DNA of 64,000 nt from Taurinivorans muris (GTDB lineage Bacteria; Desulfobacterota; Desulfovibrionia; Desulfovibrionales; Desulfovibrionaceae), in NCBI RefSeq assembly GCF_025232395.1, contig NZ_CP065938.1, forward strand, positions 1,736,001 to 1,800,000, given 5' to 3'. The notes under the pieces are model-generated. The model saw only the letters and a list, made by a program, of their open reading frames with translations, did not search any database and was not told the DNA's origin. A program made the translations under genes and the position numbers. The stretch's first letter is position 1. Each line of letters begins with the position of its first letter. Shown here one piece after another: positions 1 to 64,000 of this stretch.

Positions 1-120
1 ACTGCTAAAGCGGTTCTTCCCCGTGCCTCGTTATAGAACTTTTCATAATAATGTTCAGCATACCTTAACATTATACAGCAATATGAATATCATGCTAACA
101 TGCTTCAGACATGTTAAAAA

Positions 121-170
121 GAAAACCCTGCGTGTCCGATTTTTGCAAACAGGACGTGCACAGGGCTGTA
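121..170 (-). terminator. terminator after gcvH
   Basis: Imperfect GC-rich hairpin: CCCTGCGTGTCC at 126-137 pairs with GGACGTGCACAGGG at 152-165. On the minus strand it is followed by a T-rich run (TTTTCTTTTT), as expected for an intrinsic terminator just past gcvH. The plus strand also has a T run, so it may act in both directions. Bases 1-120 upstream hold nothing I can support. Confidence 0.6.
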
Positions 171-187
171 TTTTTTTGCAAGCTTGC

Positions 188-586
188 TTATTTATTCAAG
201 AAAGCGCGGTATGCGTCAGCGGTTAAAAGACCGTCGATATCGGCTTCGTTTTCAACTTTTAAGCGGACAATCCAAGCTTTTGTGTAGCAGTCTTCGTTCA
301 AGGTTGCAGGAGCGTCTTCCAATGCGGTATTTGCGGCGATAACTTCGGCTTTTACAGGGGTGAAAAGTTTGTTTACGCTTTTAATGGATTCAACTTCACC
401 GTAAGGAACGCCGGCATCGAATGTGTCGCCTGCGGAAGGAAGTTCAATGTAAACCACTTCGCCTAATTGGTCTTGAGCGAAGTCGCTGATACCGCAGAGA
501 TAGCTGTCACCGTCTTTTTTGATCCAAATGTGTTCATCGGTATAACGACGGTCGTCAGGCAATACGATTTTGTCTAAAGTTTTCAT
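188..586 (-). CDS. gcvH: glycine cleavage system H protein
   Basis: Lipoyl carrier of the glycine cleavage complex; it shuttles the aminomethyl group from the P protein to the T protein and electrons to the L protein in the cytoplasm. The 132-residue length is normal for GcvH. The lipoyl domain is clear, with the modified lysine at about K69 in GEVESIKSVNKL and the N-terminal YTDEHIWI block typical of the family. An AGGAG site lies just upstream of the ATG. No gcvT, gcvP or lipoate ligase gene is adjacent, so it looks monocistronic here, with its own downstream terminator. A stand-alone H protein could also serve as a lipoyl relay for other enzymes. Confidence 0.93.
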   Translation of the reverse strand: MKTLDKIVLPDDRRYTDEHIWIKKDGDSYLCGISDFAQDQLGEVVYIELPSAGDTFDAGVPYGEVESIKSVNKLFTPVKAEVIAANTALEDAPATLNEDCYTKAWIVRLKVENEADIDGLLTADAYRAFLNK

Positions 587-715
587 AGCGGGAAACTCCT
601 CTTATAATTTTTTTGGGGTATTTATATGAAAAATAGCAATAAATACCATAAAATTCACAAGAAAACATTAGCACAGTAAAAAAACTTTGTCTAGCAAATG
701 TCACTTCTTTTATGT

Positions 716-3700
716 TTATTTTATGATTGCAAGTTTTTTTAGTGTGTTACTGATATTTTCAATGCTGATAGGCTTTGCTATGTGGGCGTTCATGCCCGCA
801 TCCAAACTCTTTTGTACGTCTTCATGGAAAGCGTTTGCCGTCATGGCGATTATCGGAATTGTTTTCGCCTGCGCGTGATTTGAATGGCGTATGGCTTTTG
901 TGGCTTGGTAGCCGTTTAAAACAGGCATTTGAACATCCATGAAAATAAAATCGATTTCATTTTTCTTGCTTTTCAGGAATTTATTCACGGCGATTTCACC
1001 GTTTTCGGCGGTAATGACCGTTGCTCCCATTTTTTCAAGGAATTTGGTGGCGACAAGGCTATTAATGGGGTGGTCTTCAACAAGCAGGATTGTTTTTTTG
1101 CTTAAATCGATAGTATGGAAGTTGATTGCCGCATGTCCTTCCGGTATTGTCTGCTGTTCCGCAATGGCATATTCCAAATGCAGGGTGAATGTTGTGCCTT
1201 TGCCTTTTTCGCTTTCGGCGCTGATTGTGCCGCCCTGCATTTCCACCAAGGCTTTCACGATGGCAAGTCCGAGCCCGGAACCTTCGATATGCTTGATTGT
1301 GTCGTTTTCTTCCCTTTGGAACGCTTCGAAAATTTTCGGCATTTGCTCTTTGGAAATACCGATTCCCGTATCTTGGATTTGGATTTTGAAATGGGCGGTT
1401 TTGGGATTGTTGGTTGCTTCCTGGAACACTTTGAAAATGATGGACCCGTGCATCGGGGTGAATTTTACGGCATTGCCGAGCAGATTGGTGAGTATGCGTT
1501 TAAAGTTGCTTATATCGCCGATAATGGCGTCGTTTTTAATGGAACTGAATTCAAATTTAAATTCCTGCTCTTTTTGCATGACAATACCTTTGAAGGTATT
1601 TGCAATTTCCTTACAGGCTTTTGAAAGAACAAAGGGTTCGTTGTTGAGGTTCGCTTTTCCGCTTTCCATGCGGTTGACATCAAGAATATCATTGATAATC
1701 GCAAGCAGGTTTTCGGAACTTGACTTGATGACGTCCAGACTTTCCTTGATTTGTTCCTTATTGTCAATGTCTTCAAGAGCGATATTCGCCATGCCGATGA
1801 TTGCGTTCATGGGAGTTCTGATGTCATGGCTCATGGAAGCCAGAAACTGGCTTTTCGCTTTTATGGCGTCATTTGCCATTTGCAGCGATTTGTGGAGCAT
1901 GGAGTCTTTTTCCTGTTCGACTTTGAAATTGTCCGTGATATCGATGCTTCTTTCGCAAAAGGTATGGGAATTTTCATCAAGCATGAAAAAGTGAGCCCGA
2001 TTGTAGCGGATTTCGCCGCCGTTGGCGGCAGTGCGGTAAATGAAGCTGAATTCCCCCTCAAGCCTGAGGCGCTCCAAAATGTTTTGAGGTTTTACGGTTT
2101 CTATGTAAGTCGGGCGTTCCTCTTTGACCACCATTGAATTGGCGAATATCAGATAATCATAAAAGTAATTGCCGGAAAGGGCGATGTTTTGAAGGTTTTT
2201 TTGAACTTCGCTGCCGAAAGAATATACGTAATTGCCCGTTGCGTAGTTGATACGCAAAATGAAATCGTATCTGTGATTGGAAAGTTTGTTGCTGTAAGCC
2301 TTTTTAATGTGGCTGATTGTGATGTCTTCCATCGTGATTTTTGCAAAATTTTCCTGTGTTGACGGATTTTTCAGCAAAGTGATTTTGAGAGCGGTCCAAA
2401 TGCTGTCGATGCCGCTTATTTTGAAAGGAAAAATGATTGCATCTTCGGCTTTTTGTTCGCCGTAAAATTTCAGGAGGTTTTTGCTGTCGGCACTTTTCAG
2501 AATAAGTTGTTTTTTATCTTCGTCAGGGCAAAGAGCGGCGATATTGTTTATCAATTCCTGCAAACTTAGGTTTTCATGGTTAAGGGATTCTATTGATGAC
2601 ACCATGCGGATAACTTTTTTCTCATTAAAGCTGTATATGCAGTTTAAAATGGTTGCTTCGTTTTTTGTGTCAAAAAGTTTAAATTCCTGTTTATAGGCTT
2701 CTTCAAGATTTTTTTGCTCTTGGATATTGTAAATCGTGCCGATGGCGGAAGAGGGGTTGCCTTTCTTGTCCGTTTTTATGGAAAATGAAATTTGGTGCCA
2801 AACATATTCGTCCGTGACAGGATCTTTTATCCGCAAATCTTCCCTGATCACGGCATCGCCCGTTTCGATTTTTCTGAAGATATTTTTGCATTTTTCTCTG
2901 TCGCCGGGGTGGATAAGTCTTGCCTTAAAAAGGCTTTCCGGAACATTGACAAAGGACGTGGTTTGAAAAAAGTTTGATTTCGGGTGGTTTTCAAGCGTCA
3001 ATGTTTTTGCTGCGAAGTCGTAATTCCAAATGTAAAGTCCCGTCTGTTCCGTGGCGGCGGAAAAAAGTTTTTTCAATTCCTTAATTTCGTTGATGTTTTC
3101 GCATGTTCCGATAGCGAGCAGGGAATTATCGGCTTGTATGGCGCTGTAACGGATTTTTTGCCATTCCTCTTTGCCTTCCTTGTTATAAACTTGTATGTCG
3201 GCGGAAATTTCCGTTTCGCCATTTAAAAGGGCTTTGTGCAAATCAAGCAGTTTTTGCTGCGAACGGAGGGTGACATTGAAAAAACGGCAGAGCATTTCCG
3301 TAAAGTGCGTATAACGGATTTCTTCCTTGTTGTTGAAGAAATCAATATTGCCTTCGTCTTTGACAGGGTCGTATTCCCAGTAAAAAATGCCGCTGTGCTC
3401 CAAAGCTGTTTTGAGTTTCAGGAGTTTGAGCGGAATTTGGTTAAGAGAGTAAGGAATGCTTTTTTGAATTTTTGAAAGGTCGTTGTGTTTCAAAAGAAAG
3501 TTCAGGGAACGGAGGCGGAGATTTTTTACTTTATTGATAAGTTCATGGTTGTTTGAATTGTCGGTGCATTCAAAAGGGCATTCGCTGCAGGTTTCGGCAT
3601 CGGAAGCGCTGCCTTGCTCTTGAAAGCCGTTATCGGAATAGGGAGGAAAATCGGAAGAATGCGCTTCGCCGCCGTCCGCTTCTTCGCCTGAGAAAAGAAA

Positions 3701-4072
3701 TTTCACTTTTGAAGCGTTTTCCAAGGCTTTGGCGAGAAAATGCACGGAGCGTATTTTATTGCCGCCGATGACAAAATGAACTGTGACGGAAAGGCTGGCA
3801 CGGGGAAAATCCGCTTCAATGAAAAGCGCGGACATGGCGGTGCTTTTAAAAAGGAACTGTTCGGAAACAAGTTCAGGCTGCTCCGGTTGTTTTTGATTTA
3901 AACCTGAAAAAATCTCGTTGAATTTATCGGAATCGGTTATTTGATAGGCTGTATCCTGCAATATGACAGTTAATGGGAAATCACAAAGCGAAAGGGCGAG
4001 TTCATAGTCTTTGCCAACAAATATGGCATGGAGAAACTGAGAGCCGAGAGAAGATAGTTCCGATGTTTTCAT
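716..4072 (-). CDS. soluble hybrid sensor histidine kinase (PAS-PAS-HisKA-HATPase-REC)
   Basis: 1118-residue hybrid kinase with no membrane segment, so probably a cytoplasmic sensor. The N-terminal ~130 residues look like a small NTF2/SnoaL-type alpha+beta domain (inference). Several PAS-like segments follow (for example FYWEYDP near 220 and LYIWNYDF near 345). The HisKA box SHDIRTPMN places the phospho-His at about H749. The HATPase has an N box near 875 and DTGIGIS and GSGLGLAIVKAL G boxes. A C-terminal receiver (about 991-1118) has the phospho-acceptor Asp near 1046 in FIFMDVQMP. No output domain is present, so an Hpt protein or response regulator elsewhere is expected. It is followed by no partner gene; the start is the first ATG, with a weak ribosome site. 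Confidence 0.85.
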   Translation of the reverse strand: MKTSELSSLGSQFLHAIFVGKDYELALSLCDFPLTVILQDTAYQITDSDKFNEIFSGLNQKQPEQPELVSEQFLFKSTAMSALFIEADFPRASLSVTVHFVIGGNKIRSVHFLAKALENASKVKFLFSGEEADGGEAHSSDFPPYSDNGFQEQGSASDAETCSECPFECTDNSNNHELINKVKNLRLRSLNFLLKHNDLSKIQKSIPYSLNQIPLKLLKLKTALEHSGIFYWEYDPVKDEGNIDFFNNKEEIRYTHFTEMLCRFFNVTLRSQQKLLDLHKALLNGETEISADIQVYNKEGKEEWQKIRYSAIQADNSLLAIGTCENINEIKELKKLFSAATEQTGLYIWNYDFAAKTLTLENHPKSNFFQTTSFVNVPESLFKARLIHPGDREKCKNIFRKIETGDAVIREDLRIKDPVTDEYVWHQISFSIKTDKKGNPSSAIGTIYNIQEQKNLEEAYKQEFKLFDTKNEATILNCIYSFNEKKVIRMVSSIESLNHENLSLQELINNIAALCPDEDKKQLILKSADSKNLLKFYGEQKAEDAIIFPFKISGIDSIWTALKITLLKNPSTQENFAKITMEDITISHIKKAYSNKLSNHRYDFILRINYATGNYVYSFGSEVQKNLQNIALSGNYFYDYLIFANSMVVKEERPTYIETVKPQNILERLRLEGEFSFIYRTAANGGEIRYNRAHFFMLDENSHTFCERSIDITDNFKVEQEKDSMLHKSLQMANDAIKAKSQFLASMSHDIRTPMNAIIGMANIALEDIDNKEQIKESLDVIKSSSENLLAIINDILDVNRMESGKANLNNEPFVLSKACKEIANTFKGIVMQKEQEFKFEFSSIKNDAIIGDISNFKRILTNLLGNAVKFTPMHGSIIFKVFQEATNNPKTAHFKIQIQDTGIGISKEQMPKIFEAFQREENDTIKHIEGSGLGLAIVKALVEMQGGTISAESEKGKGTTFTLHLEYAIAEQQTIPEGHAAINFHTIDLSKKTILLVEDHPINSLVATKFLEKMGATVITAENGEIAVNKFLKSKKNEIDFIFMDVQMPVLNGYQATKAIRHSNHAQAKTIPIIAMTANAFHEDVQKSLDAGMNAHIAKPISIENISNTLKKLAIIK

Positions 4073-4169
4073 GGATAGTTAAATCTGTTGGTTAGAAACT
4101 TTTTTCTTGAAAATATTCAGTATTGGACACAATGTCAAGCAATGTATGCATCGGTTTTCGCAGATTTTT

Positions 4170-4189
4170 CCTATATATATATATATAGG
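4170..4189. repeat. 20-bp perfect AT-dinucleotide palindrome
   Basis: A CC-(TA)8-GG perfect palindrome in the 373-bp gap between the hybrid kinase and tRNA-Arg. The rest of 4073-4403 is AT-rich and holds no supported gene. It could be a cruciform-forming site, a promoter-associated element or simple slippage. Confidence 0.6.
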
Positions 4190-4403
4190 GATAAGTAAGG
4201 GAAAATATTGTATTTTTTATTCTTGCGGAATGAAATTTTTATGAGGAATTTTTTTATGTTATTTTTGTATGATAAAGCCGATAGCGGAGCCTGCAAAAAA
4301 GCTGCGGTTTTGCGGATGTGCAAATTTTGTTGCGCATGCGGTCGGTTATTGTCTGCGCTTTTTATTTTTGAAAACAGAAAAAATTAAAATTTAATAAAAA
4401 AAC

Positions 4404-4432
4404 TTGACAAGCGTTTGCCAAGTGTATATAAG
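4404..4432 (+). promoter_or_regulatory. sigma-70 promoter for tRNA-Arg
   Basis: Perfect -35 box TTGACA (4404-4409), a 17-bp spacer and a -10 box TATAAG (4427-4432), placing transcription start about 6-8 bases before the tRNA. This is among the strongest promoter matches in the window. Confidence 0.75.
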
Positions 4433-4445
4433 AAATTTCTCAAGT

Positions 4446-4522
4446 GCGCTTGTGGCTCAGCTGGATAGAGCAACAGGCTACGAACCTGTAGGTCGGGCGT
4501 TCGAATCGCTCCAGGCGCGCCA
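4446..4522 (+). tRNA. tRNA-Arg (ACG)
   Basis: 77 nt including an encoded CCA end. The acceptor stem GCGCTTG pairs with CAGGCGC, the anticodon loop is CTACGAA (ACG, normally read as ICG) and the T loop is GTTCGAATC. A promoter lies directly upstream and a terminator directly downstream, so it is transcribed alone. Confidence 0.95.
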
Positions 4523-4530
4523 TAAATTTC

Positions 4531-4562
4531 AAGGACTTATGATATTCATAAGTCCTTTTTTT
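4531..4562 (+). terminator. terminator after tRNA-Arg
   Basis: Twelve-base stem AAGGACTTATGA / TCATAAGTCCTT around a 3-base loop, followed by an unbroken T run. Classic intrinsic terminator. Confidence 0.9.
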
Positions 4563-4766
4563 GTTCCTGCAAACGGATACGATTTGTTTGAACATGATTT
4601 TTTTTGCCGTTTTTTTGGGTCTTGTCTGTTTTTATATGAACTGTCAAGCAAAATGCGAATGCGGATGCTCAAACAAAATGGCAGAAGCATTGCGGAGATG
4701 CAGGCTGTTTGAAAGCCGGGAACGGGACAGACGGAACATTCTTTCGGAATTTGCAAATGGGCGGAA

Positions 4767-5672
4767 TTATTCCTTGCCGTAGGAGCTGACGAGGAAGACG
4801 GAACCGAGCAGGGCGATACAGGCTATGACGTGGTAAAAGGTCAATTCTTCGCCAAGATACGCCGCGCCGAGGACAAGGGCGATGACAGGGTTCACATATT
4901 CATAGGAAAGGGCGACAGCGGGGCGCACATGGTATAACAGCCATAAATAGGTGGTATAGCCTACTATCGAGGTCATAAGGACGAGAAAAGAGAGAATGAG
5001 GAAGCCGTTGAAGTCAAAGAGGCTCAAATCCCAGCGTTCACCGATGAGAAAACCGAAACCGAGGCTTTCCAGCCCGCCGATGAACAGGATTAAGCCGGTT
5101 GATTGAAAAATGTACAGGCTGTTGCTTTGGCAGCAGATTTTTGAATAATGCCCGGAAAAGACCCATGCGAGCACAGCGCAGACTGCGAGCGCCAAACCGA
5201 CGGGAGAAATATGTCCGTTGAATAAGGTGCTGATATTGATTGATAAAATTGCGGTCAGTCCGACGCCTAAGCCGATAAAGTGCTTGAGTTTCGGGCGTTT
5301 TCCGCCCCACAGGAGCCATTCGCCAAGTACCATGAGCAGGGGAATGGTGCCGCATAATAAGGCGGCAAGCCCTGATGTGATGGTTTCCTGCCCTTTCGCC
5401 AAAAGGGCTGAGCTGAAAAAGACCTGAAAAACAGCTAAAATTGTTGCATATTTAAAATCGTTTAAAGTTATCGTATAATATCCTTGAGTAAAAATACCCA
5501 ATAAAAAAAGCAGTATGCCGGAAATTGTGGCGCGAACGCCCCCAAGCAGGACTCCCGGAACATAAGCAAGCCCCAGTTTGGTGAAAAAGAAAGACGTGCC
5601 CCATGCGATGTAAAGAAGAAGCAGGCAAAATAAAATGAAAAGAATGTTTTTGTTCTGTTTTGAAAGTGACAT
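4767..5672 (-). CDS. EamA-family (DMT) permease
   Basis: 301-residue inner-membrane protein with about ten hydrophobic segments arranged as two EamA repeats, the drug/metabolite transporter superfamily architecture (family size usually 280-310). The second repeat shows the typical late motif around SYEYVNPVIALVLGAAYLGE. Members export amino acids, metabolites or drugs; the substrate cannot be told from sequence. An AGGAAA ribosome site precedes the ATG. It stands alone between tRNA-Arg (opposite strand) and the chemoreceptors. A second, longer DMT protein is encoded at 44.3 kb and is not a close copy. Confidence 0.85.
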   Translation of the reverse strand: MSLSKQNKNILFILFCLLLLYIAWGTSFFFTKLGLAYVPGVLLGGVRATISGILLFLLGIFTQGYYTITLNDFKYATILAVFQVFFSSALLAKGQETITSGLAALLCGTIPLLMVLGEWLLWGGKRPKLKHFIGLGVGLTAILSINISTLFNGHISPVGLALAVCAVLAWVFSGHYSKICCQSNSLYIFQSTGLILFIGGLESLGFGFLIGERWDLSLFDFNGFLILSFLVLMTSIVGYTTYLWLLYHVRPAVALSYEYVNPVIALVLGAAYLGEELTFYHVIACIALLGSVFLVSSYGKE

Positions 5673-5785
5673 ACCGCTGTTTCCTTTTTTTTAGGCTCTA
5701 TCAAAATTGTATGAATTGTCAATAGGTTTCAAGGGGGCGACCCTATGTTTTTGAAAAGGGATGTTTGCATCATCCGTATGCTGTG

Positions 5786-5822
5786 AAAAGAAAAAAGGCT
5801 TTTTCCTGCGAAAAAGCCTTTC
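5786..5822 (-). terminator. terminator after chemoreceptor 1
   Basis: AAAGGCTTTTTC / GAAAAAGCCTTT hairpin (5794-5821) followed on the minus strand by TTTTTTC, just beyond the stop of the chemoreceptor gene. Confidence 0.85.
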
Positions 5823-5844
5823 ATTATTATAAATAACTTTGCAA

Positions 5845-8130
5845 TTATTTATTTTGAGCCTGCAATTGTTCAATCAGCTGGCTGAGAACATGGGTTTGGT
5901 TGACCACTTCGTCAACGGCTTTGCGGGCTTCCTGCATGTTGTTTGTCGTTTCTTTCGCAATATTGTTGATACTGTCGACAGATTGAGTGATTTCCTCGCT
6001 GGTTGCTGACTGTTCTTCGGAAGCGGTCGCAATGGCGCGGACTTGGTCGGCTGTGGTGTCCGCAAGCTGGACGATACCGAGCAGCGCTTCGCCCGCTCCG
6101 CTTACCATTTCAGTAACTCTTTCAATCTTTTCCACGGCATCGACCACAAGACGGGTATTGTCGGCGGTTGATTTTTGAATTGCGGAGATCGCATTGCCCA
6201 CATCGGTCGTGCTTGTCATGGTTTTTTCGGCAAGGTTTCTGACTTCGTCTGCAACAACGGCAAATCCGCGTCCCGCTTCCCCCGCCCTCGCGGCTTCGAT
6301 AGCGGCGTTCAAAGCAAGGAGGTTTGTTTGGTCGGCAATATCGGAAATCACGTTCATGATTTCGTTAATCGCCTGCGCGTGTTCGGAAAGCACACCCATT
6401 TCCGTTTGCAGCTTCAGGGATTCCTCTTTTACTTCATGCATTGCTTTTACACATTCCTGCATGGATTCGGAGCCTGCGGAAGCTTCGGAACGCACGCTTG
6501 CCGCACTGTCGGAAGTCGTGCCGGCGTTTCTTGCGATTTCAAGAACGGTCGCGTTCATTTCTTCAAGAGCGGTCGCTGTCGTGGCTACGCGGTCCGCCTG
6601 GTCCTGCGCCCCGTTTTCGGAAAGTTCGATTTGGGCGGAAAGCTGTTCGGAAGCGGAAGAAGCGATGGTTGCGACCTGTTCCAGTTCTGCTGCGATGTTT
6701 TGCATGTTTTGGTGGGAATCCGCGATAACTTTGTTTTGACGCACGGTTTCCGTAATGTCCTGCCATACGCTGATAACGTCGGTAACATCGCCGTGAGCGT
6801 CAATAAGAGGCTGGGCAATGGTTGCAACGTTGATATGTTTGCCCTTATGGGTTTCGTATTCAAGGGTCAATCTGCCGGTTTGTTTGCTTGCGATGGCTTT
6901 GCAGGTCGCGGTGTTGAAGTTTTCCTGACGGTACATGAACGTTCCGGAAGTTTCGCCTATGCAGTCTTCCATTTTCTTCGTGATTTCAAGCAAGCCCATC
7001 ATTTCCCTGTTGGCGTATTTGAGTTTGTTATTGGAACCGAACACGGCGATAGGAATAGGCATGGAGGAAAGCACGCTTTGAGAGAACTGCAGCGTTTCCT
7101 TCAGTTTTTCAATCATCATGATGATGTTGCGGTATACGCCGATATGTTCTTTTCCGTCGTTGATGTCATAATCGCCGTTTGTCACGCGGGTTGCTACGTC
7201 GGAAAGCTCTTGAGGGTCGGCGCCAAGTTGTTTGAGAACGCTTCTGCTGATATAAATGTTAAGAATAACGGCGATGACAAAAGCGGTTATGCCGATTGTG
7301 AAAATCTGCATGATGGCGGATGCTCTGGTCTTTTCAAATTTTTCATGGGAGATGGCGGAAAGTTCGCTGCCGATTTCTGTTAATTTCGCAAAATGTTCCG
7401 TTCCTTCGGTAATGGTTTTTTGCAGTTGGATATGCGCGTCGACAAGAGGCAGCGTGCTGGCTGCGTAACGGTTTGCATTTTCAAGCAAGTTGCCGTATAT
7501 CGGGTTGTTATGATTGGTATCGCTCAGCGTTTTTATTTGGTTGAGGTATGCATGCACGCGGTTATATGAATCTTCGCTTTTGCTCATTTGGAAATTCGCG
7601 AGTGCTTGGCGAAGCTGCATGATAAGCGAATCCAATTCGGAAAGGCGCATGTAGCTGTCGGCGTTGCCGGTGGTATTGTATTGGTTCAGTGATTTTTCCA
7701 TAAGGTCGGTGAGTTCTTTGTATATCTCATCGCCGATGACGGTAAGTGCGTCGTCAGTTTTACGGATGTAATCGAATTGATTGCCGATTTTTGAAAGAAT
7801 TTTGGGCAATGCGTTTGTTTCTTCCGTTGTGGTGCTGAGTATGGCTTTTGTTTTCTCCATGGTGGCAAGCTTGCTCAGTTCGGCGACTACTGTGGTGCCG
7901 GCTACGAAATCTTTAATCGCATTGTTGATGATTTGGGTGTTGTTGGTCGCAACGGCAGTAAGAACTTCTGACTTGGCTTTCAACACAGTGGAAACATAGT
8001 TTTCTGCGAGACCTAAAAAGTTTTTTTCCCTAGTCAGGTCTTTGACTGCAAGCCATGACAAACCAGAAAGAATCATCATCAGGATTGTCAGGCAACTGAA
8101 AGAGAGTACTAGTTTGTTGGAAAGTTTCAT
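5845..8130 (-). CDS. methyl-accepting chemotaxis protein 1 of a tandem trio
   Basis: Transmembrane chemoreceptor controlling CheA. An N-terminal membrane helix is followed by a periplasmic helical sensor of about 250 residues (a length that fits the HBM type), a second membrane helix near 285-305, HAMP, a PAS domain ([18 protein letters not shown]), then the long coiled-coil signalling domain with the hairpin tip [19 protein letters not shown]. The start at 8130 is chosen because AAGGA sits at good spacing; an ATG three codons earlier overlaps that site. It shares almost the whole HAMP-to-C-terminus sequence with the receptors at 8358 and 11087, while the sensor is different. No C-terminal CheR-docking pentapeptide is visible. 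Ligand unknown. Confidence 0.93.
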
Positions 8131-8260
8131 AAAGCACATCCTTATTTTATAATAATGCCCTGTCGGAGCATATGTTACAGATTGGCAATATAAAATTAAA
8201 AAATTGCCGGAACGGTATTTTTAGCTACCATAATGAATTTAAGTTAATTGTCAATATTGC

Positions 8261-8287
8261 TTATCGGCATTATGGTTGGATTGAATA
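8261..8287 (-). promoter_or_regulatory. candidate sigma-28 (FliA) promoter for chemoreceptor 1
   Basis: On the minus strand, GCCGATAA (complement of 8261-8268) is an exact match to the FliA -10 consensus. Upstream, at the correct 11-bp spacing, lies TATTCAAT, a weak match to TAAAGTTT. Motility sigma control of a chemoreceptor is expected, but the poor -35 limits confidence. Confidence 0.45.
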
Positions 8288-8299
8288 GGGGAATTTGCA

Positions 8300-8338
8300 A
8301 AAAAAAAGAGCTTTTTCATTTTTTGAAAAAGCTCTTTT
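8300..8338 (-). terminator. terminator after chemoreceptor 2
   Basis: AAAAGAGCTTTTTCA / TGAAAAAGCTCTTTT hairpin followed on the minus strand by a long T run. It separates receptor 2 from receptor 1, so each receptor seems to be its own transcript. Confidence 0.85.
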
Positions 8339-8357
8339 ATGGTTAGCGGGATGTCGG

Positions 8358-10643
8358 CTATTTGTTTTGACTTTGCAATTGCTCGATAAGCTGGCTCAAT
8401 ATATGGGTCTGGTTGACCATTTCATTCACAGCCTTACGGGCTTCCTGCATGTTGTTTGTCGTTTCTTTCGCAATATTGTTGATACTGTCGACAGATTGAG
8501 TGATTTCCTCGCTGGTTGCTGACTGTTCTTCGGAAGCGGTCGCAATGGCGCGGACTTGGTCGGCAGTGGTGTCCGCAAGCTGGACGATACCGAGCAGCGC
8601 TTCGCCCGCTCCGCTTACCATTTCAGTAACTCTTTCAATCTTTTCCACGGCGTCGACCACAAGACGGGTATTGTCGGCGGTTGATTTTTGAATTGCGGAG
8701 ATCGCATTGCCCACATCGGTCGTGCTTGTCATGGTTTTTTCGGCAAGGTTTCTGACTTCGTCTGCAACAACGGCAAATCCGCGTCCCGCTTCCCCCGCCC
8801 TCGCGGCTTCGATAGCGGCGTTCAAAGCAAGGAGGTTTGTTTGGTCGGCAATATCGGAAATCACGTTCATGATTTCGTTAATCGCCTGCGCGTGTTCGGA
8901 AAGCACGCCCATTTCCGTTTGCAGTTTCAGGGATTCTTCTTTCACGTCAAGCATGGCTTTTACGCATTCCTGCATGGATTCGGAACCTGCGGAAGCTTCG
9001 GAACGCACGTTTGAAGCGCTGTCAGAAGTCGTGCCGGCGTTTCTTGCGATTTCAAGAACGGTCGCGTTCATTTCTTCAAGAGCGGTCGCTGTCGTGGCTA
9101 CGCGGTCCGCCTGGTCCTGCGCCCCGTTTTCGGAAAGTTCGATTTGAGCGGAAAGCTGTTCGGAAGCGGAGGAAGTTATGCTTGCGACCTGTTCCAGTTC
9201 AACGGCGATGTTTTGCATGTTTTGGTAGGAATCCGCAATAACTTTGTTTTGGCGTACCGTTTCCGTAATGTCCTGCCATACGCTGATAACGTCGGTAACA
9301 TCGCCGTGAGCGTCAATAAGAGGTTGGGCGATAGTCGCGACATTGATATGTTTGCCCTTATGGGTTTCATATTCAAGGTCCAGCTTGCCAGCTTCTTTCG
9401 TTGCGATGGCTTTGCAGGTCGCGGTGTTGAAGTTTTCCTGACGGTACATGAACGTTCCGGAAGTTTCGCCTATGCAGTCTTCCATTTTCTTCGTGATTTC
9501 AAGCAAGCCCATCATTTCCCTGTTGGCGTATTTGAGTTTGTTGTTGGAACCGAACACGGCGACAGGAATAGGCATGGAGGAAAGCACGTTTTGAGAGAAT
9601 TGCAGGGTTTCCTTCAGTTTTTCAACCATGTTGATAATATTGCTGTAAACGCCGATATGCGCTTTGCCGTCGTTGATGTCGTAATCGCCGTTTGTTACGC
9701 GTTCAGCCAGAACGGAAAGGTCGCTCGGGTCTGCTCCCAGTTGTTTCATCACATTTTTGCTGAGGAAAACAGCTAAGGCGACACCGAGTAATACGGAAAA
9801 TGCGGCGGCGATTAAAAGCTGTCTTTTGATTTCACCTTCAACTCTTATGAATGCCGCAAGGGCGATATCGGTAATGGCGGAACCTTCGGATAAGTTGTAA
9901 GCGCTAAGTTCCATGCCTTTCGCAAGGGACGCGTTGAGTTCCTTGTTTATTTCAAACAAAGGAGTTGCCGTTTCAATGTAGGAGTCCATGCTGCCGATAA
10001 TGGGAGCGAAGAGCGGGTTCTTTTTTAAAGGCGCCGTTTTCTCTTGCGCTTCTTTTACGCGTTGTTTTACAACAGCAAGGTTTTCATCGGAATAGGAGAT
10101 TAAAAAGTTTGCGACGGCAAGACGGATATTGGTGAAACTTTCGCCGATAAGTTTGCAGGAAAGCAAATTTTCCGCATTTCCGGTGAGTTCATAGTGTTGC
10201 TGTTCTTTTTCCGCAATATTTGCCAAATCGTCTTGGAGCTTGTAGCCGATTTTCGTAATGGCGGCATCCGTGGCATAAAATTGTTTGAAAAGGTGTAAAA
10301 TGTTGTCAATAAGAGGCACGTATTCTTTTGAAGTTTTTTGAATATTGTGGAGATGTTCCTTGGTGATTTCCTGTCTGACAATGCTGAGCAGGTCTTCGGA
10401 ATTGTCGAGCGCGGCTTGCAGGTGTGTTTTCACTTCGTTGAAAAGTTCGGCATTGTTTGCCGCGACAGCCGCTCCTGCCGCTTTATCCGCTTTTAAAATG
10501 GATGAGATAATGTTTTCTGAGTCGGCAAGAACCCGTTTTTGCCTGTCGAACGTAGCTGTCGCCTTCCATGAAAGGACCGTGATAAGCATGATAAGCAGGA
10601 TAGTCGTGCTGAATGCTAAAAGGAGTTTCGTAGTTAATTTCAT
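8358..10643 (-). CDS. methyl-accepting chemotaxis protein 2 of a tandem trio
   Basis: 761-residue chemoreceptor with the same architecture as its two neighbours: membrane helix, ~250-residue helical periplasmic sensor, membrane helix (about 280-300), HAMP, PAS, signalling coiled coil. From the PAS domain to the end it is nearly identical to receptors 1 and 3, even at DNA level. One visible PAS difference is [10 protein letters not shown] where the other two have [10 protein letters not shown]. The sensor half has drifted far, implying a different ligand. The C-terminus ends QLQSQNK without a CheR pentapeptide. No sigma-28-like promoter is evident upstream. Confidence 0.93.
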
Positions 10644-10923
10644 TTGCTACCTCTTTTATTTGCCCCTTGAGCAAAAGAATGTATTTTATGCTCCTAAGAG
10701 CATTTTCTTTAGTATATGTGATTTTTATTTGTTTGTGTAGTTGATTTTCGCAAAATAAAATTTTCAATATGGGTGCGGAGGAAAAAAGAGAAGAGAGGAA
10801 GAAGTGTGGAGAACGTGAATTTGTCTATACGGAAAGAATGGAAATCCGGCACATGAAGTGGGATATTGTTTTATTGAACATACTGCTGATACTATGTTTT
10901 TCCTGTTGTCTGAAGTTTTTTTT

Positions 10924-10958
10924 GAAAGGCTTTCTTGTTCGGAAAGCCTTTCTTTTTT
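10924..10958 (+). terminator. plus-strand terminator between receptors 2 and 3
   Basis: GAAAGGCTTTC (10924-10934) pairs with GAAAGCCTTTC (10942-10952), followed by TTTTTT on the plus strand. Both flanking genes are on the minus strand, so what it terminates is unclear; a short transcript beginning near 10.7 kb is possible. The rest of the 443-bp gap (10644-11086) holds only a doubtful 63-codon reading frame that runs into this hairpin. Confidence 0.6.
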
Positions 10959-11086
10959 GATGTTCGCTATGTTTTTTTATCATACTTTCAGCTTCATTGA
11001 GCGGCTTAAGTACTATTGGTTTTATGGTTGTCTTATGGGGGAATAAGGGTTTTTGGCTTATGAAAACCCTTATTCCTGTTTATTTA

Positions 11087-13384
11087 TTATTCAGCTTTGT
11101 TCTGAGCCTGCAGCTGTTCGATCAGCTGGCTGAGAACATGGGTTTGGTTGACCACTTCGTCAACGGCTTTGCGGGCTTCCTGCATGTTATTCGCGTTTTC
11201 TTTAGCGATATTGTTGATACTGTCGACAGATTGAGTGATTTCCTCGCTGGTTGCTGACTGTTCTTCGGAAGCGGTCGCAATGGCGCGGACTTGGTCGGCT
11301 GTGGTGTCCGCAAGCTGGACGATGCCGAGCAGCGCTTCGCCCGCTCCGCTTACCATTTCAGTAACTCTTTCAATCTTTTCCACGGCGTCGACCACAAGAC
11401 GGGTATTGTCGGCGGTTGATTTTTGAATTGCGGAGATCGCATTGCCCACATCGGTCGTGCTTGTCATGGTTTTTTCGGCAAGGTTTCTGACTTCGTCTGC
11501 AACAACGGCAAATCCGCGTCCCGCTTCCCCTGCCCTCGCGGCTTCGATAGCGGCGTTCAAAGCAAGGAGGTTTGTTTGGTCGGCAATATCGGAAATCACG
11601 TTCATGATTTCGTTAATCGCCTGCGCGTGTTCGGAAAGCACGCCCATTTCCGTTTGCAGCTTCAGGGATTCCTCTTTTACTTCATGCATTGCTTTTACGC
11701 ATTCCTGCATGGATTCGGAGCCTGCGGAAGCTTCGGAACGCACGTTTGAAGCGCTGTCGGAAGTCGTGCCGGCGTTTCTTGCGATTTCAAGAACGGTCGC
11801 GTTCATTTCTTCAAGAGCGGTCGCTGTCGTGGCTACGCGGTCCGCCTGGTCCTGCGCCCCGTTTTCGGAAAGTTCGATTTGGGCGGAAAGCTGTTCGGAA
11901 GCGGAAGAAGCGATGGTTGCGACCTGTTCCAGTTCAACGGCGATATTTTGCATGTTTTGGTGGGAATCCGCAATAATTTTGTTTTGACGCACGGTTTCCG
12001 TAATGTCCTGCCATATGCTGATAACGTCGGTAACATCGCCGTGAGCGTCAATAAGAGGCTGGGCAATGGTTGCAACGTTGATATGGTTGCCCTTATGGGT
12101 TTCGTATTCAAGGGTCAATCTGCCGGTTTGTTTGCTTGCGATGGCTTTGCAGGTCGCGGTGTTGAAGTTTTCCTGACGGTACATGAACGTTCCGGAAGTT
12201 TCGCCTATGCAGTCTTCCATTTTCTTCGTGATTTCAAGCAAGCCCATCATTTCCCTGTTGGCGTATTTGAGTTTGTTGTTGGAACCGAACACGGCGACAG
12301 GAATAGGCATGGAGGAAAGCACGTTTTGAGAGAACTGCAATGTTTCCTTCAGTTTTTCAACCATCATGATGATGTTGCGGTGTACGCCGATATGTTCTTT
12401 TCCGTCGTTGATGTCATAATCGCCTTTGGTTACGCGTTCAGCCAGAACGGAAAGTTCTCCCGGATCCGTGCCGAGCTGTTTCATGATGTTTCTGCTGATG
12501 AGAATTGTTAAGAGTATGCCGAGCAATATGGCGACAATGCTTGCGATAACAAGCTGCGTTCTCACCGTTGCGCTGACATCGTTGAATAATTTTGTGGAAA
12601 GGTTGGCGACAGCGGTGGATTCCTGCAGCGCGTACTGCACGCCTTTATTGGATTGTTCCCTCAAATCTTGGATTTTCGCGCCGGTTTCAAGAAGAGGTTT
12701 CACTTGGTCGAGATATGTTTTGATATCCGAAATGGTTTCCGCAAAAATAGGATTGTTTTTAACGTTGTCCTGGTTGAAAAGCTTGTTGGCGTTATCGATT
12801 AAGGTATTTGCGTTTTTATAGGTCTCATCGTCTTCAACGAATAAAAATGCCATGAGGGAATAGCGGATGTTTGCGGCGATAAGAGCGATGTCGCTTGCGA
12901 TCTTATATTCTTCCGCATCGCCTGTCAGTTCGTATTTTCTTTGCGTTTCAACGGCGATTTCATCCAATGTGTTTTGCACTTTGTTGCCTAATTTTCTCAC
13001 TTCTTCATACGTTGCATTAAAATCTTTGAAGAGGGTTTCGATTTGATTGAGTATCGGTGCGTAATTGCCGATATTGTCGAAAATATTGTTAAGGTGGTCT
13101 TTGTTTTCCTGGCTTGTGACAATACCTAACAATTTACCGGCACTTTGTTTTCCGTCTTCAAGAACTTTATACGCTTCCGCAATGGGTTCCGGGTCGTAAT
13201 CGATAATGGCTTTCGCAACATGACTTTCTGTTTTCATAACATCGGTAATGATGGTTTCGGCAAGAAGAAGAACTTCTTTCTGTCTGTCATACTTTGCGGT
13301 AGCGTACCAAGAGAGGCAGGAAATTGCTGCGATTAAGACAATGGTCGCGCCAAATGCCAAAAGCAGTTTTGTTGAAAGTTTCAT
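11087..13384 (-). CDS. methyl-accepting chemotaxis protein 3 of a tandem trio
   Basis: 765-residue chemoreceptor, first of the trio in transcription direction. Membrane helix at 8-28, helical sensor of about 250 residues, second helix near 285-305, HAMP ([18 protein letters not shown]), PAS and signalling domain almost identical to the other two receptors. Its C-terminus carries three extra residues (AE end). A hairpin at about 11040-11077 (AATAAGGGTTTT / AAAACCCTTATT) follows the stop but lacks a good T run. A sigma-28-type promoter candidate lies upstream. Sensor residues differ from both neighbours, so the trio likely samples three ligands with one common output. Confidence 0.93.
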
Positions 13385-13439
13385 AGCTACATCCTTTTGT
13401 TTTTTTTGCTCGTGGGAGCAGGGTTTATGTATAGACTTA

Positions 13440-13466
13440 ATTTCGGCAGCAAAATTAAATAGTTTA
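13440..13466 (-). promoter_or_regulatory. candidate sigma-28 (FliA) promoter for chemoreceptor 3
   Basis: Minus strand TAAACTAT, 11-bp spacer, GCCGAAAT, against consensus TAAAGTTT-N11-GCCGATAA. Both core elements and the spacing fit, and the site is 56-82 bases upstream of the start codon. The remainder of 13467-13658 shows no further clear signal. Confidence 0.5.
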
Positions 13467-13658
13467 GTAAAATCAGTAAAAAAAATTTAACTTTTTTTAA
13501 TAAAAATATCTTGTGGTTAAACTTTTTTTAAGGTAGTGTCACCGAGTGATAGTGGCAATAGCGCGCCCTTTTGGTTTTTATTAGCATTTAATATGGAAAT
13601 GAACAAACGTTCTTTTTGGAAAAATATTGCGTTTTCGGGATATTGAGGTGAAGCCGGT

Positions 13659-14222
13659 ATGCTTTTTTACGAGAGAGTGAAACAAAATAAAGCTGTTCTC
13701 CTGCAAAAATGGGTTGACAAATATTATGCCGCCTATCCTTTGGGCAGCACGGGCTTTGTGCGCACCAGCACGGACAGGTTTAAAAATCCCATCGGAATTA
13801 TCACGCAAACCAGTCTGAATACGTTATATGATGCGGCGATCGGTGAGGATATCGAACTTGCCGGCGTGCATAATGCTCTCAATGAACTCATTAAACTTCG
13901 TGCCATTCAGGAAATGCCCGCGTCAAGGGCCGTGGGTCCTATGGCGCAGCTTAAAACCCTGTTTAAAGAAGAAGTATTTGACGTACTCGTCAAAGAAAAT
14001 AAAGACTCGAAAGTTTTACAGGAAATTTTTGAGGAATTTTTCATGGTGGCGGCCCGTATTGACGGTCTTTTGCTGGTGTCTTTGGATTTATATGCCGAGG
14101 ATAGGGAAAGGGTGTACAATTTGCGGGTTGAGGAAATACATCGCAGTCAATCTCAGGTTGTTCGCTGGGCCAAACTGCGGGAGGAAAAAATGTCAACTAA
14201 CCACAACAACTCTGAGGAGTAA
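13659..14222 (+). CDS. RsbRD N-terminal-domain protein upstream of dsrMKJOP
   Basis: 187-residue soluble, mostly helical protein resembling the RsbRD-type N-terminal (globin-like sensor) domain seen in stressosome RsbR proteins, without the STAS domain that RsbR proteins carry. Genes of this kind sit directly before dsrMKJOP in many sulfate reducers. The stop codon overlaps the ribosome site of dsrM (5 bases to its ATG), so the gene is almost certainly co-transcribed and translationally coupled. A role in sensing or in maturation of the Dsr membrane complex is inference; no catalytic motif is visible. GAGGTGAAG precedes the ATG. Confidence 0.8.
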   Translation: MLFYERVKQNKAVLLQKWVDKYYAAYPLGSTGFVRTSTDRFKNPIGIITQTSLNTLYDAAIGEDIELAGVHNALNELIKLRAIQEMPASRAVGPMAQLKTLFKEEVFDVLVKENKDSKVLQEIFEEFFMVAARIDGLLLVSLDLYAEDRERVYNLRVEEIHRSQSQVVRWAKLREEKMSTNHNNSEE

Positions 14223-14226
14223 TGGA

Positions 14227-15285
14227 ATGGCTATTGCATTAGCAGCAATTTTAATCATTCTTGCCATTGCTTGGGGTGGAGCTTTGATAGGATTGAAATA
14301 TGTGCTTGGTGTTGTTTTGCCGATGCTCGCACTTATTGTTTTTATCATTGGCTTTATCATGCGATTGGTGTATTGGGCTAAATCACCCGTGCCTTTTGCG
14401 ATTCCAACTACCGGCGGACAAGAAAAATCTCTTGACTGGATTAAGCCTGCCCGTCTTGATACCCCGACGTCAACAATGGGGCTTATCGGACGCATGGCTT
14501 TGGAAATCTTTGCCTTTAGATCCCTTTTCAGGAATACAAGGGCTGTTCGTACCGATGATAACGGCACACCGCGTATCACGTATTATTCTTCCAAATGGTT
14601 ATGGCTTTTTGCTTTGCTTTTCCATTACAGTATGCTTGTCATTATCATTCGTCATGCGCGCTTTATCCTTGAGCCGGTTCCGTTCTGCATTAATGCCGTG
14701 GAATTTCTGGACGGGCTTTTCCAGGTCGGAACGCCTCGCTTTTTCATTTCAAACGCATTGATTCTTGCAGGTTTGGGATTTTTGTTGCTTCGTCGTTTGT
14801 GCAATGAAAGACTTCGTTATCTTTCTCTGCCCGCTGACTATTTTGCGCTTTTCCTTCTGCTTGCGGTTGTTTGTTCCGGTATCTGCATGCGTTATATCGA
14901 CAAGGTCGATATCGCGATGGTGAAAGTCGTGCTTATGGGACTTGCCACATTCAATTTCCCAAGCATGGAACAACTGGCGCAAATCGGACCGATCTTTTTT
15001 ATCCACGTTACTTTTGTAAGCGTGCTTTTGATTTACTTCCCATTCTCAAAACTTATGCATATGGGCGGTATTTTCTTCTCCCCGACACGTAATCTCAAAT
15101 GTAATACTCGTGAAGTGCGCCACATAAACCCATGGAATCCTCCTAAGAAATTCCATACTTATGCGGCTTATGAAGATGATTTCCGTGAACTTATGGTTGA
15201 AGCTGGACTTCCGGTTGATAAGCCTCTTGAAGAAAAAGCAGACGAACCCGAAGTTGACGGGCAAAACGAAAAAGCACCAGCTTAA
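14227..15285 (+). CDS. dsrM: DsrM, cytochrome b subunit of the DsrMKJOP complex
   Basis: Inner-membrane diheme cytochrome b-like subunit of the sulfite-reduction-associated complex, related to nitrate reductase gamma (NarI). It passes electrons between menaquinone and DsrK. 352 residues with two N-terminal membrane helices and a cluster of further hydrophobic segments, then a hydrophilic acidic C-terminus. The start is placed at 14227 (MAIALAAI) because a GAGGAG site lies at proper distance; the frame is open further upstream but overlaps the RsbRD-like gene. dsrK follows after 11 bases. Identity rests on gene order plus membrane pattern. Confidence 0.93.
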   Translation: MAIALAAILIILAIAWGGALIGLKYVLGVVLPMLALIVFIIGFIMRLVYWAKSPVPFAIPTTGGQEKSLDWIKPARLDTPTSTMGLIGRMALEIFAFRSLFRNTRAVRTDDNGTPRITYYSSKWLWLFALLFHYSMLVIIIRHARFILEPVPFCINAVEFLDGLFQVGTPRFFISNALILAGLGFLLLRRLCNERLRYLSLPADYFALFLLLAVVCSGICMRYIDKVDIAMVKVVLMGLATFNFPSMEQLAQIGPIFFIHVTFVSVLLIYFPFSKLMHMGGIFFSPTRNLKCNTREVRHINPWNPPKKFHTYAAYEDDFRELMVEAGLPVDKPLEEKADEPEVDGQNEKAPA

Positions 15286-15296
15286 GGAGATAGAAT

Positions 15297-16973
15297 ATGG
15301 CAAAAATGCCTACCTCTGATCAGCTTTTGGCTCAAACGCCTACTAGCTTTCCCGACAAAGGCTGGATGGACATTAAAGCTGAATTTATCCCCGGTCGTTA
15401 TCCTTACCCGGCTAAAGCTGAAACAATGGAAAAAATGGGCTTTGTCAATGCCCATACTTGGGCTCCTGAGGATGAGGACTGGAATCTTCCTGAAAATTGG
15501 GAAGAAATTTTGTATGATGGTTTGAAAGAGCGCCTTGAAAAACACCGTTCTTTAAAAGTATTTATGGATACCTGCGTTCGCTGCGGTGCTTGTGCGGATA
15601 AATGTCACTTCTTCCTCGGCACGAACGACCCTAAGAATATGCCGGTGCTCCGTGCGGAGCTTTTGCGTTCCATTTACCGCAAGGATTTCACGTTAGCGGG
15701 TAAAATCCTCGGCAAATATGCCGGTGCGCGTTCCGTGAACAAAGACGTTGTGAAAGAGCTTTTCTCTTATGCTTACCAATGTACGGAATGCCGCCGTTGT
15801 TCATTGTTCTGCCCTTACGGTATCGACACGGCTGAAATCACGGCTATCGTCCGCGAACTTTTATACGATCTCGGACTCGGTATCAACTGGGTTATGGAGC
15901 CTGTCGCAAACTGTAACCGTACCGGCAACCACTTGGGCATTCAACCCCATGCGTTTAAAGAAATCGTGGAATTTTTGTGCGATGATATCGAAACCGTCAC
16001 CGGTATCCGTATCAATCCTCCTTTCAACGAAAAAGGCCATGAAGTTCTTTTCATCACCCCTTCCGGTGACGTATTCGCCGACCCCGGTATTTATACGTTC
16101 ATGGGATACCTCATGCTCTTCCATGAAATTGGGCTTGACTACACCTTGTCAACGTACGCTTCCGAGGGCGGTAACTTCGGTTCTTTCGTGTCTTTCGACA
16201 TGGCGAAGAAACTCAACGCAAAAATGTATCATGAAGCGGAACGCCTCGGCGCAAAATGGATCTTAGGCGGAGAATGCGGTCATATGTGGCGTGTTATCAA
16301 CCAATATATGGCTACCTATAACGGTCCTACCCCTCCGAATATGGAAACGCCGGTTTCTCCCATCACCGGAACTGTTTTTGAAAATGCGAAAGCAACAAAA
16401 ATGGTGCATATCGTCGAGTTCACTGCCGACCTTATCAAACACAACAAATTGAATTTGCGTCCTGAACGGAACGATCATCTCATCACGACATGGCACGACT
16501 CCTGTAACCCTTCCCGCGCCATGGGCTGCTTTGAAGAACCCCGCTCCATTCTTAAGGCGGTATGCAATAACTTCTTCGAAATGCCCGAACATACCATCCG
16601 TGAAGAAACATTCTGCTGCGGTTCAGGTTCCGGTCTGAACTCCGAAGAAGTCATGGATTTGCGTATGCGCGGCGGACTTCCGAGAGCAAATGCCGTGCGC
16701 TGGGTTGCCGATCATCATGATGTGAACCGTGTCGCCTGCATGTGCGCGCTTGACCGTGCTATTTTGCCTCCTCTCATGAATTATTGGGTTCCAGGGGTTG
16801 ATGTCAGCGGACTTCATGAATTGGTAGCGAACGCTCTTGTCATGAAAGACGAAACACAGCCGCGTACCATGGACCTTCGCCAGGAAGATTTGGAATTTCC
16901 CGATCCGGAACCGGAAGAGGAAATCGATGAAAGCCAAGCAGGCGAAGAACAAGAAAATGGAGGAGATGAATAA
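15297..16973 (+). CDS. dsrK: DsrK, HdrD-like iron-sulfur subunit
   Basis: Cytoplasmic catalytic-type subunit of DsrMKJOP, thought to reduce the DsrC trisulfide. 558 residues. Two [4Fe-4S] motifs are visible, CVRCGACADKCHF (near 93) and CTECRRCSLFCPYG (near 162). Two CCG-type segments follow, GGECGHMW (near 324) and FCCGSGSG (near 440), the heterodisulfide-reductase D signature for the noncubane cluster. The C-terminus is rich in Glu/Asp. Its stop overlaps the dsrJ start by one base (TAATG), so expression is coupled. Confidence 0.96.
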   Translation: MAKMPTSDQLLAQTPTSFPDKGWMDIKAEFIPGRYPYPAKAETMEKMGFVNAHTWAPEDEDWNLPENWEEILYDGLKERLEKHRSLKVFMDTCVRCGACADKCHFFLGTNDPKNMPVLRAELLRSIYRKDFTLAGKILGKYAGARSVNKDVVKELFSYAYQCTECRRCSLFCPYGIDTAEITAIVRELLYDLGLGINWVMEPVANCNRTGNHLGIQPHAFKEIVEFLCDDIETVTGIRINPPFNEKGHEVLFITPSGDVFADPGIYTFMGYLMLFHEIGLDYTLSTYASEGGNFGSFVSFDMAKKLNAKMYHEAERLGAKWILGGECGHMWRVINQYMATYNGPTPPNMETPVSPITGTVFENAKATKMVHIVEFTADLIKHNKLNLRPERNDHLITTWHDSCNPSRAMGCFEEPRSILKAVCNNFFEMPEHTIREETFCCGSGSGLNSEEVMDLRMRGGLPRANAVRWVADHHDVNRVACMCALDRAILPPLMNYWVPGVDVSGLHELVANALVMKDETQPRTMDLRQEDLEFPDPEPEEEIDESQAGEEQENGGDE

Positions 16974-17365
16974 TGTATAATTCAAAATATGTTATTGCGG
17001 GCATTATCCTCTTTGTTGCGATTTTTACCAGTCCGTTCTGGCTCAATATCTTCTCTGCGAAATATGATTACCCCGAGCTTGCGAAACCTGTCGGAAAAAA
17101 CGGGGAAACTCTTGAATGTGTCGAACCGAAAGAATGGATGCGCGCCAACCATATGTCACTTCTCATCGAATGGCGTGATAAAGCCCTTCGTGAAGAAAAA
17201 CGTGTCTATGTTTCCAGCACAGGTAAAGAATGGGAAACAAGCTTGCAGAAAACTTGTTTGGCTTGCCATACTGATTACGATAATTTTTGCAAAAAGTGTC
17301 ACGACCAAAACGCTGTTGAGCCTTATTGTTGGGATTGTCACATTCAGCCTCAGGGGAATAAATAA
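16973..17365 (+). CDS. dsrJ: DsrJ, triheme cytochrome c
   Basis: Periplasmic triheme cytochrome c of DsrMKJOP, anchored by an N-terminal hydrophobic segment (residues 6-25) that looks uncleaved. Three CxxCH heme sites are seen: CLACH, CKKCH and CWDCH, all in the last 40 residues. A conserved-looking cysteine at residue 49 (TLECVEP) may be the unusual His/Cys heme ligand known for DsrJ. 130 residues is normal for the family. Start and stop overlap the neighbouring dsr genes by one base each. Confidence 0.95.
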   Translation: MYNSKYVIAGIILFVAIFTSPFWLNIFSAKYDYPELAKPVGKNGETLECVEPKEWMRANHMSLLIEWRDKALREEKRVYVSSTGKEWETSLQKTCLACHTDYDNFCKKCHDQNAVEPYCWDCHIQPQGNK

Positions 17366-18156
17366 TGAATGCTAATAGACGTTACTTTTTGAAAGTTGCG
17401 GGTCTTTCCACTTTTGCCCTTGCGGCGGGTGTCGGCGCAAGCGCAGCAAAAGCCGTGACTGCAGCTAAAGAAGCAGGTGACGGTTCTTACAAAGTATCTG
17501 AACAAGCTGTGCACGGCAAACGTTTTGCCATGGTCATTGATACTCGTAAGTTTGAAACCGAAGAAGACATGCTGCCGATTATCGAGGCATGCCATAAGTT
17601 CCATAATGTTCCGAAAATTGACGGAGCAAAGGAAATCAAGTGGATTTGGCACGACTCTTTCCACCATGCTTTTGTTGACGATACTTCACCTCTTATTCCT
17701 GACGAAGTGAAAAGCCGTCCTTATTTCATGCTTTGCAACCACTGCACAAACCCAAGCTGCGTGCGTGTCTGCCCTACGAAAGCGACTTATCTTACCTCTC
17801 AAAACCTTGTCGCTATCGATTATCACCGCTGCGTAGGCTGCCGTTTCTGCATGGCTGCCTGTCCTTATGGTTCACGTTCATTCAACTTTACTGACCCCCG
17901 TCAGTACATCAAGCCGGAAGATTTGAATTACGAATATCCTTCCCGGATGCGCGGTGTCGTTGAAAAATGCACGTTTTGTGCGGAACGTCTGGAACTTGGA
18001 AAGCTCCCTCTTTGTGTAGAAGCCTCCAATGGCGCCATTTTGTTTGGTGATTTGAACGATCCTGAGTCTGATGTCCGTCAAGCATTGGCTGAAAACTTTA
18101 CTATACGCCGCAAACCAGCTCTCGGTACCGATCCCGGCGTGTATTATATTATTTAG
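17365..18156 (+). CDS. dsrO: DsrO, Tat-exported ferredoxin-like subunit
   Basis: Periplasmic iron-sulfur subunit linking DsrJ and DsrP. Begins with a twin-arginine signal (NRRYFLK followed by a hydrophobic stretch and an Ala-rich cleavage region near residue 30). Ferredoxin-type cysteine clusters are visible: CNHCTNPSCVRVCP, CVGCRFCMAACPYG and CTFCAER, with an additional upstream/downstream Cys set typical of the NrfC/DmsB-like family. 263 residues. dsrP begins nine bases after its stop with an AGGAGG site. Confidence 0.95.
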   Translation: MNANRRYFLKVAGLSTFALAAGVGASAAKAVTAAKEAGDGSYKVSEQAVHGKRFAMVIDTRKFETEEDMLPIIEACHKFHNVPKIDGAKEIKWIWHDSFHHAFVDDTSPLIPDEVKSRPYFMLCNHCTNPSCVRVCPTKATYLTSQNLVAIDYHRCVGCRFCMAACPYGSRSFNFTDPRQYIKPEDLNYEYPSRMRGVVEKCTFCAERLELGKLPLCVEASNGAILFGDLNDPESDVRQALAENFTIRRKPALGTDPGVYYII

Positions 18157-18165
18157 GAGGCATAT

Positions 18166-19347
18166 ATGCTTGAGAAAGTATTGAAAGGTTCACCTAAATA
18201 CTATATGTGGCTCGGCTTCTTGCTTACGATAATCGCCGTCGCCGCTTGTGTGTACGTGTATCAGCTCATGTACGGGCTTGGTATCACAGGTCTTACAAGA
18301 GATTCCTCCTGGGGATTTTATATTGCGCAGTTCACGTATCTGGTCGGGGTTGCGGCGTCTGCCGTCATGCTCGTTCTTCCTGCGTATTTCCACCATTATG
18401 TGAAGTTTAAGCGTGTCATCATCTTTGGTGAGTTTCTCGCCATCGGTGCCGTTATCATGTGCATGCTTTTCATTGTTGTGGATATGGGACAGCCGCACCG
18501 CGTATTGAACGTTATCCTGCATCCGACACCGGGTTCCGTCCTTTTTTGGGACGCAACCGTTTTGTCAGGCTATTTGGTGCTTAATGCCGTAATCGGCTGG
18601 ACGACCTTGGAAGCGGAAAAAGTTGGCATGGCTCCTCCGAAATGGATTAAATACCTTGTTTATCTTTCCATTATTTGGGCTTTTTCCATTCACACCGTTA
18701 CCGCTTTCCTTTACGCCGGTTTGCCGGGACGTCATTTTTGGCTGACCGCTATTTTGGCGGCTCGCTTCTTGTCCTCCGCATTCTGTTCAGGTCCTGCGAT
18801 TTTGCTTCTTTTGATCATGCTCTTGAAGAAAGTCGCCGGTTTCGACTGCGGTAAATCTGTCATAAAAACACTGACCCTCATCATTACCTATGCAATGTGT
18901 CTGAACGTGTTCTTTTTCTGTTTGGAACTCTTTACGGCATTTTACAGCGGTATTCCGGGCCATCAGCTCCCAATCCAATATCTTTTCGGTTTCGGGCATG
19001 CAGAAGGCGCTTGGATCGGACCTTGGATGTGGGTTGCCGCAACGCTTGCCATTGTTTCAGTAATCCTTTTGGTTGTTCCAAGTTTCAGGGAAAATCATAA
19101 TTTGCTCCCATGGACTTTGGTTCTTCTTGTCATTGCGACATGGATCGATAAGGGCTTAGGACTTCTTATCGGCGGTTTCAACCCGACTCCGTTCGAGTAT
19201 TTCACCGTATACACGCCGACTTTTGCCGAAGTCACCATTTCCTGCGGTATTTTTGCCGTCGGTGCGTTGGTGGTTTCCATCCTTTGGAAGATTGCTCTTG
19301 ATGTCAAGAAAGAAGCTCGCAGCTTTGATTTGCCGGCAGGCGAATAA
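18166..19347 (+). CDS. dsrP: DsrP, NrfD-family membrane subunit
   Basis: Integral membrane quinone-interacting subunit of DsrMKJOP, NrfD/PsrC family. 393 residues with about ten hydrophobic helices and a short charged C-terminus on the cytoplasmic side. It partners DsrO for electron exchange between the menaquinone pool and the periplasmic half of the complex. Last gene of the operon; a strong terminator follows at once, so infA is transcribed separately. Confidence 0.95.
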   Translation: MLEKVLKGSPKYYMWLGFLLTIIAVAACVYVYQLMYGLGITGLTRDSSWGFYIAQFTYLVGVAASAVMLVLPAYFHHYVKFKRVIIFGEFLAIGAVIMCMLFIVVDMGQPHRVLNVILHPTPGSVLFWDATVLSGYLVLNAVIGWTTLEAEKVGMAPPKWIKYLVYLSIIWAFSIHTVTAFLYAGLPGRHFWLTAILAARFLSSAFCSGPAILLLLIMLLKKVAGFDCGKSVIKTLTLIITYAMCLNVFFFCLELFTAFYSGIPGHQLPIQYLFGFGHAEGAWIGPWMWVAATLAIVSVILLVVPSFRENHNLLPWTLVLLVIATWIDKGLGLLIGGFNPTPFEYFTVYTPTFAEVTISCGIFAVGALVVSILWKIALDVKKEARSFDLPAGE

Positions 19348-19354
19348 TGAATTG

Positions 19355-19385
19355 AAAGAGGCTCTGAAAAGAGCCTCTTTTTTTA
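19355..19385 (+). terminator. terminator of the dsr operon
   Basis: AAAGAGGCTC / GAGCCTCTTT stem with a 6-base loop and a run of T. Directly after dsrP. Confidence 0.92.
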
Positions 19386-19445
19386 TTTGTTGACAACTAT
19401 GTGAAAATATGCAATTTTTCTTGTAAGCAAAATTTAGGAGGAAAT

Positions 19446-19664
19446 ATGGCAAAAGAAGAAGCCATTGAAATTTACGGTGTTGTTGAAGAAGCATTGCCAA
19501 ATGCGATGTTTAGAGTGCAATTGGAAAACGGGCATGAAATCTTGGCTCATATTTCCGGAAAAATGCGTAAATTTTATATCCGTATCCTCCCGGGCGATAA
19601 GGTTAAAGTTGAGTTGTCTCCTTATGATCTCACTCGCGGAAGAATTACCTATCGTGATAAATAA
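19446..19664 (+). CDS. infA: translation initiation factor IF-1
   Basis: 72-residue S1/OB-fold factor that binds the ribosomal A site during initiation. The conserved core [37 protein letters not shown] is intact. The start at 19446 follows an AGGAGG site; an in-frame ATG 15 codons upstream would add a tail foreign to the family. Length is exactly typical. A short hairpin follows the stop and overlaps the ribosome site of the next gene. Confidence 0.97.
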
Positions 19665-19668
19665 TCCG

Positions 19669-19690
19669 AGGCTCGCAGGAGCCTTTTTTT
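19669..19690 (+). terminator. hairpin/terminator between infA and the DUF4911-like gene
   Basis: AGGCTC-GCAG-GAGCCT followed by seven T. The 3' arm contains the AGGAG that would serve as ribosome site for the ATG at 19691, so it may both terminate infA transcripts and mask the next start. Confidence 0.7.
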
Positions 19691-19990
19691 ATGATGAAAT
19701 ACCGTTACCGCGAACCTAAAAGACTGCCGCAGGCAAGACGGAGCAGCGTATTGTATTTGCAGCTTGCGCCAAGCCATATGGCGATGTTCCGGTTTTTGCT
19801 TGAAGCGTATGATAATGTCGCCATGTTTACGGTTTTGGAACCGAAACAAACGCTGTTGAAATTGATATATTCCCCTCATGATGAAAACTATGTGCATGAA
19901 ATTTTGGCTTCCATGCAAAGTAAGGTTCCGTTTAACGTGCTGCGGATTTTTGATGAAGATTTGAATTGCTGCGGAAGCAAAGAACATTGA
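19691..19990 (+). CDS. DUF4911-type conserved protein
   Basis: 99-residue small protein resembling the DUF4911 family of Deltaproteobacteria (core MFRFLLEAYDNVAMFTVL...LKLIYSP). No function is known to me. The N-terminus is basic (KYRYREPKRLPQARR), then an alpha/beta domain; a CC pair sits near the C-terminus (LNCCGS). It starts immediately after the T run of the infA hairpin, an arrangement that suggests readthrough-dependent expression. After it comes the rRNA leader region. Confidence 0.6.
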   Translation: MMKYRYREPKRLPQARRSSVLYLQLAPSHMAMFRFLLEAYDNVAMFTVLEPKQTLLKLIYSPHDENYVHEILASMQSKVPFNVLRIFDEDLNCCGSKEH

Positions 19991-20139
19991 AAATTTAAAT
20001 GGGCAGGAATGTATGAGGCATGCGGCGTGCCGTCGCCGTATTCATTCTTCGTTTTTGGAACAACTAAGATTTATTTTATTTATAAAATCAAACAGATAAA
20101 GAAAAAATAAAAAAAGATTGAAAAAATGAAAATTTTTTC

Positions 20140-20168
20140 TTGACAGGTTGGGTAAGATGGTGCATAAA
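20140..20168 (+). promoter_or_regulatory. rRNA operon promoter
   Basis: TTGACA (20140-20145), a 17-bp spacer and CATAAA (20163-20168) about 200 bases before 16S, preceded by an A/T-rich stretch (20080-20139) that resembles an UP element. The other bases of 19991-20368 are the rRNA leader. Confidence 0.7.
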
Positions 20169-20368
20169 TACACCTCGCGACAACGGAAAACGTAATTTGT
20201 TTTTTGAAGTTGCTTATGGCCGATACCATGCAGGTTGGCCGAAGAATGGTTCCGGCGGCGGGAGTCGGTTGGGACGGGTCATTGACAATTGAAGAGCGAA
20301 ATGGAATATAATAAAGAGCTTTGAGTTCAATTGTTTGAATTATTGTAATTCAGACGGAATCATATTTT

Positions 20369-21915
<1,547 letters not shown>

Positions 21916-22196
21916 AAGAGCATTCCATTCGTTCTTCAATTACGATACGCAAGGGTATCTTTGCGGATTGTATGAAACCTTACAGAACAGACCACACGTG
22001 AAAGCTGTAGGGTGCTTTAGCAAGGGCAAGTTATTTTGTCATTCAAGATAATTTGTAGGTTAAGGCAAGCTTTTGTGAAGCTGTTTTTGTTTTAGACAAG
22101 GAAGTTGAGTTTATCTCGAGGGAGTGTATCAAGACATACATGACCGAGAGAGAAACGAGACTGACGCGGTATAAGACAAAAAAAGCGAGCAAAAAA

Positions 22197-22273
<77 letters not shown>

Positions 22274-22279
22274 CAAATC

Positions 22280-22355
22280 GGGGGCGTAGCTCAGCTGGGA
22301 GAGCATCTGCTTTGCACGCAGAGGGTCGGGGGTTCGATTCCCTTCGCCTCCACCA
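22280..22355 (+). tRNA. tRNA-Ala (TGC)
   Basis: 76 nt, six bases after tRNA-Ile. Acceptor stem GGGGGCG/CGCCTCC, anticodon loop TTTGCAC (TGC), encoded CCA. The Ile-Ala pair is the standard rrn spacer arrangement. Confidence 0.97.
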
Positions 22356-22477
22356 TTGAAACAAGTTTGGCAGAAGGAATAAGTAGCCTTATTATTTTTA
22401 TCCGAATTTGTTTCGGCAGTAACGCAAGTTACGGTTCTTTGACAATTGAACAGAAAAAGAAGAAGACAAGTTTTTTT

Positions 22478-25395
<2,918 letters not shown>

Positions 25396-25462
25396 TCAAA
25401 AACTTTTCTTCTTTTTCTGTCAATTATATATTTTGCTCGCCGCACGGCTTGAGCATCAAATT

Positions 25463-25582
25463 TGGTTTAGTGTCCATAGAGAAGAGGGTATACCCGACCC
25501 CATTCCGAACTCGGAAGTCAAGCTCTTCTTCGCCGATGATACTGCAGTCTTTATTGTGGGAAAGTAGGACGATGCTAAACCT
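25463..25582 (+). rRNA. rrf: 5S ribosomal RNA
   Basis: About 120 nt closed by TGGTTTAG/CTAAACC, with the conserved CCCATTCCGAACTCGGAAG core. Followed by CTTTTTTT. Confidence 0.95.
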
Positions 25583-25608
25583 TTTTTTATTTAATTCCTT
25601 TCCCCCAA

Positions 25609-25636
25609 CCGCCTGCATAAAAAAGCAGGCGGCTTT
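25609..25636 (+). terminator. rrn terminator 1
   Basis: CCGCCTGC / GCAGGCGG stem (25609-25632) with a short T run, about 30 bases past 5S. Confidence 0.7.
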
Positions 25637-25681
25637 AAATGATTTATCCCATATAGCTTGGTGTACTTGTTATTTTTCTAA

Positions 25682-25712
25682 CGCCTCCGTCAAAAACACA
25701 GAGGCGGTTGTT
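25682..25712 (+). terminator. rrn terminator 2
   Basis: GCCTC...GAGGC hairpin with a 13-base loop followed by GGTTGTTT. A second, weaker stop signal behind the first, common after rRNA operons. Confidence 0.5.
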
Positions 25713-25748
25713 TAATCTCTTGCAAATCTCCCTGAATAGCTCTTCATA

Positions 25749-25955
25749 ATGAAATCACAAGAACGTAACAACATCCAAGATGTTGTAACTGCCTCATATC
25801 ATAGTTTTATTTTTGATGAAAAGAAATACTTTCAGATTGATTCGTATGGCAAATCTAACAGAAAAAATCCAGATAAGGTTAGTCAAACCATACAATTCGA
25901 CAAAGAGTTTGCAGAAAAGATTGTAACATTACTAAAACAAGAGTTCCAAATTTAA
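25749..25955 (+). CDS. small conserved hypothetical protein
   Basis: 68-codon frame encoding a hydrophilic protein (NNIQDVVTASYHSF ... KYFQIDSYGK ... VSQTIQFDKEF). The composition looks like a real protein, and the sequence pattern recalls short conserved hypotheticals found in many bacteria, but I cannot name a function. The ribosome site is weak. It sits alone between the rrn terminators and a further terminator at 26043, in the plus orientation, so it probably forms a short transcript of its own or depends on rrn readthrough. Confidence 0.55.
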   Translation: MKSQERNNIQDVVTASYHSFIFDEKKYFQIDSYGKSNRKNPDKVSQTIQFDKEFAEKIVTLLKQEFQI

Positions 25956-26042
25956 TTTATTGAATTTATTTATTAAATTTTTGCTGGCGCTACTATACAC
26001 GCTTTGTATAACAGAGCGTATTTAATTTATTTTTATTTTCTA

Positions 26043-26077
26043 AACGCCTGTATAAAGCATATACAGGCGTTTTTTTA
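26043..26077 (+). terminator. terminator after the small hypothetical gene
   Basis: ACGCCTGTATA... / ...TATACAGGCGT stem followed by seven T. Confidence 0.85.
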
Positions 26078-27105
26078 TTGTGTAACATGTTGGAATTGTT
26101 TTATTCTCACTCTTTTATTCTTTCTCTTGGGAGGAATTATTCCCCTCACTCCCTCATTCGCATACAGTTATGGACAATGCCCATAACTGGCTGGTTTTCC
26201 ATAATCTTAGAACAGTTTCATATGATATTCATAATGTTATGTAATTTTATGAGCATGTAGAGATTATCATAAAAAGTTTTGTAAAAAGGTGCAGGGGAAG
26301 AAAATTTTTCGCTTTAGCCGTCAGCGGACTTGTAAGTTTTGCGCCAGCTGTTAGTGAGTTTACGAGCTTTACGGATAGCGATAGCAGAGATACAGATGAA
26401 GACAGAAGAGATAGCACTTTTTCCCCTGCATAAAAATTCCTCATGTCAAATAGAAATGCTCCAGAACAGTTCCGATGTGATTGTTTGACAGGTATTATTT
26501 TTTGTCCATATCTCGCAGGCTTTTGGTGAGGGATACTTCCCCCAATGGAAAAGCGGGGTATACTTAGGGGGATTGCTCAACTCCCCTTTCAGTTCCTCAA
26601 ACAGCCTTTTATAACTAAGAGGGATATCTCTATCTTACAGGGAGGTAAGCAACAGGGGGCTATCGTCCCCTAACTCTCTCCTCCTGCACCCCAAGCTTAC
26701 CCTTATTACACTTTTCCGGCAAAGAGCTGACGCTCCCGCATCTAAAGCGTGAAATGCCGCAAATCAAAGACTATCTGCAATATTACAGAGAACTACAACA
26801 GTCGTTCTTTGTGATTAATATTTTTAATTGTATTATATTTTATCTTGTTGGATATGATACGTTACGGATAGAGCGTAACATACTGTTTGTCGTTTGATTT
26901 GATTAACGTACTTTGGAACAATATTCCCCACTCAAGCATGAAAATTTTGCTTGCTTTCTTTGCGGGGGAGAGTAAAATATAAAACGTGGAATTGTAATTT
27001 TTTCTATAACTTTTGGTTATGGAACAGTCAGTTCGTATTATAGGACTATTTTTAATTTAATTATTATATGTTAATGTGTAATTGATTTAAAAAGGAGATG
27101 AAAAA
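26078..27105. other. 1-kb gene-poor stretch, probably decayed
   Basis: No gene supported. A 10-bp inverted repeat TGCAGGGGAA (about 26290) / TTCCCCTGCA (about 26413) brackets about 120 bp of low-complexity sequence. Near 26660-26898 one plus frame without a start is open for about 80 codons (reading ...FSGKELTLPHLKREMPQIKDY) and may be a gene relic. The last 100 bases are A/T-rich leader for the oxidoreductase gene. Confidence 0.4.
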
Positions 27106-27666
27106 ATGAAAAATGTGCTTATTGTTTCAGGGCATAATGATTTAAACAATTCACTTGCCAATACGATTATTCTTGAAAATTTGCAAAATTCGCTGCCGGC
27201 GGCGGAATTTGATTTTTTGGATAAATTATATCCTGATTATGAATTTGATGTGAAAAAAGAACAGGAAAAACTGGTAAAAGCCGATATTATTGTTTTGCAG
27301 TTTCCTATATTTTGGTACAGCGTGCCGTCTTTAATGAAAAAATGGTTTGAGGATATTTTTATTCATGGCTTTTCCCATGGCTCAACGGGTAAAGCATTAG
27401 CCGGCAAAACCCTTATCGCTTCTTTTACGACAGGTTCTCCTGCCGAAGCGTATAAGCACGGCGGTATGCAAAATTATACGCTTGATGAGTTTTTGCCTCC
27501 ATTGATTCAGCTTGCGGCAATTTCCGGCATGAACTGGGGAGGCTATGTTCATACAGGCGGTGTTTCCTACGCTTCAAGAAATGATGAAGCCGCACAAAAA
27601 GAAATAAAAGAAAAATCATTTCAGCACGCGCAGCGGCTAATGGAAAAATTGACTGCGTTGTTTTAA
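27106..27666 (+). CDS. flavodoxin-fold NAD(P)H:quinone oxidoreductase
   Basis: 186-residue cytoplasmic FMN/FAD enzyme of the NQO/KefF/MdaB family, which transfers two electrons from NAD(P)H to quinones or similar acceptors. The fold markers are present: N-terminal strand and loop VLIVSGHNDLNNSLAN for flavin phosphate binding, LQFPIFWYSVPSLMKKWFED (near 66-85) and the ...TTGSPAEAY...GG loop near 110. KAGGAGATG ribosome site. Monocistronic by appearance. KefF-type regulation of a potassium channel is unlikely since no kefC is near; a detoxifying quinone reductase is the better guess. Confidence 0.85.
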   Translation: MKNVLIVSGHNDLNNSLANTIILENLQNSLPAAEFDFLDKLYPDYEFDVKKEQEKLVKADIIVLQFPIFWYSVPSLMKKWFEDIFIHGFSHGSTGKALAGKTLIASFTTGSPAEAYKHGGMQNYTLDEFLPPLIQLAAISGMNWGGYVHTGGVSYASRNDEAAQKEIKEKSFQHAQRLMEKLTALF

Positions 27667-27700
27667 TGGGAAAAAGCGCCAACAAGAGTTAGCATGATAC

Positions 27701-27771
27701 GTGTTATGGGTGGTAAAATTTATTCATATCCATTATCAGAAGAATAAATAAACCAGAAGTGTTATGGGTGG
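27701..27771. repeat. 13-bp direct repeat pair
   Basis: GTGTTATGGGTGG occurs at 27701-27713 and again at 27759-27771, in the 423-bp gap after the oxidoreductase gene. The rest of this gap (27667-28089) holds no supported gene. Confidence 0.5.
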
Positions 27772-28089
27772 CGTTCTGTTTTTTCAAGCAAGAAAAATTT
27801 GATGTGTCACAAGCAGATACTCTTGATGTTTGTTTGCTATCGGGCGATTTTCTCGAGTTGTGTCCTTTTCAGCTTAACAGCTGTGTATCGGAAAATTTTT
27901 TCTATTGTTTGCCGGGTGGTCGTTCTGCAAAACAGTCCGGCAAAAAGCCAGCCGGTACTATTAAAACTTGAAGTTTTTCAGCGAGCTTTGGGAAAATACA
28001 AATAAAATCACGATAGTGTCCTAATTAAAATAACTGATTGAATGGGGATGGGAATATGGGCATTTTCATTGAAAATGAAGGGGGCGAAT

Positions 28090-28611
28090 ATGAAAAAATT
28101 ATACAGCGGCATATTGTTTGGCTTGGCGCTTGCGTTCATTGTTCCGCTGTCTGTTGCTTATGCCGAAGAAGCACGGGACGAAACGGACGCATTCAAAAAA
28201 AAGTATCTGACAGTAACGCCTCCGACCGGCTGGGAGATAGAAAAACAATCGAGCGGCGCCGCCGGTTTTATGACCGGAATGCTTGACAGCGGCATTGTTT
28301 ATGTGCGTACCGGCACCATGTCGGGCGTTGTTATCTGTCCCGTATTCAATCTTGATGAATTATCCGCCGAGTGGAAAGAGGCTGAGCCGGATTCTTTCCG
28401 CTCCGGCCGCTGCCTTATTCAAGGCGGCAATGATATGATCCTTATCATGGCTCCTTTGAAAAAGGATAAAAAAGGGCAGAATGGCGCTATGTTCATTATT
28501 ATGGATGAGGAGGCGTCAGGTGCGGAGAAAATTCTGCAAAATGCCCTGCCTCTGCTGCGTCTTTTCACGCATTTTGATTTATCCGAAGCAATTCTTGAGG
28601 GTAAAGTATAA
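28090..28611 (+). CDS. secreted protein of unknown function
   Basis: 173-residue protein with a clear Sec signal (MKKLYSGILFGLALAFIVPL, cleavage likely after SVAYA near residue 24). The mature part begins EEARDETDAFKKKYL and contains TPPTGWEIEKQ, a pattern seen in small periplasmic proteins of unknown role in Desulfovibrio-like bacteria. No cysteine pair, heme or lipobox. Start chosen at 28090, where AGGGGGCG lies upstream and the signal peptide begins; an in-frame ATG 16 codons earlier would block the signal. No co-transcribed neighbours. Confidence 0.65.
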   Translation: MKKLYSGILFGLALAFIVPLSVAYAEEARDETDAFKKKYLTVTPPTGWEIEKQSSGAAGFMTGMLDSGIVYVRTGTMSGVVICPVFNLDELSAEWKEAEPDSFRSGRCLIQGGNDMILIMAPLKKDKKGQNGAMFIIMDEEASGAEKILQNALPLLRLFTHFDLSEAILEGKV

Positions 28612-29086
28612 GGGGAATTTTTTTGTTGTGATGTTACAATGGTTTTCTCTGTAATAAAACTGTGATTGCTGCTGTTTTGCCGAATAGTTTTCCGCAATCA
28701 GGAATAGTGCTGCCGTCTTTTTATTATTGCTTTTTTCTTGTTTTGATTTGGAATAATCCTTTTTGAGGGCGGAGAGCTTAGCCCATTGCCAAGAAGAACA
28801 TAAAAGGGAAAAATGCCGTTTTTGCAATAGGTAGTTTATAGGCGGAAGGGGTATCTTCGGTTATCGCAGAAAACTGCTTACAGCACGAAAGCCGCAATCA
28901 AAGCCGAGGATGGATTGACGCTTTCCGGGATTTTGAGCATTTCAGCAAAGCATATGCCCGAGTTTTAAAGCGGAAAATGCGCCTGTACGGATGATGATTG
29001 CGCAAGCAAACTCAACGGGTGATTGAAACCGGAATATTGCCGGTAAAGAACAATAACAAGCATGTTCCGTTTTCTTTTTTCATTTT
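28612..29086. other. 475-bp intergenic stretch without supported gene
   Basis: Contains only short frames with stop codons. The segment 28840-28990 has a coding-like base composition but no open frame, suggesting a small relic. The following 100 bases lie between two converging genes; no strong terminator hairpin is seen. Confidence 0.35.
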
Positions 29087-29743
29087 TTAATCGTTTTCGA
29101 TTAATTTTGAAATGGCGACAGCAAGCTCATTATAATGGTCAAAAATAGTTTTTCGTATTTGTTCGGGATTTTTGGTGAAGAAAGAATCCACAACTTTCTT
29201 ATGTCTTGAGTAAAACGATTGGGGGTTAAAGGATTTTTTCCAGTATTCACGGCATAAGTATTTTGAAATATTGGAAGAAAAACGGCGTGCGTTTTCAATT
29301 AATTGTTCATTGGTGCAGCGGGATAAAAGCATATTGTGCAAAAGTTCGTCAAGCTCGGCAAGGTCTGTGATATCGGCGGCTTTTTTGCTTTTGTTTCCCA
29401 TTTTTTTTAGAATATTGAGCAAATCTTTGTTATCTTCATCGGTCCAATTATCAAGGGACATGATAATTCCCTCTGCTTCCAAAATGGCGGTAAGGGCGTA
29501 TCCGTCAATAATTTCTTTTGCAGAGAGCACCCGAATGGTTTTTCCTTTTTGCGGTTCGGAAACGATAAGACCGTCTTGGGTGAGAATTTGCAAAGCTTCA
29601 CGTATCGGCGCTCGGCTGATGTTGAGAAAAGTCGCCAAATCGTTTTCTTTTACAGGGGCGCCGGGGGATAATTTTCCCTCTTGAATCATTTTTCTAATGA
29701 ATTGACTGACTTGAATCGCATACGTTTGCTTTTTAAAATCCAT
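29087..29743 (-). CDS. GntR/FadR-type transcriptional regulator
   Basis: 218-residue DNA-binding regulator. The N-terminal winged helix (about 10-75) reads IREGKLSPGAPV-like, ENDLATFLNISRAPIREAL and LTQDGLIVSEPQKGKTIRV, the classic GntR signature. The C-terminal ~140 helical residues fit an FCD ligand-binding domain. It is divergent from ridA and the PLP lyase, so it most likely controls the downstream degradation and TRAP transport genes in response to their substrate. AAGGTG ribosome site. Confidence 0.9.
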   Translation of the reverse strand: MDFKKQTYAIQVSQFIRKMIQEGKLSPGAPVKENDLATFLNISRAPIREALQILTQDGLIVSEPQKGKTIRVLSAKEIIDGYALTAILEAEGIIMSLDNWTDEDNKDLLNILKKMGNKSKKAADITDLAELDELLHNMLLSRCTNEQLIENARRFSSNISKYLCREYWKKSFNPQSFYSRHKKVVDSFFTKNPEQIRKTIFDHYNELAVAISKLIEND

Positions 29744-29826
29744 TTCACACCTTACGTATTTATTTTCGATATATTAAGTTAAAATCCGCGCACATGTCAA
29801 GACCAATATTTCTTACATGAATTTGC

Positions 29827-29870
29827 TTGACATTGAAACTGTAAAAGTATATTTATTAAATGTCGACATT
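29827..29870 (+). promoter_or_regulatory. promoter and candidate GntR operator before ridA
   Basis: TTGACA (29827-29832), 17-bp spacer, TATTTA (29850-29855), followed by the perfect 12-bp palindrome AATGTCGACATT (29859-29870) at the probable start of transcription. A wider inverted repeat TGTCAAG (29795-29801) / CTTGACA (29826-29832) spans the -35. Either could be the site of the divergent GntR protein; the palindrome over the start point suits repression. Confidence 0.5.
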
Positions 29871-29889
29871 AACATTGTATGAGGTTAGT

Positions 29890-30267
29890 ATGAAAAAAAT
29901 CATTTCAAGCGATAAAGCCCCTAAAGCGATAGGACCGTATTCACAAGCTGTCCGATCCGGCGGTTTGGTTTTCTTTTCCGGGCAATTAGGTATCAATCCC
30001 GAAACAGGAAAACTTGCTGAAGGCGGGGTTAAAGCTCAAGCGGAACAGGCATTGAAAAATATCAGAGCTATTTTGGAAGAGGCTGGAGCCGGTGTTGAGA
30101 ATGTTGTAAAAACAACGGTGTTTATCACGAAAATGGACGATTTTCAGGAAGTCAATGCGGCATATTCTGCTGTATTCAGCGGGGATTTCCCCGCTCGTTC
30201 CTGTGTTGCGGTCCACCAGCTGCCATTGAACGCTTTGGTTGAAATTGAAATTATTGTCGCTTTGTGA
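29890..30267 (+). CDS. ridA: RidA family enamine/imine deaminase
   Basis: 125-residue RidA (YjgF/YER057c/UK114) protein, a trimeric cytoplasmic enzyme that hydrolyses reactive 2-aminoacrylate and related imines to keto acids and ammonia. The family blocks are intact: KAPKAIGPYSQAV, FFSGQLGINPETG, QAEQALKNIRAILEEAG, and the catalytic Arg in FPARSCVAVHQLP (near 104). Start at 29890 (MKKIISSDK) follows GAGGTTAGT. It immediately precedes a PLP lyase gene whose reaction makes 2-aminoacrylate, so pathway coupling is very likely. Confidence 0.95.
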   Translation: MKKIISSDKAPKAIGPYSQAVRSGGLVFFSGQLGINPETGKLAEGGVKAQAEQALKNIRAILEEAGAGVENVVKTTVFITKMDDFQEVNAAYSAVFSGDFPARSCVAVHQLPLNALVEIEIIVAL

Positions 30268-30296
30268 CAACAGGATTAAATTAAGGAGGACAGCGT

Positions 30297-31298
30297 ATGA
30301 ATTTAGCGCAATTTCCACGCCGCGGCTATGTTAAGGAAGCAACCCCAATCGAATTTCTGCCGAACTTTTCTAAAGCGCTCGGCGGTAAAGTGAACGTGTA
30401 TATCAAACGTGACGACTTGTTACCCGGAACAAGCGGCGGCAACAAAACCCGTAAGCTTGATTTCTGCATTGCCGATGCCTTGGCGAAAGGCGCCGATACC
30501 ATTATCACATGCGGTGCCGTGCAATCCAACCACTGCCGTTTGACTTTGTCCTGGGCTGTGAAAGAAGGACTCGATTGTTATCTTGTGCTTGAAGAACGTG
30601 TGAAAAACAGCTATAAGCCCGAAGCTTCCGGCAACAACTTCCTTTTCCGGCTTCTCGGCGTAAAGGGAATTACCGTTGTTCCCGGCGGTTCCGACATGAT
30701 GGGAGAAATGGGAAAAGTCGCTGAAAAATTGAAAGCGGAAGGCAAAAAGCCTTACATTGTTCCCGGCGGGGCTTCCAATGCCCTTGGCGCGTTGGGCTAT
30801 GTGGGCTGCATGGAAGAAATCATGCATCAGATGTTCATCCAAGGTCTGACCTTTGACCATATGGTTGTTCCCAGCGGTTCCGCCGGCACGCACGCAGGCA
30901 TTATCGCCGGCATGATCGGCAACAATATCAATATCCCCGTTACGGGTATCGGCGTAAACCGCCCTAAAGCGGTGCAGCAGGAAGCTGTGCATAAGTTGGC
31001 GAACCAAGCCCTTGACCTTATTGGTGTTGAGCAAAGGGTTCCGGCTGATAAAGTCATTGCGTTCGATGATTATGTCGGTCCCGGTTATTCCCTTCCGACG
31101 GACGCAATGGTTGAAGCCGTAAAGCTTCTTGCCCGGACCGAAGGTATTTTGCTTGACCCCGTTTATTCCGGCAAGGCGATGTCCGGCCTTATCGACCTTG
31201 TACGAAAGGGATATTTCAGGGAAGGGTCCAACATCCTCTTCCTGCATACCGGCGGTTCTCCCGCTTTGTATGCGTATTTGGATTGTTTCGGAAACTAG
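30297..31298 (+). CDS. PLP lyase: D-cysteine desulfhydrase or L-cysteate sulfo-lyase
   Basis: 333-residue fold-type II PLP enzyme of the ACC-deaminase/D-cysteine desulfhydrase family. The PLP lysine is K50 in SGGNKTRKL, followed by GAVQSNHCR (near 74-81), the glycine-rich phosphate loop SGSAGTHAG (near 197-205) and the C-terminal LLDPVYSGKAMSGLIDLVRKG. Two known activities share this sequence space: DcyD (D-cysteine to pyruvate, H2S and NH3) and CuyA (L-cysteate to pyruvate, sulfite and NH3). In a sulfite-respiring organism with ridA next door and a carboxylate-type TRAP transporter behind, CuyA is attractive, but sequence alone does not decide. AGGAGG site. Base composition is more GC-rich than the TRAP genes behind it. 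Confidence 0.85.
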   Translation: MNLAQFPRRGYVKEATPIEFLPNFSKALGGKVNVYIKRDDLLPGTSGGNKTRKLDFCIADALAKGADTIITCGAVQSNHCRLTLSWAVKEGLDCYLVLEERVKNSYKPEASGNNFLFRLLGVKGITVVPGGSDMMGEMGKVAEKLKAEGKKPYIVPGGASNALGALGYVGCMEEIMHQMFIQGLTFDHMVVPSGSAGTHAGIIAGMIGNNINIPVTGIGVNRPKAVQQEAVHKLANQALDLIGVEQRVPADKVIAFDDYVGPGYSLPTDAMVEAVKLLARTEGILLDPVYSGKAMSGLIDLVRKGYFREGSNILFLHTGGSPALYAYLDCFGN

Positions 31299-31352
31299 TT
31301 TCAAAAGGGGAATTGTCCCCTTTTGAAAAAGATAAAAAATATGGAGAAGATT

Positions 31353-32342
31353 ATGAGAAAGGTAATAATTTTTAGTTTGCTATCTACTCTTGTTTTTTCA
31401 TTTTTTTCGTTGACGGCTGCTTGGGCGGTAATGCCAATTAAATTGGCACATCCCAATGTTCCCGCAACCCCAATGGGACGAGCTTATGAATTGTTTAAAG
31501 AAGATTTGGAAAAACGTTCCAATGGATTTTTTAAAGTTCAAATTTATGATAGCTCGAAATATGGAAATTTTGATGCAGTAGTCCAAGGTATAAGCATGGG
31601 GGTATTGCAAATGGGTTCTGACGGTATTGGAAATTTTTCTGTGTTTAATGATGCTTTAATGTTATATGATATGCCATTTCTTTTTCCAAGTTATGAATCC
31701 TGTGATCTTGTTGAAGATGGACCTATTGGGTAAGAATTGGCAAAAAGCCTTGAAAAACAAGGTATTATTGGTTTAGGCTATATTGATATAGGTTATAAAC
31801 ATATTTTTAGCAACCGTCCGGTACGTAGTTTGGAAGACGCTAAAGATTTGAAGATTCGCTCAACACATTCAAAAGCACATATCGCTGTTTTACAAGCGCT
31901 TGGAATGAATCCGACTCCAATCGCATGGGGTGAAGTCTATACAACCTTACAGCAAGGTACCGTCGATGGTATTGATATTGACCTGAATTTAGCATATTTT
32001 AATAAATTTCATGAAATTACAAAATATGTGACATTAAGCGGAACGGTCTATACCCCTCACCTTGTTTTGTTTTCAAAGCGTGCTTGGGATAAACTTAACC
32101 CGGAACAACAAGGCTGGATAATGGAATCTTTTAAAGTTATGCAAGATTTTGAGCGGAAGACAAACCGTGCTAACGAAGAAAAGATCATTGCGGAAATGAA
32201 GAAAATGGGGGTTGAAGTTATTGAATTACCTCCAGAGGAAAGAGCTCGTTGGGTTGAAGCGACAAAGTCAGTTTATGAAAAGTTTGCTGATCAAGTAAAT
32301 CAAGAACAATTAAAAAGAGTTCAAGAACTTGTGCAACAATAA
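31353..32342 (+). pseudogene. TRAP transporter substrate-binding protein (DctP family), interrupted by an in-frame TAA
   Basis: Periplasmic solute receptor of a tripartite ATP-independent transporter, delivering a carboxylate- or sulfonate-like substrate to DctQM. Signal peptide at residues 1-25 (start 31353 after GGAGAAG), then IKLAHPNVPATPMGRAYELF. A TAA at 31731-31733 interrupts the frame exactly inside the conserved GPIG-x-EL motif, and the same frame then continues with ELAKSLEKQG to a normal C-terminus. Family members usually have Gln or Lys here, one base from TAA. Nothing else is damaged and both membrane subunits are intact, so the change is recent, an error, or read through. Confidence 0.85.
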
Positions 32343-32389
32343 CCTAAGCCGGAGGAAGATTTTTTCTTTCTTCGGCTTAAGAGGTTTAT

Positions 32390-32863
32390 ATGTTAAAATT
32401 ATTTGATAAAATTGATGAAAATTTATCAGCAATATTTCTGGGTGCAATGACAGTTATTACCGTAATTCAAATCGTATTTCGTTATTTTATTTCTTATTCT
32501 TTATCATGGCCGGAGGAATTGGGACGATATTTGTTTATTGCTGCCGTTTATATTGGAGCAAGTTATGCTGAAAAGGAAAATAAGCATTTAGCAATTACTA
32601 TTTTAAGAACCAACGCAGGAAAATTGTGTGCAAAGTATGTTCCTGTTTTAGCTCAAATTGTGGATTTATTGTTTTGTGTAATCATGACATGGTGGGGAAT
32701 GATTATGACACAATTTGTTTACCATTCAAATCAGTTGGCACCGGCAATTTTAGTTCCTATGTATGTTATTTATGCGGTTTTGCCTTTTGGTATGGGATTA
32801 ATGGCAATTCGGGCTTTTGTGAACTTGATTAAATTTATACAGACGGCAAGAAATGATTTTTAA
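32390..32863 (+). CDS. TRAP transporter small membrane subunit (DctQ)
   Basis: 157-residue protein with four hydrophobic helices, the DctQ architecture. Contains the family block around FRYFISYSLSWPEELGRYLF (near 30-49). It pairs with the DctM permease encoded 20 bases later and with the interrupted receptor gene upstream. GAGG site before ATG. Base composition is distinctly AT-rich compared with the ridA-lyase pair. Confidence 0.93.
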   Translation: MLKLFDKIDENLSAIFLGAMTVITVIQIVFRYFISYSLSWPEELGRYLFIAAVYIGASYAEKENKHLAITILRTNAGKLCAKYVPVLAQIVDLLFCVIMTWWGMIMTQFVYHSNQLAPAILVPMYVIYAVLPFGMGLMAIRAFVNLIKFIQTARNDF

Positions 32864-32883
32864 TGCAAAATTGAGGTGTCAGA

Positions 32884-34155
32884 ATGGAATTACCAATTTT
32901 ATTAGCAATTATTACACTTATTGTTTGTTTAACATTAAGTGTGTCCATCGGCGTTTCTATCGGACTATGTGTTGCGGTTGCTGTGATTGTCGGTGATTTG
33001 CCCGTTGAATTTTTAATGCAGAAGATGTTTAGTTCTTTGGATTCTTTTCCGTTGCTTGCAGTTCCTTTTTTTATTTTGGCAGGTGAAATCATGCAAAAAG
33101 GAAGCATGGCTCAAGCACTTTTAAATATCTCACGGTGCTTGGTAGGTCATATCACTGGCGGTATGGCACATGTTTCTGTTCTTACTTGCATGTTTTATGG
33201 TGCTTTGTCAGGATCAAGTCCCGCAACTGTTGCCGCGGTTGGAGGCATTATGATTCCTGCCATGAAAGAAGACGGATATCCGGAAGATTATGCGACAGCT
33301 GTAAATACTTCTGCTGGGTGTCTTGGAGTGATGATACCTCCTTCCGTTCCATTGATTATTTATGGGACAACGGCTAATGTTTCTGTCGGGGATCTTTTTA
33401 TTGCAGGTATTATTCCCGGGATTTTTGTTGGAATTTTTTTAATGCTGATGAGTTGGTATTTGGCAAAAAAACGTAATTATGGTAATTTGATTGAAAAAGC
33501 TTCCTGTAGGGATACGTTTGATGCATTAAATAAAGCGAAATATGCTTTACTTGTTCCTATCATTGTTTTAGGCGGTATTTATGGAGGAATAACAACTCCA
33601 ACCGAAGCAGGGGCCATAGCGGTTATTTATGCTTTTTTCGTTGAATTTTTTATTTTGAAGACATTGACATTAAAACGTATTATAGAAATTTTTAAAAGTG
33701 CCGCTGTAACCAATGCCGCAATTTTTATTGTTGTTGCGACGGCCACAGCTTTTGGACAATTATTGATGATTTATTCTGTGCCGGATTTGCTTGTTGACAC
33801 ATTATCTGGGCTTGTTTCAAATAAATATTTATTGCTTTTTGTTGTGCTTATTTTCCTTATTATTATGGGAACCTTTATGGACGCGCTTGCCAATATTCTT
33901 ATTCTTACTCCATTGCTGCAGCCTCTTCTTATGAGTGCAGGAATTGATATGACTCATTTTGGCATTATTATGATTGTCGCTTGTGCAATGGGCTTTTTGA
34001 CTCCTCCGGTTGGGGTGAATCTTTTTGTGGGCTGCGGAATTTCTGGAATGAGCATCGAACGGCTAAGTTATGCTGTTTTGCCTTTCTTGGGAGCAATGAT
34101 TGTTGCGTTGTTGCTATTGACTTATATCCCTGCAATTTCATTAATGCTTTTATAA
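32884..34155 (+). CDS. TRAP transporter large permease (DctM)
   Basis: 423-residue inner-membrane permease with about twelve helices, the normal DctM size. Family motifs include GALSGSSPATVAAVGGIMIP (near 103-122), IPPSVPLIIYGTTANVSVGDLFIAGI (near 151-176), GGITTPTEAGAIAV and the late FLTPPVGVNLFVGCGISGM. Uses the sodium gradient to import the substrate bound by the DctP receptor. The DctP-Q-M order is conserved. A 174-bp gap with no terminator separates it from the unknown gene at 34330. Confidence 0.95.
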   Translation: MELPILLAIITLIVCLTLSVSIGVSIGLCVAVAVIVGDLPVEFLMQKMFSSLDSFPLLAVPFFILAGEIMQKGSMAQALLNISRCLVGHITGGMAHVSVLTCMFYGALSGSSPATVAAVGGIMIPAMKEDGYPEDYATAVNTSAGCLGVMIPPSVPLIIYGTTANVSVGDLFIAGIIPGIFVGIFLMLMSWYLAKKRNYGNLIEKASCRDTFDALNKAKYALLVPIIVLGGIYGGITTPTEAGAIAVIYAFFVEFFILKTLTLKRIIEIFKSAAVTNAAIFIVVATATAFGQLLMIYSVPDLLVDTLSGLVSNKYLLLFVVLIFLIIMGTFMDALANILILTPLLQPLLMSAGIDMTHFGIIMIVACAMGFLTPPVGVNLFVGCGISGMSIERLSYAVLPFLGAMIVALLLLTYIPAISLMLL

Positions 34156-34329
34156 GAATTTGGTGAAAATTTTATACTGGTTATAGTGACTTATTGGATT
34201 TTCTTTGTTTTTTTAATTGAACCTGATAGCCTAATGTGAATTTTTATAATGGTTTTATAGTGATAAAAGTTTGCATTGGGCTGTTTTGTATTGTATTAAT
34301 GAAAAAAAGTAGTATTAATAAAGGTAACT

Positions 34330-35553
34330 ATGGATTTTACTGCTATTGAAATAAAACCCGCCAAGATCGCTCTTATGGGGCACAATGGAGTTGGGCATGC
34401 CGTAAGCCATTCCGGTTTTAGACAAGATGATTCTTATGGGTTTGCAATGCTTGTGAATATGTTACAATTATGTGTTCCTCTTGATTTAACAATTAAAAAT
34501 ATTTGGACGGATACTTATGGTATTGAAATTGAACTTATTTGTGGAGGAAGAGCAAAAGCTTATGTTCGGCGTGGTGTGAGCTTTGCAGAGAAAGAACTAT
34601 TAAAAAATGCTCTTGGCTTATCTTCGTATGCTCCGCAAAATTTGGCAATGAAGATTTTTGGAAGAATATACGGACAAGGTGTAAACGAAGTTTGTTCTGC
34701 TTTTAATTTAGCTTATTCTAAAGCGATATTGGATAGTTACAGAACGGCATGGACAGAAACGCATTATGCGGAAGATACCATTTCAAATAGTGCGGGAGCA
34801 TTTCTGGCTGGTTGTATGCGTATGAATGGACAAGTTGTTGCATGGATGCTGACGGTGAATGCAGGGCAGGGAGGACTTGGTCCCATTGAAGATTCTGAGG
34901 GAAATATTCCTATAGGCAGCAAGGGTGAAATCATGCAAAAAATGGGTATGGATACTATCCCTACCATTGTTCTTGAAAGTCGTGCGTATGTGCCTGCTCT
35001 ATCAAAGGGTTTGAAAGAAGCGAGTTTTTGGGTTCGTTGGAATAAAGAGTATGATAATAGTGTTGTTGGAAAAGCCTTGGTACAGGTTCTAAAAGAAGAA
35101 AGCTTACCCTATGTATTTTCTGATGATGCTTATATGCGTAATGATTTAAGCCTTGAGAAGGAGAGTGAAAGAATTGGACAATGTCTGATTGAACTGGGAA
35201 AACAATATAAGCAAAGTCAAACTTCTGCAGAACGGGTTGAAATTGCAGGAATTTTAGCACAGCTTGTTTCTGAAGATATGGGTGGAAGTATTTTTATGAG
35301 CAATAAACTTTTTGCATTAACAGCGGGTGGAGGCTTATTTCCCGGACTTGCCGCAGTTTTTTCAGTGCTTGTTCCATATTCTGAGTATGTCGTTACGCAA
35401 CAAATTGATTATAGAAAAAAGGAAATTGAGCAATCCGCCTTAGTTCTTGTAAAAGCAATTCAATATATTCTTGAACATTACGCAGAAACTTTGGAAGAAA
35501 TCAAACGGAAAAGAATGGTGATTTCTTCTGTCGAGTTATTGCAATTAAGCTGA
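34330..35553 (+). CDS. unrecognised 407-residue cytoplasmic protein linked to the TRAP cluster
   Basis: I do not recognise the family. The protein has no signal or membrane segment. Distinctive stretches are MGHNGVGHAVSHSGFRQDDS near the N-terminus, a central SNSAGAFLAGCMRMNGQVVA, then MLTVNAGQGGLGPIEDSEG (Gly-rich loop, near 180) and IPTIVLESRAYVPAL, and a C-terminal SNKLFALTAGGGLFPGLAAV. Conserved-looking Gly and Asp/Glu residues suggest an enzyme. It follows dctM in the same orientation with a similarly AT-rich composition and ends the cluster, so it may act on the transported compound. An enzyme of amino- or sulfo-acid breakdown is possible but unproven. Confidence 0.75.
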   Translation: MDFTAIEIKPAKIALMGHNGVGHAVSHSGFRQDDSYGFAMLVNMLQLCVPLDLTIKNIWTDTYGIEIELICGGRAKAYVRRGVSFAEKELLKNALGLSSYAPQNLAMKIFGRIYGQGVNEVCSAFNLAYSKAILDSYRTAWTETHYAEDTISNSAGAFLAGCMRMNGQVVAWMLTVNAGQGGLGPIEDSEGNIPIGSKGEIMQKMGMDTIPTIVLESRAYVPALSKGLKEASFWVRWNKEYDNSVVGKALVQVLKEESLPYVFSDDAYMRNDLSLEKESERIGQCLIELGKQYKQSQTSAERVEIAGILAQLVSEDMGGSIFMSNKLFALTAGGGLFPGLAAVFSVLVPYSEYVVTQQIDYRKKEIEQSALVLVKAIQYILEHYAETLEEIKRKRMVISSVELLQLS

Positions 35554-35614
35554 AATCAATAAGTGTATTTTCATCCTAAAAGTAAAATTATTGAGGTGAT
35601 ACGTTGCTATAATA

Positions 35615-35650
35615 TAAAAATCCCCCCTTAACTTCGGTTAAGGAGGGCGG
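35615..35650 (-). terminator. terminator of the DsrEFH/OsmC gene set
   Basis: CCCTTAAC-TTCG-GTTAAGGAGGG stem (UUCG-type loop) at 35622-35647; on the minus strand it is followed by ATTTTTATATT. It can also stop the plus-strand gene ending at 35553. Confidence 0.85.
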
Positions 35651-35672
35651 TTCATGATTGTTTGTGTTTGTT

Positions 35673-36110
35673 TTAGTCAACAGCAACCATGCTGAGGTTA
35701 TATTCCACTTCCATTCCGGCTTCCAAGGAATAGGTCAGCAAAGAGCCGTCAAGCATGTTTTCTTCGACCTTTTTATAAATATCGCGGTATTTTTCTTCAA
35801 GACCGATTTCAACATCAAGAATAAGCACGGAATAACGGGTTCTCATCGCGTGGTCTTTTTCTTTTTCCGTATCGGCAGAAGCGCGGATGAATTTTATTTC
35901 CGCTCCGTTTCTTTTGAGGGAATTGGCAAAGGTGTTGATGTAACAAGCCAGCGCCGCAACGCAAAGAAACCGTTGTCCCGTGTGGTCTTGGTTTCTTTCC
36001 TCGTCGGATACCGCATTGAAATTGAACTCGATTTTCGGCAGAATAACGGAGTTCACGTTATAGGTGTCAATACCTTTTTCCATGTCACGTTCAAAAGTGA
36101 TTTTCGGCAT
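35673..36110 (-). CDS. OsmC-like protein lacking the second catalytic cysteine
   Basis: 145-residue OsmC/Ohr-fold protein. The helix carrying the first reactive cysteine is present (FLCVAALACYINTF, C50 and C56), but where OsmC peroxidases have the second Cys in a CxV-type strand, this protein reads DGSLLTYSLEAG. It therefore cannot run the normal dithiol peroxidase cycle and may bind or relay sulfur or a ligand. Start at MPKITFER follows AGGAGA; an in-frame ATG 20 codons earlier is ignored. Last gene of the minus-strand set with dsrF-like, dsrE-like and dsrH-like genes. Confidence 0.75.
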   Translation of the reverse strand: MPKITFERDMEKGIDTYNVNSVILPKIEFNFNAVSDEERNQDHTGQRFLCVAALACYINTFANSLKRNGAEIKFIRASADTEKEKDHAMRTRYSVLILDVEIGLEEKYRDIYKKVEENMLDGSLLTYSLEAGMEVEYNLSMVAVD

Positions 36111-36141
36111 GGCATTCTCCTTGATGAATTTAAAGATGAAA

Positions 36142-36474
36142 TTAAAAGTGATTGATTGTTTCAGCGTCAAGACAGAGGTCTGTGATTTCGTCTTCTTCTA
36201 TGATTTCAATGCCTTCAATGATGTCCTTTTCGTCAATGCCGCGCAGTTCGAGACATTTTTTCCTGCAATAAAGGGGAGCGTCGGCGTCCAGCAATTTTTG
36301 TATCATGGCAGCATGGTAGCCTGATTTTTGGGTTGCGCACCAAACCCCTTCTTCGGAAAAAACGAGTTTGACATCGAAACCTTTTTCATGACACGCCCAA
36401 GCCATTCTGATTCCCAGGGCGGAGAGCTCGACCCCCAGGGGCTTCGTATCAAAGATAACAAAAGAATTTAACAT
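36142..36474 (-). CDS. DsrF/TusC-like sulfur relay protein
   Basis: 110-residue DsrE-superfamily protein. It opens with the characteristic strand SFVIFDTKPLG and helix, followed by a Cys-containing CRKKCLELRGI (C70, C74) at the place where DsrE/TusD-type proteins carry the persulfide cysteine, and DIIEGIEI after it. Start is set at MLNSFVIF behind an AGGAG site; an upstream in-frame ATG would overlap the preceding gene. Part of an H-E-F triplet, the order-shuffled equivalent of dsrEFH/tusBCD. These complexes pass persulfide sulfur to DsrC- or TusE-type acceptors in the cytoplasm. Confidence 0.75.
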   Translation of the reverse strand: MLNSFVIFDTKPLGVELSALGIRMAWACHEKGFDVKLVFSEEGVWCATQKSGYHAAMIQKLLDADAPLYCRKKCLELRGIDEKDIIEGIEIIEEDEITDLCLDAETINHF

Positions 36475-36485
36475 GGTTCGCTCCT

Positions 36486-36884
36486 TTAGTGCCCAATGGT
36501 GAGAAAAACATCGGAAGTCATTAAAAATTTGGTGAACGTTCCCCCTATGTCGCCCCATTGTATATTGCCGGCATAAGGATACGCTTCAATTCCGCGTGCA
36601 TGCTCATTGGTATGGCAGGTGGAAATATTCGCTCCCAGTTCGCCGAGTTCGATTAACTTTTTAATAACTTTGTTTTTTTCAATATGGTCTATGAGCGTTT
36701 GATTGATATGCAGATCTCCGGTAATCGGAGTTTCCGTTTTGGAAAGATTGACAGCATTGCCGAATAAATAAATATTTACTTTGTGTCCCTTTGCAAGAAC
36801 TGCTTTTGCCAATTTTACGGCTGTAAGGGCATCTTCGTTTTCGGCAGCTCCGGAAGTGAGCATGATGGTAAGTGTTTTCGCCAT
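36486..36884 (-). CDS. DsrE/TusD-like sulfur relay protein
   Basis: 132-residue DsrE-superfamily protein with an N-terminal TLTIMLTSGAAENEDALTAVKLA strand-helix unit and a likely persulfide cysteine at C90 in ISTCHTNEHARGI, aligned with the active Cys region of DsrE/TusD (C followed by an ARG helix). Its C-terminus (FTKFLMTSDVFLTIGH) ends on the usual hydrophobic strand. Stop codon and the next ATG are 11 bases apart, so the genes are coupled. Probably forms a heterohexamer with the H-like and F-like neighbours. Confidence 0.8.
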   Translation of the reverse strand: MAKTLTIMLTSGAAENEDALTAVKLAKAVLAKGHKVNIYLFGNAVNLSKTETPITGDLHINQTLIDHIEKNKVIKKLIELGELGANISTCHTNEHARGIEAYPYAGNIQWGDIGGTFTKFLMTSDVFLTIGH

Positions 36885-36895
36885 GGCAATTTCCT

Positions 36896-37174
36896 TTATA
36901 ATGAAACGACTTGTTCGTTATCAAATAAAATATCGGCAATTCGGGCATAGCTGACCGTTTCGCAAGTATCGCTCACTGCAATGTTTCTTGCCTCTATGGC
37001 TTCTTCTTCCGCATAAATTTCTTCAACGTTTAACGCTTCAAATTGTTTTTGCCAATATTCCGCGGCAAAGCATACGCCATCGCCAACGAGCAAAAGGATT
37101 TTATCTTCATCGCCGCCGGCAAGAGCAAGGCGCTTTATGAGCGACGGATTGGATTTATTGATAAAAAACAGCAT
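36896..37174 (-). CDS. DsrH/TusB-like sulfur relay protein
   Basis: 92-residue protein of the DsrH/TusB type. It begins MLFFINKSNPSLIKRL, has ILLLVGDGVCFAA (the GDGV turn typical of DsrH), an acidic helix with EARNI and a C-terminal YARIADILFDNEQV. Cysteines at 35 and 71 are extra to the usual pattern. AAGGAGG site. First gene after a strong hairpin, so it may be transcribed at a lower level than the hydrolase pair upstream or from its own start. Confidence 0.7.
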   Translation of the reverse strand: MLFFINKSNPSLIKRLALAGGDEDKILLLVGDGVCFAAEYWQKQFEALNVEEIYAEEEAIEARNIAVSDTCETVSYARIADILFDNEQVVSL

Positions 37175-37257
37175 GGAAGACCCTCCTTGTCATAGGGGTA
37201 TTGTTTTCATCCGCTTGTTATAAAAGAAAAAGGGAAGGGGTGTTTTTGAATAAAACG

Positions 37258-37289
37258 GTACCCGCATTTGTGAAAACAAATGCGGGTAC
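37258..37289 (-). terminator. 14-bp hairpin between the hydrolase pair and the DsrH-like gene
   Basis: GTACCCGCATTTGT-GAAA-ACAAATGCGGGTAC, a perfect 14-bp stem with a tetraloop, eight bases past the stop. On the minus strand the following GTTTTATTC is only a moderate T run, so partial termination (an attenuator) or an mRNA stabiliser is as likely as a full stop. Confidence 0.65.
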
Positions 37290-37296
37290 GGATTGA

Positions 37297-37836
37297 TTAT
37301 GCGCAGTCGTGTTTATCCCATGGTTCCCTGTTGTCACGGGCGATAACGGATTCCATGCGGCTGATCGCTTCTTTCAGTTTGTTGATTTCGGAAATTTTGA
37401 GGTTCGGGTCTTTCATCATTTGATATAAAATGGCGCCGGTACATTCTGCCGTAATCGGCAAATCGGTGATGTTGGCGATGGTCACGTAAATATCTTGGGC
37501 ATTGACGGCACGGTTCACCGCACCGGCTTTATTGTTTACGCCGTGTCCCCAAAATGCCGCGCCCTTATCGGAAACCACAACAACAAGGGTTCTGCGGTCA
37601 ACGTTTTCAAGAATCACATCAATATTGCCGTCTTTTGTGTATACGCAAGCCTCTCCGGCTTCAAGCGCCTTTACAGCCTCATCGCAGCTTGCGATGCTTT
37701 TGCCGTAGCCTGCGACAAGGGTTTCCAAACCGTTTGCATCCGCTTGTGCGAAGGTTGCGCATTTTTTACCGAATTTACTGTCCGCGTCAAATGCCACAGC
37801 ATTTGAGAAAATGATAATCGCTTTTTTTTCAGCCAT
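37297..37836 (-). CDS. small protein resembling the C-terminal part of alkaline-phosphatase-superfamily enzymes
   Basis: 179 residues, cytoplasmic. Residues ~80-155 look like an AlkP-superfamily C-terminal core: DRRTLVVVVSDKGA stands where active enzymes have a SDHG motif (His replaced by Lys), then FWGHGVNNKAG and QDIYVTIANITDLPITAE. The tail DI-x-x-T...T-x-x-P...G-x-I-x-YQ...PN matches, position for position, the last 35 residues of the large hydrolase encoded just upstream, indicating common origin. The N-terminal half (IIIFSNAVAFDADSKFG) carries no nucleophile motif. Likely a pseudoenzyme or partner subunit; function inferred only. Confidence 0.55.
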   Translation of the reverse strand: MAEKKAIIIFSNAVAFDADSKFGKKCATFAQADANGLETLVAGYGKSIASCDEAVKALEAGEACVYTKDGNIDVILENVDRRTLVVVVSDKGAAFWGHGVNNKAGAVNRAVNAQDIYVTIANITDLPITAECTGAILYQMMKDPNLKISEINKLKEAISRMESVIARDNREPWDKHDCA

Positions 37837-37857
37837 GATATTTTTCCTTTTTTGATA

Positions 37858-39744
37858 TTATACTAAGTTTGGATTTTCTAAGATTTGATAAATCGGACCG
37901 CCTTCGGCATCGGCAGGAACAGGATTTCCCGTCACATAGCAAAGGGTCGGAACAATATCTGCAAGCCAGCGCGGACGTTCGTAACGGAAGCCTTTTTTCA
38001 CATTGGCGCCGTAGAACATGAGCAGGTTTTTAAGGCTGCCGCATCCTGATTCGCCGGTCGGGAAACCGTAGCCGTGTTCCGCCATATATTCGGGTTTCAA
38101 AGCGTAAACAACGTCACCTGCTTGCGCCCCGCCCATACCGAACACATGGGCGTCTTCTTTGCGTACCGCCAAAAGCACGGGACGTTCACCGGTTTCAGGG
38201 TGTTTGTAATCAAGCAGGGCGTCGATGATTTGGTCGCGCACTTTTTCGTAATCTTCAGCTTCCACAATGCCGCCGGGGTACTTGCCTTTCAGGTTCACGT
38301 AAACGAACATGTAGCGCTGCGGAACGGCGACTGATTTTGAAACGTCGAGAACATAGTCGAAACCTTCCGTTTCTTCGTAAATATCCCAATAGTTTTCTGA
38401 TTTTTTCGGCTCGTAAGAACAAAGCCCGGCTTGTTTCAAGGCATGCGCCGTATTGAGAATCGGTCCGATGGGGGTTGCTCCGTGGTCGGAACAGATGCAG
38501 GTTATGCAGTCGTCACCGAAAGCGTCGAGCAGGCGGCCAAGCATCGTGTCTTCAATTTCGTAAATCTTCCGTTCGAGGGTGCGGGCGTTTTTGCGCTTTT
38601 CAGGGTCTTCGCTGTCAATTTCATGGAGGAAGCCGTGATAGAACCAGTCAATGGGGTGGGAATGCATATAGAACAAATCCCAGTCGGGGTTTTTCTTAAG
38701 CAGTCCGTCCACCACATTCCAAAGCCAATCGCTGTGGAATTGGACGAGTTCGCCGACGGTTTCAAGGTCGATGACCTTATGCATGTAAGCGACCAAGCCG
38801 ATGTCGTTTGCCGTGATTTGCTTGGAAAGGTCGATACCGTCCATGGCGCCTGCCGGAGCCACCCAGCCGAGATGTCCGGCGATACCGGACACATACAGGA
38901 GGAAATCTTCCGCGTCTTCTGAAAGTTTCATCAATTTGCAGCGGAACGTGCCTGTTTCCATGCGTCCGTCTTCGGCGACTTTGAATTCATGATTGATAGG
39001 AGCGCTCCATTCACGGTTTTTAATGGTGCAAAACGCCTTGCCGTAATCGCGTTCCGGGCAAAGGGCGACGGTATCGTAGCCGTCACCGTTCATATCAAGC
39101 GCAAGAACATACCAGACTTGGTCTTCAAGAGGGTCCATGCAGTCACGGAATTTAATGGTTACTTCCATTTCCAGCGGATCGTCTTCGCTTTCGGGAAGAT
39201 TCGCCCAGCCTTTCGCCCTGTCGAAGCTGCCTTGTGAGCCCATATGATAAAAATCCGTGGAGATGACACTTTCGGAAGCTAAAAATTCCTTGTGTTCGTT
39301 ACCGACCAGCGGCCAGCGTTTTTCAATGGGAGAAATGCCTTGTCCCATGACCATGACGCCGTGCTGCATTTTGGAGGGCCAGGAAACGGGATAGTTTACG
39401 ACAATGGATTTTTTGCCGGCTTTGTCCCATGCGTCCCAAATGGTTTCTGCGGTGAGAATATCGGAACCGAAAGCCTGGGTTGTTTTTTTATGTTCAAGGC
39501 TTTCGCCTTCCATATAGTAATAATAGTCTTCGATACCATGGGTGCGGGGATATGCTCCGGTGCAAATGGTCGCCCATGAGGGAGGCGTTACCGTCGGAAG
39601 GTTGAATCCTTCGGGAATATAGCTGCCTTGTTCCATCACACGGCGGAAGTTTTTCAGTCCGCCTTCTGCGAGCATCGCTTCAAGACGTTTGGGAATTAAA
39701 CAGTCAAAACCGATAAGGGCCGCTTTTTTTGCTTTGCTTGCCAT
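37858..39744 (-). CDS. alkaline-phosphatase-superfamily hydrolase (phosphodiesterase/nucleotide pyrophosphatase type)
   Basis: 628-residue enzyme without signal peptide, hence cytoplasmic. Metal and catalytic motifs: D14 in LIGFDC, nucleophile T53 in PTVTPPSWATICTGAYP, D366 and H370 in HSHPIDWFYHG, D420-H421 in CSDHGAT. The last family His (normally in a GxHR- or HG-type turn before the final strand) seems replaced by the SGCGS turn at C568. The superfamily hydrolyses phosphate or sulfate mono- and diesters and phosphonates. Start at MASKAKKAA follows AGGAGA. It sits 21 bases before its small partner and 58 bases behind a sigma-54 type promoter. The substrate may be what the nearby BCCT carrier imports. 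Confidence 0.8.
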   Translation of the reverse strand: MASKAKKAALIGFDCLIPKRLEAMLAEGGLKNFRRVMEQGSYIPEGFNLPTVTPPSWATICTGAYPRTHGIEDYYYYMEGESLEHKKTTQAFGSDILTAETIWDAWDKAGKKSIVVNYPVSWPSKMQHGVMVMGQGISPIEKRWPLVGNEHKEFLASESVISTDFYHMGSQGSFDRAKGWANLPESEDDPLEMEVTIKFRDCMDPLEDQVWYVLALDMNGDGYDTVALCPERDYGKAFCTIKNREWSAPINHEFKVAEDGRMETGTFRCKLMKLSEDAEDFLLYVSGIAGHLGWVAPAGAMDGIDLSKQITANDIGLVAYMHKVIDLETVGELVQFHSDWLWNVVDGLLKKNPDWDLFYMHSHPIDWFYHGFLHEIDSEDPEKRKNARTLERKIYEIEDTMLGRLLDAFGDDCITCICSDHGATPIGPILNTAHALKQAGLCSYEPKKSENYWDIYEETEGFDYVLDVSKSVAVPQRYMFVYVNLKGKYPGGIVEAEDYEKVRDQIIDALLDYKHPETGERPVLLAVRKEDAHVFGMGGAQAGDVVYALKPEYMAEHGYGFPTGESGCGSLKNLLMFYGANVKKGFRYERPRWLADIVPTLCYVTGNPVPADAEGGPIYQILENPNLV

Positions 39745-39802
39745 GATTGTCTCCTTTGATAAATTTGCCATAGCGTATGATAAATCTTTTGTTCTTTTTA
39801 TA

Positions 39803-39817
39803 TCAAGAAGTATGCCA
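39803..39817 (-). promoter_or_regulatory. candidate sigma-54 promoter before the AlkP-type hydrolase
   Basis: Minus strand TGGCATACTTCTTGA, against consensus TGGCAC-N5-TTGC. The -24 GG and spacing are exact; the -12 GC is GA. It lies about 60 bases before the start codon, with two palindromic activator-site candidates further upstream. Confidence 0.5.
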
Positions 39818-39912
39818 AAGGCGTTTTGCCGTTGTTTTTAGGGAATAAACGGAGTTCATTTTTCTTTTTTCATGGTTTAAACGGTTTTTTGTGAAAATAA
39901 TGTGATAAAAAA

Positions 39913-39926
39913 CGACAAATATGTCG
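39913..39926. promoter_or_regulatory. activator-site palindrome UAS-1
   Basis: CGACAAATATGTCG, inverted repeat CGACA-N4-TGTCG, about 96 bp upstream of the -24 element of the hydrolase promoter. One of four copies in the window, all in the two long intergenic regions flanking the sigma-54 activator gene set. Confidence 0.65.
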
Positions 39927-40105
39927 CGTATTGTCGAAATAAGAGGAGATTTTTCTGTTTTTGAAAACAAGTGCGCGTCATTTTTGACGTATTCTTTATG
40001 GATATTAATAAAAATAATGTGGATATGTTATTATAATTATATAATATAGCAGGTGAATTTTTGTAATTGAATGATTTGTCCGTATTTTAGAAATAAAATT
40101 GTAAG

Positions 40106-40119
40106 CGACATTTATGTCG
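40106..40119. promoter_or_regulatory. activator-site palindrome UAS-2
   Basis: CGACATTTATGTCG, about 290 bp upstream of the same promoter. Between UAS-1 and UAS-2 the DNA is very AT-rich (39990-40060), suited to bending. A related inverted repeat CGTCA-TTTT-TGACG lies at 39976-39989. Confidence 0.65.
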
Positions 40120-40132
40120 TACTATGGAAATA

Positions 40133-40163
40133 AAAAAAGGCATTGCCTGTGCAACGCCTTTTC
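40133..40163 (-). terminator. terminator after the first OsmC-like gene
   Basis: AAAAGGCATTGC / GCAACGCCTTTT stem with one mismatch, followed on the minus strand by TTTTTTTATTT. It separates the OsmC gene from the hydrolase transcript. Confidence 0.8.
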
Positions 40164-40185
40164 AATTTGAATGGCTCATGCCCGC

Positions 40186-40617
40186 TTAGTCGTCATATTC
40201 GGCTTCAAGTTTATAGGTCATGTGTATTCCCTCATGAACGGAACCGGTAACCAAGCAGCCGTTTTTCATAATTTTTTGGCAGCGTTCGAAAATGGAATCG
40301 TCTTCGCCGTCCATTGCGACTTTCACGTCTAAATTGATGCCGGTGACGCGTGCCTGCTTGTTTTCATTATGCCCCAAATCTATGTTCGCAATGCCTTCTA
40401 TTTCCGTGAAGTTTGCCCCGCGGGCGGTCAGCGCGCTTCCCAAGGTTGCGATGTAGCAAGCTAAATTGGCGGCGGAAAGAAGGGATTTCGCAAGTCCTGC
40501 CCTTTGTTCTTCCGGGATTTTATCGTAATCGATGATGATGTTGTCTATTGCGGGAATGCCGAAATCAATGGTGTGAACGTTTCCTTTGCGTGAATACTTT
40601 ACAATAGGTGCTGACAT
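40186..40617 (-). CDS. OsmC-family protein with both cysteines
   Basis: 143-residue OsmC/Ohr-fold protein. First cysteine on the central helix in NLACYIATLGS (C54), second in KNGCLVTGSVHEG (C121), so the thiol pair needed for hydroperoxide reduction or thiol/sulfur transfer is present, unlike the paralogue at 35673. AAGGAG ribosome site. A sigma-54 type promoter lies about 90 bases upstream, and a terminator follows, giving a one-gene transcript inside the cluster. Peroxidase is the default family function; the sulfur-relay setting suggests a thiol-transfer alternative. Confidence 0.82.
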   Translation of the reverse strand: MSAPIVKYSRKGNVHTIDFGIPAIDNIIIDYDKIPEEQRAGLAKSLLSAANLACYIATLGSALTARGANFTEIEGIANIDLGHNENKQARVTGINLDVKVAMDGEDDSIFERCQKIMKNGCLVTGSVHEGIHMTYKLEAEYDD

Positions 40618-40706
40618 AAGATACTCCTTAACAATTTACAGTGCCTCAAAAAATTTATAGTGTTTTCATACGGTATGGTGTTTCTATAAATTTAGAGTAT
40701 CTTATA

Positions 40707-40721
40707 GCAAAAACTGTTCCA
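40707..40721 (-). promoter_or_regulatory. candidate sigma-54 promoter before the first OsmC-like gene
   Basis: Minus strand TGGAACAGTTTTTGC, against TGGCAC-N5-TTGC: GG and GC elements and the spacing are all exact, with one mismatch in the -24 hexamer. Located between the activator stop and the OsmC start. Confidence 0.6.
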
Positions 40722-40759
40722 AAGGAATTGGAGTGTCCTATGGCAAACTCATTCAAATT

Positions 40760-42157
40760 TCATTTTATTCCGAACTGCTTTATTTTTCTTTGCAGCGTTC
40801 TTAAATTCATGTCGAGGCATTCCGCGCACTTAGCCGTATTTCCTTGATTTTGGGACAGGGATTTCATAATGATTTGCCTTTCAAACTCTTCCGTTGCCTC
40901 TTTGAAAGAAAGCGTATTGGCGGTCAGATTCATTAAGAAACTGTCTTCTTCGGAAAAATGCAGGCTTTTGAGCGCGTCTTCGCCAAGAAACAGGTATTTA
41001 TCCAAAAAATTATGCAGTTCCCGCACATTGCCGGGCCAATGATAGTTTTGCATGGCTAAACGGACTTTCAGCGGCAGCGTGATTTTAGCATTTTTGCGTT
41101 TGAAATAATTTTCAACCAAAAGGAATAAGTCATTTTCCCTTTCCCGCAGCGGGGGCAGATGAATTTCCAGCACATTAATCCGGTAAAAGAAATCCGAACG
41201 CATGTTTTTTTCCTGCACCATTTGGTTTAAATCCCTATGCGTCGCCGTGATCAGACGAAAATTGGAATTTTTGGGCGTGTTGCTTCCCAAAGGCGTATAG
41301 GTTCTGTTTTCCAGCGTGCGCAAAAGTTTCACCTGCAAATTGAGGGGGATTTCCCCTATTTCGTCTAAAAAGAGCGTGCCGTTGTCGGCGGCGGCGATGA
41401 AGCCTTGTTTATTGGCGTAAGCGCCGGAAAAAGAACCTTTCGTATGTCCGAAAAATTCACTTTCCATAAGCTGTTCGGGAATAGCCCCGCAGTTGACGGG
41501 AACATAATCGCCCTTTTTGCCGCTGTATTCATGAATGGCTTTTGCAACCAAGTCTTTTCCGCAGCCGGTTTCTCCCAGTATGATGACATTCATATCGTTT
41601 TCAGAAGCTTTCATAATGAGTTCATAAACATTTTGCATGGCTTTGCTTCTGCCGATAATGCGTCCCAGGCCGTTCGCCTGCTCTATCGAGGCTTTGAGCT
41701 GTTTATTTTCTTCCTGCAATTCCAGTTCATTGAATTTTTCTTCGGAAATATCCATGATTACTCCCTTGTAACCGATGATATTTCCTTGCTTGTCATAATC
41801 GCCCGCACCGATGTCCCAAACCCATTTCAAAAGCCCGCTCGCGAATTTTATGCGGTATTTCATTTCATAGGACTTATGCTCCCTCACTTGGTCATAGCTG
41901 TAATTATGGGTTCTTTTTACATCGTCCTCCGTCATTAAATGTTCAAGCACGTTTTTATTTTGTTTTATAAATTCGGCTGCGGAAATGCCCACAAGCTCCA
42001 TGCAGCCCTTGCTCGCGTATTCCAAAATAAGGGAATAATCATACGGATTGTCCGTTTTTGAGGGAATGAATTTGCAATAATAAGCCAAACCCGGCAGAAT
42101 ATCGAAAATATTTTTTTCAAACTCGCTGAAATAATTGCCGTCTCTGTATTGTACCAT
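40760..42157 (-). CDS. PAS-containing sigma-54 activator (enhancer-binding protein)
   Basis: 465-residue bacterial enhancer-binding protein. A PAS sensor occupies about 15-140, then the AAA+ domain with Walker A GETGCGKD (195-202), the sigma-54 contact loop GSFSGA (241-246; usual form GAFTGA), Walker B LFLDEIGE (near 265) and the arginine-finger region FYRINVLEI. A C-terminal Fis-type helix-turn-helix (425-465) ends NLRTLQRKIKQFG. It hydrolyses ATP to open sigma-54 promoters, presumably those found before the OsmC, hydrolase and BCCT genes. No receiver domain, so it is controlled by ligand or redox at the PAS rather than by phosphorylation. It follows the BCCT gene and its terminator. Confidence 0.93.
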   Translation of the reverse strand: MVQYRDGNYFSEFEKNIFDILPGLAYYCKFIPSKTDNPYDYSLILEYASKGCMELVGISAAEFIKQNKNVLEHLMTEDDVKRTHNYSYDQVREHKSYEMKYRIKFASGLLKWVWDIGAGDYDKQGNIIGYKGVIMDISEEKFNELELQEENKQLKASIEQANGLGRIIGRSKAMQNVYELIMKASENDMNVIILGETGCGKDLVAKAIHEYSGKKGDYVPVNCGAIPEQLMESEFFGHTKGSFSGAYANKQGFIAAADNGTLFLDEIGEIPLNLQVKLLRTLENRTYTPLGSNTPKNSNFRLITATHRDLNQMVQEKNMRSDFFYRINVLEIHLPPLRERENDLFLLVENYFKRKNAKITLPLKVRLAMQNYHWPGNVRELHNFLDKYLFLGEDALKSLHFSEEDSFLMNLTANTLSFKEATEEFERQIIMKSLSQNQGNTAKCAECLDMNLRTLQRKIKQFGIK

Positions 42158-42204
42158 AAAATTCCCGCCTTTTTTCCAGTATATAGAAGAAGAGTGTGTT
42201 AGTA

Positions 42205-42237
42205 AATAATAAAAAAAGCCGGTATCGAGCCGGCTTT
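42205..42237 (-). terminator. terminator after the BCCT gene
   Basis: AAAGCCGG / CCGGCTTT stem with a 7-base loop and TTTTTTTATT on the minus strand. Confidence 0.88.
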
Positions 42238-42269
42238 CTTCTTTTTGGCGATTATGAACAAAATATTTT

Positions 42270-43832
42270 TTATCGGCAGTCTGTCACTTCGTCCAGTTTG
42301 TCGCCTTTGAGCATTTTTATCCATGCGTAGGCAAGGAGGATGACAGGAATGCAGATGAAAATACCCGCCAGCTTGCCAAGCATTTTTGCAACTTCAAGCC
42401 CGCCCATGGTAAGGGCTCCGAAAGCGAGCAAGCCTTGCAAAAGCGCCCACATGACCAAATTGTATTTGTTGGGATCGTCGTTGACTCCGATTCGTTTGGT
42501 TGCTGTTGCCGCCATGATGTAACAGCTTGAATTGATGCTTGTTGCCAGGAAAATGGTTGAAACCATCGCATACACGATAAAAACCACGGTGCTGAAAGGC
42601 AGCGTGTCAAAAACTTCCGCCATGAGGGCGGCGCCGCCTTGCTTCACCAAAATACCCGTAACGTCAATGATGTTGTTGTGTGACAGGTATAAGGTGTAGG
42701 AGCCAAGCACGCCATGCATGCAGTAACCGCCAAGAACCGCGAAGAACAAACCGCAGCCTACGATTTCCCTGACCGTTCTTCCGCGGGAGATCCTTGCAAT
42801 GAATAAGCCCATGAAAGGTCCGTAGCCCAGCCAGTTCATGGCATAGAACATTGTCCAGTCCTGGGGCACGGTTTGGTCGGTGAACGGGTCCGTCCAAAGG
42901 ATATAGGTAAGGAAGTTGTTGGCTGTTCTGCCCACGGCGTTGGTGAACGTATCGAACAATGTGGCTGTCGGACCGCACAAGAAAACATAAATGAGCAAAG
43001 CAAACGCCAAAAGCACGTTGAGGTCGCTTACTGTTTTAATTCCTTTTTTCAAACCGAAATAAACGCTGACGGCGGAAATGGCGATAGTCGTGAGTAAGAT
43101 TTTGCCTTGCAGGGCGAGGGAAGGTTCAAAGCCTGTCACTTTGCAGATGGTCGCTTCCACGGTCGGCAGGGAAAGGCACATGGTCATTGTCGTACAGAAC
43201 ATCAGACCCAAAATGAAGCAGCAGTCCAAAAATCTGCCTAGGAATTTGTCTTTGCGTTCGCCGATGACAATTTCAGAAGCCGCGCTCACACGCAAAAGAG
43301 GCTGTCTTCTGATGTGGAACATATAGCAGATAGGCAAGGCGCAGATGAAATAAGAGCTCCATGCTGTGGGGCCCCAGTTTAAAAGAAGGAAACTTAGGCT
43401 GAGGTTGTACGCCTCCACGCTTTCGGGCGCCGCATTCATAGGGGGCGTCACCAAATACCATGAGGGTTCGACAATAGCCCAGAACATGCATGCCCCTGCA
43501 ACGCCGGAGGTGAAAATCATGGCAGCCCAGGAACCAAGAGGAAATTCGGGTTTTTCGTCAGGGTCGCCAAATTTTATGTCGCCGTATTTGCTTATGGCGA
43601 AATAAATGAGCATGAAAACAAAAATCGTCACAAGCCATAAAAACGAACTGCCCAATGCCTTGTTCAGCGGGTTCACAATGCCTTTTAAAAAGGCTTCCAT
43701 TTCCGCGCTGAAAAAGATTGCAGGCAAGCTGACAAGCAATAAAACAAGAACAACCGGCAAGGCAATTGATTTTTCAACGCATAAATCATTTTCATCCAAT
43801 GGTCTGCAAGTGAAATCGTCGTCTTTTGCCAT
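42270..43832 (-). CDS. BCCT-family transporter with a modified aromatic box
   Basis: 520-residue, twelve-helix secondary transporter of the betaine/carnitine/choline family. The signature FIARISRGRTVREI (344-357) and first aromatic motif NWGPTAWSSY (152-161; Trp153, Trp158, Tyr161) are present. In the second aromatic motif the usual FYWAWWISW reads FYAMNWLGY (329-337), so two of the three Trp that cage trimethylammonium in BetP are Asn333 and Tyr337. A substrate other than glycine betaine is likely. No long C-terminal osmosensing tail. Start at 43832 (MAKDDDF) follows GGAGG; the 18-codon upstream extension is ignored. Divergent from the EamA gene, with two activator palindromes between. Confidence 0.92.
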   Translation of the reverse strand: MAKDDDFTCRPLDENDLCVEKSIALPVVLVLLLVSLPAIFFSAEMEAFLKGIVNPLNKALGSSFLWLVTIFVFMLIYFAISKYGDIKFGDPDEKPEFPLGSWAAMIFTSGVAGACMFWAIVEPSWYLVTPPMNAAPESVEAYNLSLSFLLLNWGPTAWSSYFICALPICYMFHIRRQPLLRVSAASEIVIGERKDKFLGRFLDCCFILGLMFCTTMTMCLSLPTVEATICKVTGFEPSLALQGKILLTTIAISAVSVYFGLKKGIKTVSDLNVLLAFALLIYVFLCGPTATLFDTFTNAVGRTANNFLTYILWTDPFTDQTVPQDWTMFYAMNWLGYGPFMGLFIARISRGRTVREIVGCGLFFAVLGGYCMHGVLGSYTLYLSHNNIIDVTGILVKQGGAALMAEVFDTLPFSTVVFIVYAMVSTIFLATSINSSCYIMAATATKRIGVNDDPNKYNLVMWALLQGLLAFGALTMGGLEVAKMLGKLAGIFICIPVILLAYAWIKMLKGDKLDEVTDCR

Positions 43833-43870
43833 GGGAACCTCCAATGTGCATATGTTTTTTGCTCTAAAAA

Positions 43871-43885
43871 TCACAAAACATGCCA
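43871..43885 (-). promoter_or_regulatory. weak candidate sigma-54 promoter before the BCCT gene
   Basis: Minus strand TGGCATGTTTTGTGA: the -24 TGGCA matches and the -12 element is GTGA instead of TTGC. Its position, about 40 bases before the start and 78 bases downstream of a UAS palindrome, supports it more than its sequence does. Confidence 0.35.
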
Positions 43886-43962
43886 TTACGAATAAAAAGT
43901 ATTATATTGGCATATTAGGATAAATAGGATTGGAAAAACGCGTATTGCTTTGTCCATTAATG

Positions 43963-43976
43963 CGACATTTGTGTCG
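43963..43976. promoter_or_regulatory. activator-site palindrome UAS-3
   Basis: CGACATTTGTGTCG in the BCCT-EamA divergent region. Same CGACA-N4-TGTCG form as UAS-1 and UAS-2. Confidence 0.65.
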
Positions 43977-44115
43977 TTCAATTCTTTTTGAGAGAAATAA
44001 TTAGTTTTTTATGACGACAACTTTGACATTTTTTTGAATTTTACTTTTAGAATGACAAAGAAAATTTCATTTATTTCCAGGTGATTAGGTTTTTGAAAGC
44101 GGGAAACGTTTTTTA

Positions 44116-44129
44116 TGACAAATATGTCG
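44116..44129. promoter_or_regulatory. activator-site palindrome UAS-4
   Basis: TGACAAATATGTCG, one mismatch from the consensus of the other three. It lies 153 bp from UAS-3, similar to the 193-bp spacing of the UAS-1/UAS-2 pair. It falls inside a 67-codon open extension before the EamA start, supporting a downstream start for that gene. A half site CGACA is at 44015-44019. Confidence 0.55.
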
Positions 44130-44281
44130 TCAATGAAAAGATTTTATCGTTCTTTTTGGAACAAAGTCCTTTCATTATTCCGATATATATAATGAATACA
44201 GCGGAAATTCGGACTTTTCGGGGGGTTTTCGCTTGGCATAATTTTTGCTTTTTTTTATGGCAAATATTTGCAGAGGTGCTT

Positions 44282-45343
44282 ATGGGGTCAGAAATACTCA
44301 CTCAAACAAATTTTGTCAAAACAGCGGAAAGGGCGGCGGAACTGCGTGAAAAAAAAGATTTGCTCTTTGCCAAAAAAGGTTTGGTTCTTGGCATAATCGG
44401 CGGTATCACGTGGGCGGTATCAAGCGTTTTTCTTTTGGGCATGGGGGTTAAAAGCGGTGCCTTCGCACAGCCTGAATATTGGCTTGTCGCTCCTTTTGCG
44501 GCTGCGGGTATTCATGATTTTTGCGGCGCAGTCACATCTTTGGCAGTCAATGCTTACAGAGGGCAATTGAAAGAAATTCCCCGAACCATTAAAAATAAAG
44601 CCGGCAGGCTTTGCATGCTCGGCGGATTTTTGGGCGCGCCTTTCGGAATGGGAGGGTATTTGATGGCTGTTTCCTTAACCGATCCGGCGTATGTTTTGCC
44701 GATAACTTCCCTGTACCCCGCTTTTGCGGCTATTTTGGCAATGGTCTTTTTAAAGGAAAAAATCATCGGAAGAGCATGGATCGGTTTGCTCGGCTGTATT
44801 TTGGGCGTGTTCATCATCAGTTTTGTCGCGCCTTCCGGCGGCGGGTCCGAATATTTTTATTTAGGTTTGCTTTTCGCCGTTGTCGCCGCCTGCGGCTGGG
44901 CCTGCGAGGGCGTTGTGGTGACCTCCGGAATGGATTTTGTCGAACCCGGCATTGCATTGAACATTTATCAAATGACTTCCGCATGCATTTACTGGTTCAT
45001 TCTTATTCCGCTTGCCTGCCATTTCACGCTGCCTGCGGATATGGGTTATTTTTCAGCTATCCAAGGTTTTTTAACCAGTGACAAACTATACCTTGTCATG
45101 CTTGCGGGGATTGTGGGGGCTTGTTCCTATATGTGCTGGTATAAGGCGATGAATACGACAGGGGTAAGCCGTGCCATGGCTTTGAACATCACCTATGCAC
45201 TATGGGGCGTGGTTTTGAGTGCTGTTTTCCTGGATACGGAGATTACCGTAAATCTTGTCATCGGTGCTGTCGTGATTTTCTCTGGCATGGTTCTTGTTAT
45301 CGGAAATCCTAAAGACATTGTCAATTTGCGGCAAGTGGGCTAG
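44282..45343 (+). CDS. EamA/DMT-family permease
   Basis: 353-residue membrane protein with ten helices in two EamA repeats preceded by a 40-residue charged cytoplasmic segment (ERAAELREKKDLLFAKKG). First repeat ends ...YVLPITSLYPAFAAILAMVFLKEK, the second ...GVSRAMALNITYALWGVVLSAVFL, both typical. Start placed at 44282 (MGSEILTQ) after AGAGGTG, because the longer frame would include regulatory palindrome UAS-4. It diverges from the BCCT gene, so export and import may be co-regulated. A small winged-helix gene follows 23 bases later. Confidence 0.85.
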   Translation: MGSEILTQTNFVKTAERAAELREKKDLLFAKKGLVLGIIGGITWAVSSVFLLGMGVKSGAFAQPEYWLVAPFAAAGIHDFCGAVTSLAVNAYRGQLKEIPRTIKNKAGRLCMLGGFLGAPFGMGGYLMAVSLTDPAYVLPITSLYPAFAAILAMVFLKEKIIGRAWIGLLGCILGVFIISFVAPSGGGSEYFYLGLLFAVVAACGWACEGVVVTSGMDFVEPGIALNIYQMTSACIYWFILIPLACHFTLPADMGYFSAIQGFLTSDKLYLVMLAGIVGACSYMCWYKAMNTTGVSRAMALNITYALWGVVLSAVFLDTEITVNLVIGAVVIFSGMVLVIGNPKDIVNLRQVG

Positions 45344-45366
45344 CTTCGGGCAAACGGGGAGAAATT

Positions 45367-45633
45367 ATGAAACATCCGATCAGATTGGAAATTTGTAAAT
45401 TGTTGGATATGCATGCTTCGCTCACAACACGGGAAATTCAGGATTTGCTCTTGCAGTCCCACCCCGGTGAAAAGCAGGTTTATGCCGCCGATGAACATGT
45501 TTTGTCTTTGCGTGCTGTCGGCATTGCGGAGCTTGTGGAAGAATGGGTTGAGGACGCCGGCGAGGGGGAAATGCTGATGCAGCGCTGGCGGCTGACTAAA
45601 TTCGGCAGGGAAAAATACCGAAAATATTGGTAA
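45367..45633 (+). CDS. small winged-helix protein
   Basis: 88-residue protein made of one helix-turn-helix/winged-helix unit: MKHPIRLEICKLLDMHASLTTREIQDLL resembles the first helices of ArsR-type regulators, then a wing region ending WRLTKFGREKYRKYW. No metal-binding cysteine or ligand domain. It is the second gene of a probable operon with the EamA permease (GGGAG site) and could control it. Family assignment is by pattern only. Confidence 0.65.
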   Translation: MKHPIRLEICKLLDMHASLTTREIQDLLLQSHPGEKQVYAADEHVLSLRAVGIAELVEEWVEDAGEGEMLMQRWRLTKFGREKYRKYW

Positions 45634-45660
45634 CAGGTTAATTTTCCGATATATGGCATG

Positions 45661-45688
45661 AAAAAGGAGCGTATGCTCTTTTTTTTAT
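45661..45688 (+). terminator. terminator after the winged-helix gene
   Basis: AAAGGAGC-GTAT-GCTCTTT hairpin running into eight T. Downstream, 45689-45870 holds only a short imperfect direct repeat (TATCCCTT...ATCAGGTCA at about 45685 and 45750) and no gene. Confidence 0.75.
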
Positions 45689-45870
45689 CCCTTGCAATCA
45701 GGTCACGTTAAAAGGTGACGAGGAAGAGGAGGAAGAAGACTTTTTTCTATCCCTTTTTATCAGGTCATAGTATGGTTTGTATCTAGTACCCTGCTGACAT
45801 GTCAAGGAAAACAGGTAAGATTTTATTAAAAAAATGTTTTCTTGGGGAATATTGTTTGGTGCCGAATTGT

Positions 45871-45907
45871 TAAAATAAAAGCCGCCGTTTTGTATGCGGC
45901 GGTTTTC
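45871..45907 (-). terminator. terminator after the lytic transglycosylase gene
   Basis: CCGCCG / CGGCGG stem followed on the minus strand by CTTTTATTTT. Confidence 0.82.
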
Positions 45908-45938
45908 ATTATTTTATTTGAATATGCAGGCATGTAAA

Positions 45939-48026
45939 TTATTGTATGTTGTCGGAATTGTCCGCGCTTGCCATTGTGTAATTCGTATTCGGTATTTTCA
46001 CCTTTTGTCCGATGGATAAGCTGTTGCCAGCAAGATTGTTGTAAGCGACAATCGCATCAACCGTGACATTGTAATTTTTGCTTATGCTGTAAAGGGTGTC
46101 GCCTTTTTTTACGATATGGACAATGGGTTTTGCCGCGGCGAGCTGTGTTTTGGACGGTATGGTGATTGTTTGTCCTATGGAAATGCTCGTGCTGAGGTTT
46201 TTGTTATGTGTCTGCAGTTCCGCGACACTGAGCCCGTGTGATTTTGCGATGGAATAAAGGGTATCGCCTTGTTTTACCGTATAGGTTTTCTTTTTTGCGA
46301 GATTTTGCCGCGGAGCTTCTTTGCTGTTGCTTGCAATATAATTTTCATGGGCTTTAACAAGAATGCTTTGCCCGATCGCCAAGTTTTGGGGAGACAATCC
46401 GTTGTTCATTTCCTGAAGTTCGGCAACGGTCAAACCGTGTTTTTGGGCGACGGAATAAAGGGTGTCTCCTTTTTGGATTGTGTAGCGGCTTTTTGAACGT
46501 TTTGCGGAGGAAGCGGGAGCCATTTCCTGCTTTTTGGACGCCGTTTGCTGAATTTGTTTGGTTTTATTCGCCGCAATGAGGTTTTGAACGGGTTTTTGTT
46601 CTTTGACTTTGAAATGTTGTTTGGTTCCGGGGATACGAATTTGCTGTCCGAGAGCGAGTTTGGTAACGTCTTTGATTTGCGGGTTCGCTTTTTGCAGTTC
46701 CGCAAGGGCAAGTCCGTGGTTATTGGCGATTTTGCCGAACGTGTCGCCTGATTTTACCGTGTAATTGAGATCTCTTTCAGGACGGGTTCCGAGGCTTGAG
46801 GATTTATTCGCATTTTTATCCGCTATGTAGGTGTTGTGTCCGGGAAGCCTCAAATGCTGTCCTATGCGCAAAGGTTCGCTGACGGCGTTGGCTTGGCGCA
46901 AAACGTGCACGGGCACACCTGTTTTTTTGCTGATACCGGAAAGGGTGTCCCCTTTTTTAATGGTGTATGTGGACCAGCCGGCGAGCATTTCCATGCGGCT
47001 TACTTCCAAACCTCTCGCCTGCAGGCTTGCCGGCACGTAAAAAACGGTATCGGCGTTGAGAGGGGTTACAGTTTGCAAAAAGGCGGGGTTATAGTCGCGG
47101 AAGTGTTGCCATGACATGTCCATTTCACGGGCAATGGCTTTCAAATCGGAACCGCGCTGCGCTTTTATGGCGATAGCCTGTTCTTTGATGACATTGTGCC
47201 CTTTGCCGAGTTCATTCTCTTTTGGCTCAAAACCTAAGGAGTCGAAGCTGCGGATAATTTTTGCCATGGCGATAAAGCGGGGCACGTAATCCGCCGTTTC
47301 TTTCTTGATTTTAATTTTTGAATTTTTTATGGTTTCGTTGGCATCCATAAGGTCGAAGAAATTATCCGTGCCTGTTTCCGTCAAAGCGCGTCTGATTTTT
47401 CCCGGTCCTGCGTTGTAGGCTGCCAAAGCCAAGTGCCAGTCATTAAATTCATTATACATTTCTTGGAGATAATCGGCTGCTGCATAGGTCGCCTTATATG
47501 GGTCGAGGCGTTCATCTATCCACCAGTTGATGGTTAGTCCGCAGTGCCGGGCTGTCGGCGCCATGAACTGCCACATGCCGAGGGCGTTGGCGGAAGAACG
47601 GGCGAAAGGATGATAGCCGCTTTCCACAAAAGCGAGGTATGCCAATTCTTCAGGCATATTTTTCTCACGGAAGACTTTTTTGGTGAAATCAAGATAGGGC
47701 ATGGCTCTGTACATGAACCGCTCGATAGTCACGCGTCCGCGGGGATTTTTTATATAATGCTTGTATTCTTTTTCAACGCATTTCAATTGTTCCGCCGTAA
47801 TATTCCTGTCGATTTCACTCACGGAGAGGAACGCTTTCTTTTCAGCTTCGAGAAGAGGACCGGTTTCTTCGTCAACGCTCAGTATGTAGTTTTCATACAG
47901 GGAATCATCGGTGGAAACATAATTGTCCTCTGGCTGATAATTTTTTGTTCCGCAGGCGGTAAGGGACAGGCAGACGGCGGCAGGCAGGATTAAATGCCTC
48001 AGTTTGGATATTGAAAAAGAACGCAC
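45939..48026 (-). CDS. mltD: MltD-like lytic transglycosylase lipoprotein with five LysM repeats
   Basis: 695-residue peptidoglycan lytic transglycosylase. N-terminal lipoprotein signal with lipobox LTAC-G (Cys25), SLT domain with catalytic Glu135 in AFVESGYHP followed by ALGMWQFM and AYNAGPGKI, then five LysM units (each opening Y/H-T/I-V/I-K-x-GDTL and closing LSIGQ-type) from about residue 355 to the end. Cleaves glycan strands to 1,6-anhydro products at the envelope; LysM repeats bind peptidoglycan. E. coli MltD has two to three LysM, so this copy is extended. Translation begins with GTG at 48026 behind AAGGAGAG. Confidence 0.93.
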   Translation of the reverse strand: MRSFSISKLRHLILPAAVCLSLTACGTKNYQPEDNYVSTDDSLYENYILSVDEETGPLLEAEKKAFLSVSEIDRNITAEQLKCVEKEYKHYIKNPRGRVTIERFMYRAMPYLDFTKKVFREKNMPEELAYLAFVESGYHPFARSSANALGMWQFMAPTARHCGLTINWWIDERLDPYKATYAAADYLQEMYNEFNDWHLALAAYNAGPGKIRRALTETGTDNFFDLMDANETIKNSKIKIKKETADYVPRFIAMAKIIRSFDSLGFEPKENELGKGHNVIKEQAIAIKAQRGSDLKAIAREMDMSWQHFRDYNPAFLQTVTPLNADTVFYVPASLQARGLEVSRMEMLAGWSTYTIKKGDTLSGISKKTGVPVHVLRQANAVSEPLRIGQHLRLPGHNTYIADKNANKSSSLGTRPERDLNYTVKSGDTFGKIANNHGLALAELQKANPQIKDVTKLALGQQIRIPGTKQHFKVKEQKPVQNLIAANKTKQIQQTASKKQEMAPASSAKRSKSRYTIQKGDTLYSVAQKHGLTVAELQEMNNGLSPQNLAIGQSILVKAHENYIASNSKEAPRQNLAKKKTYTVKQGDTLYSIAKSHGLSVAELQTHNKNLSTSISIGQTITIPSKTQLAAAKPIVHIVKKGDTLYSISKNYNVTVDAIVAYNNLAGNSLSIGQKVKIPNTNYTMASADNSDNIQ

Positions 48027-48122
48027 AACACTCTCCTTAAAATAAGCTGTAAAAATACTTGTATTAATATTTTATTTCAGTATGCTTTGCAAAGCTTTCA
48101 TTTTTTCAGCAAGGAACACTCA

Positions 48123-48980
48123 ATGCAAGAAAAAAAATATACACCGTATGGCAATCAGAAACAAGAAAATTTAATCAAAAAAAATAAAAAAAATTCTCAA
48201 CATATTTTATCGGGTTACAAGCCGGTCATGGAAGTGCTTGAAAAAGAACCTAATAAAATAGACCACTTATATTTGCGCAAAGGAAGGAATATTAAAGAAA
48301 GCAGCCGCATTCTTTCCCTTTGCAAAGAACACTCCATACGGCATACCGTTGTCGGCGACGATGTTTTGCACCGTCTTTGCGATAACGTGAATCATCAGGG
48401 CATTGCCGCGCGTCTTCGCGAGGTGGGCTATGTTCCGTACGAACATCTGCTGGAAACGGCGTTTGAAGCGCCGCTTCCGCTCATTGTCGCTCTTGATCAG
48501 GTGCTTGACCCCGGAAACGTGGGAACATTGGTCAGAACCATGTATGCGATGGGAGCGGCAGGGCTTGTTGTTCCAAAACATAACAGCGCGTTTTTAGGCG
48601 CCGGAGCTTCGCGTTCGGCAGCGGGAAGTCTGGAGAGACTGCCTATTGCCGAAGTCGTCAATCTTGCAAGATCCGTCGAGCTTGCGGAGAAATCCGGATA
48701 TACGGCTTATTATGCCGATATGCATGGAAAAAACGCCCTTTTGCAGGAAACGCAGGAGGGGTTGCGGTTTCCGGCTTTACTGGTGCTCGGCAGTGAAGAA
48801 AAAGGCGTGCGCCAAGGCGTGCGGAACCATTGCTCCTGTGCTTTGTCCATTCCTTTTTTACGGGAATTCGATTCGTTGAATGTCGCCCAGGCGGGAGCGG
48901 TTTTGCTTGCTTCGTTTTTTCAGGCGCACAGTAAACGGTTTGCCTGCGAAATGAATGAAACTCAAGTGCCTGCAAAATAA
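48123..48980 (+). CDS. SpoU/TrmH-family RNA 2'-O-methyltransferase (RlmB-like)
   Basis: 285-residue trefoil-knot methyltransferase using S-adenosylmethionine to methylate a ribose 2'-OH, most likely on 23S rRNA (RlmB type, since an N-terminal substrate-binding domain GYKPVMEVLEKEP is present). The knot motifs are LDQVLDPGNVGTLVRT (near 138), LVLGSEEKGVR (near 230) and IPFLREFDSLNVAQAGAVLLA (near 252). Motif 3 has Ala where many members have Ser (SLNVA). The Lys-rich N-terminal tail suits RNA binding. Start at MQEKKYTPY follows AAGGAAC. Convergent with the YhaN-like gene. Confidence 0.88.
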   Translation: MQEKKYTPYGNQKQENLIKKNKKNSQHILSGYKPVMEVLEKEPNKIDHLYLRKGRNIKESSRILSLCKEHSIRHTVVGDDVLHRLCDNVNHQGIAARLREVGYVPYEHLLETAFEAPLPLIVALDQVLDPGNVGTLVRTMYAMGAAGLVVPKHNSAFLGAGASRSAAGSLERLPIAEVVNLARSVELAEKSGYTAYYADMHGKNALLQETQEGLRFPALLVLGSEEKGVRQGVRNHCSCALSIPFLREFDSLNVAQAGAVLLASFFQAHSKRFACEMNETQVPAK

Positions 48981-49010
48981 ATCGGTTGATTTTCGTAATT
49001 CTTAAAAAGA

Positions 49011-49037
49011 AAGGCGGGGAAATTTCCCCGCTTTTTT
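49011..49037. terminator. bidirectional terminator between convergent genes
   Basis: Perfect 18-bp palindrome GCGGGGAAATTTCCCCGC (49014-49031) with T runs on both strands, serving the methyltransferase gene and the YhaN-like gene whose stop lies within it. Confidence 0.88.
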
Positions 49038-52000
49038 ATTCGGCATAAATTTTTTTGTCCTGGACGCGGTAAATTTTTGTTCCCTGCACGATTTCCTGAA
49101 GAATTTTTGCCGTCCGTTCATGGCAGGTATAAAAAAGAATTTGCTGGTTATTATACAGATCAAGCGTTTCTTGGACCATTAAATCCAAAACTTTGGCTGT
49201 ATTTCGTATTCTCCGTTCGTCGAAGTTGACCAGAATGTCGTCCATTAAAATAGGCAGGGGACGTTTGGTGAGCGAACGGTTTTTTATATGGGCGAGGCGC
49301 AGGGAAAGATAAAGCTGTTCTTTCGCGCCCTGGCTGAGCATTTCCGCTTGCAGGTATTTGCCGTTTCCGTCAATGACATGGACGCTTCTGTCGTCCAAAT
49401 TGACTTTTATCCCCTGCCATGCATTGTCGGTGATTTCAGTGAAAAATTCAGAGGCGATCTGCACGATTTGGGGTTGGCTGTTTTCTTCGTATTGCTTTTT
49501 GGCGCGTTCCAAAATTTCTTTTGCAAAAGCGTATTCCAGCCATGACTCATAGTTTTCTTTTATTTCCTCTTCGGTTTTTTTCATGCGGTAGCCGGCTTCG
49601 TTGGAAAGGCTTTCTTCATACATGAAGGTCCGTTCCGCTTCAACCTTGCCTTGCAGGGATTGGATATGTTTTTCTATACGGTCAAGTCCGGCGTCTTCTT
49701 CCTGCAATTCTTCCAATTCCGCTTCAAAGCGGGTTTTCGCGTTTTCATCAAAATAGGCGAAAATTTCCGGCAGCGGTTTTTGGTCGGGCAATTCCCTGTA
49801 TTCCCGCTTGCTTGGCGTATCGCTTTTTCCGATGAATTGCGGAATTGCTTCTTCCCTCAGGCTTTCTTCAATAATAACAGCCTGCTGGGTATAACGTTCG
49901 CTTTCTTTCATTCGGGCGAAAAGGTCGGCGAGGGCTTCTTCGTTTTCCACATGGGCGGAGGCGTAAAGCTCCTGCAGTGTTTTTTCCACTTCCTGGACAT
50001 CTGTTTTCGCTTGGTTGTAGCGCTCTTTTGCTTGCTCGTATTCTTTCAGCAGGTTTTCCTTTTGCTGGAAAAGGGCGTATTCTTCTTCAAGCTCAAGCAT
50101 GAGGTCCCGATACGCCTGAATATAGTCGTTTTCCGTGCGGATTGGTTCTTTCGGAGAAAAGTCGGTACGGATTAAAATTGTCCGCAGGGGTTCGATGAAA
50201 TCTTTGAGCGCCTCATATTGCGCCGACAACTGTTCTTTGCGGTTTTCCTGTTCCGTATGAAGCGTATGCAGGTGGTAAAGCATTTCCACGCATTGTTTGA
50301 CATTTGAAAATGTGCCTGAAAAAATATCTTGTTCCTGTTCTTCGTTGCAAAGTTTTCGCACGAACTGATTATGCATGTCTTCGGATAATAAGCCGTTTTT
50401 GCATAAAAAATCCGCCAATTGCTTATAAATTTTTTCCAAGGCGTTCTTCCGTTCCGCAAGGGATTTTTCCACATTGGCGTAATGTTCCGCGCTTTCTTCC
50501 AAGCTTGCCAAACTTTCGGCGAAAATAGCCCCGTGCATTTCTTGGATGTGTTTGAACTGTTCTTCCCGGATAGTGTGGCGGTATTCGATTAAACGAGGCA
50601 GATATTCCTCGGAGGGGAGTTTGGCGAACATGTCGGATAATTGGGGGATGGCTGTTTTCAGCCATTGCGTGAACTCATTGTAAACGTCATGGCACTGCCG
50701 CACATTGACGCTCATGGTGTTGATGTCCTGTACCAGCAAATCCAGGCGGCGGATTGTTCTCATGAAGTTCGGCACATCCGCCATGGACCGTATGCTGTCT
50801 TGCGCTTGGGAAAGGGAATTGCGGATTTGCTTTTCAAGCTGTTCCGCTTGTTCTTTCAGTTCCGCAATTCGGGCATGGTTTTGGAGCGGGTCGGGATTTT
50901 CTTGTGTTTCTTCTGCTGCGCCGGCATTGAATTTTTTTGCGTAATGACTGTAAAGGGACGCTCTTTCCTTCGCTTTTTCAATAACTTGAGTAAGCCAGGA
51001 AAGTTTCGCTTCGTCAATTTTCTGAAGCAGTTCCTCGTCAAAATGCAGCATTTCGTTTTGTTTTTCCGCCGCTTCGTTTTGAGGAAGTTCTTTTGCCTGT
51101 TCCGGATAGAAGTTTTGCAGAAGTTTTTCTTGGATGTCCTGCAATTCCTGTAAATCATGAACAAGAAGGTCAACTTGCTCGTTGGGGGAATAAGAGGGCT
51201 GTCCGGCATTTTTTTGTTGGAAATACCATAAAAAAGCCCCTTGTCCGATACCTGCCAAAAGCAAAATGACAGGCAGCAAAAACGGGATGTTCAATGTTCC
51301 GAAAAAAATATCCACTTGGGAACTGCTGCTTGTAAAGCGTAAGAGAAGCAGCAAAAAAGCCGTGCCGGCGCATAAAAGCGCGGGAATTTTGGTCCATTTC
51401 GGCAATGCCTCTTGTTCATATTCCGGTTCCGTTTTTTGCTCTATTTGCTCCAGCTGCCTGATGATGTTACGGGTGGCTTTGTCAATGGCGTTGATTTTTT
51501 CAATACGTTTTTTGTCTTGCTCGCCGTTTTGTTTCGCTCTGTTTGCTTTTTCCTGCAAGTGTTCTTCCTGCAGCTGCAAATCTTGGGTAGTTTGTTCATA
51601 TTGTTTGAAAGCAGTTAAAATTTCTTCTTCGTTGCTGTGGATGCCGCGTACGATTTGGGCAAGCTGCATGTAATGCTGCAGAAAATCTTTTGCGTTGTCC
51701 TTGCTGACGGTATTGTCCTGCAGGGAAGAAAAGCCCAGTTCCTTGCTTTGGTTTAAAAATTCCGTATATTTTTCGGTGGAAATGTCAAGATAGGAGTTTT
51801 CTTTTTCCTGGGTTTCCTGCAAGCGGTTTTGCCATTGCTGGAGCAGCTGTTCAAATGCGATTTCTTCTTTGCTCAACAAATTGTTTTTATTTAAATTTTT
51901 ATTGTTTTCCGCTTTTTCTTTCAATACGGCTTGGTATTTGAGGTTTGCTTTTTCCGTATCGCGTTTCGCATATTCCAAGGCTGTTTTGGCGTTTTGCACC

Positions 52001-53241
52001 TGGGCTTTGGCTTCTCTGATCCGGCTTGCGGATTTTTCCAGATCGTCAAGAAAAAGGCTGTCTTCCAAAACCGTGCCGAAATGTTCCAATAAACGTTCGG
52101 GGCTTTCGTAATGGTGGATAAGAGGGCTGGGATTGAAGAGCTGCCACGCTTCAAGGATTTTTTTGTTTTGTTTGTTAAGGGCGAGAAAAGCCTGCTCGAT
52201 TTGAACTTTTCGCGCAGGGATTTCAGCAATGATTTTTTGCGCTTCCAAAAATTTTGCATTTAAATTCTTAATCGGCAAATACTGGGCGATAAGGTTTGTT
52301 CTGATATTGAATTTTTTCAGTCTGTATTCAAATTCCCGCTGCGTGTGTGAAAGGGAAGCCAAGAATTTTTGTTTCATGCTGCGCTGTTCCAAAATTTTTG
52401 TGAATAAAATTTCGGCGTCATCGGCATGTTCGTCAAAAAACTTGCCTGTGAGGGCTTGCATTTTTATAAATTCTTTTTGCAGGTCCGCCCATTTTTTCCA
52501 TTGTCCCCAAAGTGTTATGCATGTGCGCAATTCTTCCGCATGGGCTTTTATCTTGATTTTTTCCTGTTTTAATTCGTCATAGGAAAGGGTTGCGCTTTGA
52601 AGCCTGTTTTGCAGTTCGTCAAATTTTTTTACCCGTTGGTTCGTTTCTTCAAAAAGCGCGTTTTCATCTTTCCATTTTGCGAACAGCGCCTGCAGTACGG
52701 ATGTTTTGCCTTTCGCCTTATACAGTTTGTCCATTTGTTCTTGGATTTTCTGCAAGGCGACTTCGGGAGTGATAAGTCCGAGCCCATAGCTTGCGCCCAA
52801 AACGTTTTCAAGGATATTGGTGTCTTGAAACGCGGAAAAATTTTGCAGTTCCGCCAGATTGAACCCGAAAACAAGGCGGTACACATCTTGTGAGATATTA
52901 TCTGTTGCATTGAAAAAAATCGTGTTTTCAATTTTTTTTCCGGTTTCGTCGTATACTTTTAAATTGCGGTTGGAGCGGGCGGAAAAATTTCTTTCCACAC
53001 GCATTCCGCCATATTTTTCATCTTCCAGAAGAAGGGTCCCCCCTCTGAATTTCTTGATGGACTGGGAAAAGAGGTCACGCCTGTTGGGAATACCCGTGAG
53101 CATGGTGCGGATAAATTCCATGGAAGAACTTTTGCCTGCTTCGTTGTCGCCAAGAAAAACCGCCATTGTTTGGGGCAGATTTTCAACATCAATATTTTCT
53201 AAAGGACCGAATTCTTCAATATGAAAATTTTTAATATACAT
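49036..53241 (-). CDS. YhaN-like SbcC/Rad50-type ATPase with membrane segments
   Basis: 1401-residue SMC-like ATPase. Walker A is GDNEAGKSSS (31-40) after FHIEEFGPLENIDVENLP; the ABC signature LSQGAKEQLYLSLRLA and Walker B LPILMDDILVNFDE are near the C-terminus. Long coiled coils fill the middle. Two adjacent hydrophobic helices near 620-680 (LLCAGTAFLLLLL and FLLPVILLLAGIG) place the arm in the membrane, as in Bacillus YhaN, not in SbcC. It follows the metallophosphoesterase gene by 12 bases; the two should form a nuclease-ATPase complex handling DNA ends. No zinc hook CxxC is evident. Confidence 0.85.
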   Translation of the reverse strand: MYIKNFHIEEFGPLENIDVENLPQTMAVFLGDNEAGKSSSMEFIRTMLTGIPNRRDLFSQSIKKFRGGTLLLEDEKYGGMRVERNFSARSNRNLKVYDETGKKIENTIFFNATDNISQDVYRLVFGFNLAELQNFSAFQDTNILENVLGASYGLGLITPEVALQKIQEQMDKLYKAKGKTSVLQALFAKWKDENALFEETNQRVKKFDELQNRLQSATLSYDELKQEKIKIKAHAEELRTCITLWGQWKKWADLQKEFIKMQALTGKFFDEHADDAEILFTKILEQRSMKQKFLASLSHTQREFEYRLKKFNIRTNLIAQYLPIKNLNAKFLEAQKIIAEIPARKVQIEQAFLALNKQNKKILEAWQLFNPSPLIHHYESPERLLEHFGTVLEDSLFLDDLEKSASRIREAKAQVQNAKTALEYAKRDTEKANLKYQAVLKEKAENNKNLNKNNLLSKEEIAFEQLLQQWQNRLQETQEKENSYLDISTEKYTEFLNQSKELGFSSLQDNTVSKDNAKDFLQHYMQLAQIVRGIHSNEEEILTAFKQYEQTTQDLQLQEEHLQEKANRAKQNGEQDKKRIEKINAIDKATRNIIRQLEQIEQKTEPEYEQEALPKWTKIPALLCAGTAFLLLLLRFTSSSSQVDIFFGTLNIPFLLPVILLLAGIGQGAFLWYFQQKNAGQPSYSPNEQVDLLVHDLQELQDIQEKLLQNFYPEQAKELPQNEAAEKQNEMLHFDEELLQKIDEAKLSWLTQVIEKAKERASLYSHYAKKFNAGAAEETQENPDPLQNHARIAELKEQAEQLEKQIRNSLSQAQDSIRSMADVPNFMRTIRRLDLLVQDINTMSVNVRQCHDVYNEFTQWLKTAIPQLSDMFAKLPSEEYLPRLIEYRHTIREEQFKHIQEMHGAIFAESLASLEESAEHYANVEKSLAERKNALEKIYKQLADFLCKNGLLSEDMHNQFVRKLCNEEQEQDIFSGTFSNVKQCVEMLYHLHTLHTEQENRKEQLSAQYEALKDFIEPLRTILIRTDFSPKEPIRTENDYIQAYRDLMLELEEEYALFQQKENLLKEYEQAKERYNQAKTDVQEVEKTLQELYASAHVENEEALADLFARMKESERYTQQAVIIEESLREEAIPQFIGKSDTPSKREYRELPDQKPLPEIFAYFDENAKTRFEAELEELQEEDAGLDRIEKHIQSLQGKVEAERTFMYEESLSNEAGYRMKKTEEEIKENYESWLEYAFAKEILERAKKQYEENSQPQIVQIASEFFTEITDNAWQGIKVNLDDRSVHVIDGNGKYLQAEMLSQGAKEQLYLSLRLAHIKNRSLTKRPLPILMDDILVNFDERRIRNTAKVLDLMVQETLDLYNNQQILFYTCHERTAKILQEIVQGTKIYRVQDKKIYAE

Positions 53242-53253
53242 ATTTCCACCGAA

Positions 53254-54609
53254 TTATTTGGGTTCCAATACGTTAACGCAAATATTCTCGCATGCTTTGA
53301 GCAGCGTTTTCCGATATTTTTCCAATTGTTTTTTACTGCGTTTATCGCCATGGGCGAAAAATCCGAGTTCGATTTCATTCTTGATTTTGAAATCATTATC
53401 CAATTTTCTGAGGATGCTCTCAAAGGTTTCCGGGTCCTGGCGGAGCGTTTCCAGCAGTCTGAACACTTCTCCCAGTAAATCATCGCGTTTATGAGCGTTT
53501 TCATAGCCGAAACGCGGGCGGATCAGACATTTGATTTTTTTGATAAAAATTTTTGCGTCTGTTTCAATTTCTTCAAGTTTGCTTTTCAGGTTTTGAATAA
53601 AACCTTCCTCTTGCAGTTCTTCGTACAAATCGTGCTGTCCTTCGAGATAAAGATTGAAAATTCTTGTGCGGCAAAGAGGATTTTTTTCAAATTTCGCGTA
53701 TTCTTTTTTGAATGCATAAAGAAAATATTCAAGGCATTGTCCGGTATTTTCAAGCTCTTCATCCATGGCGAGGGTAAGGGAGAGGGAATAGGTTTCAAGC
53801 GGGGCGAGCGGAAAAAATTCCGTATGGATTTTCTGCTCCGTTTTGTTTTCAAAATGTTCCGCGGTGACAAGCGTCGCTCCGCGGGCTCCTGTTTCACTCA
53901 TGCGGGTAGCCTGCATCGCGCCCGCATAGGCGAGAAAGGGGCTTTCCTGAATGACGGCGGGTTCGTGGATATGTCCCAGCGCCCAATAATCAATGGGGAA
54001 GCTGTTGAAATCTTTTTCCCTGCAAAGGGCGACGACGTGTTTGTCGGTATTTTTGATTTTATCGGAGCTGCTCACTGTCGCGTGCAGAACGCCGATATTG
54101 AACGGGGCTGCGGCATCGCAGGAAAAATCTTTCAAAAAATTTTTTAATTCCTTGCGGGTGCTGTGGCTGACGCCGTATATGCTGCATAGGGGCGCGCATC
54201 GGTCCGTTTCGTTCTCCGTATCTTCTTTTTTACTAGGGGGATAAGGAAAATACGACCAGTTTTCGGAAAAGCGGAAAACATTTTCAAAATTTTGGAAAAA
54301 GCTGTCGTTTTGCCCTAAGTGGTCGTGATTGCCGCAGGCGTAATAAAAAGGAATATCCAGCGTTTTCAGCTCGTTGAAAAAATCCGTCAGACAAAAACGG
54401 GCTTCCAGGCTTAAAAGCCCGTGCTCGTGGATGTCACCCGAATAAACAATGAATTGCGGTGATTTTTGTCTGCAAAGTTCCAGTAAATTTTTCAATGCCC
54501 CGTAAGGGGCGTCATGCAGACGGATTGCCATTTCATCATTTTCTTGTTTCACGGGAGGAAAATTGTCCAAATGCAAATCAGAAACATGAATAAACGATAG
54601 TTGCTGCAT
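53254..54609 (-). CDS. YhaO/SbcD-like metallophosphoesterase (DNA repair exonuclease)
   Basis: 451-residue calcineurin-like phosphoesterase. Metal-binding motifs: DLHLD (near 11), VYSGDIHEHG (near 55), ACGNHDHLG (near 90), LHATV (near 182) and LGHIHEP (near 217), all intact, so a Mn-dependent nuclease is expected. A C-terminal helical region would contact the ATPase encoded behind it. TPR gene upstream is separated by nine bases, so three genes form an operon. The SbcD/Mre11 role is DNA end processing and hairpin cleavage. Confidence 0.88.
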   Translation of the reverse strand: MQQLSFIHVSDLHLDNFPPVKQENDEMAIRLHDAPYGALKNLLELCRQKSPQFIVYSGDIHEHGLLSLEARFCLTDFFNELKTLDIPFYYACGNHDHLGQNDSFFQNFENVFRFSENWSYFPYPPSKKEDTENETDRCAPLCSIYGVSHSTRKELKNFLKDFSCDAAAPFNIGVLHATVSSSDKIKNTDKHVVALCREKDFNSFPIDYWALGHIHEPAVIQESPFLAYAGAMQATRMSETGARGATLVTAEHFENKTEQKIHTEFFPLAPLETYSLSLTLAMDEELENTGQCLEYFLYAFKKEYAKFEKNPLCRTRIFNLYLEGQHDLYEELQEEGFIQNLKSKLEEIETDAKIFIKKIKCLIRPRFGYENAHKRDDLLGEVFRLLETLRQDPETFESILRKLDNDFKIKNEIELGFFAHGDKRSKKQLEKYRKTLLKACENICVNVLEPK

Positions 54610-54618
54610 AACCCCCTC

Positions 54619-55209
54619 TTATTTTTGCTGCATTTTGCTGATTTCAATAAATTTTTTCGCTACGGCTTGGTTGTTCGGTTCCGCTTCTGTGGCGCGTTTA
54701 TAAAAATGTTTCGCCCGCGTGATATAGTTTTTTTGCAGATAAAGTTCGCCGATATAGGCGAAAATGGCATGTTCGTCCTTATAATTTTCCAGCGCCTTTT
54801 CAACGGCTGTGTCGGCTTGTTCAAGAAAATCCCTGCTTAAGAAGTCTTTGGCGGAATTTAAATAGGTGTCAAGCGCTTTTTTGCGCTTGAGGGCGTCTTC
54901 GTAACTCTCTTCCTCTTTTTGGTTTTTGGTCAGGTGTTCATAGGCTTTCATGCAGGTCACAAGCAGTTTTTTCTCTTCGCCCGCCGTGTAGCTGAAAGAA
55001 ATGTTCAATGCGTCCTTTACTTGGGTGAACGCGTTGTATTCCATCGTGGTGTCGCGGATAAGGCTTTTTAGTTCGGTGGAAACGGGCGTGTTGGACTGCA
55101 CGAGGGCGTGCATTGCGTAAATGAAGCGTTTTAAGGAACCTGCCAAATCGCCTTTTTTGGCGCTCACTTTTGCGGAAGAAAGTTGGGTGCGTATTTGATT
55201 TATATCCAT
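54619..55209 (-). CDS. TPR-repeat protein
   Basis: 196-residue soluble helical protein. The last third has TPR-like units (AIFAYIGELYLQKNYITRAKHFYKRATEAEPNN fits the 34-residue pattern), with weaker copies before. First gene of the operon with the YhaO- and YhaN-like genes. Function unknown; TPR domains usually mediate protein contacts, and here a link to the nuclease complex is possible. The region 55210-55391 between it and rpoN is the divergent promoter area. Confidence 0.65.
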   Translation of the reverse strand: MDINQIRTQLSSAKVSAKKGDLAGSLKRFIYAMHALVQSNTPVSTELKSLIRDTTMEYNAFTQVKDALNISFSYTAGEEKKLLVTCMKAYEHLTKNQKEEESYEDALKRKKALDTYLNSAKDFLSRDFLEQADTAVEKALENYKDEHAIFAYIGELYLQKNYITRAKHFYKRATEAEPNNQAVAKKFIEISKMQQK

Positions 55210-55391
55210 AAAAAACCTCTGATTTGTATTTCTTACATTTTGTCACAAATTGGTGCTTTTAGCAAGGTTTTTTATTCTAACAAACTCTATTTATTATAGA
55301 ATGGATTTTTTATCTTGTTTAGCTTGCAATAAAAAAATACTTATGGCATAAGAAATGCATGCGAAGGAGATCTTGATTTTGGAGAAGGGTT

Positions 55392-56834
55392 ATGGCTTTG
55401 GAGCTTAAACAACAGCTGAAGCAGACGCAGCAGCTTCTTATGTCGCCGCAATTGCAGCAAGCCATAAAATTGCTGCAAATGTCCAGGCTGGAGCTTGTGG
55501 AGCATATTCAGCAGGAATTGCTTGAAAACCCTTTTTTGGAAGAGGTTCAAGGTTCGCCGGAACTTTCCGATGTTGACGAGAATTTTTCGGAATTGAATGA
55601 AAACCGCGCAAGTTCCGAAGCCGATGAGGGATATTCCTTTGAAGAGATAAACAAAAACGGCGATTGGGAAGATTATTTGGGGGAACTTTCCTCCGCTCCC
55701 AAGACTTCGTCCGCCCATGAATACGAATCCATAGAAGACAATAATTTTATCGAAACACGCTATGCGGAAAAAAGTTCTTTGGACGATCACCTCATGTGGC
55801 AGCTCCGCCTTTCCTCTTTTACCGAAGAAGAGCTGGATATTTGCGAAAATATTATCGGAAATCTGGACAGCTGCGGGTATTTGCGTGCCGAACTTTCCGA
55901 AATAGCGGAAGCGACGCGAAGCAGTGCGGAAAAGGTCGAAGAACTGCTTTATAAGGTGCAGCGTCTTGATCCCGTCGGGGTTGCCGCAAGAACGCCCCAG
56001 GAATGTCTGCTTGTGCAGGTGGAAGTGCTGAAATACGACCGGGACCCTGTTTTGGTCGAGCTTATCAAATACCACCTTACTGACCTTGAAACGCACAGAT
56101 ACAAGCCCCTTTTGCGCAAATTCCATTTGGATATGGAAACCCTCAAGGAATACCTTGATATTATCCAGTCCCTCGACCCCATGCCCGGAGCGAGTTTCGG
56201 CGAAAGCGAACCGTTGTATGTCAGCCCTGACGTGTATGTTTTTCCGAGTGACGGCGATTTTGTCATTTTATTGAACGATGAAGATATTCCCAATTTGCGC
56301 CTGAATGATTTTTTGGATAAGGGCAATGTTTCTGCCGAGGTGAAAGATTTCACCAATAAGAAAATAGCGTCCGCTTCATGGCTTATCAAAAGTCTTGAAC
56401 AAAGAAAGCGCACCCTTTATAAGGTTGTGGAAAGCATAGTCAAATTCCAGCGTTCGTTTTTCGAAGAGGGCGTGGATAAGCTGAAGCCTCTTATTTTAAA
56501 AGATATAGCGGAAGATATTGAAATGCATGAATCTTCTGTAAGCCGTATTACGACCAATAAATATGTTTCCACGCCGCATGGGGTGTTTGAGCTGAAATTT
56601 TTCTTCAACAGCGCCCTGAGTTCCGACAACGGCGACTCTGTCGGCTCGGAAAGCGTGAAAGCGCTTATTAAGAAGATGATTGGTAAGGAAGACCCCAAAA
56701 ACCCCCTTGCCGACGAGAAGCTTTGCGAGCTTTTAAAACAGGAAATAGGGGTTGACATCGCCCGCCGAACCGTGGCGAAATACAGGACGGCATTGAATAT
56801 TCCTTCTTCTTCCAAAAGAAAACAACGGTTTTAA
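55392..56834 (+). CDS. rpoN: RNA polymerase sigma-54 factor
   Basis: 480-residue sigma-54. Region I is Gln/Leu-rich (LELKQQLKQTQQLLMSPQLQ...), followed by an acidic linker, the core-binding domain and the C-terminal RpoN box ARRTVAKYRTALNIPSSSKR (near 456-475), which reads the -24 element. Length is normal. A start-associated GGAGAAGG lies upstream. The usual partners (hpf, ptsN, lptB) are not here; the stop overlaps the next gene by one base. It supplies the sigma factor required by the activator at 40760. Confidence 0.97.
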   Translation: MALELKQQLKQTQQLLMSPQLQQAIKLLQMSRLELVEHIQQELLENPFLEEVQGSPELSDVDENFSELNENRASSEADEGYSFEEINKNGDWEDYLGELSSAPKTSSAHEYESIEDNNFIETRYAEKSSLDDHLMWQLRLSSFTEEELDICENIIGNLDSCGYLRAELSEIAEATRSSAEKVEELLYKVQRLDPVGVAARTPQECLLVQVEVLKYDRDPVLVELIKYHLTDLETHRYKPLLRKFHLDMETLKEYLDIIQSLDPMPGASFGESEPLYVSPDVYVFPSDGDFVILLNDEDIPNLRLNDFLDKGNVSAEVKDFTNKKIASASWLIKSLEQRKRTLYKVVESIVKFQRSFFEEGVDKLKPLILKDIAEDIEMHESSVSRITTNKYVSTPHGVFELKFFFNSALSSDNGDSVGSESVKALIKKMIGKEDPKNPLADEKLCELLKQEIGVDIARRTVAKYRTALNIPSSSKRKQRF

Positions 56835-57682
56835 TGGTATTAAACAGAATGATGATAGCCCGGATAATTTGTGTTTTGCTTTGTTTTTTTAGTTTCGGTT
56901 TTCATGCCGCCGCCGCGCCGCTGAACGTGCGCGGGGCGATTTTAATGGATTTGGACTCCGTTAAGGTGCTGTATAAGCAAAATGAAAACAAGAGAATTCC
57001 GCCTGCTTCGCTTACGAAGATTATGACCATGTATTTGGTTTTTGATGCCATAAAAGCCAAAAAAATCAGCTTGGATACGAAAGTGAAAATCAGCCGGAAG
57101 GCGGCGTGCACGGGCGGTTCGAGCATGCACCTGAAAAAGGGCGATATTGTCACGGTAAAACAGCTTTTGTACGGCATGGCTGTTGCAAGCGGCAATGACG
57201 CCTGCGTCGCCATTGCGGAACATATGGCAGGTTCCGAAAAAAAATTCGTACGGCTTATGAATGAAAAGGCAAGACGCCTTAAAATGAACCATACCGTTTT
57301 TAAAACCTGCAATGGATTGCCCGCGAAAGGGCAGTACACAACGGCGAACGACATGCTCGCCTTGAGCCGGAATTATATCATGACGCACCCCGAGTGCCTG
57401 ACGTATCATAATACGAAGCAATACGCCTACCGCGACTATGTATTGAGAAATAAAAATCCGCTGCTTGGCAGATACCAAGGGGCGGACGGGCTGAAAACCG
57501 GCTGGACGAGGGCTTCGGGCTACAATATCGTCAGCACGGTGCGGCGCGGAGGCACAAGGCTTTTGGCTGTCATTTTAGGGGCGAACACCGATACCATACG
57601 GGCGAAGGAACTGAAAAAGCTCATGGACGCGGGGTTTGCCGTAAAATCCCATAAAATCGCTAAAATTTCCAAAGCCTTATAG
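56834..57682 (+). CDS. D-alanyl-D-alanine carboxypeptidase (low-molecular-weight PBP)
   Basis: 282-residue penicillin-binding protein of the S11 family that trims the terminal D-Ala of peptidoglycan stem peptides in the periplasm. N-terminal hydrophobic signal, then the active-site set SLTK (Ser59), SGN in ASGNDACVA (near 117) and KTG in GLKTGWTRASG (near 220). It lacks the C-terminal beta domain and membrane-anchoring helix of E. coli PBP5, so it resembles the short DacD/PBP7 forms. The ATG overlaps the rpoN stop; MMIARII five codons later is an alternative start. Confidence 0.9.
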   Translation: MVLNRMMIARIICVLLCFFSFGFHAAAAPLNVRGAILMDLDSVKVLYKQNENKRIPPASLTKIMTMYLVFDAIKAKKISLDTKVKISRKAACTGGSSMHLKKGDIVTVKQLLYGMAVASGNDACVAIAEHMAGSEKKFVRLMNEKARRLKMNHTVFKTCNGLPAKGQYTTANDMLALSRNYIMTHPECLTYHNTKQYAYRDYVLRNKNPLLGRYQGADGLKTGWTRASGYNIVSTVRRGGTRLLAVILGANTDTIRAKELKKLMDAGFAVKSHKIAKISKAL

Positions 57683-57700
57683 CGATATGAGGCTTTTTTT
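57671..57700 (+). terminator. terminator of the rpoN-carboxypeptidase pair
   Basis: AAGCCTTATA / TATGAGGCTT hairpin with T run; its 5' arm includes the last codons of the carboxypeptidase gene. The following 57701-58034 is an AT-rich leader with no riboswitch-like structure that I can identify. Confidence 0.7.
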
Positions 57701-58034
57701 CTTTGACGAAACCGTTTTATTTTGTTTCTCATTTTATCCCGTTTTTCAAAAACCGCTTAAGCGTTTTTTTTCCAGTATGAACGTTTTCAGATTTGCCCCC
57801 GTATCGGTTTGAACTGCTCTGTTTACAATATTGTAATTTTTGTTTTCCGCCGAAGAGTTCTTTTTTTTCTTGATAATCATATTGCCAAGGAAAAGATATT
57901 TATCGGTATGATTGAATTTTAATTTAAGAAGATAATGCTTGCTTATTCTTGTATAATGCAGTATTATTTATTTTTACAAAATTGTAAAAATGGTTGAGTC
58001 TTTTGGTTAAACAATTAATTTTGAGAGGTTTCGC

Positions 58035-59408
58035 ATGAACCAGATTTTGGATCAACTTAATGTGTTGGTTTCAGATATCAACAGCATCCTTTGGGGACCG
58101 TATTGTCTGATTCCAATTTTAGTTGGTGCCGGCATTTATTTTACTTTGAAACTCAAATTCGTCCAGGTTAAACGCTTTTTTAAGGCTGTGCGCTATGGTT
58201 TTGGCGATATGTCCTTACAAGGGGAAAAGGCAGGCAAGGACGGCATGAGTTCGTTCCAGTCCCTGACAACCGCCGTTGCGGCGCAAGTCGGCACGGGGAA
58301 TATGGCAGGTGCGGCAACAGCTATCGCATGCGGCGGTCCGGGTGCTATTTTCTGGATGTGGATTGCGGCTTTCTTCGGTATGGCGACCATTTTCGTCGAA
58401 GCTGTCCTCGCTCAAATTTATAAGACAAAAGACGATAAAGGGCACAGTGTCGGCGGACCTGCTTATTATATTTCCAAAGGGCTCGGCAGCAAAGCTTTGG
58501 CTGGATTTTTCGCCGTAACCATTATTTTGGCTCTCGGTTTTATCGGGAATATGGTGCAGGCGAACTCCATCGCCGATTCTTTTTATACCGCTTTCGGCAT
58601 TCCTCCTTTTGTCATCGGTTTGCTTGTTGCTGCTTTCGTCGGTTTCATTTTTCTCGGCGGTGTTTCCCGTTTGGCATATACCACGGAAAAAATGGTGCCT
58701 CTCATGGCGGTGCTTTATATCATCGGTGCCGTTATTGTTATGGTTATCCATATCGACCAGCTTATTCCGGCTTTCAAAATGATTTTTGTAGGCGCTTTCG
58801 ACCCCATGGCTGCAACAGGCGGCGTTATCGGGGCGAGCATTAAGGAAGCCATGCGTTACGGGGTTGCCCGCGGGCTTTTCTCAAACGAAGCCGGTATGGG
58901 CTCAACGCCTCATGCGCACGCTATCGCAAAGGTTAAATATCCTGCCCAGCAAGGTTTGGTCGCCATTATCGGTGTTTTCTTCGATACCTTTGTCGTGCTC
59001 AATATGACGGCATTCGTCATTCTTATGACCGGCGCGCTTGGAACCGATCCGAATGCCGTGCCGCAGGGCATAGCTCTTACTCAAAAAGCCTTCACCATCG
59101 GGCTCGGACCTCTCGGCAGCACCTTTGTTGCCGTCTGTTTGTTCTTTTTCGCAGGTTCGACTATTTTGAGCTGGTCTTTCTTCGGTGAACAAAACATCAA
59201 GTATTTGTTCGGAACAAAGGCGGTTAGACCGTATAAGCTTGTTATCATCGTCTTTTTGGTCCTCGGCTCCGTGCTCAAGGTCGACCTTGTTTGGAATTTG
59301 GCGGACTTCTTCAACGGTATCATGGTGCTTCCAAACATTATCGCCTTGTTCGCCCTCGGCAAGTTCGTAAGCATGGCTCTTGACGAATTTAACCGCGAAG
59401 TGAAGTAA
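58035..59408 (+). CDS. Na+:alanine/glycine symporter (AGCS family)
   Basis: 457-residue inner-membrane carrier with about eleven helices. Family hallmarks: TAVAAQVGTGNMAGAATAIACGGPGAIFWMW (near 75-104) and GLFSNEAGMGSTPHAHA (near 283-299), with PAYYISKGLG between. It imports alanine or glycine with sodium. GAGAGG site. Single gene with its own terminator. Alanine is released by taurine:pyruvate aminotransferase in taurine degraders and also serves as nitrogen donor, a possible link in this metabolism. Confidence 0.93.
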   Translation: MNQILDQLNVLVSDINSILWGPYCLIPILVGAGIYFTLKLKFVQVKRFFKAVRYGFGDMSLQGEKAGKDGMSSFQSLTTAVAAQVGTGNMAGAATAIACGGPGAIFWMWIAAFFGMATIFVEAVLAQIYKTKDDKGHSVGGPAYYISKGLGSKALAGFFAVTIILALGFIGNMVQANSIADSFYTAFGIPPFVIGLLVAAFVGFIFLGGVSRLAYTTEKMVPLMAVLYIIGAVIVMVIHIDQLIPAFKMIFVGAFDPMAATGGVIGASIKEAMRYGVARGLFSNEAGMGSTPHAHAIAKVKYPAQQGLVAIIGVFFDTFVVLNMTAFVILMTGALGTDPNAVPQGIALTQKAFTIGLGPLGSTFVAVCLFFFAGSTILSWSFFGEQNIKYLFGTKAVRPYKLVIIVFLVLGSVLKVDLVWNLADFFNGIMVLPNIIALFALGKFVSMALDEFNREVK

Positions 59409-59437
59409 TGCCATAAAAATATGTTGGTAAAAAACTA

Positions 59438-59466
59438 AAGCCGCCTGCTTGCCGGGCGGCTTTTTT
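59438..59466 (+). terminator. terminator after the alanine symporter gene
   Basis: AAAGCCGCC / GGCGGCTTT stem followed by T run. Confidence 0.9.
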
Positions 59467-59605
59467 GCGTGAATACGAAACGGAACGGTTTTGCCGAAGA
59501 TACGGAGCAAATCCGCTGTCGGTGATTTACCTTGCTTTCATGAGGTGAACAGTGTATCTTGATTAAAGAAAGTAAAATTTAAGTTAATAGTAAATTGAGG
59601 TGGTT

Positions 59606-61375
59606 ATGAATAATGGTTTGCAAGCAATTATAAAAAATAATAATGCTCTCAATATGGAATATGATAAGGACGAAATTGGTGACGGTTTTCAATTAAGATT
59701 TGTCGGGAAAAGTTATGCCAAGTATATAAAAGAACTGGATACGGAAACAATGCTTGTGCCTGATACTGCATGGAATGAACGGGAAGAAAACAAAAACAGC
59801 GAAAATGTTTTTATTACCGGTGATAATTTGGAAATCCTGAAGCATTTGCAAAAAGCCTATACCAATAAAATAAAGCTTATTTATATAGACCCTCCGTATA
59901 ATACGGGCAATGATGATTTTGTGTATAAGGATAATTTTAAATTTACGGACAAAGAGTTGGAAGAAAAATTAGGCTTATCTTCGGAAGAAATTGAACGGGT
60001 AAAAAGCCTGAAAGGTAAAAGCTCACACTCTGCGTGGCTTACATTCATGTATCCCCGTTTAGCCTTGGCGAAACGCTTACTGACAGAAGACGGGGTTATT
60101 TTTATTTCCATTGACGATAATGAACAGGCAAATTTGAAATTGATTTGTGATGAGATTTTCGGGGAAGGGAATTTTATTGCAAATTTTATAGTAATACGTT
60201 CAGAAGGTGGCGGATTGGCAAAAAATGCTGTAATTGGGCATGATTACTTATTAGCTTATACTAAAAACATATTAAAATATACGCCATTAGGAAAGCCTAA
60301 AGATATAAGAGGACAAATTATAGAAAAAAATGGTGAACAATATTGGATAGAAACAGATTGGTTACGGGAAGAATTTGGAAAATATGGAACTTGTTCTTAT
60401 GAGGATATTTTAAATTTTTATGACCAAAAAAAGAAAGATGAAATTGATGAAGGAATAATAAAAGGTGATTATATATTAATTCCAAAAGAAAATAAAAATA
60501 TTGTAGGAAGATATAGAAAAATTGCAGATGATACATCAAAACTTTATACAATTGTAAAACATTTAAATAAAAATGGTGTACATGATTTAAAACAATTAAA
60601 TTTAGAAAATATTTTCAATTATCCTAAGTCAGTATCATTATTAAAAGATTTTATATTAAGTGCAACGATATTAAATAAGAATTGTGATGACATTATCCTT
60701 GACTTTTTCGCAGGTTCCGCAACTACCGCCCATGCTGTCATGCAATTAAACAAAGAGGACGGAGGCAACCGCAAATATATTATGGTTCAGCTTGACGAAC
60801 CGGTCAAAGAAAATTCGGAAGCACAGAAACAAGGCTATAAGACTATTGACGAAATAAGCAGACAGAGGATTAAAAATGCAGCAAAAAAACTAGAAGACAG
60901 CAGCGGTTTTAAACATTATAAAATCGCTTCTGTTTCCGATACTAAGATATTGGCTAAAATTGAAGAATTTAATCCCAATAAGCCTTTGCTTTGGGATAGT
61001 GATAAATTATCCTTGGATGATTTTTCTGGCAAGAGTCTGAATACTGATTTGGCTGCAACAGGAAAAGATACGCTTCTTGCAACATGGCTTATTGCTGACG
61101 GTTTTGCATTTAATACCCTTATTCAGGAATTGCATATTAAAGATTATGTTGCTTATTCTCCTGATGCGTACCGCTCTTTATATTTTATCAATGAGGGCTG
61201 GAACAGCGGGCATACAAAAGAATTTCTCAATATGATTGGTAAAAGAAAGCAACGTGTTAATACTATTTATTTGTATAATCACAGTTTTGATTTTACCAAT
61301 TTAACCGAATTGAAAAATAATTTAAAAAGTGTTCTTGATGTTGAAAAACAGATTAATATCATAGAGAGATTTTAA
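59606..61375 (+). CDS. mod: type III restriction-modification methyltransferase (Mod)
   Basis: 589-residue adenine-N6 DNA methyltransferase. The catalytic motif DPPYNTG (95-101) precedes the SAM motif DFFAGSATT (366-374), the beta-class order typical of type III Mod. The intervening target-recognition region (about 195-360, DNA 60190-60690) is strikingly AT-rich compared with both flanks, a sign of domain exchange. Start at ATG 59606 follows TTGAGGTGG; a GTG two codons earlier is possible. No simple-sequence repeat for phase variation is seen. The res gene starts two bases after the stop. Confidence 0.93.
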   Translation: MNNGLQAIIKNNNALNMEYDKDEIGDGFQLRFVGKSYAKYIKELDTETMLVPDTAWNEREENKNSENVFITGDNLEILKHLQKAYTNKIKLIYIDPPYNTGNDDFVYKDNFKFTDKELEEKLGLSSEEIERVKSLKGKSSHSAWLTFMYPRLALAKRLLTEDGVIFISIDDNEQANLKLICDEIFGEGNFIANFIVIRSEGGGLAKNAVIGHDYLLAYTKNILKYTPLGKPKDIRGQIIEKNGEQYWIETDWLREEFGKYGTCSYEDILNFYDQKKKDEIDEGIIKGDYILIPKENKNIVGRYRKIADDTSKLYTIVKHLNKNGVHDLKQLNLENIFNYPKSVSLLKDFILSATILNKNCDDIILDFFAGSATTAHAVMQLNKEDGGNRKYIMVQLDEPVKENSEAQKQGYKTIDEISRQRIKNAAKKLEDSSGFKHYKIASVSDTKILAKIEEFNPNKPLLWDSDKLSLDDFSGKSLNTDLAATGKDTLLATWLIADGFAFNTLIQELHIKDYVAYSPDAYRSLYFINEGWNSGHTKEFLNMIGKRKQRVNTIYLYNHSFDFTNLTELKNNLKSVLDVEKQINIIERF

Positions 61376-61376
61376 T

Positions 61377-64000
61377 ATGGAACTTTTTTTAGAGCAATTA
61401 CCGCACCAAGAAGAAGCGCTTCAATGTATATTGAAAGAATTCTCCCAAAAAGATAATTCCCGAAGAAAAGCTGAGGCAAATCCCGATGTGCAGGTGAAAA
61501 ATTTTATTGATGTTAAAATGGAAACAGGTACGGGCAAAACCTATGTTTATACACGGATAATGTATGAACTTTTTGCTGAATACGGCTTGCAGAAATTTAT
61601 TATTGTCGTTCCCAGCCTTGCGATTAAAGAAGGCACGAAAAATTTTATAGAGGCACAATATGTGCAAAAACATTTAAATGAAGTTTTAAAAACAAACTAC
61701 ACAGTCGCTTTATCTGTAATAAACAGTAAAGATTTTGAAACGAAAAAAGGCAGAAAAACCATTCCAAGCCACCTCAAAGATTTTTTAGACGGCTCAATGC
61801 ATGAAAAAAATACTGTTTTTTGTTTGTTGATTAACGACGCCATGTTGCGGAGTATGGAAACCAAGGAATTCGACCAGACATTGCTTGATTCGTATTCAAA
61901 GATATATCCCGCTATTAAAGCAATCAAGCCTATTATCATTATTGATGAACCACACAGATTTAAACAAGATAATAAGGCGATGCGGAGCATTCAGGAGTTA
62001 GCCCCGCAATGTATTCTCCGTTTTGGGGCGACGTTTCCGGAAATTGAAGTCGGAACCGGCAAAAATAAGCAGAAAAAAATCGATTATAAAAATTTGGTCT
62101 ATGATTTAAATGCGTTGTCTTCTTTTAATCAGCGTTTGGTCAAAGGGGTAAATATCCAATATCCAAGTTTAATAAAAGAGGAAAGCTCAATTTATAAAGT
62201 TGTCGGGTTAACCAATACTGCATTGACATTAAAAAAGGATAATAAGGAATATCAAATAGAAAAGGGAGAATTGTTACCCGATGATTTCGGAGGCAATTTA
62301 TACTATGTTGGAGGAAAAGAGAAACTTCTTTCCAACGGGTTGAATCTTGAAAGCAATATGCAGTTGGTTTCCGATGTTTTTCTGCAAAGTTATCAGGAAA
62401 TATTATTGAAACAAGCTATTGATACGCATTTTAAAAAAGAAAAAGAAAACTGGGAAGAGAATATAAAAACCTTATCCTTATTTTTTATTGATGATATTAA
62501 GAGTTACCGTAATAAAGAAAATGAGGGCTGGCTTAAACAAAAATTTGAAGAATTATTAAAACATAAACTTGAAGCGTTGATAAAAGAGGAAACGAACCAA
62601 GAATATAAAGAATTTTTAAAAGAAAGTTTAAAAAATATCGGGCAAACCCATGCCGGCTATTTTGCGGAAGATACAGGAAAGGCTGATGAAGAAATTCAAA
62701 AGCAGATTGACGATATTTTAAGAAATAAATCGGAAATGCTTTCTTTTAAAGATAAAAATAGTGCATGGGTTGTGCGAAGGTTTTTCTTTTCAAAATGGAC
62801 ATTACGTGAGGGCTGGGATAATCCGAATATTTTTGTAATTACAAAATTACGGAAAAGCGGAAGTGAAATAAGCAAAATTCAGGAAGTCGGCAGGGGCTTG
62901 CGTTTACCCGTGAATGCCAGCGGTAAAAGAATGTCAAACACGGATAAAGATTATTACTTAGATTTAATTATTGATTGGTCGGAAAAAGATTTTGCACAAA
63001 GTTTAAAAGAAGAAATTGTTAGTGATAATAAACAATTATATAAAAAAATAACCGATGAATTGTGCGATATTGTTTTGCACAAACAAGGGAAGGAATGTAC
63101 AGAAAAAAATAGGGACGAGCTTTTTATTTCTTTGCTGACTGAGAAAATTATTAACCGTGAGGGTGAGATTACAAATTTTGAAGAATTTGTAAAATATTTG
63201 CCTGAAGAATATGTTCTGAAAGAAAATATTATTACTGAAAATGGCAGAAAAAATTCTAAAGTAAAATTACGGAAAGAAAATTGGGAAAAAATTAGGGAAT
63301 TATGGAAACAAATTACAAAAAGATTTATGGTTGAGTATGACCAAATCCCTAATGAAGATTTAAAAAATATTTTAAAACATTCCTTAAAAAATAATGCTTT
63401 TCAATTAAATTCCGGAACTATTGTTCATAAAAAATTGGTTGTTGAAAATGGTATGCTCGTTATCAAGGAAACGACAGAAGATTTGAATTTTCCTGTGGGA
63501 ACCTTGCCTTATGGTGTGTTTTTACAAAAACTTTCAATGGTTACCAATATTCCTGTACATATAATTCATAAGGCAATGTCTGAATTATATCCTGATGGAG
63601 TGAATAAAGAGCAATTCAATATCAATTCTGTGAATAATATCAATGTTAATTTTGAAAAAGAATTTGCAGAATATTTTTCAACAAGATATGAATATAATTC
63701 TTTAGATTTTATTGCCGCAACCAGCCTTATGAAAGACGGTGTTTTCCTTGATGAAATAGAGCAAAATTTATTGGGTCTAAAGGAAGATAAAACCTTTGAG
63801 GTTGAGAAAAATTATTTGTATGACAAAAAAGTTTTTGACAGTGGCATAGAGCAGGATATTTTGAAGGAAGCCCCGCAGAAAGAAGTTCTTGTTTTTGGAA
63901 AACTTCCAAGACGTAGTGTAAAAGTTCCTCTTTATACCGGCGGAACAACAAGTCCTGATTTTGTTTATGCCATAAAAAATAATAAACAGGTGCAAGTTGG
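61377..64000 (+). CDS. res: type III restriction endonuclease (Res), 3' end outside the window
   Basis: Open to the window edge, 874 codons visible. An SF2 helicase/translocase with Walker A METGTGKTY (48-56), DEAD-box equivalent IIIDEPHRF (D190) and later helicase motifs (LREGWDNPNIFV, EVGRGLR near 500). The C-terminal nuclease domain begins at the very end, with TSPDFVYAIKNN matching the first Asp of the PD-(D/E)xK site; the remaining catalytic residues lie beyond 64000. Needs Mod for target recognition. No frameshift or stop is seen, so the system looks intact as far as it goes. Confidence 0.93.
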   Translation, partial: MELFLEQLPHQEEALQCILKEFSQKDNSRRKAEANPDVQVKNFIDVKMETGTGKTYVYTRIMYELFAEYGLQKFIIVVPSLAIKEGTKNFIEAQYVQKHLNEVLKTNYTVALSVINSKDFETKKGRKTIPSHLKDFLDGSMHEKNTVFCLLINDAMLRSMETKEFDQTLLDSYSKIYPAIKAIKPIIIIDEPHRFKQDNKAMRSIQELAPQCILRFGATFPEIEVGTGKNKQKKIDYKNLVYDLNALSSFNQRLVKGVNIQYPSLIKEESSIYKVVGLTNTALTLKKDNKEYQIEKGELLPDDFGGNLYYVGGKEKLLSNGLNLESNMQLVSDVFLQSYQEILLKQAIDTHFKKEKENWEENIKTLSLFFIDDIKSYRNKENEGWLKQKFEELLKHKLEALIKEETNQEYKEFLKESLKNIGQTHAGYFAEDTGKADEEIQKQIDDILRNKSEMLSFKDKNSAWVVRRFFFSKWTLREGWDNPNIFVITKLRKSGSEISKIQEVGRGLRLPVNASGKRMSNTDKDYYLDLIIDWSEKDFAQSLKEEIVSDNKQLYKKITDELCDIVLHKQGKECTEKNRDELFISLLTEKIINREGEITNFEEFVKYLPEEYVLKENIITENGRKNSKVKLRKENWEKIRELWKQITKRFMVEYDQIPNEDLKNILKHSLKNNAFQLNSGTIVHKKLVVENGMLVIKETTEDLNFPVGTLPYGVFLQKLSMVTNIPVHIIHKAMSELYPDGVNKEQFNINSVNNINVNFEKEFAEYFSTRYEYNSLDFIAATSLMKDGVFLDEIEQNLLGLKEDKTFEVEKNYLYDKKVFDSGIEQDILKEAPQKEVLVFGKLPRRSVKVPLYTGGTTSPDFVYAIKNNKQVQV

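Follow-up and report, generated by a model that had tools for sequence, protein, structure and literature searches.

Positions 35673-43832 of the window, the whole 64,000-nucleotide stretch of Taurinivorans muris DNA analysed here, raise the question of whether a compact set of transporter, hydrolase and thiol-protein genes brings sulfur into the cell. A sequence-only reading had seen nine minus-strand genes in a row, and had proposed that an imported compound is cleaved and its sulfur relayed to the Dsr machinery. The row is present: all nine genes were confirmed by open reading frames and Pfam profiles, the BCCT importer, the PAS and sigma-54 activator, OsmC1 and AlkP being assigned by Pfam. 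AlkP is preceded by a gap of 414 bp and DsrH by one of 122 bp, and the row is a candidate operon. The conserved unit reaches past the row to a divergent EamA transporter gene and a small gene (44282-45633). The features are as follows.

42270-43832, minus: BCCT-family importer (PF02028, E 1.3e-115; a longer start at 43886 is possible)
40760-42157, minus: PAS and sigma-54 activator, the likely regulator of the unit (PF00158, PAS_3, HTH_8; conserved beside the cluster)
40706-40722, minus: sigma-54 (-24/-12)-like site upstream of OsmC1 (score 11)
40186-40617, minus: OsmC1, two-cysteine OsmC (PF02566)
37858-39744, minus: AlkP enzyme with NPP-like two-metal site and Thr nucleophile (PF01663; probable start 39744, alternative start 39771)
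37297-37836, minus: smAlkP, proposed sulfur or sulfo carrier (predicted AlkP fold that lacks the SDHG metal motif and has a Cys tail at its C-terminus)
37303-37305, minus: codon of the invariant penultimate Cys178 of smAlkP
36896-37174, minus: DsrH/TusB-like subunit (PF04077, 27.8 bits; TIGR03011, 37.7 against a cut-off of 49.2)
36486-36884, minus: DsrE/TusD-like subunit with invariant Cys90 (PF02635)
36142-36474, minus: DsrF-like subunit without conserved Cys (PF02635, 43.5 bits; probable start 36474)
35673-36110, minus: OsmC2, single-cysteine OsmC (PF02566, E 0.003, under the gathering score; probable start 36110)
44233-44249, plus: sigma-54-like site upstream of the EamA transporter gene (score 11, 32 bp from the start)
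44282-45343, plus: EamA/DMT-family transporter, possibly an exporter, in the conserved unit (conserved with AlkP)
45367-45633, plus: small conserved protein 3' of the EamA gene (no family match)
188-586, minus: second GcvH of the genome (perhaps, with Lpd, the lipoyl module of OsmC1 in a displaced position)

The Lpd gene lies 1.2-2.6 kb beyond the left end of the window, near the second GcvH. A survey of neighbourhoods showed that the surroundings of AlkP are conserved across related genomes, which excludes the outcome that would have told against a pathway, namely that the orthologues never co-occur elsewhere. The survey yielded 53 loci above the threshold, or 47 after six of TRAP- or Chloroflexi-type were set aside. 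The earlier remark that no described pathway has this gene content also holds within the literature searched. This conserved gene set of sulfide-producing bacteria looks like an undescribed pathway for a small, charged and probably sulfur-containing molecule.

The AlkP enzyme

Residues D23, T62, D375, H379, D429, H430 and H566 of AlkP are invariant in 17 of 17 aligned rows. T62 aligns with the threonine of PhnA, and the enzyme is of the Thr type (NPP/PhnA-like), with the threonine nucleophile and six metal ligands intact. Two-metal threonine sites of the NPP-like type suit singly charged esters. Formylglycine sulfatases carry the motif C/S-x-P-x-R at the nucleophile; the corresponding stretch of AlkP is PTVTPPSW, and the test for the sulfatase motif failed. 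For an AlkP homologue, L084, the model superposes on NPP with Z 32.5, and ENPP6, a choline-specific glycerophosphodiesterase, was among the structural matches (Z 31.3). The AlkPs of L092 and L094 sit within methylthioadenosine-salvage clusters, and thioredoxin and a TrxR-like protein are found beside distant AlkPs.

smAlkP and its cysteine tail

The gene next to AlkP had been described as a small relative of it. Its 179-residue product matched no Pfam family, yet the description stands, as the model of the protein superposes on AlkP folds with Z 11.0 (140 residues, with residues 144-179 barely covered) and the matches listed by the structure searches are all AlkP folds. The model has a pLDDT of 93.5 overall and about 67 at the last residues. 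The SDHG metal motif is lost, and the protein ends in EPW(D/E)KHDCA, with the cysteine penultimate, in 42 of 43 called ORFs. The tail of L086 is apparently missing only through an apparent frameshift, and smAlkP of L070 could not be read to its end. When the tail motif was searched for in 149 related genomes, 16 matches were obtained in 14 of them, every one within these genes. In the TRAP-linked homologues L031-L033 the tail is fused onto AlkP itself, and is modelled there at low confidence; a tail-like mark on the AlkP of L094 proved to be a chance HDC and not the motif. As modelled, smAlkP is a cysteine-tailed AlkP fold without the metal motif, an observation that is new here, and we propose it as a carrier of sulfur or sulfo groups.

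Two thiol modules beside AlkP

In Desulfovibrionales two thiol modules alternate beside AlkP and rarely coincide; T. muris has both. Module one consists of a single-Cys OsmC with DsrHEF, and module two of a two-Cys OsmC, mostly with Lpd and GcvH. Fifteen AlkP genomes reach at least 42% identity; OsmC1 was found in nine of them and DsrHEF in six, the two coinciding only in T. muris, and neither was found in G138, a fragmented genome. Nine of the 15 are without this DsrE family, eight of them having a two-Cys OsmC instead; across the 149 genomes the family occurs in six, each an AlkP genome. OsmC1 and Lpd are present without AlkP in G043, an OsmC match in G072 (82 bits) also comes without AlkP, and neither DsrHEF nor OsmC was seen near AlkP in L081 (with the tail) and L087 (without it).

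The sequence-only reading had counted two OsmC-like proteins, and had placed cysteines at persulfide positions in all three DsrE-superfamily proteins, which is borne out for one of the three. OsmC1 has the two catalytic cysteines of OsmC/Ohr peroxidases, the second being present in 26 aligned OsmC1 rows (one further row is incomplete). OsmC2 fails the two-cysteine test, and serine replaces the second cysteine in all 14 DsrHEF-linked OsmC2 copies. The three DsrE-superfamily genes are paralogous and lie together (36142-37174). They score above the cut-offs of PF02635 and PF04077 and below the NCBIfam equivalog cut-offs (TusB 37.7/49.2, TusC 18.2/94.2, TusD 25.2/89.3). Cys90 of DsrE, which we take to correspond to the known active-site position of DsrE/TusD, is invariant in 14 of 14 aligned rows, and the alignment rows of DsrH and DsrF contain no conserved cysteine. 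In L084 a single-Cys OsmC and DsrH share one reading frame, the DsrH part of which was read by eye.

In many relatives Lpd and GcvH come after OsmC1, and 18 of the 21 Lpd ORFs that were called carry the motif GGTCxxxxC. In published reports, OsmC/Ohr proteins are reduced by lipoylated proteins (PMC3469484), DsrE3A and TusA carry Cys-S-thiosulfonates (PMC4175335), and dsrEFH of T. muris is called enigmatic (PMC10507020).

Transporter exchange

The BCCT protein scored 387 bits with PF02028. Its nearest solved chain is DddT (334 bits; CaiT 206), which we take to be a DMSP transporter. An intact aromatic box was looked for at what we assume to be the box positions and is only partly kept, the TM8 positions being altered, so the specificity of this transporter for quaternary ammonium compounds is unproven. 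In one AlkP clade a taurine-type ABC importer takes the place of BCCT, and this Tau-type clade is nested among BCCT-type AlkPs in a tree of 43 hand-picked tips, drawn without other loci, among them L092 and L094-L109. The ABC binding protein of the clade is TauA-like, with a score of 206 against the taurine equivalog cut-off of 304. Of the 29 tips of the BCCT/Tau clade, six showed neither type of importer at their locus. The prediction that Tau-type genomes carry OsmC or DsrE elsewhere failed: with queries that do match in other genomes, each of these families was found in 0 of 6, although all six possess AlkP, smAlkP and the Tau-type importer. The thiol modules are therefore not obligatory partners of AlkP.

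CutC, Sat and distribution of AlkP

An even draw of 395 genomes from the phylum contained eight with AlkP. The AlkP locus adjoins the choline TMA-lyase gene cutC in several relatives, and of the 149 genomes 11 have CutC, eight of them with AlkP (Fisher 8.9e-8; within-genus permutation 0.00024). CutC is missing from 6 of 14 AlkP genomes, T. muris (685 bits against a cut-off of 1050) and five others; among AlkP genomes of the DsrHEF type it occurs only in G040. Sat is absent from T. muris, G004, G045 and G075 and present in 10 of 14 AlkP genomes. Its absence was rejected as a marker of the cluster, since only four of the 14 AlkP genomes of BCCT type are without it. PMC10507020 describes T. muris as having neither Sat nor QmoAB and as not growing on sulfate.

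Sigma-54-like sites

A consensus scan of the window gave 17 sigma-54 sites against 10.8 expected, and 3 of 100 shuffles reached 17. The scan is barely above chance; the signal emerges only when the upstream regions of relatives are compared. In that comparison 30 of 49 OsmC genes have a sigma-54-like site in front of them (shuffles, 7 of 245), and such sites also precede the BCCT and EamA transporter genes. No signal was seen before AlkP (6/63 against 11/315 shuffled), smAlkP (1/54) or DsrH (1/14). In T. muris itself Lpd has a sigma-54-like site of score 9, and none lies upstream of BCCT, AlkP, DsrH or the second GcvH.

A possible sulfuryl relay and its rivals

Import, cleavage and relay of sulfur, as suggested from the sequence, fits better than the rival explanations in view of the neighbourhood, the cysteine-tailed carrier candidate, the OsmC-DsrH frame, the importer swap and the CutC link. 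The suggestion suffers from the AlkP genomes without this DsrE family, from the missing conserved cysteine in DsrH and DsrF, and from the Tau-type clade, which has neither thiol module. We tentatively put forward, with more doubt than assurance, a relay for a small zwitterionic sulfo-compound, perhaps choline-O-sulfate or a close amino-alkyl sulfate, that runs through import and sulfuryl transfer to sulfite for Dsr. BCCT would import choline-O-sulfate, and the cytoplasmic NPP-like AlkP would attack the sulfate ester via Thr62, freeing choline, which would go to CutC where present or leave through the EamA transporter. From Thr62 the sulfuryl group would move on to smAlkP, whose penultimate cysteine would hold it as Cys-S-SO3-. 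Either of two thiol modules, OsmC1 with dihydrolipoyl-GcvH and Lpd or OsmC2 with DsrHEF, would then free sulfite reductively, the Tau-type clade needing another reductant, and Dsr would turn this sulfite into sulfide. No sulfate activation would be needed, a point of importance for a genome without Sat.

In favour of the choline-O-sulfate relay we count the intact Thr site, the NPP-like fold, the invariant tail cysteine, the CutC link, the Sat-less genomes, the confinement of the DsrE family to AlkP genomes and of the tail motif to these genes, the tail fused to AlkP in L031-L033, the alternation of OsmC1 and DsrHEF, the thioredoxin and TrxR-like neighbours of distant AlkPs, the published chemistry of OsmC/Ohr and DsrE3A/TusA, and the Tau-like importer. 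Against it we count the Tau-type genomes without thiol modules, the gaps in CutC, the altered TM8 of BCCT and its kinship with DddT, Sat in 10 of 14 genomes, the importer-less tips, the sub-cut-off ABC protein, G043, L081 and L087, and the lack of formylglycine in AlkP, unlike known choline sulfatases, which use it. A broader proposal, which we hold to be rather unlikely, is that sulfidogens respire sulfate esters without activation, the sulfuryl group passing from an AlkP-bound intermediate to a dead-AlkP carrier, onto its cysteine tail, and then leaving as sulfite; TRAP-type clusters would handle other esters, and lipoyl, DsrHEF or thioredoxin thiols would release the sulfite. Our estimates for both proposals were lowered because the Tau-type genomes gave 0/6 for OsmC and DsrE.

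The same relay might instead serve another zwitterionic sulfur compound (thiotaurine, a taurine-like sulfonate or thiosulfonate, or a DMSP-like betaine), with a tail persulfide passing through OsmC2-DsrHEF to DsrC. DsrE-type proteins classically move persulfide, the Tau-type importer with its TauA-like binding protein points to sulfonates, and DddT is the nearest solved relative of a BCCT with altered aromatic positions. We nevertheless consider this unlikely: the CutC link is left unexplained, AlkP chemistry fits esters and not C-S or S-S bonds, and the taurine route of T. muris is, according to PMC10507020, Tpa-Ald-Xsc. Another candidate substrate would be a choline phosphoester, from which AlkP, as a phosphodiesterase or phosphatase, would free choline for CutC while OsmC, lipoyl proteins and DsrHEF did separate redox work. 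The NPP-like fold, the ENPP6 match, the CutC link and the absence of these OsmC and DsrE families from six AlkP genomes are consistent with this, but it explains neither the cysteine tail, found on AlkP itself too, nor the tie of the DsrE family to AlkP genomes, nor the Tau-type importer, and we judge it improbable.

Still less probable is an ordinary sulfate-ester hydrolase that releases free sulfate, with the thiol proteins as accessories. Sat in most AlkP genomes and the Tau-type genomes without thiol modules would suit it, but free sulfate would be of no use for respiration in the Sat-less T. muris, and the cysteine tail would again be unexplained. BCCT and OsmC families are often osmo-induced, as uptake of an osmoprotectant with OsmC peroxide defence, the neighbours being there by chance, would have it; conserved co-occurrence, transporter exchange, the shared sigma-54-like sites and an OsmC2 without the second cysteine make that explanation scarcely credible.

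If the sulfuryl relay is right, sulfur groups would have a new protein carrier, organic sulfate would become an ATP-free source of sulfite, and hydrogen sulfide would be linked with trimethylamine, both of them gut products of medical interest. Were respiration without activation true as well, the ATP of Sat/Apr would be saved and, with CutC, one molecule would yield sulfide and trimethylamine. The enigmatic dsrEFH of T. muris would be given a context, one that can be tested in a cultured strain. Whatever the substrate, an AlkP fold that lacks the metal motif and has a strict cysteine tail, swappable with a fused tail, is an unusual arrangement.

Comparison with known systems

The locus resembles DsrEFH/TusBCD with DsrC/TusE in having three DsrE-superfamily genes in a row, with the active-site cysteine in DsrE, and a penultimate C-terminal cysteine as in DsrC, here on smAlkP (...HDCA). 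It differs in that all three subunits fall below the TusB/C/D cut-offs, the carrier candidate has an AlkP fold and is not of the DsrC family, none of the nine genes is DsrC or TusA, there is a link between OsmC2 and DsrH, and many AlkP genomes (9/15) lack this DsrE family. The sHdr system with the lipoate-binding protein LbpA (PMC6067878) likewise combines a lipoyl carrier with DsrE-type proteins in sulfur chemistry. In contrast to sHdr, the lipoyl protein tested here (L023) scores above the gcvH cut-off and OsmC is the constant neighbour; no hdr-like cluster was recognised beside the lipoyl protein in the loci, where ORFs were named for selected families only.

SoxYZ-SoxB also pairs a carrier bearing a cysteine near its C-terminus with a metallohydrolase, which acts on the carrier-bound sulfur group, but that system is periplasmic and oxidative, whereas the present one is cytoplasmic and probably reductive, and the folds are unrelated. 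In PAPS/APS reductase the sulfuryl group is held on a cysteine of the C-terminal tail and a dithiol releases sulfite, much as proposed here; that enzyme has an unrelated fold and acts on an activated nucleotide sulfate. Choline TMA-lyase (cut) clusters are adjacent in several relatives, although T. muris itself is without CutC. BetC choline sulfatase belongs to the AlkP superfamily, and choline-O-sulfate is the proposed common substrate; BetC uses formylglycine (PMC5870055), whereas AlkP has a Thr nucleophile, a two-metal NPP-like site and a partner carrier.

Conservation of the gene cluster

The nine genes that the sequence-only reading had placed in a row were all recovered by gene calls and family scans:

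35673-43832, minus strand: BCCT transporter; PAS/sigma-54 regulator; two-cysteine OsmC (OsmC1); AlkP; smAlkP, a 179-residue small AlkP relative; DsrH; DsrE; DsrF; single-cysteine OsmC (OsmC2)
44282-45633, divergent and additional to the nine: EamA transporter and a small gene

The genome is a single contig of 2.17 Mb (window GC 43.5%), and a profile search of it gave no match to Sat. The accessible parts of the report on Taurinivorans muris LT0009 (PMC10507020) describe a 2.2 Mb genome of 43.6% GC without Sat or QmoAB, count dsrEFH among the genes whose functions 'remain enigmatic', and record DsrEFH proteins as undetected in cells on taurine, sulfolactate or thiosulfate. This non-detection would be consistent with a cluster that serves a substrate other than these three. 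A search of the main text found no mention of BCCT, choline or alkaline phosphatase.

AlkP relatives (E ≤ 1e-20) were present in 16 of 149 related genomes. Fourteen of these are BCCT type (62-100% identity, window genome included); the other two are G032, with only a 42% paralogue, and G107, with a distant 28% relative. A gene-neighbourhood survey, proposed in the sequence-only reading, found these genes recurring around AlkP: BCCT, smAlkP, the PAS/sigma-54 regulator, OsmC, EamA together with the adjacent small gene, and DsrHEF. A collection scan added 75 AlkP loci, taken from the best 80 of 171 matches, and 47 of these were classed as BCCT type or Tau type (named for a taurine-like importer). 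Among the 47, many of which end at contig ends and some of which duplicate genomes of the first set, smAlkP was found in 41, BCCT in 32, a Tau-type binding protein in 6, OsmC in 24 and CutC (choline TMA-lyase, > 900 bits) in 9. Gene order varies between genomes, and the togetherness of the genes therefore seems to reflect selection. AlkP is rare in the phylum (8 of 395 evenly drawn genomes).

AlkP and the cysteine tail of smAlkP

The threonine nucleophile and all six metal ligands of AlkP were present in 17/17 aligned sequences; Thr62 aligns with the phosphonoacetate hydrolase threonine, which reads Ala in 3t02. For L084, a homologue that carries the tail on the enzyme, the predicted structure (pLDDT 90.6) best matched nucleotide pyrophosphatase/phosphodiesterases (Z 32.5, 2.6 Å, 340 residues), with ENPP6, ENPP7 and PafA among the close matches. 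Active sites of the NPP type prefer esters with a single charge, sulfate monoesters among them. A paper cited in PMC5870055 reportedly deals with promiscuous sulfatase activity of such a phosphodiesterase. The formylglycine motif is absent from AlkP. Its chemistry would suit an ester.

The smAlkP model was confident (pLDDT 93.5, falling to about 67 over the last nine residues) and corresponds to an AlkP core (Z 11.0 to ENPP4, 10.1-10.5 to choline sulfatase) from which the SDHG metal motif has been lost in 13/13 rows. The C-terminal end, EPW(D/E)KHDCA, was identical in 42 of 43 called ORFs. In the TRAP-linked AlkPs of L031-L033 the tail stands at the end of the enzyme itself, as it does on AlkP in L083, L084 and L093. 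The AlkP of L081, a Dehalococcoidia locus, ends KHECA, that of L082 has the variant HHDCI, and that of L087 has no tail. A DNA pattern for the tail gave 16 matches in 14 of the 149 genomes, each in smAlkP or a tail-bearing AlkP, and the reversed control pattern gave none. Locus L051 holds a second OsmC-DsrHEF set with smAlkP and without AlkP, as expected if smAlkP partners the thiol module.

Importer exchange and the candidate substrate

Tau-type AlkPs form a clade of six tips (support 1.0) from Deltaproteobacteria MAGs; their labels hint at termite guts as the source, a point on which the records are silent. The clade branches from within the BCCT-type AlkPs (supports 0.98 and 0.998); the importer therefore changed, and the enzyme and its tail were retained. 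In L066 the three importer proteins are TauC-, TauA- and TauB-like, and the other five loci were assigned by clustering and profile. Among solved structures, the Tau-type binding protein is closest to TauA (E 4.5e-41), and it scores below the taurine equivalog cut-off. For 6 of the 29 tips of the BCCT/Tau clade, neither kind of importer was seen in the locus. Any substrate shared by the two kinds of importer would be expected to have both an ammonium and a sulfo group.

Of the 149 genomes, 11 had CutC above its cut-off, and 8 of these 11 belong to the 14 with a BCCT-type AlkP (Fisher 8.9e-8; 4.2 expected on within-genus shuffling, P 0.00024). CutC, CutD and a small multidrug-type exporter lie near the cluster in several loci. 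The order in L116 is AlkP-smAlkP-BCCT-regulator-OsmC-Lpd-GcvH-CutC, and L123, on a contig without AlkP, reads regulator-OsmC-Lpd-GcvH-EamA-small gene-BMC shell protein-aldehyde dehydrogenase-CutC-CutD. We infer that choline-O-sulfate is the simplest natural compound to satisfy the importer swap, the CutC link and the ester chemistry. Two observations speak against this compound: CutC is missing from the window genome and from five further AlkP genomes, and the aromatic positions of BCCT are altered. If a persulfide were the carried group instead, the same architecture would serve another substrate.

Thiol modules

DsrE of the cluster family occurred in 6 of the 149 genomes, every one an AlkP genome. 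OsmC1-type OsmC (at least 178 bits) occurred in 10, of which 9 are AlkP genomes; the exception, G043 (locus L125), has an OsmC1-type gene with Lpd and no AlkP match in the genome. Across the 15 AlkP genomes at ≥ 42% identity, OsmC1 was found in 9 and OsmC2 with DsrHEF in 6, both modules only in the window genome and neither in the fragmented G138. The second cysteine of OsmC2 is serine in 14/14 DsrHEF-linked copies, so OsmC2 should be unfit for the OsmC peroxidase cycle. In a Desulfarculus MAG (L084:3922-4782), OsmC and a DsrH-like part, the latter recognised by eye, form one reading frame of 286 codons.

In many loci OsmC1 is followed by dihydrolipoyl dehydrogenase (Lpd) and a GcvH-like protein, the copy in L023 scoring 138 bits against a gcvH cut-off of 116. 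The lipoyl lysine was present in 22/22 GcvH-like proteins (21 by pattern, 1 by eye). About 40 kb from OsmC1, the window genome carries its sole Lpd above cut-off, separated by 1.4 kb from a second GcvH (window 188-586); another GcvH sits between GcvT- and GcvP-like genes (by eye). The accessible text of PMC3469484 reports that lipoylated proteins reduce OsmC and Ohr. Distant AlkPs have thioredoxin and a thioredoxin-reductase-like protein beside them, with a TRAP importer added in L034. A dithiol system of one sort or another is thus linked to several AlkP branches, a pattern that points to reduction of a group bound to cysteine. Against this, sequence searches found neither OsmC nor DsrE in any of the six Tau-type genomes, and L081 and L087 show no OsmC or DsrHEF within the locus. 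The importer, AlkP and the cysteine tail therefore make up the constant core; either one reductant can take the place of another, or none is required.

Regulation

Sigma-54-like sites (score ≥ 10) were found upstream of 30/49 OsmC, 23/40 BCCT and 6/19 EamA genes, counts that are not independent because the sequences are related. Shuffled regions gave 7/245, 3/200 and 1/95, and intragenic controls 1/47, 0/39 and 0/19, respectively. In the window such sites lie upstream of OsmC1 and EamA, and none reaching this score lies upstream of BCCT. Together with the conserved sigma-54 activator of the cluster, these predicted sites argue for coupled expression of its genes.

Neighbouring and distant loci

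Other features of the window were as follows:

5845-13384: three tandem chemoreceptor-like genes, signalling halves nearly identical and sensor halves different (by eye), suggesting possible gene conversion
13828-19347: DsrMKJOP-like genes (by eye)
29087-35553: CuyA (D-cysteate sulfo-lyase, 525 bits against a cut-off of 450), TRAP transporter, GntR-type regulator and a 407-residue protein without a family match, which we take to be a CyuA-like cysteine desulfidase
59600-61375: resembles an adenine-specific DNA methyltransferase, type III restriction style (by eye)

The region 29087-35553 is a separate organosulfur cluster adjoining the nine genes. Elsewhere, in Moorella and a Bacillota genome (L092, L094), genes for methylthioadenosine salvage alternate with several distant paralogues of AlkP (MtnA- and MTAP-type genes in L092 from a family scan, all others recognised by eye), and an unrecognised role of this AlkP branch in that salvage is possible. 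L034 and L106 combine distant AlkPs with thioredoxin, thioredoxin-reductase-like and TRAP genes; L106, from Desulforamulus aquiferis, holds a BCCT gene as well, and the reading frames of its AlkPs seem disrupted.

A proposed sulfuryl relay

In the relay proposed for choline-O-sulfate, BCCT would import the substrate, as its family suggests, and Thr62, a residue present in AlkP, would attack the ester. The group may then move to Cys178, the penultimate residue of smAlkP, a step suggested by the tail and its fusion to the enzyme. Either OsmC1 with the lipoyl protein and Lpd, or OsmC2 with DsrHEF, would free sulfite, to judge from the alternation of the modules and their cysteine pattern; a precedent in the accessible text of PMC4175335 is the carriage of thiosulfonates by DsrE-type proteins. 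Dsr would then reduce the sulfite, and a DsrAB-DsrC route has been proposed for T. muris from expression data (PMC10507020, accessible parts).

The literature searched, mostly without subscription papers, yielded no description of this gene combination or of choline sulfate in these bacteria. The individual families are known; novelty, to that extent, lies in smAlkP as candidate carrier, in the alternation of the modules and in the combination of genes. DsrC is built with a flexible C-terminal arm bearing a penultimate cysteine; smAlkP has such an arm too, on an unrelated fold.
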